DNA of 64,000 bases from Williamsia serinedens (GTDB lineage Bacteria; Actinomycetota; Actinomycetes; Mycobacteriales; Mycobacteriaceae): positions 372,001-436,000 of the forward strand of contig NZ_JAMTCG010000004.1 of the NCBI RefSeq assembly GCF_024171725.1, written 5' to 3'. Under the pieces are notes generated by a model, which was given only the letters and a program-made list of their open reading frames with translations, made no database searches and was not told where the DNA came from. Positions 1-64,000 of the stretch are shown here, one piece after another; position 1 is the stretch's first letter; the number at the start of each line of letters is the position of its first letter. The position numbers were made by a program, and so were the translations under genes.

Positions 1-543
1 GAGTTCGACGATCCCTCCGTCGAAGGCGGTGCTGCTGATCAGGTCGAGCTCGAAGTCGGGGCCGTCGCGGAAGATCGGGTCGTCGCCGGTGCGTCCGGTG
101 ACCACCGGGAAGATCGTCAGCTGCAGGCGGTCGACGACCCCGGCCGCCAGGAGCGCCCGATTCAGCGTCACGCTGCCGTGCGACCGCAGCGGCACGTCCG
201 TCTCGGCCTCGAGGCGCGCCACCACATCCGCGGCGTCCCCCTCCGCGACGGTGGCGTTCGCCCACCCGAGGGGCTCGCTCAGCGTCGAGGACACCACCGT
301 CGTCGGTGACCCGAGCATGCGTGCGACCCACGGGTCCGACTCGACGCCGATGTCCTGGAAGTGGCGGAACAGCCGGTAGGTGTCCGCACCGAACACCATG
401 TGGTGGTCGGCGTCGAACTGGCGCCGCCGGTGGGCGAGCCACTCGTCGCTCTCCGTGCCCCAGTAGCCGCCCCACGTACCGGGTTTCGGGGCGGCGAAGC
501 CGTCGAGTGTGGTGAACAGGTCGACGGTGTACTCGGCGCTCAT
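1..543 (-). CDS. RibD C-terminal / dihydrofolate reductase family protein (partial, runs off the window)
   Basis: The reverse strand reads open from an ATG at 543 to the window edge (181 codons, no stop). The start MSAEYTVDLFTTLDGFAAP, the following FGADTYRLF segment and the later VTLNRALLAAG and GDDPIFRDG segments are typical of the RibD-C family, which shares the NADPH-binding dihydrofolate-reductase fold; members are usually uncharacterised oxidoreductases of 180-200 aa. An AGGAG sits 6 nt before the ATG and supports the start. The protein should be nearly complete, lacking only a few C-terminal residues. It is divergent from the polysaccharide block with a 165-bp gap between them, so it is probably a separate unit. 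The substrate cannot be told from sequence. Confidence 0.85.
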   Translation of the reverse strand, partial: MSAEYTVDLFTTLDGFAAPKPGTWGGYWGTESDEWLAHRRRQFDADHHMVFGADTYRLFRHFQDIGVESDPWVARMLGSPTTVVSSTLSEPLGWANATVAEGDAADVVARLEAETDVPLRSHGSVTLNRALLAAGVVDRLQLTIFPVVTGRTGDDPIFRDGPDFELDLISSTAFDGGIVEL

Positions 544-648
544 GGCTGGCTCCTGTGTGTCGGTGGTCGGAAGGTGTGACCGTCGCCGGTCCGCGAACTC
601 ATCGCCGCGAGGCGGCCCCGTTCACCGGATGACCGAATCGAAACTAGT

Positions 649-654
649 TATGAT
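649..654 (+). promoter_or_regulatory. Candidate -10 element upstream of the polysaccharide block
   Basis: TATGAT in the 165-bp divergent gap, about 55 nt before the GTG at 709. No convincing -35 hexamer is seen at 16-18 nt, so this rests on the -10 match and position only. Confidence 0.35.
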
Positions 655-708
655 CGGCAAAGTCTCGATTCACAATGTCCAAGTGCCGTCGCCCGAAGGA
701 GTCCGCCG

Positions 709-1908
709 GTGACCGTCGATGCCGCGACGACACATCGCGACGCGCCACCCCCCATCGACCTCGCCGGACACTTCCGCGATCTGGCGCGCATGCTGCTCCC
801 CGCTCTGCTCATCGGCGTGCTCGTCGGGGGCGGGGTGTTCGCCTATCTGTCCGCGCAGACCAAGCAGTACTCGGCGTCGGTCGTCACGCAGGTCACGACG
901 CAGGGCGAGATCGTCGCCGGCGACGCGTTCGTCGAACAGCTCCGTGCCCCGTTCCAGGAACTGGCCACCGACGACGGCGTGCTGTCGCAGGTCCTCACCC
1001 AGGTGTCGACCGGGTGGACGACGAGCGAGCTGAGCAGCCACCTCACCCTGACCCCCGGCACCGCGCCGTCCCTGCTGACGTTCACCGCCACCGCCGACAA
1101 CCCCCGCACCGCCCAACAGGTCGCCCGCGCGATGGTCGCGGCCGTCGCGCAGGCCAACGAGGCCAACGCGGCCCGCGACGTCGCCCGCCGTGTCGACCAG
1201 ATCGACGCCTCCATCGCGTTCGAGCAGGCCCGCAACGGCCGACTCGCCGCGGGCAGCGACGCGCGCACCCAGTCCGACGCCCGGCTGGCCGAGCTGCGGG
1301 CCCAGCGCGACCAGATCGCCGGCGCCGGCGGCAACCAGCTGACGGTGCTCTCCGTGCCGGAGGCGTCGTCGTCGCCGGTGTCCCCGAAACCGATGTCGAC
1401 GGCGCTGGTCGCCGGGATCGTCGCGGTCATCGTGGCCGCCGAGCTGCTCGTGCTGGCGCGCGGCCGCCTTGGCACGCGCAACAACCGGATCTGGGCTCGA
1501 CGTGTCGCGCACAAGTACGGTGCCCGACTGCTCGTGGCCGGTCCCGGCCCGTTCGACGCGTCGAAACTCCTGTACGGCGAACTGGCGCACCGCCATCGAC
1601 GTGGGCGGTCCGCGGCCATCCTCACCGGGGAGTCGGCGGACGCCGTCGACGTCGTCGTGCCCGGCGGCTCCGCCGAGGAGTGGGGCCAGCGTGTCGAGAA
1701 GGGTGCGCTGGTCGACGACTGGTGGCGCGACGTCGATCTCGGCGACCTCGTCGCGGCGGTCGTGGTGATCTCCGTGCGCGGCCGTGACCGCACCACCACC
1801 ACGGATTCTCTGGCGCAGCTCGCCGATCTCGGTGCGACCCGATACCTCGTCCTGCAGACCCGGCGGGGAGGCCGGACCCGTCGGGGGACGAAGGGAAAGA
1901 CCGCGTGA
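709..1908 (+). CDS. Wzz/chain-length-determinant-like membrane protein
   Basis: A 399-aa protein with a transmembrane helix near residues 28-48 (LLPALLIGVLVGGGVFAYL), a long periplasm-facing, partly helical region (about 50-230) and a second helix near 232-253 before a cytoplasmic C-terminal domain. This two-helix layout with a helical outer domain is that of polysaccharide co-polymerases (Wzz/CapA), which set chain length of surface polysaccharides. The cytoplasmic part has no Walker A motif, so it is not an obvious BY-kinase fusion. The start is GTG at 709, 7 nt after GAAGGAG. It is the first gene of a tightly packed operon; its stop overlaps the next start by 4 bp (GTGA). The family call rests on topology and context rather than on a catalytic motif. 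Confidence 0.7.
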   Translation: MTVDAATTHRDAPPPIDLAGHFRDLARMLLPALLIGVLVGGGVFAYLSAQTKQYSASVVTQVTTQGEIVAGDAFVEQLRAPFQELATDDGVLSQVLTQVSTGWTTSELSSHLTLTPGTAPSLLTFTATADNPRTAQQVARAMVAAVAQANEANAARDVARRVDQIDASIAFEQARNGRLAAGSDARTQSDARLAELRAQRDQIAGAGGNQLTVLSVPEASSSPVSPKPMSTALVAGIVAVIVAAELLVLARGRLGTRNNRIWARRVAHKYGARLLVAGPGPFDASKLLYGELAHRHRRGRSAAILTGESADAVDVVVPGGSAEEWGQRVEKGALVDDWWRDVDLGDLVAAVVVISVRGRDRTTTTDSLAQLADLGATRYLVLQTRRGGRTRRGTKGKTA

Positions 1909-3065
1909 CCTCTGATCCCGCCGACCGAGCAGCGGCCTCCGGCCGCGGTACCACCCGCCGGGTGGCCGTCGTACACGAACGCCTCACCGAGATCGCGGGG
2001 TCGGAGCACGTCGTCGAGCAGCTGGCCCTCGAATGGCCCGAGGGCAGTGTGCACGCGCCGATCGCCCGGGAACAGGGCATTCCCCGCGACCTCCCGTCCC
2101 CGCCGCAGACCACCTGGCTGAACGGTCTCTACTCCGCGATCGGACACCGCTCGTACGCGCCGACCCTCCCGTTCATGCCTCTCGCGTTCCGGCACATGGA
2201 CCTCCGCGGCCCCGGCGGCGACCCCGAGGTCGTCGTGACCAGCCACCACGCGTTCGCGACGCAGGTCGTGTTCGCCACCGAGGCGCCCGTCATCGCCTAC
2301 GTGCACAGCCCCGCACGATGGGCGTGGGACGCGAGCCTGCGCGCCGGCGAGGGCGGCGGGGCGGTCGGGGCGGCGATCCTGACCGGGCTGTCGGCGGTCG
2401 CCCGACGGTGCGAGGTGTCCGCGGCACCCAGGCTGCACACCATTGTCGCCAACTCCTCGGCCGTCGCCGAGCGTGTCCGGAACTGGTGGGGCCGTGACGC
2501 GATCGTCGTGCACCCGCCCGTCGACACCGCGGGCTTCACACCCGACGACGCCGTGGGGCGCGAGGACTTCTTCCTGCTGGCGGGTCGCCTCGTCCCGTAC
2601 AAGCGCCCCGACCTGGCCATCCGCGCCGCCGCCCTCGCCGACGTGCCGCTCGTCGTCGCCGGAGACGGCCGCGCGATGGAGGCGTGCCAGGCCATCGCCG
2701 GGCCCAAGACGACGTTCCTCGGACGGGTCCCGCACGACCAGCTGCTCGACCTGCACCGACGGACCCGCGCACTGCTGATGCCGGGCATCGAGGACTTCGG
2801 CATCGTGCCGGTCGAGTCGATGGCCACCGGCACACCGGTCATCGCGCTCGGCGAGGGCGGTGCGCTCGACTCCGTGCGCCCCGGTGAGACGGGCCTGCTG
2901 GTGGAGCCCGGCACCGACGACGAGATCGCCGACCGTTTCGCCGCGGCCATGCGCGACTTCGACCCCTCGGCGTTCGACCGGCACGCGATCCGCGAGTGGT
3001 CGCAACGGTTCTCGCGCTCGGAGTTCCGACGGCAGATGCGTGAGGTCGTCGATGCCGCGGTCTGA
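1905..3065 (+). CDS. GT4-family glycosyltransferase
   Basis: A 386-aa glycosyltransferase of GT-B fold. The C-terminal half has the nucleotide-sugar binding features of family GT4: GRLVPYKRPDLAI near residue 227, VVAGDGR, and the E-x7-E motif EDFGIVPVE near residues 296-304 followed by ATGTPVIA. The N-terminal acceptor domain includes VVTSHHAF and YVHSPARWAWD. Such enzymes transfer a sugar from a nucleotide or lipid-linked donor during capsule, exopolysaccharide or glycolipid assembly on the cytoplasmic face of the membrane. The GTG start overlaps the preceding stop (GTGA), which implies translational coupling with the Wzz-like gene. Its last codons overlap the start of the following acyltransferase. 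The sugar and the acceptor are unknown. Confidence 0.85.
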   Translation: MTSDPADRAAASGRGTTRRVAVVHERLTEIAGSEHVVEQLALEWPEGSVHAPIAREQGIPRDLPSPPQTTWLNGLYSAIGHRSYAPTLPFMPLAFRHMDLRGPGGDPEVVVTSHHAFATQVVFATEAPVIAYVHSPARWAWDASLRAGEGGGAVGAAILTGLSAVARRCEVSAAPRLHTIVANSSAVAERVRNWWGRDAIVVHPPVDTAGFTPDDAVGREDFFLLAGRLVPYKRPDLAIRAAALADVPLVVAGDGRAMEACQAIAGPKTTFLGRVPHDQLLDLHRRTRALLMPGIEDFGIVPVESMATGTPVIALGEGGALDSVRPGETGLLVEPGTDDEIADRFAAAMRDFDPSAFDRHAIREWSQRFSRSEFRRQMREVVDAAV

Positions 3066-4341
3066 TCGACACGCCGTCCGCTCCGTCGAGGAGATCGGCG
3101 AGCACCGCCCCAGCGCCCTCGACGTCGCACTCGCGCACTCCCGGAACATCGCGGTGTTCGGTCCGGTGCCGGACCTGGACCGCGATCTGCTCACCGTGCG
3201 TCTGCGCTCGATCGCCGCGGAGGTGCCGCGGCTGCGCCTCGACCCGTTCTCGGCCGACGGGACGTGGACCCGCCGCACCGACACGCTCGTCGTCGAGGAC
3301 CTCGCCGCGCCCACCCCGTCCGGCGACCTCCCGGACGTGCCCGGAGCGCAGCTGGGGGTCATCGCCACCCATGTGCGACATTACGATCCAGCCCCTCTCC
3401 GTGTCGCGGTCTGCGACGACCACCTCGTCGTCGACCACTCCCACGGACTCGGCGACGGACGCCTCGCGCCCACCTTGCAGGCGGTCCTGCTCGACTCCGC
3501 ACCGCCGTCGGTGCACGCGGCGCTGGCCCACGACGCGCCCGCGGGATCGGTGCGCCGCGCCCTCGCCGACCAGGTGCTCCGACATCCCAGGCGTCTCGCC
3601 GAGGCCCGACGACTCCGCGCGGACAACGCCCCGGAGGCCGACCTGGCCGAACCGGTGACGGTCGACCCGAACCGGGTCCGCACGGTCTCCGTGACGGTCC
3701 CCGCGGACCGTGTCGCCGCTCTGCGACAACGGATCTCGACGATGGACGGCGCGTCCGACGCGTCGTCGACCGTCGCGATCTGGGTCGCCGCGCTCCGCCG
3801 TGCGGGTGTCGCGACCGACGAGGTGGTGCAGGTCCTCGTCGACTGCCGCCGCTACCTGCGACGCGGCGACGCCGGGATGGGCAACCTGGCGATCGCGCTG
3901 CCGATCCGCATGCCGGCACCCGTCACGCCGGCCTCGGTGCGTCAGCGGGTCCGTACCGCCACCGAGTCCGCCTGGCCGCTGGCCGTCCTGGGCATCAGCG
4001 CCACCCGGGCCCGTCTGCGTCGCGGGACACCGCCCTCGTCACCGGAACCCGCCGAGACCGTCCGCAGGTCACCGCACGTGCGGCTGTCCGTCAGCGACAT
4101 CGGCCGTCTGCCCATCTTCGACGGCGTCGTCCCCCCGGCGCCGGCATCACCACCCCAGCTCGGGGCGGGCATCGACCCCGACGGACCGGAGGCCCTCACG
4201 CTGCTGGTCAGCGAGACCGGCGGCGCGCGAACCCTGTCCGCGACGTTCCACGCCGACGTGATCGACGCACGCGCGGTGCACTCCGCGCTGACCGACATCT
4301 GCCGCGATCCCGTCGCGGTCCTCGAGACGGCGGGCCCGTGA
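3052..4341 (+). CDS. CAT/condensation-fold acyltransferase-like protein
   Basis: A 429-aa protein that I place in the chloramphenicol-acetyltransferase/condensation superfamily from the HGLGDG motif (H-x3-D-G, H131) preceded by LVVDHS, and from two-lobe features such as RRYLRRGDAGMGNLAIALPI in the second half, which resembles the DFGWG-side region of PapA/WES-like acyltransferases. Such enzymes move an acyl chain from CoA or a carrier to an alcohol or amine. In this operon, between a glycosyltransferase and a secreted lipase-like lipoprotein, an O-acyl modification of a surface glycan or glycolipid is the natural guess. The start is the ATG at 3052, inside the end of the upstream gene; a longer reading from 2860 runs through the glycosyltransferase and is a frame artefact. 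Superfamily fairly sure, substrate unknown. Confidence 0.6.
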   Translation: MPRSDRHAVRSVEEIGEHRPSALDVALAHSRNIAVFGPVPDLDRDLLTVRLRSIAAEVPRLRLDPFSADGTWTRRTDTLVVEDLAAPTPSGDLPDVPGAQLGVIATHVRHYDPAPLRVAVCDDHLVVDHSHGLGDGRLAPTLQAVLLDSAPPSVHAALAHDAPAGSVRRALADQVLRHPRRLAEARRLRADNAPEADLAEPVTVDPNRVRTVSVTVPADRVAALRQRISTMDGASDASSTVAIWVAALRRAGVATDEVVQVLVDCRRYLRRGDAGMGNLAIALPIRMPAPVTPASVRQRVRTATESAWPLAVLGISATRARLRRGTPPSSPEPAETVRRSPHVRLSVSDIGRLPIFDGVVPPAPASPPQLGAGIDPDGPEALTLLVSETGGARTLSATFHADVIDARAVHSALTDICRDPVAVLETAGP

Positions 4342-4366
4342 GGCGTGAGCTGATCAGCGCGCGGCG

Positions 4367-5635
4367 ATGACCGCGCACGACGTCGAGACCAGGCGTCGCC
4401 GCACCCCGGCAACGCGGATCGCCGTCCCGGCGTGCCTCGTGCTGGCCGCGGTCCTGCTGGTCGGATGCGCGACCACCACCCCCGCCGACGTGGCGACGCC
4501 GTCGGTGTCGGCGCAGCCCGGGTCGGTGATCGGGACACCGAGCCGAGACAACGGCTACCCGGCTCTCGACGACGTCACCCGCGACATCACCGCGATCCGC
4601 TACGCGACCACCGCACGCGACGGGTCCCCGCGCTCGGCCAACGGCGTGGTGTTCGTCCCCCGCGACGACCCACCCCGGGGCGGATACCGCATCGCGGCGG
4701 TCGCCCATCCGAACACCGGGGCCTCCAGCGACTGCGCCCCCACGTCCTATCCGGGTCTGCTCGGCAGCCTCGGTTCCGTCGCGTACTTCCTCGCCGCGGG
4801 GTACGTCGTCGTCTTCACCGAGGACCCCGTGACCGTCGACGACGCCGGCACCCTGACCGACGCCGGCGACGGCACCGCGACGGCGACCGCGCGTCCGCAC
4901 CCGTTCCTCGAGCCGTACAGCGGCGCCCACACCATGATCGACGGGGTCCGCGCCGCCCGGACGGTCGTCGCCTCGACCTCGGCCGACTGGGTCGCCTACG
5001 GCGTCTCCCAGGGTGGTCAGGCCTCGTGGGCCGCCAACGACCTCGCCGACAGCTACGGCGGCGGACTGCGACTGCTCGGGTCGCTCAGCATCTCCCCGTC
5101 GGCCGACCTGCGCGGGCTGGTCGACAAGATGCAGGCCGGCACGCTCAGCGTCGCGCAGCGCGTCGCCCTGCCCGTCGTGCTCGAGGGCGTCAGCGCCGCG
5201 TTCCCCGGCTTCCGCATCGAGGACTACCTGCACGGCTCGATGCTGGCGGCGCGTTCGGTGTTCCTCTCGTGCACCGGCGACCAGGAGTCGGCGAAGACCG
5301 GGATCGCCACCGCGGCACCGGCGTCGGACTTCCGACCGTCGTCGAGCGCCGCCGCCGACCGCCTGCGTGACCAGCTCGGCCAGTTCGCCGTCCCGCTGCC
5401 GTCGGTGCGCGCGACCGCACCGATGTTCGTGGCGTACGGCACCGACGACACGCTCATCGACCCCCGCTGGACCGTCGACGCCGTCCGGCGCGCCTGCCGC
5501 TCCGGCGACACCGTCGACCTCCGGGTGGTGCAGGGACAGCCACACGGGACGCTCGATCTGGGTCCCGCGCCGCAGGACTGGGTCGACGACCGCGCCGCCG
5601 GCCGACGGGCCCCGAACTCGTGTGCGGGACTGTGA
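4367..5635 (+). CDS. Secreted lipoprotein of the secretory-lipase (alpha/beta hydrolase) type
   Basis: A 422-aa protein with a basic N-terminus (RRRR), a hydrophobic stretch and a lipobox LVGC with lipidation Cys34, so it should be anchored on the outer face of the membrane. The body is an alpha/beta hydrolase of the secretory lipase (LIP, CalA-like) family: nucleophile elbow GVSQGG, a likely acid in the YGTDDTLIDPRW segment and a likely catalytic His in GQPHGTLD. These enzymes hydrolyse acyl esters. The gene begins 25 bp after the acyltransferase stop in the same direction, an arrangement that would fit deacylation or remodelling of the acylated surface product. Length is normal for the family. 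The esterase assignment is strong; the natural substrate is inference. Confidence 0.85.
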   Translation: MTAHDVETRRRRTPATRIAVPACLVLAAVLLVGCATTTPADVATPSVSAQPGSVIGTPSRDNGYPALDDVTRDITAIRYATTARDGSPRSANGVVFVPRDDPPRGGYRIAAVAHPNTGASSDCAPTSYPGLLGSLGSVAYFLAAGYVVVFTEDPVTVDDAGTLTDAGDGTATATARPHPFLEPYSGAHTMIDGVRAARTVVASTSADWVAYGVSQGGQASWAANDLADSYGGGLRLLGSLSISPSADLRGLVDKMQAGTLSVAQRVALPVVLEGVSAAFPGFRIEDYLHGSMLAARSVFLSCTGDQESAKTGIATAAPASDFRPSSSAAADRLRDQLGQFAVPLPSVRATAPMFVAYGTDDTLIDPRWTVDAVRRACRSGDTVDLRVVQGQPHGTLDLGPAPQDWVDDRAAGRRAPNSCAGL

Positions 5636-5666
5636 CACATGTGCCCGAAGAACAGCGAAGATTCGC

Positions 5667-5672
5667 TATCGT
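5667..5672 (+). promoter_or_regulatory. Candidate -10 element for a leaderless GAF-protein transcript
   Basis: TATCGT (TAnnnT) lies 7 nt before the ATG at 5680, which would place the transcription start at or next to the start codon. No Shine-Dalgarno is seen before this ATG. Such leaderless starts are common in actinobacteria. Confidence 0.35.
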
Positions 5673-5679
5673 GAACCGC

Positions 5680-6423
5680 ATGTCCGGCACATCTCCCGCC
5701 GTCGACCCGGTGGTGACCGAGGTCCTGACGCGCGCCGCCCAGTCCACCGGCGAGGACGTCGACGTCTACATCGGACGCGCCGTCGCGACCCGACTGGCCG
5801 CCGACCTCCTGGGATCCGACGACCCGGACCTCACGACCGTGATCACGGCCCTGCGCAGCACCGGGTTGACCGGGGCGCCGTCGACCGACGGCGATGGGAT
5901 CCCGCTCACACCACCGACGGCGGCTACCGATCCCGTCATCCGCGACCCCGAGCGCCTGCGGGTCCTGTTCGACACCGGCCTCATGGACACCGTGGCCGGG
6001 CCCGCCTACGACCGCATCGCGGCGATGGCCGTCGACGCGCTCGACGTCCCGAGCGCCGGGGTGTCCTTGGTCTCCGACGAGAAGCAGTGGTTCTGCAGCG
6101 CAGCCGGGTTGTCCGGTGAGCTGGCCGAGACCAGGACCGTCTCGATGGACCGGTCGCTGTGTCAGTACGCCGTCTCGTCCGGGACGCCTCTCATCATCGA
6201 GGACGCCCGCGTCCACCCCACCCTCTCCGAGCACCCGATCGTCGCCGACGGCACCGTCGTCGCCTACGCGGGCATCCCGCTGACGGATGCGCAGGGACAT
6301 GCGATCGGGACGCTGTGCGCCTGGGACGACAAGCCGAAGCAGTGGACGACCGGGCACGTGCAGGTCCTCGAGGACCTCGCCACGATCGTCCGTGAGCGCA
6401 TCTTCGGCGACGACGAGTTCTGA
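5680..6423 (+). CDS. GAF-domain protein
   Basis: A 247-aa cytoplasmic protein. Residues about 1-75 are helical with no recognised family. Residues about 90-245 form a GAF domain: DPERLRVLFDTGLMDT, the GVSLVSDEKQWF strand, the SLCQYAV segment, AYAGIPLTDAQGHAIGTLCAWD and a terminal helix with VLEDLATIVRERI. GAF domains bind small ligands or sense redox state; no output domain (GGDEF, kinase, HTH) is attached, so it may act through a partner. The ATG at 5680 is chosen because a -10-like hexamer sits 7 nt upstream; a GTG at 5671 is an alternative. A reading from 5620 would overlap the lipoprotein gene and is less likely. It lies between two polysaccharide genes, which makes regulation of that pathway possible. 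Confidence 0.75.
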   Translation: MSGTSPAVDPVVTEVLTRAAQSTGEDVDVYIGRAVATRLAADLLGSDDPDLTTVITALRSTGLTGAPSTDGDGIPLTPPTAATDPVIRDPERLRVLFDTGLMDTVAGPAYDRIAAMAVDALDVPSAGVSLVSDEKQWFCSAAGLSGELAETRTVSMDRSLCQYAVSSGTPLIIEDARVHPTLSEHPIVADGTVVAYAGIPLTDAQGHAIGTLCAWDDKPKQWTTGHVQVLEDLATIVRERIFGDDEF

Positions 6424-6475
6424 GTCACCGCTCGGCGATTCGCCGGTATTCGTGAACGACGCATCGTCGATTCAC

Positions 6476-6481
6476 TACAGT
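6476..6481 (+). promoter_or_regulatory. Candidate -10 element upstream of the initiating transferase
   Basis: TACAGT (TAnnnT), 7 nt before an ATG at 6489 that opens a six-codon reading frame and 38 nt before the ATG of the large gene. It is preceded by TCGATTCAC (6467-6475), a 9-mer also found at 665-673 upstream of the Wzz-like gene. Confidence 0.4.
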
Positions 6482-6488
6482 GGATTCC

Positions 6489-6509
6489 ATGACAGGCACA
6501 GGATTCTGA
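6489..6509 (+). other. Possible leaderless upstream mini-ORF (MTGTGF)
   Basis: ATG plus five codons and TGA, placed exactly where a transcript from the -10 element at 6476-6481 should begin. It ends 10 nt before the ATG of the WbaP-like gene and is out of frame with it. It could couple or tune translation of the downstream gene, or be chance. Confidence 0.3.
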
Positions 6510-6519
6510 GCTGTCCGCG

Positions 6520-8013
6520 ATGGCTCTGCAGACCGCCTCGGCACCCTCTCTGACCGCCGCGCCCGCGATCGGCGGTGGCGCGGACACCGCGTTCCTCCGC
6601 CAGATCCGTCGCGACCCCGGCCATTCGATCGTCACCGTCGTCATCGACGTCGTCGCCGCATCGGTGGCAGTGATCGTCGGCTCGCTCTGGGCCGACGCCA
6701 CCCAGCCCCAGCACCCCCCGCTGTGGGCACTGTGGCTCTTCGTCCCGACAGTCGTGATGACGTTCGCGCTGCAACAGATGTACCGCAAACAGTTGCGGCG
6801 CAACTTCCTCGACGAACTCGCACCCGTCATGACGGCGCTCGCCGTCGCGGCGGTGGTGACCCTGGCGTTCATCGTCACGTTCGTCACCTCCGCGTCCCAG
6901 ACCGGCATCACCACGACGAAGGTCTGGGTGTGTGCGGTCGTCCTCGTCACCGTCGGCCGGTTCGTCCGGGTCGTCATCCAGCGCAACCTGCGGACCAAGC
7001 GCGGCTCCCTCGCACCGACGCTCGTCGTCGGCGACGGGCCGGTCGCCCACCAGCTCATCGCCCGCATGAAGGAGATGCCGGAGTACGGCTTGCGGCCGGT
7101 CGGCATCCTCGCCGCCACACCGCTGCAGGTCGCCGGCGACGCACCCGCCGGCGACGCGGTGTCGCCCGACGTCCCGCGGCTCGGCCCGCCGCGGGCGGTC
7201 GCGGACGCGATCGCGGCCACCCAGGCCGAGGAGATCGTCGTCGCCGCCGAGGACATGGACGACGATCAGCTCGCCCGCGTGGTCCGCGCCGCCCACCGGC
7301 GCGGCATCCGCGCGTGGGTCCTCCCCCGCGCGCACGACGCGGTCGGGGCCAGGGCGCGCATCGACCACCTCGGCGGTGTGCCGCTGCTGATCCTCCCCCG
7401 GATCAACCCCCGCAGTTGGCAGTTCACGGTCAAGCACGCGTTCGACCGGACGGCCGGCGCGCTGGGCCTGCTGATGATCTCGCCGATCTTCCTCACCCTG
7501 ATGCTGCTCGTCCGGCTGAGCTCGCCGGGCCCGATATTCTTCTCCCAGGAGCGGGTCGGTCGCAACGGCAAGGTGTTCGGCTGTCTCAAGTTCCGATCGA
7601 TGCGCCCGCCGACGGAGGCCGACAAGGCATTCGAGCTCAAGGCCGGCGCCGCGCCGGGCGGCGTCGAGGGTGTCGACCGCCGCACCAAGGTCGGCAAGAT
7701 CATGCGGTCGACGTCGTTGGACGAGCTGCCGCAGCTAATCAACGTCGTGCGTGGAGACATGAGCCTCGTCGGCCCGCGGCCCGAGCGGCCCGAGTTCGTC
7801 GAGCTGTTCGAGATGCAGATCCGGCGCTACGGCGAGCGACATCGCGTGAAGGCCGGCGTCACCGGGTGGGCGCAGGTCCATGGACTGCGCGGTCAGACGT
7901 CGATCGCCGACCGCGCCGAGTGGGACAACTACTACATCGAGAACTGGTCCCTCGCGCTCGACCTCAAGATCCTCGCCCTCACCGTCCTCACGGTGTTCCA
8001 CCGCGCCGAATAG
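6520..8013 (+). CDS. WbaP-type polyprenyl glycosyl-1-phosphate transferase (exopolysaccharide initiation)
   Basis: A 497-aa integral membrane protein. Four transmembrane helices lie at about residues 36-57, 67-88, 101-123 and 134-152. A soluble Rossmann-like domain follows (LVVGDGPVAHQLIARM onward), then a membrane-dipping helix (about 308-332) and the bacterial sugar transferase domain with SPGPIFFSQERVGRNGK, LKFRSM, STSLDELPQLINVVRGDMS, VGPRPERPEF and the terminal VKAGVTGWAQVHGLRG. This is the complete motif set of the WbaP/CpsE family. The enzyme moves a sugar-1-phosphate from a UDP-sugar to undecaprenyl or decaprenyl phosphate, the first step of surface-polysaccharide repeat-unit assembly. 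It closes the polysaccharide block. No strong ribosome site precedes the ATG; a mini-ORF and a -10-like hexamer lie just upstream. UDP-glucose versus UDP-galactose preference cannot be read. Confidence 0.9.
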   Translation: MALQTASAPSLTAAPAIGGGADTAFLRQIRRDPGHSIVTVVIDVVAASVAVIVGSLWADATQPQHPPLWALWLFVPTVVMTFALQQMYRKQLRRNFLDELAPVMTALAVAAVVTLAFIVTFVTSASQTGITTTKVWVCAVVLVTVGRFVRVVIQRNLRTKRGSLAPTLVVGDGPVAHQLIARMKEMPEYGLRPVGILAATPLQVAGDAPAGDAVSPDVPRLGPPRAVADAIAATQAEEIVVAAEDMDDDQLARVVRAAHRRGIRAWVLPRAHDAVGARARIDHLGGVPLLILPRINPRSWQFTVKHAFDRTAGALGLLMISPIFLTLMLLVRLSSPGPIFFSQERVGRNGKVFGCLKFRSMRPPTEADKAFELKAGAAPGGVEGVDRRTKVGKIMRSTSLDELPQLINVVRGDMSLVGPRPERPEFVELFEMQIRRYGERHRVKAGVTGWAQVHGLRGQTSIADRAEWDNYYIENWSLALDLKILALTVLTVFHRAE

Positions 8014-8152
8014 CGGTATCGTCGCCTGCGGCGCGCAGGACGCCCCCGGGTCCGCGGAGAGGGCTGAGCCCACCTGCACGGTGATGTGTCCTGTCGTCGT
8101 CACCTCTTCTCGCCCCGTCACGCGGACCACGGGGACGCGAGAGGAGATCGCG

Positions 8153-9607
8153 GTGGCGACCCTTCCTGAACGACCCGACATCGACTGGCTCCGGCGTCAG
8201 GCGCGTGACCTGCAACGGGGCGTGCGCGCCGGTGACCCCGCCGCGCTCCGACGGTCGTCTGTCCCCGTCGCGGACAACGCCTTCCGACTCGGCGACGCCC
8301 AGCGTGTCATCGCCCGCGAGCACGGGTTCGCCAGTTGGCCACGCTTGCAGTCGCACGTCCGTGCCATCGCCGGCCGCACGTGGATCCCGAGCCCACCCCC
8401 GCAGGACCAGTCACCCGCACACCGGTTCGTGCGGGCGGTCTGCGAGACCTGGACCGGCACCGCCCCCGACCTCGACATCGCGCGGGCCGTTCTCGCCACG
8501 CACCCCGAGATCGCCGACGACGTGGCCGCGGCGACCGTCCTCGGTGACGTCGGGCGGGTGTGCGAGCACTGCCGCTCCGAGCGCCCCGACGCCCCGTGCG
8601 GTCCGTTCGGGTGGTCACCGCTGATGTACGCCGCGTACTCCCGGTGGCCGGTGAGCGAGGCCGACGCGCTCGGCGTCGTCGAGGAGCTCCTGCGCGCCGG
8701 CGCCGATCCGGACGACGGACGGCACTTCACCGGGCACGCCAGCCCGTTCACGGTGCTGACGGGACTCTTCGGCGGCGGCGAGCACGACGAGTCCCCGCAT
8801 CCCTGTCGAGATGTCCTCGCCCGCAGGCTTCTCCGCGCGGGCGCCGAGCCGACCGACGCGCAAGTGCTCTACGACCGGATGTTCTCCGACGACGACCATC
8901 ACCTGCGCCTGCTGTTCGGGTTCGGTCTCGGATCCGGCGACGGCGGTCCGTGGCGTCGGCGCCTGCCCGACCTGGTCCCACGCCCCGACGTGCTGCTGCG
9001 GCAGCAGGTCACATGGGCAGTTCTCCACGGCATGCGCAACCGGGTCACGCTGCTCGCCGAGCACGGCGTCGACGTCGTGGCGCCCCTCCCCGACGGGCCC
9101 GGGCCGGTGCGCGCGGACGGAACCGCGATCACCCTCGCGATCCGGAGCGGACATCCCGAGATCGCCGCCGACCTGCGTGCCCGCGGCGCGGGCGAACCGC
9201 AGGTCGACGACGTCGACATACTGCTGGGGGCGATCCTCGCCGGTGACGGGCAGGCCGCCCGGACAGCCGACCAGTCGGTCCTCGTCGAGGCGCGTCGGCG
9301 TCACCCCGGGTTCACCGCGTGGGCTGCGAACCGCGGCGTCGCCGCTGTCGTAGCGGCGGTCACCGCGGGCTTCGACGTCGACGGCCTCGGCCGGTCGGAC
9401 GCGCCGATCGACCAGCCGTGGCAGACCGCGCTGCACACCGCGGTCGAGCGCGACGACGTCGAGCTGGTGGCCTGGCTGCTGGAGCACGGGGCGGACACAA
9501 CGGTCCGCGACGCGCGTTTCGGGGCGACCCCGCTCGCCTGGGCCGGTCACCTCGGACGTCCGCGGTGTGCGGACGTGCTGCGGGCCGCGGAGGCGGTCGA
9601 TCGCTGA
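8153..9607 (+). CDS. Ankyrin-repeat protein
   Basis: A 484-aa protein beginning [20 protein letters not shown] and continuing with a [15 protein letters not shown] segment, the usual N-terminal module of a family of actinobacterial ankyrin proteins. Degenerate ankyrin units follow; the clearest is near the C-terminus, [20 protein letters not shown] with HGAD, then [20 protein letters not shown]. Ankyrin repeats mediate protein-protein contacts; no enzymatic domain is seen. The start is GTG at 8153, chosen because GAGGAG lies 6 nt upstream; the open frame extends upstream into the end of the transferase gene, but that part is a shadow. It sits 139 bp after the polysaccharide block and just before cinA, with no obvious link to either. 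Confidence 0.75.
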
Positions 9608-9618
9608 GCGCGCCCGCG

Positions 9619-9624
9619 TAGTGT
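9619..9624 (+). promoter_or_regulatory. Candidate -10 element for a leaderless cinA transcript
   Basis: TAGTGT (TAnnnT), 8 nt before the GTG at 9633. There is no Shine-Dalgarno before that GTG, which favours a leaderless start. Confidence 0.3.
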
Positions 9625-9632
9625 CGGTCGAT

Positions 9633-10907
9633 GTGAGTGCGCGCGCGGGCATCGTCGTCACGGGGACCGAGGTCCTCACCGGTCAGATCTCCGATCGCAA
9701 CGGGCCGTGGGTCTCGACCCAGCTGCTCGACCTCGGCGTCGACGTCGCCCACATCACCGTGTGCGGCGACCGCCCCGACGATCTGCGGGCGGCGCTGCGG
9801 TTCCTCGCCGACGAACACGTCGACCTGATCGTGACCAGCGGCGGTCTCGGCCCGACCGCCGACGACCTCACGGTCGCGACGGTCGCCGAGTTCTGCGGGC
9901 GGGAACTCACACTCGACACGGCCGTCGAGGCGCAGATCGCCGACATCGTCCGCTCGTGGAGTCTCAAGCGCGGTGCCGACCCCGACCTCGAGTCGGTGCG
10001 CGCCGCCACCCGTAAGCAGGCGATGGTCCCCACCGGGGCGACCGTCATCGCCCCGGCCGGCACGGCGCCGGGCGTCGTCGTCCCCGCGGGCGACCGCACA
10101 CCCGTGGTGATGGTGCTCCCCGGACCACCCCGCGAGCTGCAGCAGATGTGGCCCGCGTCGATCGTCGCCGACAACGTGGTCGCCGCGATCGCCGGGCGGA
10201 CGGAGTCGACCACAGAGACGATCCTCATGTTCGGCACCGCGGAATCCGAACTCGCCGAGACCCTTCGCGACGCGGAGGCCGAGGTCGACGGTTTCGACAC
10301 CCTCGAGATCACCACCTGCCTGCGGCGGGGTGAGCTGGAGATGGTCACCCGCTTCGCACCCCATGCCGCCGACGCCTACCGCGCCGTCGCGGACCTCGTC
10401 GTCCACCGGCACGGCGCCACCGTGTTCTCCACCGACGGTTCGACCGTGGACGACCAGGTCGCCGAGCTGCTGTCGGGGCACCGCGTCGCGACGGCAGAGT
10501 CGTGCACGGGCGGGATGATCGCCGCCCGCCTCACCGATCGCGCCGGGTCGTCGGCGTATGTGATGGGAGGCGTTGTCTCCTACGACAACTCGGCGAAGAC
10601 CGACGTTCTCGACGTGCCCGCCGCGATGATCGCCGAGCACGGGGCCGTCAGCGAGGAGGTCGCCGCGGCCATGGCCGCGGGCGCCCTCTCCCGGCTGGGT
10701 GCCGACATCGCGGTGTCGACGACGGGCATCGCGGGTCCCGGCGGTGGCAGCGACGAGAAGCCCGTCGGCACGGTGTGTTTCGGCATCGCCCGCGCCGGCG
10801 GCGAGGTGGTCACACGCCGCCTCGTCCTCCCCGGTGACCGCGCCGACGTGCGCGAGCGGTCGGTGACCGTCGCGATGCACCTGCTGCGGCGGGCGCTCAG
10901 CGGCTGA
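9633..10907 (+). CDS. cinA: CinA family protein (MoCF-binding domain plus nicotinamide-nucleotide amidohydrolase)
   Basis: With the GTG at 9633 the protein has 424 aa and starts [17 protein letters not shown], matching the usual start of actinobacterial CinA; a GTG at 9621 is also possible. The N-terminal COG1058/MoCF-binding domain shows GTEVLTG (residues 11-17), [10 protein letters not shown] and the [13 protein letters not shown] segment. The C-terminal PncC-type amidohydrolase domain shows [15 protein letters not shown] and [11 protein letters not shown]. The family hydrolyses nicotinamide mononucleotide and/or ADP-ribose derivatives in NAD recycling, and is named from a competence-induced gene. 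The gene stands apart from the neighbouring systems. Its 3' end overlaps the convergent condensation-domain gene by 11 bp, and no terminator is seen between them. Confidence 0.93.
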
Positions 10908-12225
10908 CGAGCGACCCCGCGATCTCGGCGATGCGGGTGTCGGGCGCGTCGAGCACCGTCACGAGCAGCCCGAGGAACGCCTCGAGGTGCGTGTCGATCT
11001 CGTCCCGGCCGTACATCGTCGAGTTGCCGTGCAGGTCCACGACGATCGGCAACCCCGCACCCGCCTGGTACAGGTTCACACGCAGGTCCTGCAGGATCCC
11101 CGACGACAGGATGTGGTACCCGACGGCGGCACCGTCGAGGGCGAGCGGCTTGTCGAAGAAGACGAGGTTGACGATCGGGCCGAACGCGGTCACCCGGGGA
11201 TCGTCTATTCCGGCGGCCCGGGCGATCTCGGCGAACGGGAAGCGTTGATGGCGCAGGCATCCGGTGAGTTCGAGGGTCACCGCCTCCACCAGTGAGGCGA
11301 GGGTGTGACCGCCGACCCCGTCGAGGCGGACCGGCAGCATGTTGGCCACCATCCCGCCCGCGCGCTTGATCTTCGCGGTGGCGCGGCCGGTCACGGGCAG
11401 GGTCAGCACGATGTCGTCGCGCCCGCCCGCACTCGACAGGTAGGCCGCGAACGCGGCCGCGAGGACCGCGGCCGTCGACGCCCCCAGATCCGCCGCCGCA
11501 CCCTCGACCCGGCTCTGCAGTGCAGGGTCCATCGTGCGGGAACACACGACGTGGTCGGCGGTGTAGCGCAGGGTCGGCTCCCTGGTCGAGAGACTCACGG
11601 GCGCAGGCAGATCGGCGACCTTGGACCGCCAGTGCTGCTCGTCGACGGACCGACGACTCCCTGCGTGGTACTTCTCGTCGTCGGCCGACACCTCGGCCAG
11701 CGTCGCGCGCGGCGCGACGACATACTCCTCCCCGCGGACGGCGGCGTTGTACCGATCGACGCCCTCGTGCAGACAGGTGAGCGCGGCGAACCCGTCGAAC
11801 GCGATGTGGTGGCCGCGCAGGTACCAGAAGGTGCGATCGTCGGCGACACGGATGAAGGCGGAGATCGCGACGGGGTCGCGGGTCACGTCCATCAGACCCT
11901 GGTGGTCCGCGGCCATCCACGCGTGGGCGGCGGCGAGGGGATCGGTCTCGTCGCGCAGGTCGACGTCGACGACGTCGAACGGCAGGTCGAGGTCGACGTA
12001 CTGTCGGGGCTCGCCGTCGACGACGGTGAAGCGGGAGTACGCGGTCTCGAGCAGTCGGGAACCCTGGCGGACACCGGCCCGGAAGAGGTCGCGGTCGAAC
12101 GGGCGGTCGGTGTCACGGATGTCGAGGTAGTGGGCGACGGTCGCCGAGTAGTCGTCCTGCAGGTGCTCGGCGTCCCACATACCGCGTTGTGCCGCGGTCA
12201 GTCCGAACGGCGTACCTGCTGTCAT
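10897..12225 (-). CDS. Stand-alone NRPS condensation-domain protein
   Basis: A 442-aa protein that is a single condensation (C) domain from end to end, starting [17 protein letters not shown] and carrying the active-site motif GHHIAFDG (HHxxxDG). It lacks A, T or TE domains. It aligns along its whole length with the first C domain of the 2687-aa NRPS (59228 to about 57850): the stretch around the HHxxxDG motif ([12 protein letters not shown] ... LTCLHE ... DRYNAA) differs at only a few positions, and [12 protein letters not shown] and YHILSSG recur in both. It probably acylates the peptide or a carrier, like starter-C or PapA-type enzymes. The ATG at 12225 is preceded by GGGGGG about 7 nt upstream. 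The same frame continues upstream into the HNH relic without a stop, which I take as chance in GC-rich DNA. It is convergent with cinA. Confidence 0.85.
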
Positions 12226-12389
12226 CTGACGACCCCCCGATCGCATCCCCGATGTCGGTGCACGAGTGTACCGGCACCTCAACGCCTGCACAGGGCGACC
12301 GCGCGTCCTCCAGGAACCGGGTGATCGCATCCAGTGGGCGGTTGCCGACGTCGAGTGGGCGTTACCAGACGTCGGTTGGGCAGTAGGCG
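12226..12389. other. Intergenic region with 21-bp-period imperfect repeats (left flank of the HNH relic)
   Basis: Between about 12338 and 12386 the + strand shows imperfect units with a 21-bp period: AGTGGGCGGTTGCC then GACGTCG, AGTGGGCGTTACCA then GACGTCG, and GTTGGGCAGTAGGCG. The rest holds the ribosome-binding site of the condensation gene and nothing else that I recognise. Confidence 0.5.
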
Positions 12390-13698
12390 TCATGCGGCTG
12401 TGTCGACCCGGTCGAACTCGTCGGGTCGGACTTCGGCCGAACCGTTTTCGCCGGGTGACGCCAGCGCACGGGAGCGGTGTTCGTGGCCGGTGGGCGTGCG
12501 GATCAGCGCCTCGTGGGTGCCGCCGACGTCGATGGCGGTGGTGACCGCCCAGCCGGGGTTCTCCTTCTGCCGGTTGTGGTTCCGGCACAGACCGTTGCCG
12601 TTCACGCTGTCCGTGGATCCGCCGTCGGCGTGGGGGTGGGCGTGGTCGATCTCGGCGATCGGGGCATCGCAGTACGGCATTCGACACGTCGCGTCGGACG
12701 ATGAACCGCCGCAGGCCGGACGGGAAAATCCTGGCCCGAGACTCCATCGCGACCAGCGCGCCGGAGTCCGGGGCGGCGAACAGCCGCCGCAGCGTGACGA
12801 GCGCGTCAGCGTCGAGCGCGTCGGATATCAGGCTCCGCGCCGTGTCGGCCGGGATCAGTCCGTAGCCGGGAACGTCCGCCGTGGCGTCGGAACCAGCGAC
12901 AAGTGCGTCGGCAGAGATGACGACATCGACCGCGACCGCGACGTCCTCCGCCCCGGCCTTGCCGGTGAGTCGTTCGAGGAGGGTGTCGGCCATGACCTGA
13001 GCGCGGGTCCGGTCCCCGTCCCCGACGAGCCCGTCCGCGTGCTGCTTCAGCGCGGCGTACGCCGCGATACCTGCCTTCATGGGCAACAGCGCCGACAGCT
13101 GCACCATCGCATCGGGTTTCGGCCGCATGGTCACCCTGCGGTCCTTCGGGGCGGAGGCGTTCCGGTCGACCACAGCCTGCGGGTCCCGCTCGTAGGCGAT
13201 GCGCTTGGCCAACGCCTCGAGCGCACGGTCACCCACCCCATCGAGGGTCGCCGGGTCCGCGCAGCGCGTGATCGCTGACCCGACGGTCCTCGACCTGCAG
13301 GTAGGCAGTCTCACAGACAAGAAGCGTGGCTCGCCATTCCGACAACGACCCCTCGCCAGGCGGGCGAACGCGTTGGGCATCTCGCCCATCGCCCGCGGAA
13401 ATCCGAGGTGGCGGCCACCGGCGTTGCCGGACACCCGCCGAGCCAACGCCACCTCCGCAGACAACCCCCGACACCGCCGCTCGACCGGAACACCGGCCTC
13501 CGCCTCCGCGGCGAACCGCAGTTCCTGCAGACGCAGCGTCTGCCGTGCCTGCACCGCGGCACAGGAGGACTTCACCGATTCCGCCAGCGAGATCAGATCG
13601 ATTGCCGCGACCTCGGTGTCGGCCGCGGGCAGCTCGGCGAGCACAGTCAGCATCTCGCGCAGCGCGTCCTGCGCGTCGACGATGCCGGTGAGCTCCAT
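12390..13698 (-). pseudogene. DUF222 / HNH endonuclease (13E12 repeat family) pseudogene
   Basis: Read in alternating frames, this is a DUF222 protein with a C-terminal HNH nuclease domain. Beginning at the ATG at 13698 (MELTGIVDAQDALREML), frame 1 carries DUF222. At about 13350 one base is missing and the homologous text moves to another frame (SLSEWRATLLVCETAYLQVE). At about 13260 two bases are missing, restoring frame 1 (DPATLDGVGDRALEALAKR). At about 12690 five bases are missing (GACGACACGTGT expected, GACGTGT found), and the HNH motif continues in the other frame (MPYCDAPIAEIDHAHPHADG ... CRNHNRQKENPGW) to a stop at 12390. Three indels imply an inactive copy. The family is repetitive and partly mobile in mycobacteria. 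Expected lengths were judged from family memory, so indel sizes are inferences; sequencing error cannot be excluded for any single one. Confidence 0.8.
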
Positions 13699-13777
13699 AC
13701 GGACATGTGTACACGAGGGGTCCGACAAGACTTCTGCCTCAAAGAGCCTTGTGCACAACCGTTTCCGGTGTCCCCAT

Positions 13778-13834
13778 CTGCCCAACGAACGGTTCCTGCT
13801 GCCCAACGAACGGTTCCTGCTGCCCAACGAACGG
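13778..13834. repeat. 21-bp tandem repeat, 2.7 copies
   Basis: Two exact 21-bp copies (13778-13798, 13799-13819) and a 15-bp partial third (13820-13834). Each unit begins CTGCCCAACGAACGG and ends TTCCTG. Read on the minus strand the core CGTTCGTTGGGCAGCAGG matches 15 of 18 bases of CGTCGGTTGGGCAGTAGG at about 12369-12386 on the plus strand, so the two repeat tracts lie in inverted orientation on either side of the HNH relic. Confidence 0.9.
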
Positions 13835-13902
13835 CGAGGCGGCGAGGCGGCCGGGCGGCCGGGCGGCGGGGCGGCGGGGCGGCGGGGCGGCGAGGCGGCG
13901 GG
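13835..13902. repeat. GC-only low-complexity tract next to the NRPS stop
   Basis: About 65 bp of near-repeats of GGCGAGGC, GGCCGGGC and GGCGGGGC directly after the 21-bp repeat and up to the stop of the giant NRPS gene. It has no coding sense. It may be strongly structured as RNA, but I see no defined terminator hairpin with a U tract. Confidence 0.8.
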
Positions 13903-16500
13903 TCAGGGGGTGCGCAGGTGGAGGGCGACGACGGCGAGGACGTCGGCATTCCCCATCTCCAGGTGTCCGGCGCCGACGTCGACGCGGGTCACGCTGCCGC
14001 AGTGCGGTTCCCAGCTCGTCGTGACGGCGTCGGGGTCCGACTTGTCGGCGGTGGCGACGAACACCACGGCGGGTGCCCGCACCCGGCCGGGGCGGTGCCC
14101 GGCCGCGATCGCGTCGGCGCCGGCGAAGCTGTCCATGATCGCAGTGACCCGGTCGGCCGGCAGCAGGCCGCTCCGCACGATGTGCTCCCGCACCACTGCT
14201 GCCACCTCGTCCGGCGTCGACGCCTGCACGTCGTCACCGAGGTCGAACAGGGTCCGCCACCCGTCGAGCGGGTCGGAGGGTGCGTCGTCGGCGGTGCGGA
14301 CGTCGAGGTCACCGACCCAGGTGTCGAGCAGGCCGAGCACGGCGACCTCCTCCGCCGCCGCCTCCAGTTGTTCGGCCATGGCGTGCGCGATGTGCCCGCC
14401 CAGCGACCAGCCGAGCAGGTGGTACGGACCGTGCGGCTGGACCGCGCGGATCTCGGCGACGTAGCGCTGCGCGTAGTCCTCGATCGACTCCGGCGCCGGC
14501 TCGGCGGCGACGACGGCGGGGTCCTGCAGCGCGTGGACGGGTCGGTCCGGCAGGAACGGTGCGAGGCCGCCGTACATCCACGCCAGTCCGCCGGCGGGGT
14601 GGACGCAGAAGAGCGGCGGTCCACTGCCCTCGCCACGCAAGGTCAGCAACACCCGGCCGCCGCCCGCGCCGCTCGCGACCCGCGCCGCGAGTGCGCGCGG
14701 GGTGGGATCGGAGAAGACCCACGGCAACTCGACGGCGACACCCTGGCGTCGCAGCCTCGCGACCGCGCGCGCCGCGGACAGCGAGGTCCCGCCCACGTCG
14801 AAGAAGTTGTCGGTCACCGCCATGGCAGACGCCCCGACTACGTCGGCGAAGACCGTCGCGATCCACCGCTCCGTCTCGCCGAGGACGCCGACCGCGGGTT
14901 CGACGATCTCCGCGTCCGACCGCGATGGAGGCCGCGCCGCAGCCGACGGCTGCGCCCCGATCACCTCGACACCGCCGTCACGCATCCGCGCCAGATCACC
15001 GGTGCGGTACATCCGCGCTCCTGCCGGCCCCGCGGGGTCGGCGACGACGCGTGTGGCGGCCGCCGCACCGGGCAGGAGCGTCGGCACCGCGCTCCCCCGC
15101 AGCCACAGATCACCGACGAGACCGGCCGGCAGTGGGCGCAACCGCCGGTCGAGGACGACAGGATCGTGGGGTCCCACGGTCACGGGTTCCCCACCGAGCA
15201 CCGCGTCGACCGGTGCGACGCCCGCGACGAGCGCGTCGACGACGCGTAGGAACACGTCGCGGAACCGCTCGACGGTCGACGCGTCGTACAGCGCGGCGGC
15301 GTAGGTGATCGACCCGCGCAGCCCGTCGGCGGTCTCCGTGACGCCGACCGCGATGTCGACCTTCGCCGGTTCGGGCCCGAGCTCGACGCCGTGGACCGTC
15401 AGGCCGAGGTCGGTCAGCGCGCCGTCGACGGGCACGGCCTCGTCGAGGACGTTGAGGGTGATCTGGTGGATCGGCGGACGCCGGTCGGCGCGGTCGGGGG
15501 CGAGCAGCTCGACGAGCAGGTCGAACGGCAGGTCGGCGTGTGAGAACGCGGCGGTGTCGTCGTCGCGGACGCGTGCCAGCAGGTCGTCGACGGCGTCGTC
15601 GGGCCGCACCGATGTCCGCAGGACGACGGTGTTGACGAACATGCCGACCATGTCGGCCGTCGCGGGGTGCCGCCGACCGCTGATCGGGGCGCCGATCACC
15701 ACGTCGTCGCAGCCGGTGAATGCGGAGACCGTCACCGACAACGCCGCGTGCAGCGTCATGAACGTGCTGAGCCCACGCCGGCGTCCCAATGTCAGCAGTG
15801 CCGCGGACCGTTCGCGCCCGAGGGTCAGCTCGACTCGTCCGCCGGTGCTGTCCTCCACGCGGCGACGCGGCCGGTCGGTGGGGATGTCGGTCCGCGCGGG
15901 CAGGTCGGCGAGACGATCACGCCACCACGCCGACTGCTCCCCGAGCACCGAGGCGGGGTCGTCGACGTCACCGAGAACCGCCTGCTCCCACAGGGTGTGA
16001 TCGGCGTGGCCGAGGGCGAGCTCCGGAAGCCGGTCGCCGGCGACCCGACGGCGGTAGGCGTCGGTGAGATCGCGCGCGAGGATGTCGCCGGACGCCGCGT
16101 CACCGGCGATGTGGTGCAGGATGACGACGAGACGGTGACGCCCGCCGTCGCCGGCGAGGGCGGCACGGATCGGCATGTCCCGCGTGACGTCGAATCCCCG
16201 GCCACACAGTGCCATCGCCGCCTCGACGGACGGCGCCTCCTGCCACCACGGCCGGGCGAGCGCGTCGCCGACGTCGAGCACCTGCTGACGCGGTGTCCCG
16301 TCGTCGCCGGTCGGGAACACCGTGCGCAGTGCGGTGTGGCGGGCGATGACGTCACCGACGGCGTCGTGCATGGCCACGCGGTCGAGCGCACCGTCGATGT
16401 CGAGCGCGACCGGCATGAGGTAGGCCGTCGACGACGGGTCGAGCTGATTGAGGAACCAGATCCGTCGCTGCGCGAGCCCGAGGGGCACGACGGCGTCCGG
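13903..16500 (-). other. NRPS module 14: C - (A remnant) - T - TE
   Basis: The C domain has HHIAGDA, an alanine replacing the last glycine of HHxxxDG. After it the A domain is almost gone: only a piece around VLDRRLRPLPAGLVGDLW and MYRTGDLARMRDGGVEVIG (A6/A7 region, about 14970-15180) remains; the TSGSTG, YGPTE, KIRG and GKIDR motifs are absent. T is intact (VGGTSLSAA near 14785). The TE fills 13903 to about 14657. Confidence 0.85.
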
Positions 16501-19500
16501 GTCGCGCGGCCCCAGCGGATGCGACGCCCGCCGCGCAGCACGGACCGTGTCCACGAGGCCGAGAACGGTGGGGGCGGAGAGGAAGTCGCGGACACCGAGG
16601 TCGACCCCGAACGCCTCGCCGACGCGGCCCGCCACCCGTACCGCGGACAGCGACGTCCCGCCGAGGGCGAAGAAGTCGGTGGTCGCATCGGGGGTGACGC
16701 CCAGGACGTCCTCGACGATCCCCGCGACACGGGCCGCGACAGGATCGGCAGGCGGGGCAGCTGGTGCCGGGACCGCGTCGACCGACGCCGCCGGCAACGC
16801 TTTCCGATCGATCTTGCCGGCGACGTTGTGCGGCATCGCCTCCAGGTGGACCCACCGGGTCGGACGCATGTGCGCCGGCAGGATCCCCGCGACATGCGCT
16901 GCCACGGAGTCACTCTCGGCGGAACCGGTGTGATACCCGACCAGCAGGTCACCGCCGGGCGCCTCGACGATCGTCACCGCGGCCTGCATGACGCCCGCTG
17001 CGGTCGACATCGCGACCTCGACCTCGCCGAGCTCGATGCGGTGGCCCCGCAGTTTCACCTGGGAGTCGCGCCGCCCGAGGTACTCGAGGTCGCCGTCGGC
17101 GTTCCAGCGGACCAGATCGCCCGTGCGGTAGAGGCGGGCGCCCGGTTCGCCGAGCGGGTCGGCGACGAAACGCTCCGACGTCAGACCGGTTCTCGCGGCG
17201 TATCCCCGCGCGAGTTGGGGACCACCGAGGTAGAGCTCGCCCACGACCCCGAGCGGAACCGGACACAACCGCTCGTCGAGCACATGGGTGACGCTCTGCG
17301 GCAGCGGACGCCCGATCGGGACGGTCGCGGCGTCCGCGTCCACCCGGTGGGCGGTGATCTCCACCGCGGCCTCGGTCGGGCCGTACAGGTTCCACAGGGG
17401 CGCACCGGGCATCAGCGCACGCGCAGCGCGCGCGTCCGCGACCGAGAGCGCCTCACCGGTCGTGGAGACGCGCCGCAGGGTCGAGAGCATCTCCCGCGTC
17501 CGCGGGTCACCGGCGAGGACGTCGCAGAAGAGGGAGAGCAGCGACGGGACGAAGTGCACGCTCGTGACGCCGTGCGCGGCGACGAGGTCGCGGATGTGGA
17601 ACGGGTCGCCGTGCAGGCCCGGCTCCGCGAGGACGACGGTCGCCCCGACGAGGAACGGCGAGAACAGTTCCGGCACCGACACGTCGAAGGTGATCGGGGT
17701 CTTCTGCAGCACGACGTCGTCGGGTCCCAGCGGCTGATCGCGCTGACCCCACGCGAGCCGGGCCAGGATCGCCCGGTGACTGACGGTCACGCCCTTCGGC
17801 GCACCGGTCGACCCGGACGTGAAGATCGTGTATGCGGCGTGATCGGGGCGGACCGGCGGCACGGGCGGTGCGACCGGGGCTGGTCGGCGCTCGTCGCCGA
17901 CCGCCACGACCGTCACCTCGCTGCGGACGTCCTCGGTGCCGACCCACGGGGCGTCGCGGGAGACGAGGACCACGGGGGCGCCGGCGGTCCGCAGCATCTC
18001 CGCCGACCGGTGCACCGGGGCGTCGAGGTCCAGGGGCACGTACTGCCCACCGGAGACGACGACCGCGTGCACGGCCACGATCATCTCGATCGACCGGGCG
18101 ATCGCCACACCGACCGGTACGTCGGGACCGACACCGAGCGCGACGAGGTCCGCCGACAGGCGGGCGGTCCGGGCTGCGAGGTCGGCGTTGGTGATCGACT
18201 CCTGCCCACCCTCCGCGCCGTGTGCGACCACCGCTGTCGCGGTCGGATCACCGGCGGGCAGCCCCCGCAGCACCTCCGCGAGCGTCGACCCGAGCGGCGG
18301 GACCGCCGCCCCGCCGTCGGCGAGTCGCCGCACCTGTGCGGCCTCTTCCGCGTCGAGGAGGTCGATGTCGCCGACGGGGACATGCGGTGTCGTCGTGACC
18401 GTCTCGAGGATCGTCACGAGCATGCGGGTCCAGCGCCGGATGGTGGTGTGCTCGAACAACCCTGCGTCGTGGACGATCTCGAGCTCCCAGTCGCCGACGT
18501 CGGTCACGGTCACCGTGATGCCGAGGTCGTGACGTGCGGAGGAGACACCCACGGCGAGCGGTTCTACCGTCAGCCCATCGGGTGCGGCGGTCACCGTGAC
18601 CGACTCGGCGTGGTTCATCGCCAGCATCACCTGTGCGAGCGGCGCGAAGGCCTCCGACCGGTCGTGGACGAGGCGGTCGACGAGCAGGTCGAAGGGCACC
18701 TCCGCGCGGTCGAACGCATCGATGTCGTCGTCACGGACCACATCGAGCAGATCCTCGAAGGACCCGCCCGTGTCGACGGTGGACCGCAGCGCGAGCGTCG
18801 AGACGAACATGCCGACGACGTCGTCGACCACCGCGCCCCCGCGCCCCGACACCGGTGTCGCGACGAGGATGTCGGATGTCCCGGTGAGGCGCGCCAGCAG
18901 TGCGGCGACGGCGGCGTGGACGACCATGAAGGTGCTCGCGCCCTGCCTGCGGGCCAGCACGTCCACCGCTGCGGCGAGGTCGCGGGGGACCGACTCTCGC
19001 ACCACGCCCGTCCGCCCCGACGCCACCGGCGGCCGTGGCCGATCGGTCGGCAGGGGGATCAGCGGCGGCGCGTCGGCCAGGCGCTCCAGCCACCACCGCA
19101 GGTCGCGACCCAGCCGCGAGGTGACATCGTCGGCCGCGCCGAAGGACTCCCGCTGCCACAGGGCGTGGTCGGCGAATTGCAGTGGCAGCGGCACGAAGAG
19201 GGGCGCCCGACCTGCGATCCGGGCGCTGTAGGCGGCGATGAGATCGCCGACGAGCGGCTTTGCCGACTGTCCGTCGACGGCGATGTGGTGGGCGACGAGC
19301 GCGACGAGCCAGTCGTCGTCGGCGCGAGCCACGACGCGGACCCGCAGGGGCAGATCCGTGGTCACGTCGAACGTCGCGACCGGCGCGAGAGCCGCGCGTA
19401 CGTCCGCGCCGGGGTCGTCGTCGGTGGACGCGACGACGTCGACGGCGACGGACGCCTCGGCGGGGTCGAGGATCCGCTGGTACGGCTCCCCCGCTGCGGC

Positions 19501-22500
19501 CGGGAACACGGTGCGCAGCACCTCGTGCCGCGTGACGACGGCCGCGACGGCATCGCGCAACGCCGCGACGTCGAGGGGACCGCGCAGACGCACCCCGATG
19601 GGCACGGTGTACGCCGTCGACGTCGGGTCGACCTGGTTCAGGAACCAGATGCGCTGTTGCGCGAAGGACAGCGGGATGTGTTCGGGCCGTGCGGTTCCCG
19701 CGGTCGGACGCGGTCCCGCGATCGCGGGCAGGGCACGGATCCGCGCCGTCAGGTCCGCGATGGTCGCCGCGTCGAGCACGTCGCGCACCGTGAGCGCGAC
19801 GCCCATCTCGTCGGCGACGCGGGCGATCAGGCGTGTCGCCGACAGCGAGGTCCCGCCCAGGGCGGCGAACTCGTCGTCGGGGCGGAGTCCGTCCGGGTCG
19901 ATGTCGAGGACGGAACCGACCAGCACGGCGACGGCGCGGACGGTGTCGCCGGCGTCCGCCGTCGGGGTCGACGGGCGGGACCTCGCCGGTGTGTCCGACA
20001 TCAGTGCGCGACGGTCGATCTTGCCGATCGGCGTGCGCGGCAGCGCGGGCAGCACGGTGATCGTCGCGGGGACGAGATGCGATGGCAGGGCGTCCGCGAG
20101 GAACAGGCGCAGGTCGGCCGGAGTGATCTCGGCGGAGGCCTCGACGAAGCCGGCGAGTGCCATGACGGGGTCTCCCACGCCGACGACCGCCGCCGCGACG
20201 ACCACCGGGTGCGCGGTCAGCGCGGATTCCACCTCGCCGAGTTCGATGCGCAGCCCGCGCATCTTCACCTGGTGGTCGGTGCGGCCGTCGGAGTACAGCT
20301 GCCCGTCCGCGGCGCGACGGACGAGGTCGCCGGTGCGGTACATCCGCTCGCCGGGCGCGCCGAAGGGACACGGCACGAACCGGTCGGCGGTGAGGTCGGG
20401 ACGACCGTGATACCCCCGTGCCAGGCAGTCCCCCATGACGTAGAGCTCACCGCGGACCCCGTCGGGCACGGGCTGCAGACGCGCGTCGAGGACGACCGCC
20501 GTCGATCCGGGCATCGGGAGGCCCAGCGGCACCGAGGCGTTCGGGTCGACGGGGGTCGAGGTGAGACATGCCATCGTCGTCTCGGTCGGGCCGTACGAGT
20601 CGTAGAACGCGCGGTCGCCCGCCCATCGGCGCATCTCCGCGTCGGGGACGGCCTCGCCGCCGACCAGCAGGTGCCGGATCGGGACGCGCGCCGGATCGCG
20701 CAGGGACGCCAGCACACTGGTCACGATCGCCGTGTGCGTCGGTGCCGTGGCCGCGATCCACGCCGCGAGCTCGTCGCCCCCGATCACCTCGGCTGGTGTG
20801 ACGACCATCGCCCCGCCCGCGCAGAACGCCCCGAGGACCTCGAGCATCGCGACGTCGAATGCGGGGGAACTGATCCCGAGCCAGCGGGTGTCCTGGTCGA
20901 CGTGGTGGCGTGACCGCAGGGTCGCGACCACCCCGGCGAGTCCGGTGTGGCTGACCACCACACCCTTCGGCGTCCCCGTCGACCCGGAGGTGTGGATCAG
21001 GTAGGCGCCGTTGTGGGGCCGCACCGGACGCAGTCGGTCGCGGTCGGTGAGCGGTGCGCGCAGCGACGGGTCCTCATCCGCGCGGCGACGGAGGTCGGCG
21101 ACCGTCGCGGCGTCGAGGCGGATCGACGGGATTGCGTCGACGGTGGTGGAGGCGTCGTGCAGTGCGAGGACACTGCCGCTCGAGGCGATCACCGCACGCA
21201 CCCGCTGCTCGGGGTGGCGGGGGTCGACGGGGCAGTACACGGCCCCGGCCTTGGCGACCGCCCAGACGGCGACCTGGACGAGTGCGGTCCGGGTCTGGGC
21301 GCTGACGACGACGTCCTCGGTCCCGATCCCACGGGCGACGAGGTCGCGGGCGAGCACCGAGCTGACGGCGTCGAGGTCCCGGTGTGTCCAGAGCGCGCCC
21401 GCGTCGAGCACGGCCGGGGCATCAGGGTCCCGTGCCGCCGCGGCAGCGAGCAGGTCGGGCAGGAGCAGCGGCGCCGGCGGGTCGACCGGCACCGGGACGG
21501 CCCGTGCGCGTTCGTCGTCCAGGAGCAGGTCGACGTCGCCGACGACCTCGTCCGGGTCGGCGGTGAGCGCGCGGAGCACGTGTACCCATCGGCGGGCGAT
21601 CCGCGCGGCGGTGTCGTCGTCGAACAGGTCGAGTGCGTGGACGACACCGACGCGCCACGCGTCGTCGTCGGCCGTCGCGACGGCGAACGTGAGGTCGACG
21701 GCTGCGGTCGTGACCGGCGTCGTGACGATCTCGGCGTCGAGGTGCCCGATCGGGTCAGCGACCGTCGCGATGTCGACCGCGGCATCCTCGGTGACGGTGA
21801 GACGGATCTGGGCGAGCGGGGCGAAGGCGTCGGTGCGCACGGCGCCGACCCGCTCGATCACGTCCTCGAACGGGGCGTCGGCGTGGGCGAACGCGTCGAG
21901 GTCGGCGTGACGGACCGCGTCGATCAGGTCGAGGAACGTCTCGGATCCCGAGACCGGGGTGCGCAGGGCGATCGTGTTCACGAACATCCCGACGAGCTCG
22001 TCGAGGTCCGCCGCACCACGTCCGGCGACGGCGGTGGCGACGACGACGTCGTCCGTCCCCGCAAGCCGGTGCAGCAACGCGGCGAGCGCGGCGTGCAGCA
22101 CCATGAACGGCGTGGTACCCGTCCGCCGGGCCAACGCGGTGACCGCGGCCGCGACGTCGGCGGGGATCACGGTCTCGACGGTGCCTGCACGGCCGCTCGC
22201 GACCGCCGGGCGGGGGCGGTCGGCGGGGAGGTCCAGAACGGGCGGCACACCGGCGAGGGCGGTGTCCCAGAAGGTGAACTGGCGGTCGAGACCACCGGCG
22301 GCGGTGAGGGTCTCGTGCTGCCAGAGGGCGTGGTCGATGTACTGCACCGGCAGCGGCGCCCAGTCGGGCGCGCCGCCCGCGGCCCGCGCGACGTAGGCCA
22401 CGAGGAGGTCGCGGAGCAGCACCGGGCCGGACTCGCCGTCGGCGCCGATGTGGTGGACGAGGAGCACGAGCAGCGACGGCTCCCCGACCACGAGCCGCAC

Positions 22501-25500
22501 CCGCACGGGGAGGTCGGCGGTGAGGTCGATCTCGCGGTCGAGGAGGGCGAACGCCGCGGCCTCGTCGGACACGACCGCGAGGTCCAGGCGCGCCGCCGCG
22601 GTCGCGGGGGCCAGGACCCGCTGCCACGGCGTCCCGTCGGGCGCGGTCGGGTAGACCGTCCGCAGGACTTCGTGGCGGTCGAGCACGTCCGCCACGGCGA
22701 GCCGGAGGGCGTCGACGTCGATCGCGCCGCGGAGGCGGAGGGCGATCGGGATGAACGACGACGGCGTCCCCGGTGCGAGCTGTTCGACGAACCACATCCG
22801 CCGCTGCGCCGACGACAGGGGCGGACGGTCGGGTCGTTCGCGCGGGACGGGGACCGAGATGTCCCGGCGCGGTGCGCGGGCGACGACCGCGGCGAGGCGG
22901 GAGATCGTCGGCGCATCGAACAGATCGCGGACGCCGACGTCGACACCGAGGGCGGCCGAGAGCCGCGCCACGACGCGCGTCGCCGACAACGACGTGCCAC
23001 CGAGGGCGAAGAAATCCGCGGTCGCCGAGGGGTTCTCGACGTCGAGGACGTCGCCGACGATGCGGGCGATGGCCTCCTCGACCGTGCCCTCCGGGGCCAC
23101 GTGGTCGTCGACGGCTGGTCCGGGGTCGACACCCCGCAGTGCCCGCCGATCGGCTTTCCCCGACGGGGTCAGCGGGATCGCGGCGAGCCGAACCCAGGTG
23201 TCGGGTCGCATGTAGCCCGGCAGGTCGCGCACGGCCTCGCGCAGATCGTCGTCCGTGACGTCGTTCCGAGCGGTCACGACGTGACCGACGAGTCGGGCCC
23301 CCTCGCCGCTCCCGGCGACGGTGACGACCGCCGACCGCACGGCCGACGCGGCGCCGAGGACGGCCTCGATCTCCCCGAGCTCGATGCGCTGTCCCCGGAT
23401 CTTGACCTGGAAGTCCATGCGGCCCAGGTACTCCAGCACGCCGCGCGCGGTCCATCGCACGCGGTCGCCGGTGCGGTACAGCCGTGATCCCGGAGCACCC
23501 AGCGGGTCGGCGACGAAGCGGTCGGCGGTGAGATCCGGTCGCGACGCGTAGCCGCGCGCGAGCTGCACACCCCCGAGGTAGAGCTCGCCGGCGACACCGG
23601 TCGGCACCGGGGTGAGGCGGTCGTCGAGCACCCACGTCGTGGTGTTCGCGACGGGCCGACCGATGGGCACGGGGTCGTCGCCCGGCGCGACGGGATAGGC
23701 GGTGACGTCGACGGCGGCCTCGGTCGGACCGTAGAGGTTGTGCAGGGCGAGACCGGGCAGCGCGGCGAGCAGCGCCCGCGCGGTCGCCGCGGTGAGCGCC
23801 TCTCCCGAGGTGACGACGAGGCGCAGGCTCGCGAGGTCGCCGACGCGGTCACCGATCTCGTCGACGAACACACCGAGCATCGACGGGACGAAGTGCATCA
23901 CCGTCGCGCGCGACCGGCGCACGAGGTCGAGCAGGTGGTGCGGATCGCCGTGACGCCCCGGTTCGGCGAGGACCAGGCGTGCACCGGTGAGGAACGGCCA
24001 GAACAGTTCCCACACGGAGACGTCGAACGTGACCGGGGTCTTGCCCACGATCGCGTCGGTCGCGTCGATCCGGTGGTCGTCCTGCATCCAGGCGAGTCGG
24101 TTGACGACCGCGCGGTGGGAGACGGTGACCCCCTTGGGCGTCCCGGTGGAGCCCGACGTGAACAGCGTGTAGGCCGCCTCGTCGGGGTGCACGCGCGCGA
24201 CCGCGTGGTGGTCCGCGGTCCGCGATGTCACGGGCAGAAGGTCGACGTCGGTCCCGCTCAGCGCGTCCGGGACGGACCCGTCGTCGACGAGGACGAATCG
24301 GACCCCGGCGGTCGAGAGCATCGACGCGGCGCGGGCCGACGGCGCGTCCACCGCGATGGGCACGTACTGCGCTCCCGCGGCGACGATCCCGTGGATCGCG
24401 ACGACCAGCGCGGCCGACCGGTCGATGCACACAGCGACCGCGTCGCCCCGGCCGATCCCTCGGCGACGGAGGTCCTCCACGACCGCGGCGACTCGCGCCC
24501 CGAAGCCGGCGTAGTCGAGGACGGTCCCGTCCGGGCCGACGAGGGCGGGTGCGGTCGGCGTGGCCGCGATCTGGTGCGCGACCAGCGCGGCGAGGTCGGT
24601 ATCCGTGTCGATACCGGCATCCCAGTGACAGGTCGGATCCGTGTGGACCGTCGGGCCGGTCGAGAGTGTATGGACCGTGCGCGACTCCGCGTCGCCGAGC
24701 AGGTCGATGGCACCGATCGGGACACGCGCGTCTGCGATGGCGGCCTCGAGCACGGCCACGATCCGTCGACCGAGCGATGCCACGGTGTCCGCGTCGAACA
24801 GGTCGGTGGCGTAGACGATCTCGCCGTCGAGTGCGCGCAGTGAGCCGTCGTCGGCGCGGTCGGCGGAGAAGCCGACCGACAGGTCGAAGCGTGCGGCCGG
24901 GACACCCGGGTCGACGGGCGTCACCGCAAGGCCGGGCATGGCGTCGAGCTCGATACCCCGGTGCTGGGTGAGCGTGAGCATGACCTGCGCGAGCGGCGCG
25001 AAGGCCGTCGACCGCGTCGGGGCGAGCACGTCGACGAGATGCTCGAACGGCAGGTCGGCGTGGGCGAAGGCGTCCGCGTCGGCCGCGGCGACCATGCGCA
25101 GAAACGTCCCGAACGGCTGGGCGGGGTCGACCCGGGTCCGCAGGACGAGCGTGTTGACGAACATGCCGATCAGCGGGTCGAGTTCGGCGCGTCCACGACC
25201 GGCCACCGGGGTGGCGACGGCGACGTCGTCGGTGGCCGCCGTGCGCGCGAGCGCCACGCCGAGCGCGGCGTGCAGCACCATGAACGGCGTCGCCCCGTGC
25301 GCCCGGGCCAGGGCGTCGACGCGGTCACGGACGGGGTCGGGGATGTCGACGCGGACCAGTCCGCCCCGCTGCGACGTCTCCGCCGGACGTGGGCGGTCGG
25401 TCGGGAGCTCGAGCAGGTCCGGGAGACCGGCCAGGCGGTCGCGCCAGAACCGTTCCTGCGCGGCGATCGGCGAGCGCGGGTCGTCGAGAGCGCCGAGACG

Positions 25501-28500
25501 GGCCGCCTGCCACAGGGCGACGTCGGCGTACTGGACGGGCAACGGTTCCCAGTCCGGCGCACAGCCGTGGAGGCGGGCGCCGTATGCGGTGGCGAGGTCG
25601 GACACCAGCGGCCCGAGCGACTCACCGTCGGCGGCGATGTGGTGCAGCGTCACCACCAGCAGGTGGCTCTCGGGGCCCTCGCGGACCACGCCCACCCGGA
25701 TCGGGACCTCCGACGCTACGTCGAAACCCCGTGCGGGGGCGGCGCGCACGGCGTCGGGGTCCTCCAGCCACCACGACCGGCTGCTCACGACCTCGTCGGC
25801 GTCGAGGATGTGCTGCCAGGGCGCCCCGGAGTCGTCCTGGGCGACGACGGTGCGCAGCGTCTCGTGGCGGGCGATGACGTCCCCGACCGCGGCGCGCAAC
25901 CCCGCGACGTCGAGCGGGCCGCGCAGTCGCATCGCGAACGGGATCGTGTAGGCCGGGGACTGCGGGTCCCAGCGGTTGATGAACCACATCCGCGTCTGGG
26001 CGGGGGTGAGGAGAACATGCTCGGGGCGGGGGCCGGTCGGGATCGTGTCGGCGCTCTCGGCGAGATCCCCACCGCGCGCGACGATCAGCGCCGCGAGGCC
26101 GCGGATCGTCCCTGTCTCGAGCACGTCGCGGACGCCGACGGTCACGGTGGTCCCGGCGGTGACCCGCGCGGCGATCCGGGCCGCCGACAGCGAGTTCCCG
26201 CCGAGATCGGCGAGTGTCGCCAGCACCGACGGCGTCGGGGTCCCGACGACGTCCGCGACGAGGGCCGCCACGAACTCCTCGAGGTCGCCCACCGGATCCG
26301 TGTGCTCGACGGATCGCTCGGCCTCCGCTGTGGACGCGCGGGCTCGCGACACCGGCCGGTTGTCGAACGCCTCGCCCCCGCGTGCCGAGATCGAGGACAC
26401 CGACGTGGACGGACTGCGCCCGACCACCGACAGGACCCGACGCAGGGTGTCCAGGACCGCAGCGGCCCGGTCGTCGTCGACGCGTTCGGGCAGGTGACGC
26501 AGCCGGATGACCAGGCGGTCGGCGGCGGGGACCGTGACGAGTGTCAGTGGGTAGTGGGTGGCGTCGGTGGACACGACGCCGCGGATGTCGAGCCCGTCCG
26601 CCGCGGCGAGGGTCTCGGTGTCGACGGGGAAGGACTCGAAGACCGTGACGGTGTCGAAGAGTGGCCCACCCCCGGCCGCGGCCGCGATGTCCGCGAGTCC
26701 GAGGTGCTGGTGGTCGAGCATGCGGGTCTTCGACCACTGCAGGTCGGTGGCGACATCGGCGACGGTCGCCTCGTCGCGGACGGCGACGGTCGCGGGGATG
26801 GTGTTGATGAAGAGCCCGACCATCGTGTCCGCGCCGGGGAGTTCGGGTGGGCGCCCCGACACCGTCTCGCCGAACACCACCTGCTCGATCCCGGTCATCC
26901 CCGACAGCAGGATCGCCCAGGCCGCCTGCACGAGGGTGTTCGTGGTCGTCCCGAGACGGCGGCCGGTGGCGGTGAGCGCGGCCGTGAGGTCGGTGTCGAC
27001 GACCCACTCACGGGTCCGCGGCGCCGACGGATGGGGTGCCCGCAGGTCGGGTGCGACGAGCGTCGGTTCCTCGAGGACCGCGAGTTCCTCCGCCCACGCG
27101 GATCGCGCGGAGTCGGTGTCGGCGTCGGCGAGGAACGCGAGGTACGCCCCGAAGTCGTTCTCGGGCACTCCATCCAGGCTGCGGAGGTCGTCGTGCCCGG
27201 CGAGCAGCTCGGCGAGGACCAGGGGCGCCGACCACCCGTCCAGCACGAGGTGGTGCGCGGTGATCACGAACGACGCGCCGATCTCCCCGTCGGCCAGGAC
27301 ATGGCTGATCCACCGGAAACGCAGCAGTGCAGGGGATCCGAGATCGAAGGGGGTGACGCGGTCGATGTCTGCCAGAGCCGCGACCCGCGACGCCGCATCG
27401 CCCGGCAGGTCGGTCAGGTCGTCCTGTGCCCACCCGGCCCGCGCCGTCTCCGCGACCACCACGACGGGCCTGCCGCTCGCCGACCGGACGAAGCCCGACC
27501 GCAGCACCCGGTGACGCGCGACGAGCGCGTCCGCCGCGGCGCGCATCCGGACGGGATCGGCGAAGGGTCCCAGGGTGAGGACGGTCTGGACGACGTACAC
27601 GTCGAGCGGGTCGTCGACACCGCTGAGTGCCGCCTCGGACTCGACGAGCATCCCGGCCTGCAGCGGGGTCGTCGGCCAGAGTGTGGCGCCGGGATGGTCC
27701 CGGAGCAGCAGGTCGATCTCGGACTGCGTCAGTCCGGTGCCGCCGAGGTCGGTCTCGCTCGGACCGGGGTCGCCGACCGCCGCGACGTACGAGGCGACCG
27801 TGGCGAGGTGATGACGCCAGCGGTCGGCGACGGCCCGCGCGTCGTCGGTCTCGAGCAGGGCTGCGGGCCAGGCCATCTCGAGATCCATGACGCGCCCACC
27901 GGGTGTCGCGGCGGTGGTCACCGTCGCGGTGAGGGCGGCCGTCGCGACCATGGTGCCGCGCACGGTCGCCGGGAGGCCGGGCGCGGTGACGTCGGACACC
28001 GGGACGTCCGGCGCGCGCCCGTCGTGCTCGCCGCCGACCCCGCCGGCCGCACCGAAGTAGTTGAGCGCGATCGCCGGGGTGGTCAGCGTCGATCCCGGCG
28101 CCCATCGCAGGGCACCGAAACCCAGTCCCCGGCGCGGCATCCGGGCGCGGGTGTCCTTGACCGCCTTGACCGTGGCGGTGACATCCCGCCCGACGGAAAC
28201 CGCCACCGGGACCAGTCCCGTGAACCACCCGACGGTGCCGCTGAGATCGGCACCGGCCGCGAGGGATTCCTCGCGGCCGTGTGTCTCGGTCAGGACCGCG
28301 ACCCGGTTCTCGTCGATGTCCGCGGGGTCGCGACGGCCGAGCACGTCGACGAGGGCGTGCGCGAGGGTCGCGACGAGGACCGTGTCGACGCCGGTGTCGT
28401 AGGCGGTCGCGACATCGGTGAGGACGGCCTCGGCGATCTCGGTGGGCACCGTCGTCCGCGTCGTGGTGACCGTGGACTGACGATCGCGCGCGGGGTCCAT

Positions 28501-31500
28501 CGCCCGCTCGGGCCCGGCGCCGGTCCCGATCGCCCCCGGCGCGGTCGCCGCGGCCCACGGCGCCGGGTCGTCGCGGTCCATCTCGTTCAGGACCCCCGCC
28601 CAGCGACGGGCCGACGTGCCCGGCTCGGCGAGCGCGACGGGTCGCCCCGCCCGGATCTGTGACCACGCGACCGCGAGGTCGGTGCCGATGATCTGCCAGG
28701 ACACCGCGTCCACGGCGATGTGGTGGATCGCGATCACGAGTCGGTCGGGACCGTCGCCGACGGGGACCAGCGTCGCGCCGACCACCACACCGCGGGCGGG
28801 GTCGAGGTCGGCGAGCACGCGGGCGTGTGCGCGCGGGATCGCCGTCGACAGGGACATCTCGGCGACCCGGTCGTGCACGCGGATCACCACGCCGGTGGGG
28901 TCTCCGGCACCGGCGACCACCCGCCACGGCAGGTCATCGCCTGTCCGGATCGCGTCCACGGGGACGAGCGACGCCGTGAGCATCGGGTGGTGGGCGATGA
29001 CGGCACGCAGGACCGCGGTCGGGTCGACCCCGTCGTCCGCGGGCAGGGCCAGGACCATGGCCTGGGAGAAGTCGCGGATGGCGTCGGGGTCGTCGTCGGG
29101 GACGAGGTCGGCCATCCATCGCAGCGTCGGGGTCGGCGTGACGGGACCGACCGCGCCGCCGGGGTACTCGGCGAGCGGCGGCACGGCGTGCGCCTGTGCG
29201 GCCGCCGTGATCGCGCGGACCGTGCGGTGGTCGAACACCATGCGCGGCGTCACGGTGTAACCGGCTGCGCGCAGGAGGGAGACCAGGCGGATCGACATGA
29301 TCGAGTCGCCACCCAGGGCGAAGAAGGACTCCGTCACCGACACCGCGGGGCGACCGAGCACCGCCGCGACGATATCCGCGACGACACGCTCGTCCGACGT
29401 CGCCGGGGCCACGAGCGCATCGCCCCCGGTGTCGTCGCGCAGCGGTGGGAGCGCGCGACGATCGAGCTTGCCGGCGGTCGAGAGGACGACGTCGTCGAGG
29501 ACGACCCAGCAGGTCGGGACCATGTACTCCGGCAGCGCATCCCGGGCCGTGGCGCCGACGGCGTCGAGGTCGATGTCGGTGCCGGCGACGTATCCGACGA
29601 GATGCTGCGCGCCGCCTGCGGTCTCGGCGACGGTCGCCGCCGCGTGGACGACGCCGGTGGCCCGCAGGAGGACCGACTCGACCTCGCCGAGCTCGATGCG
29701 CTGGCCCCGCAGCTTCACCTGGAAGTCGGTGCGCCCCAGGTATTCGAGCGCACCGTCGCGGTTGCGGCGGACGAGGTCACCGGTGCGGTACAGGCGCGTT
29801 CCCGGGGCGCCGTGCGGGTCGGCGACGAAGCGGTCGGCGGTGAGGTCGCCGCGCGCGGCGTACCCGCGCGCGAGTTGGACCCCGCCGAGATACAGCTCCC
29901 CGGGCACCCCGGCCGGGACCGGGTGCAGCCGCGCGTCGAGGACGCGGGTGACGGTGTTGTCCACCGGACGCCCGATCGGGACGACGTCGCCGACGTCGAC
30001 GAGGGTCTGGTGGGTCACCTCGACGGCGGCCTCGGTGGGGCCGAAGAGATCGTGCAGGCCCACCCCGGGCAGTCGTGTCCGGACCTGCGCGGCGAGCGCG
30101 GGCGGCAGCGCCTCACCCGAGACGAACAGGTGCCGGAGCGACACGAGCCGGGCCAGAGCGGCGTCGTCGACGACCTCGAGGAAGACGGCGAGCATCGAGG
30201 GCACGAAATGCACCGTCGCCGCGCGTGTCCGGGCGACGAGCTCCGCGAGGTACGCCGGGTCGGTGTGCCCGTCGGCGCGGGCGACCACGATCCGCGCCCC
30301 GGCGAGCGTGGGAGCGAACAGCTCGGGCACGGACACGTCGAAGGTGGTCGGCGTCTTCAGGACGACACCGTCGCCGGCGCTGAGGGGGAATGTCTCCGAC
30401 CCCCACGCTAGTCGGTTGAGAACCGCCGCGTGGGACACGGTGACGCCCTTCGGTCGTCCCGTCGATCCGGAGGTGAAGATCGTGTAGACCGCGTTGGTCG
30501 GGTGCAGCGGCGCGCGACGGTCGGCACCGGTGAACGGCGGTGTCGGCCCAGATCCGTTCTCCCCAGAAGAGTTCTGCGCGGATCCGTTCCCGCCGTCACG
30601 ATCCGGGTCGACGAGGACCACGGGCAGCGCGGTGTCGGGACGGTCGGAGGCGGTGGTCAGGACGAGGCGCACCGAGGCCGTGGCGAGGATGTCGGCGACG
30701 CGATCGCGCGGCGCGGTCGGGTCGAGCGGCACGTACTGCCCGCCCGCGACGACGACGGCGTGGATCGCGACGACGAGGTCGACCGATCGGTTCATCACCA
30801 CCGCGACCGCGTCCTCGGGTCCGATGCCTTCGTCGACGAGACGACGGGCGAGGCGATGCACGCGGGAGGCGAACGCGCGCATCGTGATCGGGCCGTCGTC
30901 GTCGGTGACGGCGACGGCGTCGGGGTCGGACGCGTACCGCGTCAGGAGGAGGTCGGCCAGGGTCGTGGTCGGTCGCGGAACCGTCGGCCCGTGGTCGGCC
31001 GCGGCGATCGCGGCACGGTCGGCGCCGTCGAGGAGGTCGATGTCGCCGACCGCACGACCGGCCGCGTCGTCGGTGATCGCGGCGAGGACACGCACGAGTC
31101 GCGCCGCGATCGTCTCGACGGTGTCGGGGTCGAACAGGTCGGTGGCGTAGACGATCTCGCCGGGCCAGTCGCCGTCCGGCGTGGGCGCACTCGACACCGT
31201 GACCTCGAGGTCGACCCGCGCGGCTGGTGTCCCGGGATCGAGGACCTCGATGCCGACGGCGCCGCCCGGGGCGTCGGGGCCGGCCGGGCCGCTCGACTGG
31301 TCGAAGGACAGCATCACCTGCGCCAGCGGCGCGTGCGACTCCGACCTGACCGGTGCGAGGTGTTCGACGAGGTGCTCGAAGGGCGCGTCGGCGTGCGCGA
31401 CAGCGTCCAGGTCGGCCTCCCGCACCGTGGCGATCAGTCGGTCCACGGTGAGGTCCGGTGTCACGGCCACGCGCAGGACGAGGGTGTTCACGAACATCCC

Positions 31501-34500
31501 GACGAGGTCGTCGAGACCGGCCTGCCCACGACCCGCCGTCGGGGTGGCCACCGCGATGTCGTCGGTCGCGGAGAGGCGCGCGAGGAGCACGGCGAGCGCG
31601 GCGTGCACGACCATGAACTCCGTCGCGGCGTGACGGCGGGCCGCGGCGCGGACCCGCTGCGCGAGCGCCGCGGGCACGGTGAAACGGACGCGGTCGCCGG
31701 CACCCGACGCGCGGAGCGGTCGCGGCCGGTCGGTGGGGAGGGGCAGCAGGTCCGGCAGCCCTCGCAGGCGCTCGACCCGGTGCGCGACCTGGGACCCGAG
31801 CGGGGTGGTGGGGTCCTCGACCGACCCGAGCACGGTGTGTTGCCAGAGCGCGACGTCCGCGACCTGCAGCGGCAGCGGGGGCAGATCGGGTGCGTGCCCG
31901 GCCGACCGCGCGGCCCAGGCGGTCGCGAGGTCGGTGAGGAGCGGCCGCATGGACTCCCCGTCCACCGCGATGTGGTGCAGCGCGAGCGCGAGCACCCCGG
32001 CCTCGTCCTGTCGCCCCCCCGGCACGAGGAGTACCCGCACCGGCATCTCGCGCAGGAGGTCCATCGGCCGTGCGAGGAAGGCCGGGATCGCCTCGTCGGC
32101 CGGGGTGTCGGCGACATCGACCGTGAGGGCCGTCGCGGCGTCGTCGACCGGCAGCACCCGCTGCGTCGCGCGGCCCGCGTGCTCGGGGAAGACCGTCCGG
32201 AGCACCTCGTGTCGGGTGAGGACGTCGATCACCGCGGCCCGCACGACCGGCGGGTCGAGCGGTCCCGGCACGCGCACGACCAGTGGGATCACGTACGCGG
32301 TCGAGGTGGGGTCGAAACGGTGCAGGAACCAGATGCGCTGCTGCGCGATGGTCAGGGGGATGTGCTCGGGGCGGGTCTGCGGCGTGATCGGCGGCAGCGT
32401 CACGCCGCCGTCCGCGGCTCGGATGCGCGCGGCGAGACCCCGGGCCGTCGACGTCTCGAACAGGTCGCGGACACCCACCCGCACCCCGAACGTGTCGCTG
32501 AGGCGTGCGGCGACCCTGGTGGCGGACAGCGAGTTGCCGCCGCTCACGAAGAAGTCGGCGCCGACGTCGATCTCGTCGAGAGAGAGCACGTCGGCGAGGA
32601 CGCCGGCGACGAGGCGCTCGTGGTCGTCGGCGGCCTTCTCCGCGACGGGCGCTGCGGCGACCGGATCGGGGAGCGCCGCGCGGTCGATCTTCCCGACCGG
32701 GGTGAGGGGCATCGCGTCGAGCACGGTGATCGTCGAGGGGACCATGTACCCGGGGAGCCGCGCGCCGAGGTACTCGGTGATCGCCGAGACGAGATCGACG
32801 GTCGCCGTGCCGGTCTCGCCGGTCTCGACGTACCCCGCGAGCGCCGCCGACGAACCCTCCCCCACCACGACGACGGCCGCCTGCCGCACCGCCGGGTGTC
32901 GCAGCAGCGTGGTCTCGATCTCTCCCAGCTCCAGGCGTTGACCGCGCAGCTTGACCTGACCGTCGGCGCGACCGGCGTAGTACAGCTCGCCGGCGCGCCG
33001 CCGCACGAGATCGCCGGTGCGGTACATCCGCGCGCCGCCGGGGGCGGCGACGAATCGCTCGGCGGTGCGGTCAGGACGTCGGTGGTAGCCGCGGGCCAGT
33101 CCGGGGCCCATCAGGTACAGCTCCCCCATCGTGCCGTCGGGCACCGGCCGGAGGCGGGCGTCGAGGACGAGAGCGACGACACCCGGCATCGGGACACCCA
33201 GCGGCACAGGAAGGTCCGAGGACATCGCCGGGCTGGTGACCGCGAGGATCGTCGTCTCGGTCGGACCGTAGCCGTCGTGGACGGCTCCCGGCCACCGGGC
33301 GATCTCCGCCTGGGGGACCGCCTCACCGCCGGCCATCAGATGCACCAGGGGCAGCGACGACGGGTCCGGGATGGACGCGGCGACCGAGGGGACGAGGAAC
33401 GCATGGGTGACACCGTGTCGCGTGATCCACTCCGCGAGATCCCGTCCGCCGACGATGTCGTGGGGTACCAGCGCGATCGGGGCGCCGGCGTCCGCCGACC
33501 CCAGCACCTCGAGCATCGCGGCGTCGAACGACGGCGAAGAGATGCCCAACCACTGCGCGCTCGCATCCGGCGCGAGCCGGTCCCGCAGGGTCGCGGCGAC
33601 CCCGGCCAGCCCGCGGTGGGTGACGAGGACGCCCTTCGGGATCCCCGTCGACCCCGACGTGAAGATCAGATAGGCGCCCGCGTCGACGGGGACCGTCGGC
33701 CAGTCGGGAACCGTGACCGGCCTGTCGCGCAGATCTGCGAGGGTCGCCGCGTCGAGGACGATCTGCGCGGCGCCGGGATCAGGCTCCCCGCGATCGACAC
33801 CGGGACCGACGAGGACGACCCGGGCCCCGGCCTCGGCAAGCACGCGCTCTCGTCGGTCGGCCGGGTACCGCGGATCCACCGGGCACCAGACACCGCCGGC
33901 GAGCGCGACGGCGCGCAGCGCGACGTGGACCGCGGCCGACCGGTGGAGCAGGCCGACGACGACCGTCTCCGGCCCGACCCCCAGCGCGCGCAGGTCGACG
34001 GCGAGAGCGCCGGCGGCGGCGTCGACCTCACGGCGGGTCCAGACGGCGTCGGAGTCGATCAGCGCGACCGCCTCGGGATCCGCAGGCGTGGCGAGGATGT
34101 CGCGCAGGGTGCGCGCCGGCACGGCGGGTGGGCCGAGGAGGACGGGGGTGTCCCGACCGTCCAGGACGACCTCGACGTCGGCCACCCGTTGCTGTGGATC
34201 CTGCGCGATCGCGGTGAGCACCAGGGCGATCCGCTCGGCCAGTGCCTGCACCGTCGCGCCGTCGAGGACGTCGGCCGCACCGATCGCGCGCACGTCCCAG
34301 CCGTCGGCGCCGGCGACGACGCCGATCGTGAGGTCGACCTTCGCCTCGGTGACCGGGAGATCGACGGGTTCGACGGTGACCCCGGCGATCGTGCCGTCGA
34401 CGGGCGGGGCTGCGTCGGCGACGGTCAGCAGCACCTGGGTCAGCGGAGGCACCGAGCCCGCTCTCCCGGTGTCGGCCGCGAAGCGCTCGACGAGGTGCTC

Positions 34501-37500
34501 GAAGGGGGTGGTCTGGTGGGCGAACGCGTCGAGGTCGCGGCCGCGGATCTCGGCGACGAGATCGCCGAGCGTGACGTCGTCGTCGACCGGCGTGCGGAGC
34601 ACCACCGTGTTGACGAACATGCCGACCAGTTGGTCGATCTCGGCACGCCCGCGACCCGCGACCGGCGTGCCGATCACGACGTCCTCGGTTGCCGCGACGC
34701 GGGCGAGCACCACCGCCACTGCGGCGTGGACGACCATGAACCGGGACGCGCCGATCTGCCGGGCGAGTGCGTCGAGTGCCCCGGCGGCATCCCGGGCCAC
34801 CGCGGCCTCTCCGGCGACGCCCACCCCGGACGGGGCCGGCGGGCGCGGGTGATCGAGCGGGAGGTCCAGGACGGCCGGCGCCCCGGCGAGCGCGCTCGAC
34901 CAGAAGGCGAGATCGCCGGCGTCGGAGACCTCGTCGGCCTCGACCACTCCGCGGTGCCAGACGGCGTAGTCGGCGTACTGGACAGGCAAGGGTGGCAGTG
35001 CGGGCGTCGTGCCGCCGACGCGGGCGGCGTACAGGGCGAGGAGGTCTCTGAGCAGGACCGGGACGGATTCGCCGTCGGCCGCGACGTGGTGCACCGCGAG
35101 CACGACGGTCGTCGGGGCGTCGGCGTTCTCGGCGCTGGGTGCGACCCGGGCGCGTAGCGACAGATCGGTGCGGAGGTCGAACGGCCGACCGAGCACGGCA
35201 ATCGCCTCGTCGGCGCTGTCGACGATCGCGAGGTCGAGCCGGTCGGCCGCCGTCTGCGCGTCGACGACGACCTGATGCGGTCCGTCGGCGTCCTCCGGGT
35301 ACACCGTGCGGAGCACCTCGTGGCGCGCGAGGAGGTCCATGATCGCGGAACGCACTGTGCCCGCGTCGATCCCGCCCCGAAGTCGGACCGCGAGCGGGAT
35401 GACGTACCCCGCGACACCGCGGTCGTCGTCGAGACGGTTCAGGTACCACATGCGCTGCTGCGCGTGCGAGAGCGGCAGACGCCGGTCGCGGTCGACCGGT
35501 CGCAGCGGCGGGAGGTCGGTGCGCCCGGCGCCGACGGCGTCCTGCGCGGCGCGGGCGATGTCGGCGATCGTCGACGCCTCGAACACCGCGCGGACGGCGA
35601 CGTCGTGGCCGAGGACGGCGGACAGTCGCCCGGCGACGCGGGCCGCGCTCAGCGACGTCCCGCCCAGATCGGTGAACGACCCGTCAGGCACGGATCCCTC
35701 TGCGGCGGCGTCGAGATCGAGCACGTCGGTGACGATCCCCGTGACCAGCGCGAGCAGGGACTCGTCGACGTGGTCGGCGACGGCGGGACGCGTCGACCGC
35801 CTCGGTGCGTCGATGACGGCGAGCACGAGTTCCCCGGTCCGCGACCATCGCACGGCGAGTCCGGCGGCGAGCCACCGCTCCCCCGGCTCGCCGGTCGGCG
35901 GTGCGACGACGTGCGCTGCCGTGGCGCCGGCGTCACCCGTCGCCCATGGCACCATGTCGCCGGCGAGGAACAGCGATCCGACCGCCCCGGGCGCCGCGGG
36001 TCGCAGTCGGGCGTCGAGGACATGGGCTGTCACCCCGCCCAGGGGACGACCGAGGGACACGACGGCATCCGGGGACACGTCGCGATGCAGGACACCGAGC
36101 GGCATCCCGTCGAGCATGGTCAGGGTGTGGAGCCGTACGCGGCGGAACCGGTCGACGACCGCCGGCATGGTCGACATCGCGTCACCACGCCCTGTGACGA
36201 CCGCGAGCCGTGCGGCGGGGGTCGTCTCGAGGGTCGTCGCGACCACGTCGGCCGGTGTGCAGACGACGGACGCGGCGGCGCGGTCGTGGGTGATCGTCGC
36301 GCCCCCGAGCGCCGCCCACAGCGTGGCGACGACGCCCGCGGGGCTGCCGGCGTCGTGCGCGACGAGCACGTCGTCGCGGGAGTCGACGGGCAGTCGTTCG
36401 GCGCGCCAGGCGAGATGTGCGGCCAGCGCGGCGCGGGTGACCGTGTGTCCCTCGGCGACGATCGCGGGAAGTCCCGGGTCGGCGTGCACGGGCGGGAACG
36501 TCGCCGCCGGCCGGTCGACCGATACCAGCCGGTGGGCAGCCCGGTCGGCGTCGGACACGACGTGGCCGCCCGCGGCGAGCACCGCGAGGACCCCGACGGC
36601 GAACTCGTCGGACATCGGGATCGCCACGGCAACCGGGGTTCCCGGTCGGACACCACGGGCCGCGAGGTCGGCGGCGACGGACTCGACCTGCGCGGCCAGG
36701 GCACCGCGCGACACGAGCAGGTCGGCGAGATCGACCGACGGCACGACGGCGGCCGGGACCGCCGACCGAGCCGACGCGGGCCCCGCGCCCAGGTCCCCGA
36801 CCGCACGGTCGGGCGCGGCGACGCCCTCGGCGAGGACGGAGGCGAGCTCGCGCGCGACGGACGCGGCCGTCGCCGGGTCGTAGAGGTCGGTGGCGTAGGC
36901 GAGGGCGCCCCGGAGTCCGACGAGGGCACCGGTCTCGTCGCGGGTGGTGGTGACGCCGACGGTCAGGTCGAAACGCGCTGCGGGAGGGCCGGGGTCGACC
37001 GGGGTGACGGCGAGTCCGTCGACCTCGATGGCGCCGCTCGGGGTTTCGGCCACGGACACCATCACCGACGCCAGCGTTAAACCGTCGACGTCGCGGGGGG
37101 CGACGCGGTCGACGACGAGCTCGAACGGTGCGTCGGCGTGGTCGAAGGCGGCGAGGTCGGTCGCCCGCACCGCGTCCACGAGCGCATCGAAGTCGTCGTG
37201 CGGCGCGACGGTCGTCCGGAGCACGAGCGTGTTGACGAACATGCCCACGAGGTCGTCGAGTTCGGTGCGGCCGCGCCCGGACACCGGGGTGGCGATGGTG
37301 ACGTCCGTCCGGCCGCTCCGGCGCGCCAGCACGACGGCGAGCGCGGCGTGCACAGCCATGAAGACCGTGATCCCGCGGTCGCGACACCACCGGTCGAGAC
37401 GGTCGGCGATCGCGTCGAGAGGGACACGAACCTCGCCGCCCCGTCCTGTCGGCGCGGCGGGTCGCGGGTGGTCGGTCGGGACCGTGGCCGGATCGGCGAC

Positions 37501-40500
37501 CCCGGCGAGACGCTCGGTCCACCAGTCGAGTTGACGTGCCATCGGCGACGTGTCGTCGTCGGGGTCGCCGAGTGTTCGTGCGTGCCAGAGCGTGACGTCG
37601 GCGTACTGGATCGCGAGGGAGGGCAGCGCGGCGTCGTCCCCACGGAGACGCGCGGAGTACGCGGCGACGAGGTCCCGGGTGAGTGGGGCGATCGACTGGC
37701 CGTCGGAGGCGATGTGGTGCAGCACGACGACCAGGTGGCACACATCGTCGCCGACGACGTGCACGCCTGCGCGGACGCCGATCTCGCGGGTGACGTCGAA
37801 CGGTCGGGTGGGCAGGCCGGCGACGTCCTCGGTGACCCACCAGGACGCGTCGACCCACCACGATCCCTCGCCGGGCTCGAGGACGTGCTGGTGGACCGCT
37901 CCGGTGTCGTCCTGGCGGAAGACGGTGCGCAGGCTCTCGTGCCGGAGGACCACGTCGCCGATCGCGGTGCGCAGCGCGGTCTCGTCCACCGGCCCCTCGA
38001 GCCGCAGGACGAACGGGATGTTGTAGGCCGGAGAGGTCGGGTCGAGGCGGTTGATCACCCACATGCGCCGCTGCGCCGGGGACACCGGGATCCGTTCGGG
38101 CCGTGGCACGGCGACCAGGGGGTGATCCGGGATCGACGGCGCGGCGTCGACGATGCGGCGCGCCAGGGCGCGCGCGGTCGGGGCCTCGAAGAGGTCCCGC
38201 ACGCCGACCCGGAGTCCCAGTGCCGCCGAGATGCGAGCTGTCGCGCGTGTGGCCGACAGCGACGTCCCGCCGAGGTCGAAGAAGTCGTCGGTCGCCGAGA
38301 GGCTGTCGAGGCCGAGTACCCCGGCGACGACGTCGACGATCACCCGCTCGGTTCCGGTGCGAGGGTCGGATCCCGCTGCGGGCGTGGCCGTACGGGCGGT
38401 CGGTGCCGGCAGTGCGCGGCGGTCGACCTTGCCCGACGGGGTGACGGGCAGGCGGTCGAGGACGACCCAGGTGTCCGGTCGCAGTCCCGGCGGCAGGACG
38501 GCCGCCGCGTGGTCGGCGAGGTCGTCGGCGGTCACGGCACCCGCGACCCACACGACGAGTCGGTCGGCGACGACGTCGGCGGTCGCGGCGATCACCCCGT
38601 CGACGGAGGCGACGACGTTCTCCACCTCGCCGAGCTCGATGCGCTGCCCCCGCAGCTTGACCTGGAAGTCGCTGCGCCCCAAGTACTCCAGCTCGCCGTC
38701 CGTGGTCCACCGGACGAGGTCGCCGGTCCGGTAGAGGCGCCCACCGGACCCTGAGGGGTCGGCGACGAAACGCTCGGCGGTGAGGTCGGGCCGTCCCACG
38801 TAACCCCGGGCCAGTTGCACGCGGGCCAGGTACAGCTCCCCGGTCGTCCCGGGACCGACCGGGTGCAGGCGACGGTCCAGCACGGCGACGGTCGTGTTCG
38901 GGACCGGTCGACCGATCGGCACCGTCGTCGCGTCCGGTCGGACCTCGTGGGCGGTGACGTCGATCGCGGCCTCGGTCGGCCCGTAGAGGTTGTGCAGCCG
39001 CGCGTGGGGGGCCGCGGCCAGCAGCGCCGTGGCGGTGGCGGCGGGGAGCGCCTCGCCCGACGCGACGACGTGGCGCACCGACCGCAGGCGGCGGTCCGGA
39101 CCGTCGCCGCCGGTGGCCGCGCGGATGGTCTCGGTGAACACGGCCATCATCGACGGGACGAAGTGCAGGCAGGTCACCCCCGCGCGCTCGACGAGCGAGA
39201 CCAGGTACGCGGCGTCGCGATGGCCACCCGCGTCGGCGATCTCCATCGTCGCCCCGACCATCGGCGGGAGGAACACCTCCCACATCGACACGTCGAACGT
39301 CAGGGGCGTCTTCTGCAGGATCACGTCGTGGGCGCCGAGCCCGAGATCGTGCTGCATCCAGCAGATCCGGTTGACCACGGCATCGTGGCCGACGGTGACC
39401 CCCTTCGGCCGACCGGTCGATCCGGAGGTGAAGAGGGTGTACGCCGCGTGCGATCCGCGGAGCGGGGCGACGCGATCCGCGTCGGTGATCGGTGCCACGT
39501 CGGGGACAGGGCCGGAGCAGTCGACGACCGTCGTCGGCACCGGGGATTCGGCCCCGTCCTCGTCCCCGTCGTCGACGACGAGCATGCGGGTGACGGACGC
39601 GGTCGCACAGACGTGGTGGACACGGTCGAGGGGCGCATCGGGGTCGATCGGCACGACATGTCCACCCGCGGCGACCACCGCGTGGACGGCGACGATCATC
39701 TCGATCGACCGCGGGATGCGGACGGCGACCGCCACATCCGGTCCCACGCCGAGCGCGATCAGCCGGCGGCCGAGCGACGCGACATGCGCCGCGAACGATC
39801 GGCCGTCGAGCGTCCGCGCACCGTGGCGCACCGCGATCGCGTCGGGCGCGGCCGCGACCCCGTCGGCGACGAGGTCCGACAACCGCCGGTCCGGCACCGC
39901 CGTCGACTCCCCGCGCGACCAGCCGCCCACGAGATCGGCGGTGGCGTCGTCGATCCGGTCGAGGTCGCCGACCGCGAGACCCGGGGAGTGGGCGAGCCCG
40001 GTGAGCGCCGCGGCGACGCGCACCAGCAGATCCGCGGCGACGTCGTCGTCGACCACCGACGCGCGGTACTTGAGCGTCAGGGTCAGGCCGTCGTCGGTGG
40101 GCGCGGCCACCAGGGCCGCCGGGTAGTGCGTCGCATCGGACGTCTCGATGCGGCGGATGTCGACGCCCGACGCCGCCGCGGCTGCACCGACGCCGTCGAC
40201 GTCGACCGGGAAGTTCTCGTACACGACCAGGGAGTCCACAGAGATGTCGCGACCGACCGCGCGGGCGATGTCGTCGAGTCCGACGAACTGGTGGTCGACG
40301 ACCCTGGTGCGGTGGCGGTGTGCGGCGCGGGCGACGTCCGCCAGCGTGTCCCCCGGCGCGGCGGGGACCGCGACCGGGACGGTGGTGATGAACAGTCCGA
40401 CCATGTGCTCGACACCCGGCACCTCGGCGGGTCGTCCCGCCGCCGTCTCGGCGAACAGCACGACGTCCTCACCGGTGCGCTGCGCGAGGACCACCGCCCA

Positions 40501-43500
40501 CGCCGCGTGCAGCGCCGAGCTCGTCGTGACCCCGAGGTCGCGGACCCGGGCGGTGAGCGTGTCGGTGGTGCCCGCGTCGAGGGTGGTGCTCGTCGAACGG
40601 TGTTCGCCGCCCGTCCCTCCGGGTGTCGGGGCCGGGAGCGTGGGCGCGAGGAGGGTGGGTCCGTCGACCGCCGCGAGCGCCTCGCGCCACACGTCCAGGG
40701 CGGCGTCGACGTCCTGGCGTCCGAGCCACTCGAGGTGGCGGCCGACGTCGAGGTCCTCGAGGGTGTCCGGGGTGTCCTCCCCGTCTCCCGCGAGCAGGTC
40801 CGCGAGGAGCACCGGCCCCGACCAGCCGTCGACGATCAGGTGGTGCGCGGTGACGACCAGCGACAGCAGCCGCTCCCCCGTCTGCGGGTCGGGGTGGGTC
40901 GCCGCGAGGAACCGGATGAGCCCGGGGGCGCCGAGGTCGAACCGGCGAGTGCGTTCGTCGGTGGCGAGAGCGGCGAGGGCGTCGCCACCGGCCGTCCGGT
41001 CACCGAGACCGACCGCGCGCCAGTCGGGCTGGGTGCTCGGGTCCACGACGACGACGGCACGGCCGGAGTCGAGGCGGTGGAAGGTCGACCGCAGCGCCGG
41101 GTGCCGCCGGAGGACTCGCGTCGCCGCGGCGCGGAGGTCGTCGGGCGTGCGGTCGCCGGCGAGGGTGATCACCGACTGCGTGATGTAGGGGTCGATCTCG
41201 GCGTCGCCGGTCAGCCCGTCGTCGGACACCTCGACCTGGAAGAGCAGCCCCTGCTGCAGCGGGGTGAGCGGCCACAGGCGCGCACCGGGGTGGGTGCGGA
41301 ACAGATCGTCGATCTCGTCCTGGGTGAGACCGGTTGCGGCGAGGTCGGTCTCGCTCGGTCCCGGCGCGCGGACGGTGGCGGCGTCGACGATGCCCCGCAC
41401 CGACGTCACCCATCGCTCGACGAGTGCCTGCGCCCTGCGCTCCCAAGCCCCGCCGAGTGCCTCTGGCGCCACGGTGAACTCGGCCCGGATGCGTCGGCCG
41501 TCCGTGTCGTGGACGACCGCGGTCGTCACCGTGATCGCCGCCAGAGCCGTCATGGTCCCATCGACGACGGCGGGCAGTGACGGCGCGTCGGCCACGGGCC
41601 CGAACGCGGCTGTCTCGGCAGTGCGCAGGGTGCCGAGGTGATTGACGGTGACGGGCGGCAGCGGCAGGTCGCGCAGCGCCGATCCCGGTGTCCCCCACCG
41701 CAGGGTCCCGAACGCGACACCGCGGTCGGGGGTACGTGCGACGGCGTCCTTGGTGGCCTGCACGAGTCGGATGGTCGCGGCGGCGTGATCGTCGGCGGTC
41801 GGGACGTCGACGGCGATCGGGGCGAACGCGGTGAACCATCCAACGGTGCCGGACAGGTCGGCGCCGGGGGCGACGCCCTCCTCGCGACCGTGGTTCTCGA
41901 CGAGGACCGCGACACGCTCGGCGTCCCCGGCGAGGGCCTGCAGCACCGCGGCGACCAGCAGCACGTCGACACCGGTCGTGAACGCAGGGGCGGTCGTGTC
42001 GAGGAGCGTCTGCGACACCGCGGCGTCGAGGGTGGTCGACACCGTCCGCGTGTCGACCTGGCGGTCACGGTCGGGGTGGAGAACCACGGCCGCCCCGTCG
42101 ATCACGGGCGGTGGGACGTCGAGTCGCCGTCGCCAGAGGTCGATCTCGTCGGTGCGGTCCGCGAGGTCGGCGAGCACCTGTGCCCAGCGACGGTAGGACG
42201 TCCCGCGCACCGGGACGTCGATCGTCGCGCCCGACGCGTGCTGCCACCACGCGGTCGCGAGACCGGTGACGATCGCCTGCCACGACACCGCGTCGACCGC
42301 GACGTGGTGGACCGCGACGACCAGCCGCCCCTCCCCTGGCGCACCGCGCACACCGACCGCAGCGACCATGACCCCGCGTGCGGGATCGAGTGCGCGCAGA
42401 GCCGTCGCATGGGCGGTGTCGACGTCGCCGTCGGCGAGCAGGGCGGTGTGGACCGCGGACGGGTCACCGGTGCCGGCGGTGACCGTCCACTGCCCGTCGG
42501 CGACCGTCAGTCCCGCGGTGAGCATCGGGTGTGCGGCCACGACGGCTCGGACGACGGTGTGCAGCGCGTCCTCGTCGACCCCGTCCGGGAGGGCGAGCAC
42601 GGCGGCCTGCGAGAAGTCGCGGATGCGGTCGGGGTCGCCGGACGCGAGGTCCCGCAGCCACGCGACGGGCGGCGGCAGGGGCATCGCCCCGGTCGGCCCG
42701 TCCGCCGGCTCGGAAAGGGTGGCGGTCCGGGCCTGTCGTAGGCGGACGGCGAGCTCTCGCACCGTCGGTGCCGCGAACACGTCGCGGGGGGACACGGTGT
42801 ACCCGGCCGACCTCAGGAGCGATGTCAGTCGGATCGCGGCGATCGAGTCGCCGCCGGCGGTGAAGAACGACGTCGTGACCGACAGCGTGTCGACGCCCAG
42901 CACACCGGCCACGACGTCACCGATCACGTGCTCGTCGTGGGTCGTGGGTGCGGCCACGACGACCGGGTCGACGGCGGCGAGGTCGGGGACGGGCAGGGTG
43001 CGCCGGTCGAGCTTGCCGCTCGGGCCGATCGGTGCGGTGTCGAGCACGGTCCACACCGTCGGCCGCATGTACTCGGGAAGGGCCTGCGCCACAGCACGTG
43101 TCGCCGAGGCGCGCAGGGTGTCCGCGTCGTCGTGGCCGACAACATGGGCGGCGAGGTGGTCGGCTCCCCCGGGCGCGCGGACGACGGTGACGGCGGCGTG
43201 GGTGACGCCCGGCGCCTCGGCGAGGACCGCCTCGATCTCCCCGAGTTCGACACGCTGCCCGCGGATCTTGACCTGGGAGTCGGAGCGGCCGAGGTACTGC
43301 AGGTCCCCGTCGCGGGTGCGGCGGACGAGATCGCCGGTGCGGTAGAGCCGGGCGCCGTGCTCGACCGGATGGGCGACGAACCGCTCGGCGGTCAGGTCGG
43401 GACATGCGGCGTACCCGCGGGCGAGTTGCACGCCGCCGAGGTACAGCTCGCCGACCACGCCGTCGGCGACGGGATGCAGTCTGGCGTCGAGGACATGCGC

Positions 43501-46500
43501 CTGTGCGCCCGGGACCGGTCGTCCGATCGGCACGACGTCACCGATCGCGTCCAGTGGGGCGTGGAGGACCTCCACCGCGGCCTCGGTGGGTCCGAACAGG
43601 TCGTGCAGAGCCGCGTGCGGGAGGGCAGCGCGGACGGCGCGGGCAACGGCCGGCGTCAGCGCCTCGCCGGAGCAGAAGACGTACCGGACGTCCCGCATCC
43701 CGGCGAGGCGATCGGCGCCGACCACGTCGAGGAACACCGCCAGCATCGACGGGACGAAGTGGACGGACGTGACGTGATGGCGCGCGGCGAGGTCCGCGAT
43801 GTGCTCGGGGTCGGTGTGCCCGTCGGCGCCGGCGACGACCATGCGCGCACCGGCCACGAGGGGTGCGACGAGTTCGGGCACGGACACGTCGAAGGTGGCC
43901 GGTGTCTTGAGCATCACCGCGTCGTCACCGTCGAGGGGGAACGCCGCGAGCCCCCAGCGGATCCGGTTGAGGACCGCGCGGTGCGCCACGGTCACGCCCT
44001 TCGGCCGGCCCGTCGACCCGGACGTGAACAGGGTGTACGCGGCGGCGTCGGGATGGACGGGCCCGCCGCGCTCGGCGTCGGAGATCGGCGGGGCCGGCCT
44101 GGTGTCGACGGTCACCGGTGTGACGCGGAGTCCGCTGTCGCGCAGTGCCTCCGGAACAGGGTCCGTGGAGACCGCCAGCGTCGCGCCGGCCGTGTCGACG
44201 ATGTGCGCGACCCGATCGGGCGGTGTCGAGGGGTCGACGGGGACGTACTGCCCGCCCGCGCCGAGGACGGCGTGCACGGCGACGACGAGGTCGATCGACC
44301 GGGGCAAACATACGACGACAGCGGTCTCCGGCCCCACTCCGGCCGCGAGCAGTGCGCGGCCGAGATGCGCGACCGCCGAACCGAACTCGACGAAGGTCAG
44401 CGACCGGCCGGTCGGACCGTCGACGACCGCCGTCGAGGTCGCGTGATCGACGCACGCCGCCGCGACCGCGTGGACCAGAGTCTCGTCTGCCGCTCCGCGC
44501 ACCAGGGCCTGCGGGCCGCTCGCGGCGGCGAGCGCCCGCGTCGTCGCGGCCGCCCCGAGGAGGTCGACGTCGCCGACCGCCGTCGACGCGGGTGGTTCGG
44601 CGAGCGCGGTCAGCGCGCGGACGAGAGCGTCGGCGATCATCTCCCCGGTCTCGACGTCGAACAGGCTGCGCGCGACGGTGAGGACGCCGTCCAGCCCGTC
44701 GTCGGTGTCGGTGACGCCGATGGTCAGGTCGACCTTCGCAGGCTCGGGGCCGGGGTCGGCGAGGGCCACCTCGAGGTCGCCGACCGTCGCCGTCGCAGCC
44801 GCGCGGGTGGTGCCCTCGTCGAGCACGAGCATCACCTGGGCGAGCGGTTCGAACGACTCCGACCGCACCGGGTCCATCGCGTCGACGACGCGCTCGAACG
44901 GGATGTGTGCGTGCGCGAACGCGTCGAGGTCCACCTCACGCACCTCGCGCAGCAGTGTGTCGAGGGCGTCGGCGGGATCGACGCGCGTGCGGAGCACGAC
45001 GGTGTTGACGAACATCCCGACCAGCGGGTCGATCTCGGCTCGACCACGCCCCGCGACGGGTGTCGCGACGGTGATGTCCGTCGTGCCCGTGACCCGCGCG
45101 AGCACCAGCGCGAGCGCGGAGTGGACGGCCATGAACAGGGTCGCACCGTGGCGGCCGGCGTTCGCGCGCAGTCGATCCCGCACCTGCGCCGGCAGTGACC
45201 ATCGCACCGTGTCACCGCGGGTGTCGGCGACGGTCGGCCGGGGCCGATCGGTGGGCAGCGGCAGCAGGTCGGGCGCACCGTCGAGCACCGTGCGCCAGTG
45301 CGCGAGCGCTCGGCTCATCTCCGACGCGGGATCCTCGGCGTCACCGAGGAGCTCACGCTCCGCGAGGGCGTGGTCGGCGTACTGGACGGGCAACGGCGTC
45401 CAGTCGGCCGCATGACCGGCGGCACGTGCGGTGTAGGCGGTGGCGATGTCGGCGGCGAGGATCGGCGCCGACTGGCCGTCGGCGGCGATGTGGTGGACGG
45501 CGAGCACCAGGAGGTGGCGGTCGCGCGCAAGGGACGCGAGACGCCCCCGGAGCGGGAGGTCGACGGTCACGTCGACGCCGTCGTCGAGCACGGCCCGCGC
45601 GGTGGTCTCCGCGCCGGGTCCCCCGGTGGTGCCCCAGTCGAACCGGTCGGCGACGGGGGCCGTCGGGAGCACGACCTGGGTGGGTTCACCGCTCGCGGAG
45701 GCCGGATAGACGGTCCGCAGGACCTCGTGACGGTCGACCACGTCGAGCACGGCCAGGCGCACCGCATCGACGTCGAGCGGTCCGGTCAGCCGGACCACCA
45801 CGGGGATCGTGTACGCCGACGACGTGGTGTCGAGCTGGTTCACGAACCACATCCGCCGTTGCGCATGCGACAGCGGGAGTCGATCCGGACGAGGCCGCGA
45901 TCCTGCGGCCACCGGCCGCCGCTCGACCTCGCGACCGGCCAGCGCCGCCGCCAGCGCTCGAGGCGTGCTGTGCGCGAACACGTCCCGGACACCGACCGCG
46001 ACACCGAGCGCGTCGGCGACGCGGGCGACAACACGTGTCGCCGACAGCGACGTCCCACCCAGCGCGAAGAAGTCGTCGACCACCGACACGCGGTCGAGCT
46101 GCAGCACCGTCGCGATCACGTCGGCGACGGCACGCTCCCGATCGTCCGCCGGGGCCACGAACGCTGCGCGCTCGATCACCGGCGCGGGCAGCGCACGTCG
46201 GTCGACCTTGCCGACCGGTGTGAGCGGCAGGGCGTCGACGAGGACGATCGCCGACGGGACCATCGGGCCCGGGAGCCGCCGCGCCGCGTGGTCCAGGAGG
46301 TCCGACGACGTCACCGCGGGGTCCGCGGAGACCACCCACGAGACGAGGGTCGGTTCCCCCGTGGTGGGGTGCTCGACGCCGGTCGTGAACGAGGCCGCGA
46401 CGTCGGGGCGGTCGGTGAGCACCGCGTCGACCTCACCGGGTTCGACGCGGACGCCGCGGATCTTGAGCTGGAAGTCGCTGCGGCCCACGTACTCGAGGTC

Positions 46501-49500
46501 ACCGGTGCGGCGCCGACGGACGAGATCGCCGGTGCGGTAGCGACGTCGGCCGTCCGGGCCGGCGACGAACCGGTCGGCGGTGAGGTCGGCCCGGCCGCGG
46601 TAGCCCCGCGCGAGGGCGGGTCCCGACAGGTACAGCTCGCCGGTCACGTTGACCGGCACCGGCTTAAGGCGGGCGTCGAGGACCTCGCAGCCGACACCGT
46701 CGATCGGGGTGCCGATGGTCGGCGGGAGTTCGGGTGTCATCGGTGTGCTCACGGTCGACCAGACGGTCGCCTCCGACGGGCCGTACAGGTTCAGCATCGT
46801 CCGGCCCGGCGCCCAGGCGCGCACCAGGTCCGGGCCGCAGGCGTCGCCGGCGACGCACAGGACGGCGAGGTCGTCGAGGCCCTCGGGCGGGACCGTCGCG
46901 AGCGCCGCGGGTGTGACGACGGCATGCGTCACCCGCTCGTGGCGCAGCACGGCGGCGAGGTCGTCGCCACCCACGATCCCCGGCTCGACGACGCAGAGCG
47001 CTGCTCCGGACGCGGCCGCGACGACGGTCTCGAAGACGGCGGCGTCGAATCCCGGTGCGGCGAGCCGCAGCACACGCGACTGCGAGGTGAGGTGGAGTCG
47101 CTGCACCGCCTCGTCGGCGAGCGCACCGACCCCGGCGTGGGTCACCTCGACACCCTTCGGGGTGCCGGTCGAACCGGATGTGAACACGAGGTACGCGGTG
47201 TCGGCGGGGCGTGGGCGGGGCGAGGGGGACGACGCGGCCCCACCGGCGTCCGACGGGTGAATGCGCACCACCGCAGCGGGGAGAGCGGCGTCGTCCCGGG
47301 CGATCGCGATGCGGACGTCGGCGAGGGCGACCATGTCGGCGACGCGGTCGGCGGGTGTCGTGGGGTCGATCAGGAGGGGCGCCGCCCCGCTGCGGACCAC
47401 CGCCCAGAGGGCGACGGTCGCGTCGACCTCACGCGCCAGGACGATCGCGACGGCGTCGCCCGGGGCGGCCCCTGCGGCGGCGATCCGGCCGGCCACCGCA
47501 TCCGCGCGACGCGACACCTCGGCGTAGGTGAGCGTCGTGCCCGACCCGCTGACGGCGGGCCTGTCGGGGTGAGCGGCCACGGCGTCGCCGAGGACGTCGA
47601 CGAGGAGTCGACCGGTGGACGGTCGGGTCGGTGTCTCGTCGGATCGTCCCCCGGCCGGGGCGACGTCGGGCAGCGGCAGGTCCCCGACGGGCGCGTCCGG
47701 ATCGGCGACGACCGCCGCGGCCAGTGCGCGCAGGCGCTCGCCGAACTCGACGACGGTCGCGGGGTCGAACAGCGCTGTCGCGTAGGTGATCACGGCCGGG
47801 ACGTCCCCGGTCTCGTCGCGGCCCGCCGGGGCGTCGACCGTCAGCTGCAGGTCGACCTTCGTCGTCGTCACCGGCACGTCGACCGACTCCACCTCGACGC
47901 CGGGCAGCGCCAGCTCGGGCCGGTGGTGGTTCTGGAACGCCAGCGCGACACCGAAGATCGGCGCGTGGGCGGTGCTGCGCTCGGGTGCGAGCTCGGCGAC
48001 GACGGTCTCGAACGGGACGTCGGCGTGGTCCATGGCCTCGATGTCGACGTCGCGGGCGCGACGGAGCAGGTCGAGGAATCCCCGCCTGCGGTCGACCGGT
48101 GTCCGCAGGGCGACCGTCGTGACGAACATGCCGATGAGGTCGTCGACCCCGGGTGCGTCGCGACCGGCGACGGGGCTGCCGACGACGATGTCGTCGTCGG
48201 TCCCCGACCGGGCGAGGGTCAGCGCCAGGAGGGCATGCATCGCCATGAACGGCGTGGCGCCGTGGCGGTGCGCGAGGTCCGACAGGGCCGCCCACGTGGC
48301 CGCGTCGATCGAGAACCGCTGCTCGGCACCGCCGTCGACCCACACCGGTGGGCGCGGGCGGTCCAGCGGGAGGTCGGTGACGCCCTCCACCCCGGTGAGG
48401 CGCGTCCGCCAGAACGCGAGCTGCGTCGCCGCGAGCGACTCCGGGTCGGAGGGGTCGCCGAGCCGATCTCCCTGCCACGCGGCGTGGTCGGTGAACTGGA
48501 CCCGTAGTGGGCGCAGGTCGGGCGGTAGGCCCTCGAGGCGGGACCGGTAGGCGGCCATCAGGTCCCGAACCATCGGCCCGACGGAGGCGCCGTCGGCGAT
48601 GATGTGGTGCAGCACGACGACGAGCAGCCAGGTGTCGTCGTCGGTCCGGTACAGGCGCACCCTCAGTGGCGGCCGCGTCGCGAGATCCATTCCGGTCGCG
48701 GTGGTCTCGGCGATCGCGGAGCCGGTGGGATCGTCGACGGACCGCCGGTCGAGCGGCGGGTCCACGAGGACGTCGACACCGGTGGTGTCCGGGTGGACGA
48801 CGGCCGTCGGGACGCCGTCGGTGGCGACGAACCGCGTGCGCAGGGTCTCGTGACGGCCGATCAGGTCGTCGACGGCCGCGGCGAGGACGTCCGGGCGCAG
48901 GTCCCCGGTGAGTCGCAGGGCGACGGGGATGAGGTACCCCACGCCGCCGGGGTCGAGGGTGTCGAGGAACCAGACACGGTGTTGCGCAGGCGACAACGGC
49001 GCCGTGAACGGGACGGTCCGGTCTCGATCGACCGACACGAGCGCCGGTCGGGTGGGTCCGCCGACCCGACCCTCGACGACGGCGGCGAGCGACCGCACGG
49101 TCGGGTGGGCGAACACGTCGCGGACGGAGACCGCGACGTCGAGACGCTCCGACGCCCCGATCGCCCAGCGGGCGGCGGCCAGCGAGTTGGCGCCGCGGTC
49201 GAACACGGACGCGGTCACCGGGATGTCCAGGAGACCGAGCGCCTCGGCGGCGATGGCGGCGAGCACCTCTTCGGTGGGGGTCGCCGGCGGGGCGTCCTCG
49301 CCGGTCTCCGAGGACGTGGGCGCCGGCAGCGCCGCCCGATCGACCTTGCCGTTCACGGTCGTCGGCATCCGGTCGAGGACCACCACGTCCGACGGCACCA
49401 TGTAGGCCGGCAAGAGCGCGGCCACCGCTGCGCGGACCCCGTCGGCGCCCGCGCCCGCGCCGGTGACGTACGCGACGAGACGATCGGCCGACCCGTCGGC

Positions 49501-51168: not shown

Positions 51169-52950
51169 GCGGACTCGGCCCCGTCCGTCGAGAACGCCGT
51201 GTCCTGGCCGCCGAAGGCACCGCCGACGGCATCGACGAGTTCGGCGGCGCGGCGGGCGATCGCGTCCACGGCGACCTCGACGGGGTCCCCGTCGGACCCG
51301 GCGGTCACCGCCAGGGTCGGGACGAGGCTCGTGAGGGCGACGACGAGGGCCGTGCCCGCGTCGGTGTCGGGGAGTGCCGTCGCCATGGCCACCGCCGACG
51401 CCTCGAGGTCGAGGAACGTCACCGCGGCCCCGTCCTGGTCGATCGCGACCACGTCGGGGAGCACGGCCGCCGCGGCCGACACCAGACCGGCGGCGGCGGA
51501 CGCCGCGACGAGAGCGCCCCGGCCGGAACGGAACCCGTCGGAAGGGTCGTCGAGGTCCACGTCCTCGATCGTGAGGTCTCCCACGGCCGTCGTGGGATCG
51601 TCGACGACAGCGCGCAGCAATCGGAGCCAGCGCTGCACCAGCGTCTCGACGGTCGCGCGGTCGAAGAGGGCCGTGTCGTAGGTGACGCGACCACCGAGCG
51701 CGCCGGCACGGTCCACCCCATCGCGGTCCCCGGGGAAGATCGCGACCTCGAGGTCGACCTTCGCGGTCGTGGTGGCGTCATGCCGCGGCGTCACGCGCAG
51801 TCCGTCGAGCGTCACCGCCGGCAGGTCCAGATCCTGGAACGCCAGCGTCACCTGGAAGAGAGGGGTCGCCGACGACGGCGCTCGACCGAGGACGTGGTCG
51901 ACGATGCGGTCGAAGGGGACGTCGGTGTGCGCCAGGTCGGCGAGGTCCTCCGCGCGGACCCGGTCGAGCAGGTCGGTGAAGGGCTCGTGCGGCGAGATGC
52001 GCGTGCGCAGCGGCACGGACGTCACGAACATCCCGACGACGTCGGCGACCCGTCGGTCGTCGCGACCCGCATGGGGTGTCCCGACGACGACGTCGGTGCG
52101 GCCCGACGACCGCGCGAGCAGCACCGACCACGCCGCGTGGACGACCATGAACAGCGTCGCCGCATGTGATCGTGCGATGTCCTCGAGACCCGCGACGATG
52201 TCGGCGGGGACGGTGACGTCCACGGTCCCACCGCTCCCCGGTCGGTCCCGACGCGGTCGGTCGGTGGGCAGGTCGCTGCGCTCGGGCGCCCCGGACAACC
52301 GGCGCGACCAGTAGGCCAGCTGGCGCTGCTCCTCCGTCGTGCTGTCGGGACCGGCCGTCGACAGGAACTCCGCGTGCCAGCGGGACCAGTCCGCGTAGTC
52401 GACCTCGGTCGGGCGACGACCGTCGACGACCGACCGTGTCCCGCCGACGCGAGCGGCGTAGGCGGCGGCCAGGTCCCGGGTCAGTGGCGCCAGCGACGCG
52501 CCGTCGGCGTTGATGTGGTGGATCGCGACGACGAGCGCATGGCGCTCGGGGTCGACACACAGGATCCCTGCGCGGACGCCCGGCTCGGCGACCAGGTCGA
52601 AGCCGCGACCGGTCACCTCTGCGACGGCCGCGTCGAGCGCGGCGGGATCCACGTCGCGGACGGCGATCTCGATCGCGTCGAGGGCCTGGTCCGCCGGGAC
52701 GATCACCTGGACGGGCCGGTCCCCCACCAACGGGTAGACCGTTCGCAACGTCTCGTGTCGTTCGATCACGTCGCGGACCGCACCGGTGAGCGCGTCGACG
52801 TCGAGCGGGCCGGCGAGGTCGAGCACGAGCGCGATGACGTACGCCGAGGACTGCGGGTCGGCTCGGTTGATCGTCCACAGACCGCGTTGGCGGTCGGAGA
52901 CCCCGACCACCTCGGGACGGGGACGACGAACGAGGTCGGGACGTCCACTC
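51165..52950 (-). other. NRPS module 3, first part: C domain and C-terminal tail
   Basis: C domain with HHINADG. The tail after about 51570 carries an A1-like VTFLDLE segment and ends in DPVEVAVDAIARRAAELVDA, an Ala-rich helix. The N-terminus of the downstream synthetase has the same two elements in the same order, so these may be matching docking ends or the scar of a gene split. Confidence 0.7.
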
Positions 52951-55900
52951 GTCGGCGCGGTCGCGAGGACCGCGGCGAGCGCTGCGGGCGTGGGGTTCTC
53001 GAAGACCGTCGCGACCGGGACCCGCCGGTCGAGGACACGGTCCAGGTGGGTGGCGAGTCGCGCCGCCGACAGCGACGAACCGCCGCGGGCGAAGAAGTCG
53101 TCGTGCACTCCGACGCCGGCATCACCCAGGATCTCGGCGACCGCGGCGACGACCACCGTCTCCATCTGGGTGCGCGGCGCGACACCCTCGCCGGCGACGA
53201 CGATCTCGACCGGCGGCAGGGCCGTGCGGTCGATCTTGTGGGTGCGCGTCGTCGGGAACGCGTCGAGCACGACCACGGTGTGCGGCACCAGATGCGCGGG
53301 GAGTCGCGTGCGGGCGCGGTCCATCAGTCGCTCCGGCGAGGCGTCGCGGCCGGTCACGTAGGAGACGAGCACGGTCTCCCCGGACGGGGCCGTGACGCCG
53401 ACGGTGACGGCACCGTCGACCGCGGGATCGGCGGTGAGCACGGCGTCGACCTCGCCCGGTTCGATCCGCATGCCGCGGATCTTCACCTGGAAGTCGTTGC
53501 GACCGTGGTAGACGAGTGCCCCGGAATCCGTGCGCGACGCGAGATCGCCTGTGCGGTAGAGACGCTCGCCGGGGACGAACGGGGACGCGACGAATCGCGA
53601 CGCGGTGAGGTCGGGACGACCGTGGTACCCCCGACCGAGCGCGGCTCCCGACAGGTACAGCTCCCCCACCACGTCGACCGGGACCGGCCGCAGGCCCGGA
53701 CCGAGGACGAGGGCGCCGACGCCGTCGATCGCGGTGCCGATGGTCATCGGGTCGCCCTCGCGCAGGGGCGATGTCGCCGTCGAGGTGATGGTGGCCTCCG
53801 TCGGGCCGTACAGGTTGACCACACCGCGACCGCTGCGGGACCAGCGGGCGACGAGTTCCGGCGGGCAGACCTCGCCCGCGACCATCATGGTCGCGATCGA
53901 CGGCACCGCGGCCGGGTCGATCGTGGCGGCCACCGACGGCGTGAGCACGGCGTGGGTCACCCCGTGCCGGTCGACGACCGACTCCAGGTCCGCCCCGGCG
54001 AAGACGTCCGACGGGCTGACGACCAGTTCGGCACCGGCGCACAGCCCGAGGACGATCTCGAAGACGGCGACGTCGAACCCGGGCGACGCGACGTGCAGGA
54101 CACGGCTCGACGGCGAGACGCACAGCAGCCGGCGTTGCTCGGCGACGAGGGCGGCCAGCCCGGCGTGGGTGACACCGGCTGCCTTGGGTGTCCCGGTGGA
54201 TCCCGACGTGAAGAGCAGATAGGCGAGGTCGTCGACGCGGATCGTGCGCGTGCGGTCGGTGTCGGTGACCGGGTCCGTCCGGTGACCGGCGCAGCGCAGT
54301 TCCACATCGGGGTCGTCGACGACCACGACCGGGACGGCCGTGTCGTGGGGTGCAGCGTCGCCGGTGGCGAGAACGAGCCGTGCCCCGCTGTCGTCGATCA
54401 TCGCCGTGACGCGGGCCGCCGGATGGCGGGGGTCGACGGTCACGAAAGCCGCACCCGTGGTGGCGACGGCGGCGATCGCGAGGACCAGATGAGCCGACCG
54501 GGGCATCGTGACGGCCACGACGTTGCCGGGTCCGATCCCCTGGGCGATCAGGTCGCGCGCGAGCGCGGCGGTCGCCGAGCGGAACTCCGTCCACGACAGG
54601 GTCACGTCGCCGGTGAGCGCCGGCGCCGTGGGATCGGCGAGGGCGGCGCCGGCGTCGAGCAGGTCGGCGAGGACGACGGGCGCCGTGGCGCTTCGGCGCG
54701 GCGCGGTGAGCGCGGACACCGCATAGGCGTCGAGGACGTCGATCGTCCCCGCGGCGCGGCCGGGGTCGGCGATCACCGCGGCGAGCACCCGGACGAACAT
54801 GTCGCCGAACCCCACGACGCGCGCCTCGTCGAACAGGTCGGTGGCGTAGGAGATCTCGATGCGGGTGGTGTCGGCACCCTCGGTGACCGTCCACGTCAGG
54901 TCGTATTTCGCGGCGGGGACGCGCGCGTCGATCAGTCCGGCCGCGCCCGGCCACGCACCGAGGTCGGCGAGGTGGTCGGGTCCGACGGTGAGCGCGACCT
55001 GGAACAGCGGGGCGTGCGCCGGCGTGCGCTGCGGCGCCAGCGCGTCGACGACCCGCTCGAACGGGATGTCGGCGTGTGCCAGCGCATCCGCGCGGACACG
55101 GTGGTTGTCCGCGAGCAGATCGGCGACGGTCGCGTCGGCGCGCAGTGGCGTGCGGAGCACCACGGTGGTGACGAACATGCCGACGAGGTCGGTGGTCGCC
55201 GGGTCGTCACGGCCGGCGACGGCGGTGCCGATGCTGACGTCGTCGGTCGCCGCGAGACGCGCGAGGAGGATGCCGAGCGCGGTGTGGAACACCGTGAACG
55301 GTGTCGTGCCGAATGCGCGGGCGGCGTCGCGGACACCGTCGGCGAGCTCCGCGGGCACGGTCAGGTCGACGGTCGCCCCCGCGCCGGACGCCACCCGGGG
55401 CCGGCGGCGATCGGTCGGCAGCTCGAGCAGCTGCGGTGCCCCGCGCAGCTCCTCCTCCCAGAACGCGATCCCATCGGTCAGTGCCGACGACGGGGCGTCC
55501 GGGGTGCCCAGCGACTCCGCCTGCGCCACCGCGACATCGGCGTACTGCAGGGGCAGTGGCGCGAACGCCGGTGCCCGCCCCGAGCGCCGGGCCTCGTAGG
55601 CGTGGACCAGATCCGACAGCAGTGGTCGCAACGAGAACCCGTCGGCGGCGATGTGGTGGACCACGACGACCGCGACGTCCCCGGCAGGGTCACCGGTGAC
55701 CACCGTGGCCCGCAACGGGACTTGCGACTGCAGGTCGAAACCCGTCCCGGCGAGACGCGCCACGGCCGCCGAGCGGCCCCCGGCGGCCGCGTCCACCACG
55801 ACCGGGCAGCCGGACTCCAGGCGTGCCATCGCGGCGGGCGTCGACAGGATGTGCTGGACCGGTTCTCCGTCGACCGCGGGGAACACCGTCCGGAGGATCT

Positions 55901-58900
55901 CGTGGCGGTCGAGCACGTCGACGACCGCCGAGCGGAAGGCGTCGACGTCGGCGGCCTCGGCGAGCGCGAGGGCACCGGACATGTTGTAGGCCGGGTCGTC
56001 CGGGGCCATCCGGTGGGTGAACCACAGGCGGGTCTGGGCGGGTGCCAACGGGATCGGTTCCGGCCGCGGACGCCGGGCCGGGGCGACGACCACGTCCGTG
56101 GGCACGGCACGCGCCGCGAGGGCACGCAGGTCGCGTGCGTCGAAGACGTCGACCAGCGCCAGGTCGACCCCGACGGCGCGGGCGCGCGACACCAGGCGTG
56201 CGGCCAGCATCGAGTCGCCCCCGAGCCGGAACAGGTTGTCGGTCACGGAGACCGGCGCGCCGGGGAGGGCGTCGGCGACGAGGTCGACGACGATCCGTTC
56301 CACGGGCGTCGCGGGCGCGACGAGGGCCGAGGCGCGGTGCGCCACCGGGGCAGGGAGTGCGCGTCGGTCGAGCTTGCCCGAGCGCGTGGTCGGGAACTCG
56401 TCCACCGTGACGACCGCCGCGGGCACCATGTGCTCGGGCAGTCGGTCGGCGCACCACGCCCGGACCGCGTCGGTGTCCGCGTCGCCCCGGACGTAGGCGA
56501 CGAGCACGGGCGCGGGTCCCATGTCGCGGCGGGCGACGACGACGGCGGCGCCGACGCCCTCCATCGCCGCGACGACGGCGCCGATCTCGCCCAGTTCGAC
56601 ACGGCGGCCGCGGATCTTCACCTGGTCGTCGACGCGACCGAGGTAGTCGAGCACGCCGTCGTCGCCCCACCGGACGAGGTCGCCGGTGCGGTACATGCGC
56701 GTCCCGGCGTCGCCGGACGGGTCGGCCACGAAGCGCTCCGCCGTCAGCCCGGTGGCCCCGACGTACCCCGCCGCGATCTGGGCACCGGCGAGGTACAGCT
56801 CGCCGATCACGCCCGCCGGGACCGGCCGCAGGTGCGCGTCGAGGACTCGGGTCACGGTCCCCGGCACCGGTCGCCCGATCGGGACGGGGTCCTCACCGCC
56901 GACGACGTGGCTCGTCACGTCGACCGTCGCCTCCGTGGGGCCGTACAGGTTGACCAGCGTCGGACCGTCGTGGGCGAGCACCCGCGCCGCGGTCGCCGCG
57001 TCCAGTGCCTCGCCGGAGGTGATGACCAGCCGGACCCCCGGCGGGAAGGGGGACGCCCCGACCACGTCGAGGTAGGTGTCCAGCATCGACGGCACGAAAT
57101 GCAGAACCGTGACCCCGGCCGCGGCGATCCGCGTCCGCAGGTGGTCCGGATCGCGGTGGCCGTCGGGTGCGGCGAGGACCATGCGGGCCCCGGTGGTCAA
57201 CGGCCACAGCAGTTCCCACACCGACACGTCGAACGTCGACGGCGTCTTGTACAGCACCGCATCGGTCGCGGTGAGCGAGTGGTCGTCCTGCATCCAGGCC
57301 AGGCGTGTCTGCACCGCGGCGTGGCCGACCTCGACGCCCTTGGGCTCCCCCGTCGACCCGGACGTGAACAGCACGTACGCGGGCAGATCGTGCGGGACGG
57401 GCTGCGCGAAGGACGCGACGGGCTCGGCGGCGCGCCAGGAGACGAGGCCACCTGTCCGGCCGACGAAGTCGGCGTCGACCGTCGCGGCAGGACGGACCCG
57501 TCGGGCGATGCCGGCACGCCGGTCGGCGGGGTCGGCGGGGTCCACCGGGACCCAGGCGGCGCCGAGGGTCAGCGCCGCGTACACCGAGCAGACCTGCTCC
57601 ACGCCACGCGGCAGCGACAGGACGACCCGGTCCCCGAGCGTGACCCCCTCGTCGGCGAGCACGCCCGCGAGTCCGCGACGGGCACGGTCGAACTCGGCGT
57701 AGGTGAGGACCCCGGCGCCGTGGTCCAGGGCGACCGCGTCGGGTGTGGCCGCGACGTGTCGCTCGAACGCGGCGAGGACGTCACCGTCGTCGGCCGGCGT
57801 CTCGACGGCGGGCCCGGCGGAGAACGCCTCCACGCGTCCGACCTCGCCCGGCAGCAGCAGATCCAGGTCGGCGACGGAGACGTCGGTTGCGGCGACGAAC
57901 CGGTCGAGGAACGTCAGGAACCGCCGCAGGTGGGTGTCGATCTCGGTGGCGGTGTACCGGGCGGCGTTCCCGTGCAGGTCGATCTCGAGCGGGGCGTCGG
58001 TACCGGCCTGGTAGACGTTCAGCCGCAGGTCCTCCGCGACCCCGGACGACAGGATGTGGTAGTCGACGTGGGCGCCCTCGAGCGCGAGCGGTCGGTCGAA
58101 CAGGACCATGTTCACGATCGGCCCGAACGACATGGACGACGCGTCGGTGCGACCGGCCAACGCGCGGATGTCCTCGAAGCGGAACCGCTGATGTCGCAGG
58201 CATCCGGTCAGCTCGAGCGTGGCGGCCCGGACGAGGTCGGCGACCGAGGTGCCGTCGGCGACGGGCAGTCGCACCGGCAGCATGTTCGCGACCATGCCCG
58301 CGGATCTCTTCACCAGCGCCGTCGTGCGGGCGGTGACGGGCAGGCTCAGCACGACCTCGTCGCTCGCGGTCATGCGGGCGAGGAACGCGGCGAACGCCGC
58401 GCCGACCACCGCGGGCACCGACGCCGACATGCCGGTCGCGGCCTCGGACAGCCGGATCTGCACCTCGGGGGCGAGTCGCGAGCCGGCGGCCACGTGGCGG
58501 TGCCGGTCCGGGTCGTCGGGCGCCGGGGTGGCCCGGCGCGTGAGCGTGATCGGCTCGGGCAGGTCGACGACGCGCTCGGCCCAATGGGCACGATCGGTCT
58601 CGTACCGGCCGGTGGATCGGTACCGGGCGTCGTCCGCGACCACCTCGGCGATGTCCGCGCGACGCGGCGGGGTGAACGCGTCACCCCGGGTCGCGGCGTT
58701 GTACCGGTCGATCGCCTCGTGCAGACAGGTCAACGCGCCGAACCCGTCGAAGGCGATGTGGTGCCCGCGCAGATACCAGAACGTGCGGTCGTCCGCGACG
58801 CGCAGGAAGGTCGACACCGCGACGGGCTCCCGTGTGAGGTCCATCGGACGCTCGTGGTCGGCCGCCATCCAGGCGTGGGCGGCGGCGACCGGGTCGGTCT

Positions 58901-59228
58901 CGTCGCGGAGGTCGATCTCGTCGACGTCGAACGCGCCGTCGGGATCGATGCACTGGAACGGCTCGTCGTCGACCACGGTGAACCGCGTGTGCGCCGACTG
59001 CAGATCCCGCGCCGCGGCGACGACCGCGCGTCGGAAGGACTCGCGGTCGAACGGACGCTCGCCGTCGACGACGTCGAGGAAATGGGCGACCGTCACCGAC
59101 CGACCCGCGTCGGCCTGTTCGGCGAACCACATGGCCCGCTGGGCCGCGGTGAGCCCGACGAGGCGCGACGTCAGATGGTCGGCCTCCTGCGGCCACGACC
59201 GAACTCCCCCACCGCCCACATCAGCCAT
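51165..59228 (-). CDS. Non-ribosomal peptide synthetase, modules 1 and 2 plus the C domain of module 3
   Basis: A 2687-aa protein, domains C-A-T-C-A-T-C. It begins with a C domain (HHIAFDG near 58755), as in lipo-initiating synthetases, and that domain is closely related to the stand-alone protein at 10897-12225. Module 1 A (TSGSTG near 57360) has the by-eye code DVWHISLVDK, a serine code; its T motif is LGGDSMLAA near 56215. Module 2 C has HHIAADG near 55650 and its A (near 54205) the code DVFVMALITK, not recognised; T is RGGSSLSAA near 53078. The third C (HHINADG near 52512) is followed by a 130-residue tail, A1-like (VTFLDLE) and then Ala-rich helical. The ATG at 59228 aligns with the start of the stand-alone homologue and lies downstream of a TATGAT element; a GTG at 59312 would fall before the expected transcript start. 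The stop overlaps the next gene (GTGA). Confidence 0.93.
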   Translation of the reverse strand: MADVGGGGVRSWPQEADHLTSRLVGLTAAQRAMWFAEQADAGRSVTVAHFLDVVDGERPFDRESFRRAVVAAARDLQSAHTRFTVVDDEPFQCIDPDGAFDVDEIDLRDETDPVAAAHAWMAADHERPMDLTREPVAVSTFLRVADDRTFWYLRGHHIAFDGFGALTCLHEAIDRYNAATRGDAFTPPRRADIAEVVADDARYRSTGRYETDRAHWAERVVDLPEPITLTRRATPAPDDPDRHRHVAAGSRLAPEVQIRLSEAATGMSASVPAVVGAAFAAFLARMTASDEVVLSLPVTARTTALVKRSAGMVANMLPVRLPVADGTSVADLVRAATLELTGCLRHQRFRFEDIRALAGRTDASSMSFGPIVNMVLFDRPLALEGAHVDYHILSSGVAEDLRLNVYQAGTDAPLEIDLHGNAARYTATEIDTHLRRFLTFLDRFVAATDVSVADLDLLLPGEVGRVEAFSAGPAVETPADDGDVLAAFERHVAATPDAVALDHGAGVLTYAEFDRARRGLAGVLADEGVTLGDRVVLSLPRGVEQVCSVYAALTLGAAWVPVDPADPADRRAGIARRVRPAATVDADFVGRTGGLVSWRAAEPVASFAQPVPHDLPAYVLFTSGSTGEPKGVEVGHAAVQTRLAWMQDDHSLTATDAVLYKTPSTFDVSVWELLWPLTTGARMVLAAPDGHRDPDHLRTRIAAAGVTVLHFVPSMLDTYLDVVGASPFPPGVRLVITSGEALDAATAARVLAHDGPTLVNLYGPTEATVDVTSHVVGGEDPVPIGRPVPGTVTRVLDAHLRPVPAGVIGELYLAGAQIAAGYVGATGLTAERFVADPSGDAGTRMYRTGDLVRWGDDGVLDYLGRVDDQVKIRGRRVELGEIGAVVAAMEGVGAAVVVARRDMGPAPVLVAYVRGDADTDAVRAWCADRLPEHMVPAAVVTVDEFPTTRSGKLDRRALPAPVAHRASALVAPATPVERIVVDLVADALPGAPVSVTDNLFRLGGDSMLAARLVSRARAVGVDLALVDVFDARDLRALAARAVPTDVVVAPARRPRPEPIPLAPAQTRLWFTHRMAPDDPAYNMSGALALAEAADVDAFRSAVVDVLDRHEILRTVFPAVDGEPVQHILSTPAAMARLESGCPVVVDAAAGGRSAAVARLAGTGFDLQSQVPLRATVVTGDPAGDVAVVVVHHIAADGFSLRPLLSDLVHAYEARRSGRAPAFAPLPLQYADVAVAQAESLGTPDAPSSALTDGIAFWEEELRGAPQLLELPTDRRRPRVASGAGATVDLTVPAELADGVRDAARAFGTTPFTVFHTALGILLARLAATDDVSIGTAVAGRDDPATTDLVGMFVTTVVLRTPLRADATVADLLADNHRVRADALAHADIPFERVVDALAPQRTPAHAPLFQVALTVGPDHLADLGAWPGAAGLIDARVPAAKYDLTWTVTEGADTTRIEISYATDLFDEARVVGFGDMFVRVLAAVIADPGRAAGTIDVLDAYAVSALTAPRRSATAPVVLADLLDAGAALADPTAPALTGDVTLSWTEFRSATAALARDLIAQGIGPGNVVAVTMPRSAHLVLAIAAVATTGAAFVTVDPRHPAARVTAMIDDSGARLVLATGDAAPHDTAVPVVVVDDPDVELRCAGHRTDPVTDTDRTRTIRVDDLAYLLFTSGSTGTPKAAGVTHAGLAALVAEQRRLLCVSPSSRVLHVASPGFDVAVFEIVLGLCAGAELVVSPSDVFAGADLESVVDRHGVTHAVLTPSVAATIDPAAVPSIATMMVAGEVCPPELVARWSRSGRGVVNLYGPTEATITSTATSPLREGDPMTIGTAIDGVGALVLGPGLRPVPVDVVGELYLSGAALGRGYHGRPDLTASRFVASPFVPGERLYRTGDLASRTDSGALVYHGRNDFQVKIRGMRIEPGEVDAVLTADPAVDGAVTVGVTAPSGETVLVSYVTGRDASPERLMDRARTRLPAHLVPHTVVVLDAFPTTRTHKIDRTALPPVEIVVAGEGVAPRTQMETVVVAAVAEILGDAGVGVHDDFFARGGSSLSAARLATHLDRVLDRRVPVATVFENPTPAALAAVLATAPTSGRPDLVRRPRPEVVGVSDRQRGLWTINRADPQSSAYVIALVLDLAGPLDVDALTGAVRDVIERHETLRTVYPLVGDRPVQVIVPADQALDAIEIAVRDVDPAALDAAVAEVTGRGFDLVAEPGVRAGILCVDPERHALVVAIHHINADGASLAPLTRDLAAAYAARVGGTRSVVDGRRPTEVDYADWSRWHAEFLSTAGPDSTTEEQRQLAYWSRRLSGAPERSDLPTDRPRRDRPGSGGTVDVTVPADIVAGLEDIARSHAATLFMVVHAAWSVLLARSSGRTDVVVGTPHAGRDDRRVADVVGMFVTSVPLRTRISPHEPFTDLLDRVRAEDLADLAHTDVPFDRIVDHVLGRAPSSATPLFQVTLAFQDLDLPAVTLDGLRVTPRHDATTTAKVDLEVAIFPGDRDGVDRAGALGGRVTYDTALFDRATVETLVQRWLRLLRAVVDDPTTAVGDLTIEDVDLDDPSDGFRSGRGALVAASAAAGLVSAAAAVLPDVVAIDQDGAAVTFLDLEASAVAMATALPDTDAGTALVVALTSLVPTLAVTAGSDGDPVEVAVDAIARRAAELVDAVGGAFGGQDTAFSTDGAESA
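52950..56100 (-). other. NRPS module 2: C-A-T
   Basis: Complete C-A-T with intact HHIAADG, TSGSTG, YGPTEATIT and RGGSSLSAA motifs. By-eye code DVFVMALITK; the A4 region reads FDVAVFE, akin to module 4. Substrate not assigned. Confidence 0.8.
56100..59228 (-). other. NRPS module 1: starter C-A-T, probably serine
   Basis: A synthetase that starts with a C domain usually N-acylates its first amino acid with a fatty or aryl acid (C-starter). No loading A-T or CoA-ligase domain precedes it, so the acyl group would have to come from acyl-CoA or a separate carrier. The serine code makes an N-acyl-serine start plausible. Confidence 0.7.
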
Positions 59229-59314
59229 CGCCCCTTCGACATTTCTCCCACGACCCTCGACAGACCGGCCCGCCTGCGCGCACATCCCCCGAGGTGCGCC
59301 GGTGAGCCGCACTG

Positions 59315-59320
59315 ATCATA
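59315..59320 (-). promoter_or_regulatory. Candidate -10 element of the NRPS operon
   Basis: TATGAT on the minus strand, predicting a transcript start near 59308 and a leader of about 80 nt before the ATG at 59228. No good -35 hexamer is visible, which would fit an activator-dependent promoter. Confidence 0.45.
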
Positions 59321-59360
59321 ACTGTGCGATCTCACGATCCACTGTCGTTGATCGAGTGCA

Positions 59361-59371
59361 TTTCGCACCGT
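59361..59371 (-). promoter_or_regulatory. Direct repeat 1 (ACGGTGCGAAA) upstream of the NRPS promoter
   Basis: ACGGTGCGAAA on the minus strand, centred about 58 bp upstream of the predicted start. It recurs exactly 45 bp further upstream; a possible regulator-binding site. Confidence 0.4.
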
Positions 59372-59405
59372 TCTCGTCGGCCGTCGATGTGGCACGCCAC
59401 GAGCT

Positions 59406-59416
59406 TTTCGCACCGT
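59406..59416 (-). promoter_or_regulatory. Direct repeat 2 (ACGGTGCGAAA) upstream of the NRPS promoter
   Basis: Second exact copy of the 11-mer, centred about 103 bp upstream of the predicted start. The 45-bp spacing is a little over four helical turns. Flanks after the core are also partly similar (TGCACTCG against AGCTCG). Confidence 0.4.
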
Positions 59417-59565
59417 CAAAGACATTGCGCCGCAACAGGATCGTTGGACATCATCAGCAACAACAGCCCCACCGGGAGGTCACCCGAACGATCGACAATC
59501 CGCGCAACCAGGACAGCCGGATTCCGTGACAACTCACAGCTGACCCCCAGGTGCCCGGCGCACGG

Positions 59566-59600
59566 AAAAGGCCCGCCACCGCAGGGGTGACGGGCCTTCT
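59566..59600 (-). terminator. Intrinsic terminator of the S10 ribosomal operon
   Basis: On the minus strand AAGGCCCG, a 15-nt loop and CGGGCCTT followed by further T residues form an 8-bp stem with a short U tract, beginning 19 nt after the rpsQ stop. It separates the ribosomal operon from the NRPS genes that follow in the same direction. Confidence 0.85.
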
Positions 59601-59616
59601 CACGTGTTCGAGGGGC

Positions 59617-59919
59617 TTACTTGGCCTTCTCGAGGACCTCGACCAGACGCCACCGCTTGGTGGCCGACAGGGGTCGGGTCTCCATCAGACGGACACGGTC
59701 GCCGATGCCGGCGATCTCCTGCTCGTCGTGCGCCTTCACCTTGGAGGTGGTGCGGATGATCTTGCCGTACAGCGGATGCTTCACGCGGTCCTCGAGCTCG
59801 ACCACGATCGTCTTCTGCATCTTGTCGCTGACGACGTAGCCCACCCGCGTCTTGCGCTGGTTGCGCTCGGTGGTCCCCGAGGCGCTTGTTGCGGTGCTCA
59901 CTGTCGAATCCTCACTCAT
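59617..59919 (-). CDS. rpsQ: 30S ribosomal protein S17
   Basis: A 100-aa protein. After a 20-residue Ser/Thr-rich N-terminal extension common in actinobacteria it carries the S17 core: [39 protein letters not shown] and [21 protein letters not shown]17 is a primary 16S rRNA binder in the body of the small subunit. The ATG overlaps the rpmC stop (ATGA). It is the last gene before the terminator, so this S10 operon ends here, with the rplN-containing unit presumably elsewhere. Confidence 0.97.
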
Positions 59920-60158
59920 GCGTCGTCACCGCCGTCGGCGTCGGGACCTGCGGCCAGGCCCAGCTCGCGCTCCCGCAGCACGGTGTAGACGCGTGCGATC
60001 TCACGACGGACCAGCCGCAGTCGGCGGTTGTTGTCGAGCTGCCCGGTCGCCATCTGGAACCGGAGGTTGAACAGCTCCTCCTTGGACTCCTTGAGGCGCT
60101 CGAGGAGCTCGGTGTCACCCAGTGCGCGCAGCTCGGACGCGGCGATGCCCAGTGCCAT
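59916..60158 (-). CDS. rpmC: 50S ribosomal protein L29
   Basis: An 80-aa protein with the L29 signature [20 protein letters not shown] and [25 protein letters not shown]29 is a two-helix hairpin at the peptide exit tunnel next to L23. The C-terminal Gly/Asp tail is typical of Mycobacteriales. The ATG overlaps the rplP stop by one base (TGATG), and the stop overlaps rpsQ, so all are translationally coupled. Confidence 0.97.
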
Positions 60159-60574
60159 CAGAACTGCTCCTCTCGGGTCACGATGCGGGTCTTGATCGGC
60201 AGCTTGTGCTGCGCGCGGCGCAGAGCCTCACGAGCGGTGTGCTCGTTGGGGAAGCTCATCTCGAACAGCACGCGGCCCGGCTTGACCGGCGCCACCCACC
60301 ACTCCGGCGAACCCTTGCCCGAACCCATGCGGGTCTCGGCGGGCTTCTTGGTCAGCGGACGGTCCGGGAAGATGTTGATCCACACCTTGCCGCCACGCTT
60401 GATGTGCCGGTTGATGGCGATACGCGCGGACTCGATCTGACGATTGGTGATGTACGCGCTCTCCAGTGCCTGGATGCCGTAGTCACCGAACGTCACCTGG
60501 GTGCCGCCCTTGGCCTGCCCCTTGAGGCTGGGGTGGTGCTGCTTGCGGTGCTTGACCCGGCGAGGGATCAGCAT
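60158..60574 (-). CDS. rplP: 50S ribosomal protein L16
   Basis: A 138-aa protein starting [20 protein letters not shown] with the L16 signatures [20 protein letters not shown] and [21 protein letters not shown]16 lies near the A site and organises 23S rRNA around the peptidyl-transferase centre. Full length. The ATG is 3 bp after the rpsC stop with GGAGGG about 8 nt upstream inside the end of rpsC. Confidence 0.98.
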
Positions 60575-60577
60575 GGG

Positions 60578-61399
<822 letters not shown>

Positions 61400-61825
61400 T
61401 CAGGCTCCCTTGCTCGTCTGCTGCTTCTTGGGCTGCTTGGACCGCGCGCGGCCCTGCTGCCCTGCCGGCACGCTCTCCACGACCACGGTGATGTGGCTGG
61501 TGCGCTTGCGGATCCGGAACGCACGGCCCTGGGCCCGCGGACGGAAGCGCTTCATGGTCGGGCCCTCGTCGGCGAACGCCTGCGAGACGACCAGCGTGCG
61601 CCGGTCGAGCCCGAGGTTGTTCTCCGCGTTGGCCGCCGCGCTGGCGACGACCTTCGCGACCTGCTCGCTCGCCGCCTGGGGCGCGAACAGCAGGATGTCG
61701 AGTGCCTCGTCGACCTTCTTGCCGCGCACCAGGTCGATCACGCGACGCGCCTTCATCGGCGTGACGCGGACGAACTTGGCCGTGGCCTTCGCGGTCGGGT
61801 TGGCGGTGGTCTCAGCGGTGCTCAT
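61400..61825 (-). CDS. rplV: 50S ribosomal protein L22
   Basis: A 141-aa protein with the L22 core: [40 protein letters not shown] and the beta-hairpin end [19 protein letters not shown] that reaches the exit tunnel, the site of macrolide-resistance mutations in other bacteria. A basic Lys/Gln-rich tail follows. The ATG overlaps the rpsS stop (ATGA). Confidence 0.98.
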
Positions 61826-62103
61826 CGACGCTTCGCCTTCCGGTCGTCCTTGATGTGGCCCTTGAACGTGCGCGTCGGCGCGAACTCACCGAGCTTGTGC
61901 CCGACCATCGACTCCGACACGAACACCGGCACGTGCTTGCGGCCGTCGTGGACGGCGAACGTGTGACCGATGAAGTCGGGGATGATGGTCGAACGGCGCG
62001 ACCAGGTCTTGATGACCTGCTTGGTGCCCTTCTCGTTCTGGACGTCCACCTTCTTGAGCAGGTGGTCGTCGACGAACGGGCCCTTCTTGAGGCTGCGTGG
62101 CAT
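61822..62103 (-). CDS. rpsS: 30S ribosomal protein S19
   Basis: A 93-aa protein of exactly the family length, [20 protein letters not shown] and the signature [20 protein letters not shown] with [15 protein letters not shown]19 sits in the head of the 30S subunit with S13. GGAGGG lies 8 nt before the ATG. Confidence 0.98.
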
Positions 62104-62120
62104 GTTCTACTCCCTCCTGC

Positions 62121-62954
<834 letters not shown>

Positions 62955-62993
62955 GACTCTTCGTCCTCTGCCTCTCCTCGGATCCGACCGGCG

Positions 62994-63302
62994 TCAGCCG
63001 ATCGGTCCCCCGAAGATCTCGATGGGCTTGCTGTCGGCGGTCAGGGTGACGATCGCGCGCTTGGTGTCCTTGCGCTTGCCGTAACCGAACCGGGTCCGCT
63101 TGCGCTTGCCCTGGCGGTTGGCGGTGTTCACGTTCGAGACCTTGACGTCGAAGATCTTCTCGACGGCGATCTTGATCTGCGTCTTGTTCGAGTCCGGGTG
63201 GACGATGAACGTGTAGACGTTGTCCTCGATCAGTCCGTAGGACTTCTCGGAGATCACCGGCGCGAGGATGATGTCGCGCGGATCGCTGTGCTGCACGGTC
63301 AT
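62994..63302 (-). CDS. rplW: 50S ribosomal protein L23
   Basis: A 102-aa protein with [39 protein letters not shown] and the basic loop [21 protein letters not shown]23 lies at the exit tunnel and is the docking site for trigger factor and SRP. The ATG at 63302 is preferred over the GTG at 63308 that overlaps the rplD stop, because GGAGG (63310-63314) is 7 nt from the ATG but only 1 nt from the GTG. Confidence 0.97.
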
Positions 63303-63304
63303 GG

Positions 63305-63985
63305 TCACGCCTCCTTCGCGGCTGCGTCGCCCGTGGCCCGCGCGACGAAGGTGTTGAGCGCCTCGACGCTGAACACGATGTCGTCGGAGTCGAGGACGTC
63401 GTAGGTGTTGAGCTGGTCCGGGCTGATCGGCAGCACGTTGGGAAGGTTCGCCACGCTCTTCTGCGCGGTGATGTCCTCACGGCCGATGACCACCAGGAAC
63501 TTGCGGCGCTCGCTGAGCAGCTCCAGGAACTGCCGGGCCGACTTCGTCGACGGGGTCTGCCCCGCGACGAGCTCGGTCACGACGTGGATGCGCTCGTTGC
63601 GCGCCCGGTCGGAGAGGGCACCGCGCAGGGCGGCGGCCTTCATCTTCTTGGGCGTGCGCTGGCTGTAGTCGCGCGGCTGCGGGCCGTGGACCGTGCCACC
63701 GCCGGTGAACTGCGGGGCGCGGGTCGAACCCTGACGGGCGCGGCCGGTCCCCTTCTGGCGGTACGGCTTCGCGCCGCCACCGCTGACGGCACCGCGCGTC
63801 TTGGTGGAGTGCGTGCCCTGGCGTGCCGCCGCGAGCTGCGCGGTGACCACCTGGTGCATCAGCGCGATGTTGGCCGGCGCGTCGAAGATCGCGGCGGGCA
63901 GCTCGACGGTGCCGTCGGTCTTGCCGTCCGCGGTCCGGACGTCCAGCGTCAGCTTGGTGGCCGACTTCGTGGTGTCGACACTCAT
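63305..63985 (-). CDS. rplD: 50S ribosomal protein L4
   Basis: A 226-aa protein with the L4 signatures [20 protein letters not shown] and [20 protein letters not shown], and the C-terminal domain ending [16 protein letters not shown]4 reaches into the exit tunnel and, in some bacteria, autoregulates the S10 operon. The ATG at 63985 overlaps the upstream TGA (ATGA), so it is coupled to rplC. Confidence 0.97.
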
Positions 63986-64000
63986 GCCTTCACACCGCCT
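63982..64000 (-). CDS. rplC: 50S ribosomal protein L3, last codons (partial, runs off the window)
   Basis: Only the C-terminal codons GGC GGT GTG AAG GCA TGA (GGVKA) are inside the window. The identity is inferred from the invariant S10-operon order rplC-rplD and the 4-bp overlap with rplD; the residues alone would not identify it. Confidence 0.6.

Follow-up and report, generated by a model that had tools for sequence, protein, structure and literature searches.

A free-standing starter-type condensation domain at the end of a 14-module Williamsia NRPS locus as a candidate trans-acting acyltransferase

The window analysed here, a 64,000-nucleotide stretch of Williamsia serinedens DNA on contig C4 of genome G000, holds a nonribosomal peptide synthetase (NRPS) of two proteins encoded on the reverse strand. 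NRPS1 (positions 51165–59312; 2715 aa as listed) reads Cs-A-T-C-A-T-C followed by a C-terminal stretch, with a Ser code in its first A domain, and NRPS2 (13903–51168; 12421 aa) completes module 3 and continues through module 14, has E domains in modules 5 and 9 and ends in a thioesterase (TE) domain (13903–14670). Beyond a spacer of 1677 bp (12226–13902), and likewise on the reverse strand, lies the last gene of the island, which encodes a free-standing starter-type condensation (Cs) domain of 442 aa (10897–12225; hereafter SA) consisting of a single Condensation domain (Pfam PF00668, E = 1.1e-44). Its stop is overlapped by 11 bp by the convergent, forward-strand cinA (9567–10907; identified by Pfam CinA), which forms the island border. 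The SA reading frame stays open far upstream, to a TTG at 13827 (976 aa); the ATG at 12225 as start agrees with the starts of the orthologues in an uncultured Williamsia (G005) and in W. deligens DSM 44902 (G006), and a G-rich, ribosome-binding-like stretch precedes it in all three.

The first A domain of NRPS1 has the code DVWHISLVDK, which fits serine. Counted without SA, the pathway has 14 T and 14 C domains and every module has its own C domain; SA is thus not needed for elongation, and the same count led us to reject a role for it in replacing an absent C domain. In the window, three of the 14 modules are without a working A domain: that of module 7 is degenerate (35824–36756, reverse strand; full-length in genome G001 and in W. 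maris DSM 44693, G007), module 10 passes directly from C to T where the A domain is missing (26272–26391, reverse strand) and module 14 retains a fragment (14965–15201, reverse strand). In G005 the same three modules are affected, in W. deligens modules 7, 13 and 14, and in G001 and W. maris none; stepwise A-domain loss with possible trans loading is one possible account of this pattern. The carriers of the three modules of the window still have GGxSL motifs, and their C domains (HHIASDG, HHLVLDG and HHIAGDA) are present too; these modules may be loadable in trans by some A domain, a question separate from SA. A first-pass annotation of this DNA had considered that SA might supply acyl transfer in trans to an A-less module. 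This idea fell away, as a C domain does not load a carrier, no module is without a C domain, and both G001 and W. maris keep SA alongside complete A domains (G004, a Williamsia metagenome-assembled genome (MAG), was read in part only); SA therefore does not serve the A-less modules.

Other features of the two synthetases deserve a record. The C domain of module 14 has HHIAGDA in place of HHxxxDG in all four genomes compared (the window, G005, G006 and G007). In both the window and G001, the end of NRPS1 (51165–51572) and the start of NRPS2 (50812–51168) each look, by eye, like the opening part of an A domain, and the two could perhaps form a docking pair built from A-domain pieces. In W. deligens, NRPS2 is read as two overlapping frames of 2,215 and 10,761 aa (L034–L035), from either a frameshift or an assembly error.

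Among the NRPS proteins of the window, SA is most similar to the starter C domain of NRPS1 (ST; 57864–59156, reverse strand), its paralogue, whose nearest solved sequences are RzmA Cs, CDA-C1 and EntF. BLASTP aligns SA residues 8–435 with NRPS1 residues 53–483, with 242 of 431 positions identical (56%) and 300 similar (E = 9e-141), and the second-best match, another C domain of NRPS1, reaches 26% and 70.9 bits; the resemblance of SA to ST far exceeds chance and the general level among C domains. This confirms the kinship with the NRPS1 starter proposed in the first-pass annotation, and the sequence blocks named there are present in both domains. The extent given for the match, about the first 430 residues of NRPS1, is correct in length (431 aa), although the match starts at residue 53 of the listed ORF and not at residue 1, and ‘near twin’ was too strong a term for 56% protein and 70% DNA identity. 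Codon agreement at identical residues varies from 36 to 82% per 30-residue block and the longest exact DNA run common to the two is 17 bases; neither measure points to recent copying, and on these values we also rejected gene conversion between the two domains. The remainder of NRPS1, the whole of NRPS2 and the 1.7-kb spacer lie between the two copies.

SA and the starter occur together in six of the eight Williamsia genomes searched; put differently, SA is found in 6/6 genomes with this starter and in 0/2 without it, and it is a lone domain in all six. From the larger family, 401 genomes were drawn evenly and scanned, with four candidates scored per genome, and 58 of them held relatives at a threshold of E = 1e-95. 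The matches listed at this threshold from outside Williamsia all lie in frames of 1,540 aa or more, except in G419 and G439, whose frames are the only listed ones below 900 aa and are broken starters joined to A-domain pieces. At 1e-60 (101 genomes), five frames outside Williamsia fall below 900 aa; the three that were read (G027, G042 and G050:C18) each continue into A-domain sequence, and G050:C13 and G033:C159 are the two outside that reading. Of at least 80 loci scanned, 43 were examined, of which four are free-standing, all from Williamsia, 38 are NRPS starters and one (L099) is cut by a contig end. Downstream of 18 TE relatives in 12 Gordonia genomes, no C-domain match was found within 637–1470 bp, a span in which a copy at the window distance of 1677 bp would be missed; Gordonia copies farther from the TE were detectable by the locus scan and the 401-genome scan.

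The island has the same borders throughout, with cinA adjoining SA and rpsQ upstream of NRPS1 in 6/6 genomes, these two ends sitting on separate contigs in G004. In G002, without any NRPS domain match at this site, about 4 kb separates cinA from rpsQ, and the contig of G003 ends before the site is crossed. The gap between NRPS2 and SA measures 69 bp in G001, 72 bp in G004, 69 bp in W. maris, 222 bp in W. deligens, 412 bp in G005 and 1677 bp in the window. The spacer of the window carries one repeat of 21 bp (2.7 copies) and one of 8 bp, CGGCGGGG (8.9 copies), and nothing similar to it was found in the other clusters read; it looked like a 13E12/DUF222-HNH remnant, but it has no Pfam match at E up to 5. 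Beyond the window end (contig position 436000) and past ribosomal protein genes, a second giant NRPS frame (11,379 aa; G000:C4, approximately 442000–474500) has its own starter-type C domain with 36% identity to SA. A different large NRPS likewise starts right after rpsQ in another genus (G019, L048), so NRPS loci may have settled repeatedly at this end of the ribosomal operon.

A tree of 51 rows (the 15 rows of alignment A1 and 36 of the 43 examined loci, after seven same-genome duplicates were dropped) places the six SA copies in one clade (100/99), split internally into two species groups, one with the window, G005 and G006 and the other with G001, G004 and G007. Its sister (97/94) comprises the window-type starters (window, G005 and G006) and five Gordonia starters (soli, paraffinivorans, lacunae, namibiensis and alkanivorans); the two together are supported at 100/98, and the W. 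maris-type starters (G001, G004 and G007) fall outside. With groups that were named after the tree was seen, AU tests rejected SA with all Williamsia starters (p = 0.0019) and SA with the maris-type starters (p = 0.0034), returned p = 0.0016 for all Williamsia starters together, and did not reject SA with the window-type starters alone (p = 0.062). Because Gordonia starters branch between SA and the window’s own starter, SA is not a recent local duplicate: the proposal of a duplication within the locus survives as shared ancestry of SA and ST, but not as a simple local event. The next 1,060 aa of NRPS1 also part the two species groups in a quick tree, as does the TE tree with weaker support. 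The splits in the starter, NRPS1 and TE trees suggest a single SA lineage that is associated, at the same site, with two NRPS versions that have diverged from each other.

The catalytic motif HHIAFDG of SA (residues 139–145; 11791–11811, reverse strand) is identical in all six copies, and H139, H140, D144 and G145, together with A148, are invariant in the 15 rows of alignment A1; the motif of the NRPS1 starter is likewise intact in all six Williamsia clusters. Pairwise Nei–Gojobori dN/dS values for SA are 0.135, 0.174 and 0.205 within the group of the window, G005 and G006 and 0.109, 0.150 and 0.154 within the maris group (G001, G004 and G007), rising to 0.30–0.37 between groups; SA is under purifying selection and is maintained. 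The corresponding values are 0.243, 0.280 and 0.314, and 0.083, 0.124 and 0.104, for the starter, and 0.229, 0.324 and 0.311, and 0.204, 0.191 and 0.210, for the C domain of module 2, so that SA is more constrained than the starter in the window group only and not in the maris group.

An AF2 model of SA built with 45 sequences (mean pLDDT 92.9, pTM 0.90) is closest among solved folds to RzmA Cs with C8-CoA (Z 45.8, 2.2 Å, 422 aligned residues) and CDA-C1 (Z 45.4), followed by ObiF1, with VibH (Z 34.3) and SgcC5 (Z 34.6) more distant. When the sequences were searched against solved structures, RzmA Cs came first for SA and EntF second, just above CDA-C1; for ST, RzmA Cs and CDA-C1 both ranked above EntF. 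In RzmA, acyl length is set at Y138, M143 and R148 (PMC7804268): R148A/G opens the pocket to C8, the addition of Y138A extends this to C10–C12, and Y138A/M143A/R148G reaches C14–C16. SA and the window starter alike have G138, F143 and A148. Since G and A at 138 and 148 are small, although F143 is not, both pockets are predicted to be more open than that of RzmA at these two positions and to accept medium to long acyl groups. Related lipopeptide loci of Rhodococcus commonly contain starter C domains (PMC5550956).

On the acceptor side, seven of 426 gap-free columns (18, 61, 64, 71, 111, 114 and 335) hold fixed differences between the six SA copies and the six Williamsia starters, of which position 18 is the sharpest. 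It is Asp in all six SA orthologues (12172–12174 in the window, reverse strand) and Phe or Tyr in all 40 non-SA rows of alignment A2; among the 105 scored of 130 C domains from nine NRPS locus sets (25 unscorable), it is Phe in 91, Asp in 6 (all SA), Val in 3, Tyr in 3 and Leu in 2. A gate of the acceptor channel has been placed at R2577 of FscG and A18 of ObiF1 (PMC8097023) and at E17 of CDA-C1 (PMC7804268). By alignment, this gate corresponds to SA position 15, one turn or three residues before Asp18. As helix 1 shapes the acceptor channel, a changed acceptor for SA is plausible, and the position of Asp18 in this helix fits such a change. P277, A294 and M296, by comparison, are identical in SA and the window starter and correspond to P271, S287 and T289 of RzmA, which lie near the acceptor side chain (PMC7804268); their identity would fit the same acceptor for SA and ST equally well.

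Following from these observations, we propose that SA may be a working, dedicated Cs-type acyltransferase that serves, in trans, a lipopeptide pathway of 14 modules, several of them with Ser codes. We infer the donor, the acceptor and a second acylation as follows: SA would bind a fatty acyl group of medium or long chain, with acyl-CoA the probable donor, in a pocket of the kind found in the in-line starter, and its His140 would transfer the acyl to a nucleophile other than the α-amine of Ser1. The likeliest acceptor would be a Ser hydroxyl or a side-chain amine, on a peptide either still bound to its carrier or already released, and the peptide would be left with a second acyl group. To this reading we assign a probability of roughly 0.48. 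Its directly established footing is the homology, the predicted fold, the catalytic motif, the pocket residues, the purifying selection, the locus linkage and the full set of C domains without SA. The motif, the pocket, the Cs-like fold, the dN/dS values, the 6/6 linkage, the 69–72 bp gap after NRPS2 in three genomes and Asp18 speak for this reading. Against it stand the shared acceptor-side residues, F143, the rank of EntF, the dN/dS values of the maris group, and a stretch from rpsQ to cinA in which neither an acyl-ligase nor an ACP gene was found. A FAAL route is not informed by the lack of any PF23024 match in the genome, since a mycolate-making genus should possess FAAL. Among the matches listed in our literature searches, we found no product of this locus and no assay of O- or N-acylation by SA. 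The fuller history, in which a starter C domain was freed from its NRPS, became a trans side-chain lipidation enzyme adding a second acyl group to a serine-rich lipopeptide, and was kept while the NRPS diverged or was replaced, we regard as somewhat doubtful.

SA could instead be a second lipo-initiation domain that, in trans, N-acylates the Ser carried by T1, either as a backup to the starter or with a different acyl donor, giving a product with a single acyl group of mixed length. The three pocket residues and the three acceptor-side residues that it shares with the window starter are what such a domain would have; we nevertheless consider this unlikely, given the intact motif of the NRPS1 starter in all six clusters, the fixed Asp18 near the acceptor channel and the tighter constraint on SA than on the starter in the window group.

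Distinctly less likely is an amide synthase resembling VibH or OaaC, which would pass an acyl or peptidyl group to a soluble amine and thereby cap the product or make a separate fatty acid amide. SA is free-standing and starter-related like OaaC (PMC13142362), and an amine could be bound by the acidic residue new to helix 1; but its HHxxxDG departs from the S or A that mostly follows the Asp in the OaaC group (G in 17%), NRPS2 ends in a TE, SA is linked to this NRPS in 6/6 genomes, and its model is closer to Cs domains than to VibH.

EntF works with Ser, the amino acid that the first A-domain code of NRPS1 fits, and the best NCBIfam matches of SA are MxcG and EntF, albeit far below their cut-offs. 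Together with the rank of EntF above CDA-C1 among solved structures for SA, this would fit an EntF/MxcG-type role in which SA and ST use an aryl donor such as 2,3-dihydroxybenzoate (DHB) to make a siderophore. RzmA Cs outranks EntF for both copies, however, as does CDA-C1 for ST, and EntF has bulky Y and F at 138 and 148 against G and A in SA and ST; no DHB-AMP ligase over the cut-off exists in the genome (best 248 bits versus 723.55), and from the pocket residues and this result we judge an aryl donor very unlikely. That SA is a decaying relic, as its separation from NRPS2 by the 1.7-kb spacer and the three lost or degenerate A domains of the window’s NRPS2 might suggest, is hardly credible in view of an open frame and HHIAFDG in 6/6 copies and dN/dS of 0.11–0.21 within and 0.30–0.37 between clades.

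If the proposed second acylation is correct, lipopeptide tails could be added in a simple way, with a separate and portable Cs enzyme able to recognise the peptide during its growth or once complete, and the six free copies and six in-line starters of the same genomes would allow acceptor-switching changes to be compared at single positions such as 18. Searches of the literature for a free-standing Cs domain adding a second acyl group (best 12 of 30 and 12 of 42) and for Williamsia or Gordonia lipopeptides (best 8 of 1,950) returned nothing matching among the matches listed. Mycobacterial PapA acyltransferases are free-standing enzymes of the C superfamily that acylate hydroxyls; SA groups with NRPS starters in the tree, and it has no Pap family match, with E as high as 10, in Pfam or NCBIfam, as far as these libraries include Pap models. 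VibH (1L5A) and SgcC5 (4ZNM) are also C-fold enzymes that stand free, as SA does, but their folds reach a Z of 34 against the SA model, compared with 45 for Cs domains. The two initiating domains of icosalide synthetase are reportedly both in line, in contrast to SA, which is a separate protein. This synthetase initiates two acyl units on one peptide to give a two-tailed product, and its double chain initiation is, among the matches listed, the only route to two acyl units on one nonribosomal peptide (PMC8949500).

DmgP3 is, like SA, a stand-alone C domain in an actinobacterial NRPS locus, although it is proposed to couple a piperazic acid unit and so elongate the peptide, and its C domains cluster with LCL rather than with Cs (PMC11446937). 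The C_FAA clade with OaaC (PMC13142362) shares with SA a free-standing form, a relationship to Cs domains and, as predicted for SA, an acyl donor; its motif is mostly (D/H)HxxxDS or DA (G at that place in 17%) against HHIAFDG in SA, and its pathways use separate A and ACP proteins with no multimodular NRPS, whereas SA follows the multimodular NRPS2. SA is most like the Cs domains RzmA Cs (7C1L) and CdaPS1 C1 (4JN3, 5DU9), with which it shares the fold and HHxxxDG, and its small residue at 148 resembles that of the RzmA variants that take longer chains (PMC7804268). These two domains are each the first of an initiation module (Cs-A-T), whereas SA stands alone as a protein encoded at the end of its locus and carries Asp18.
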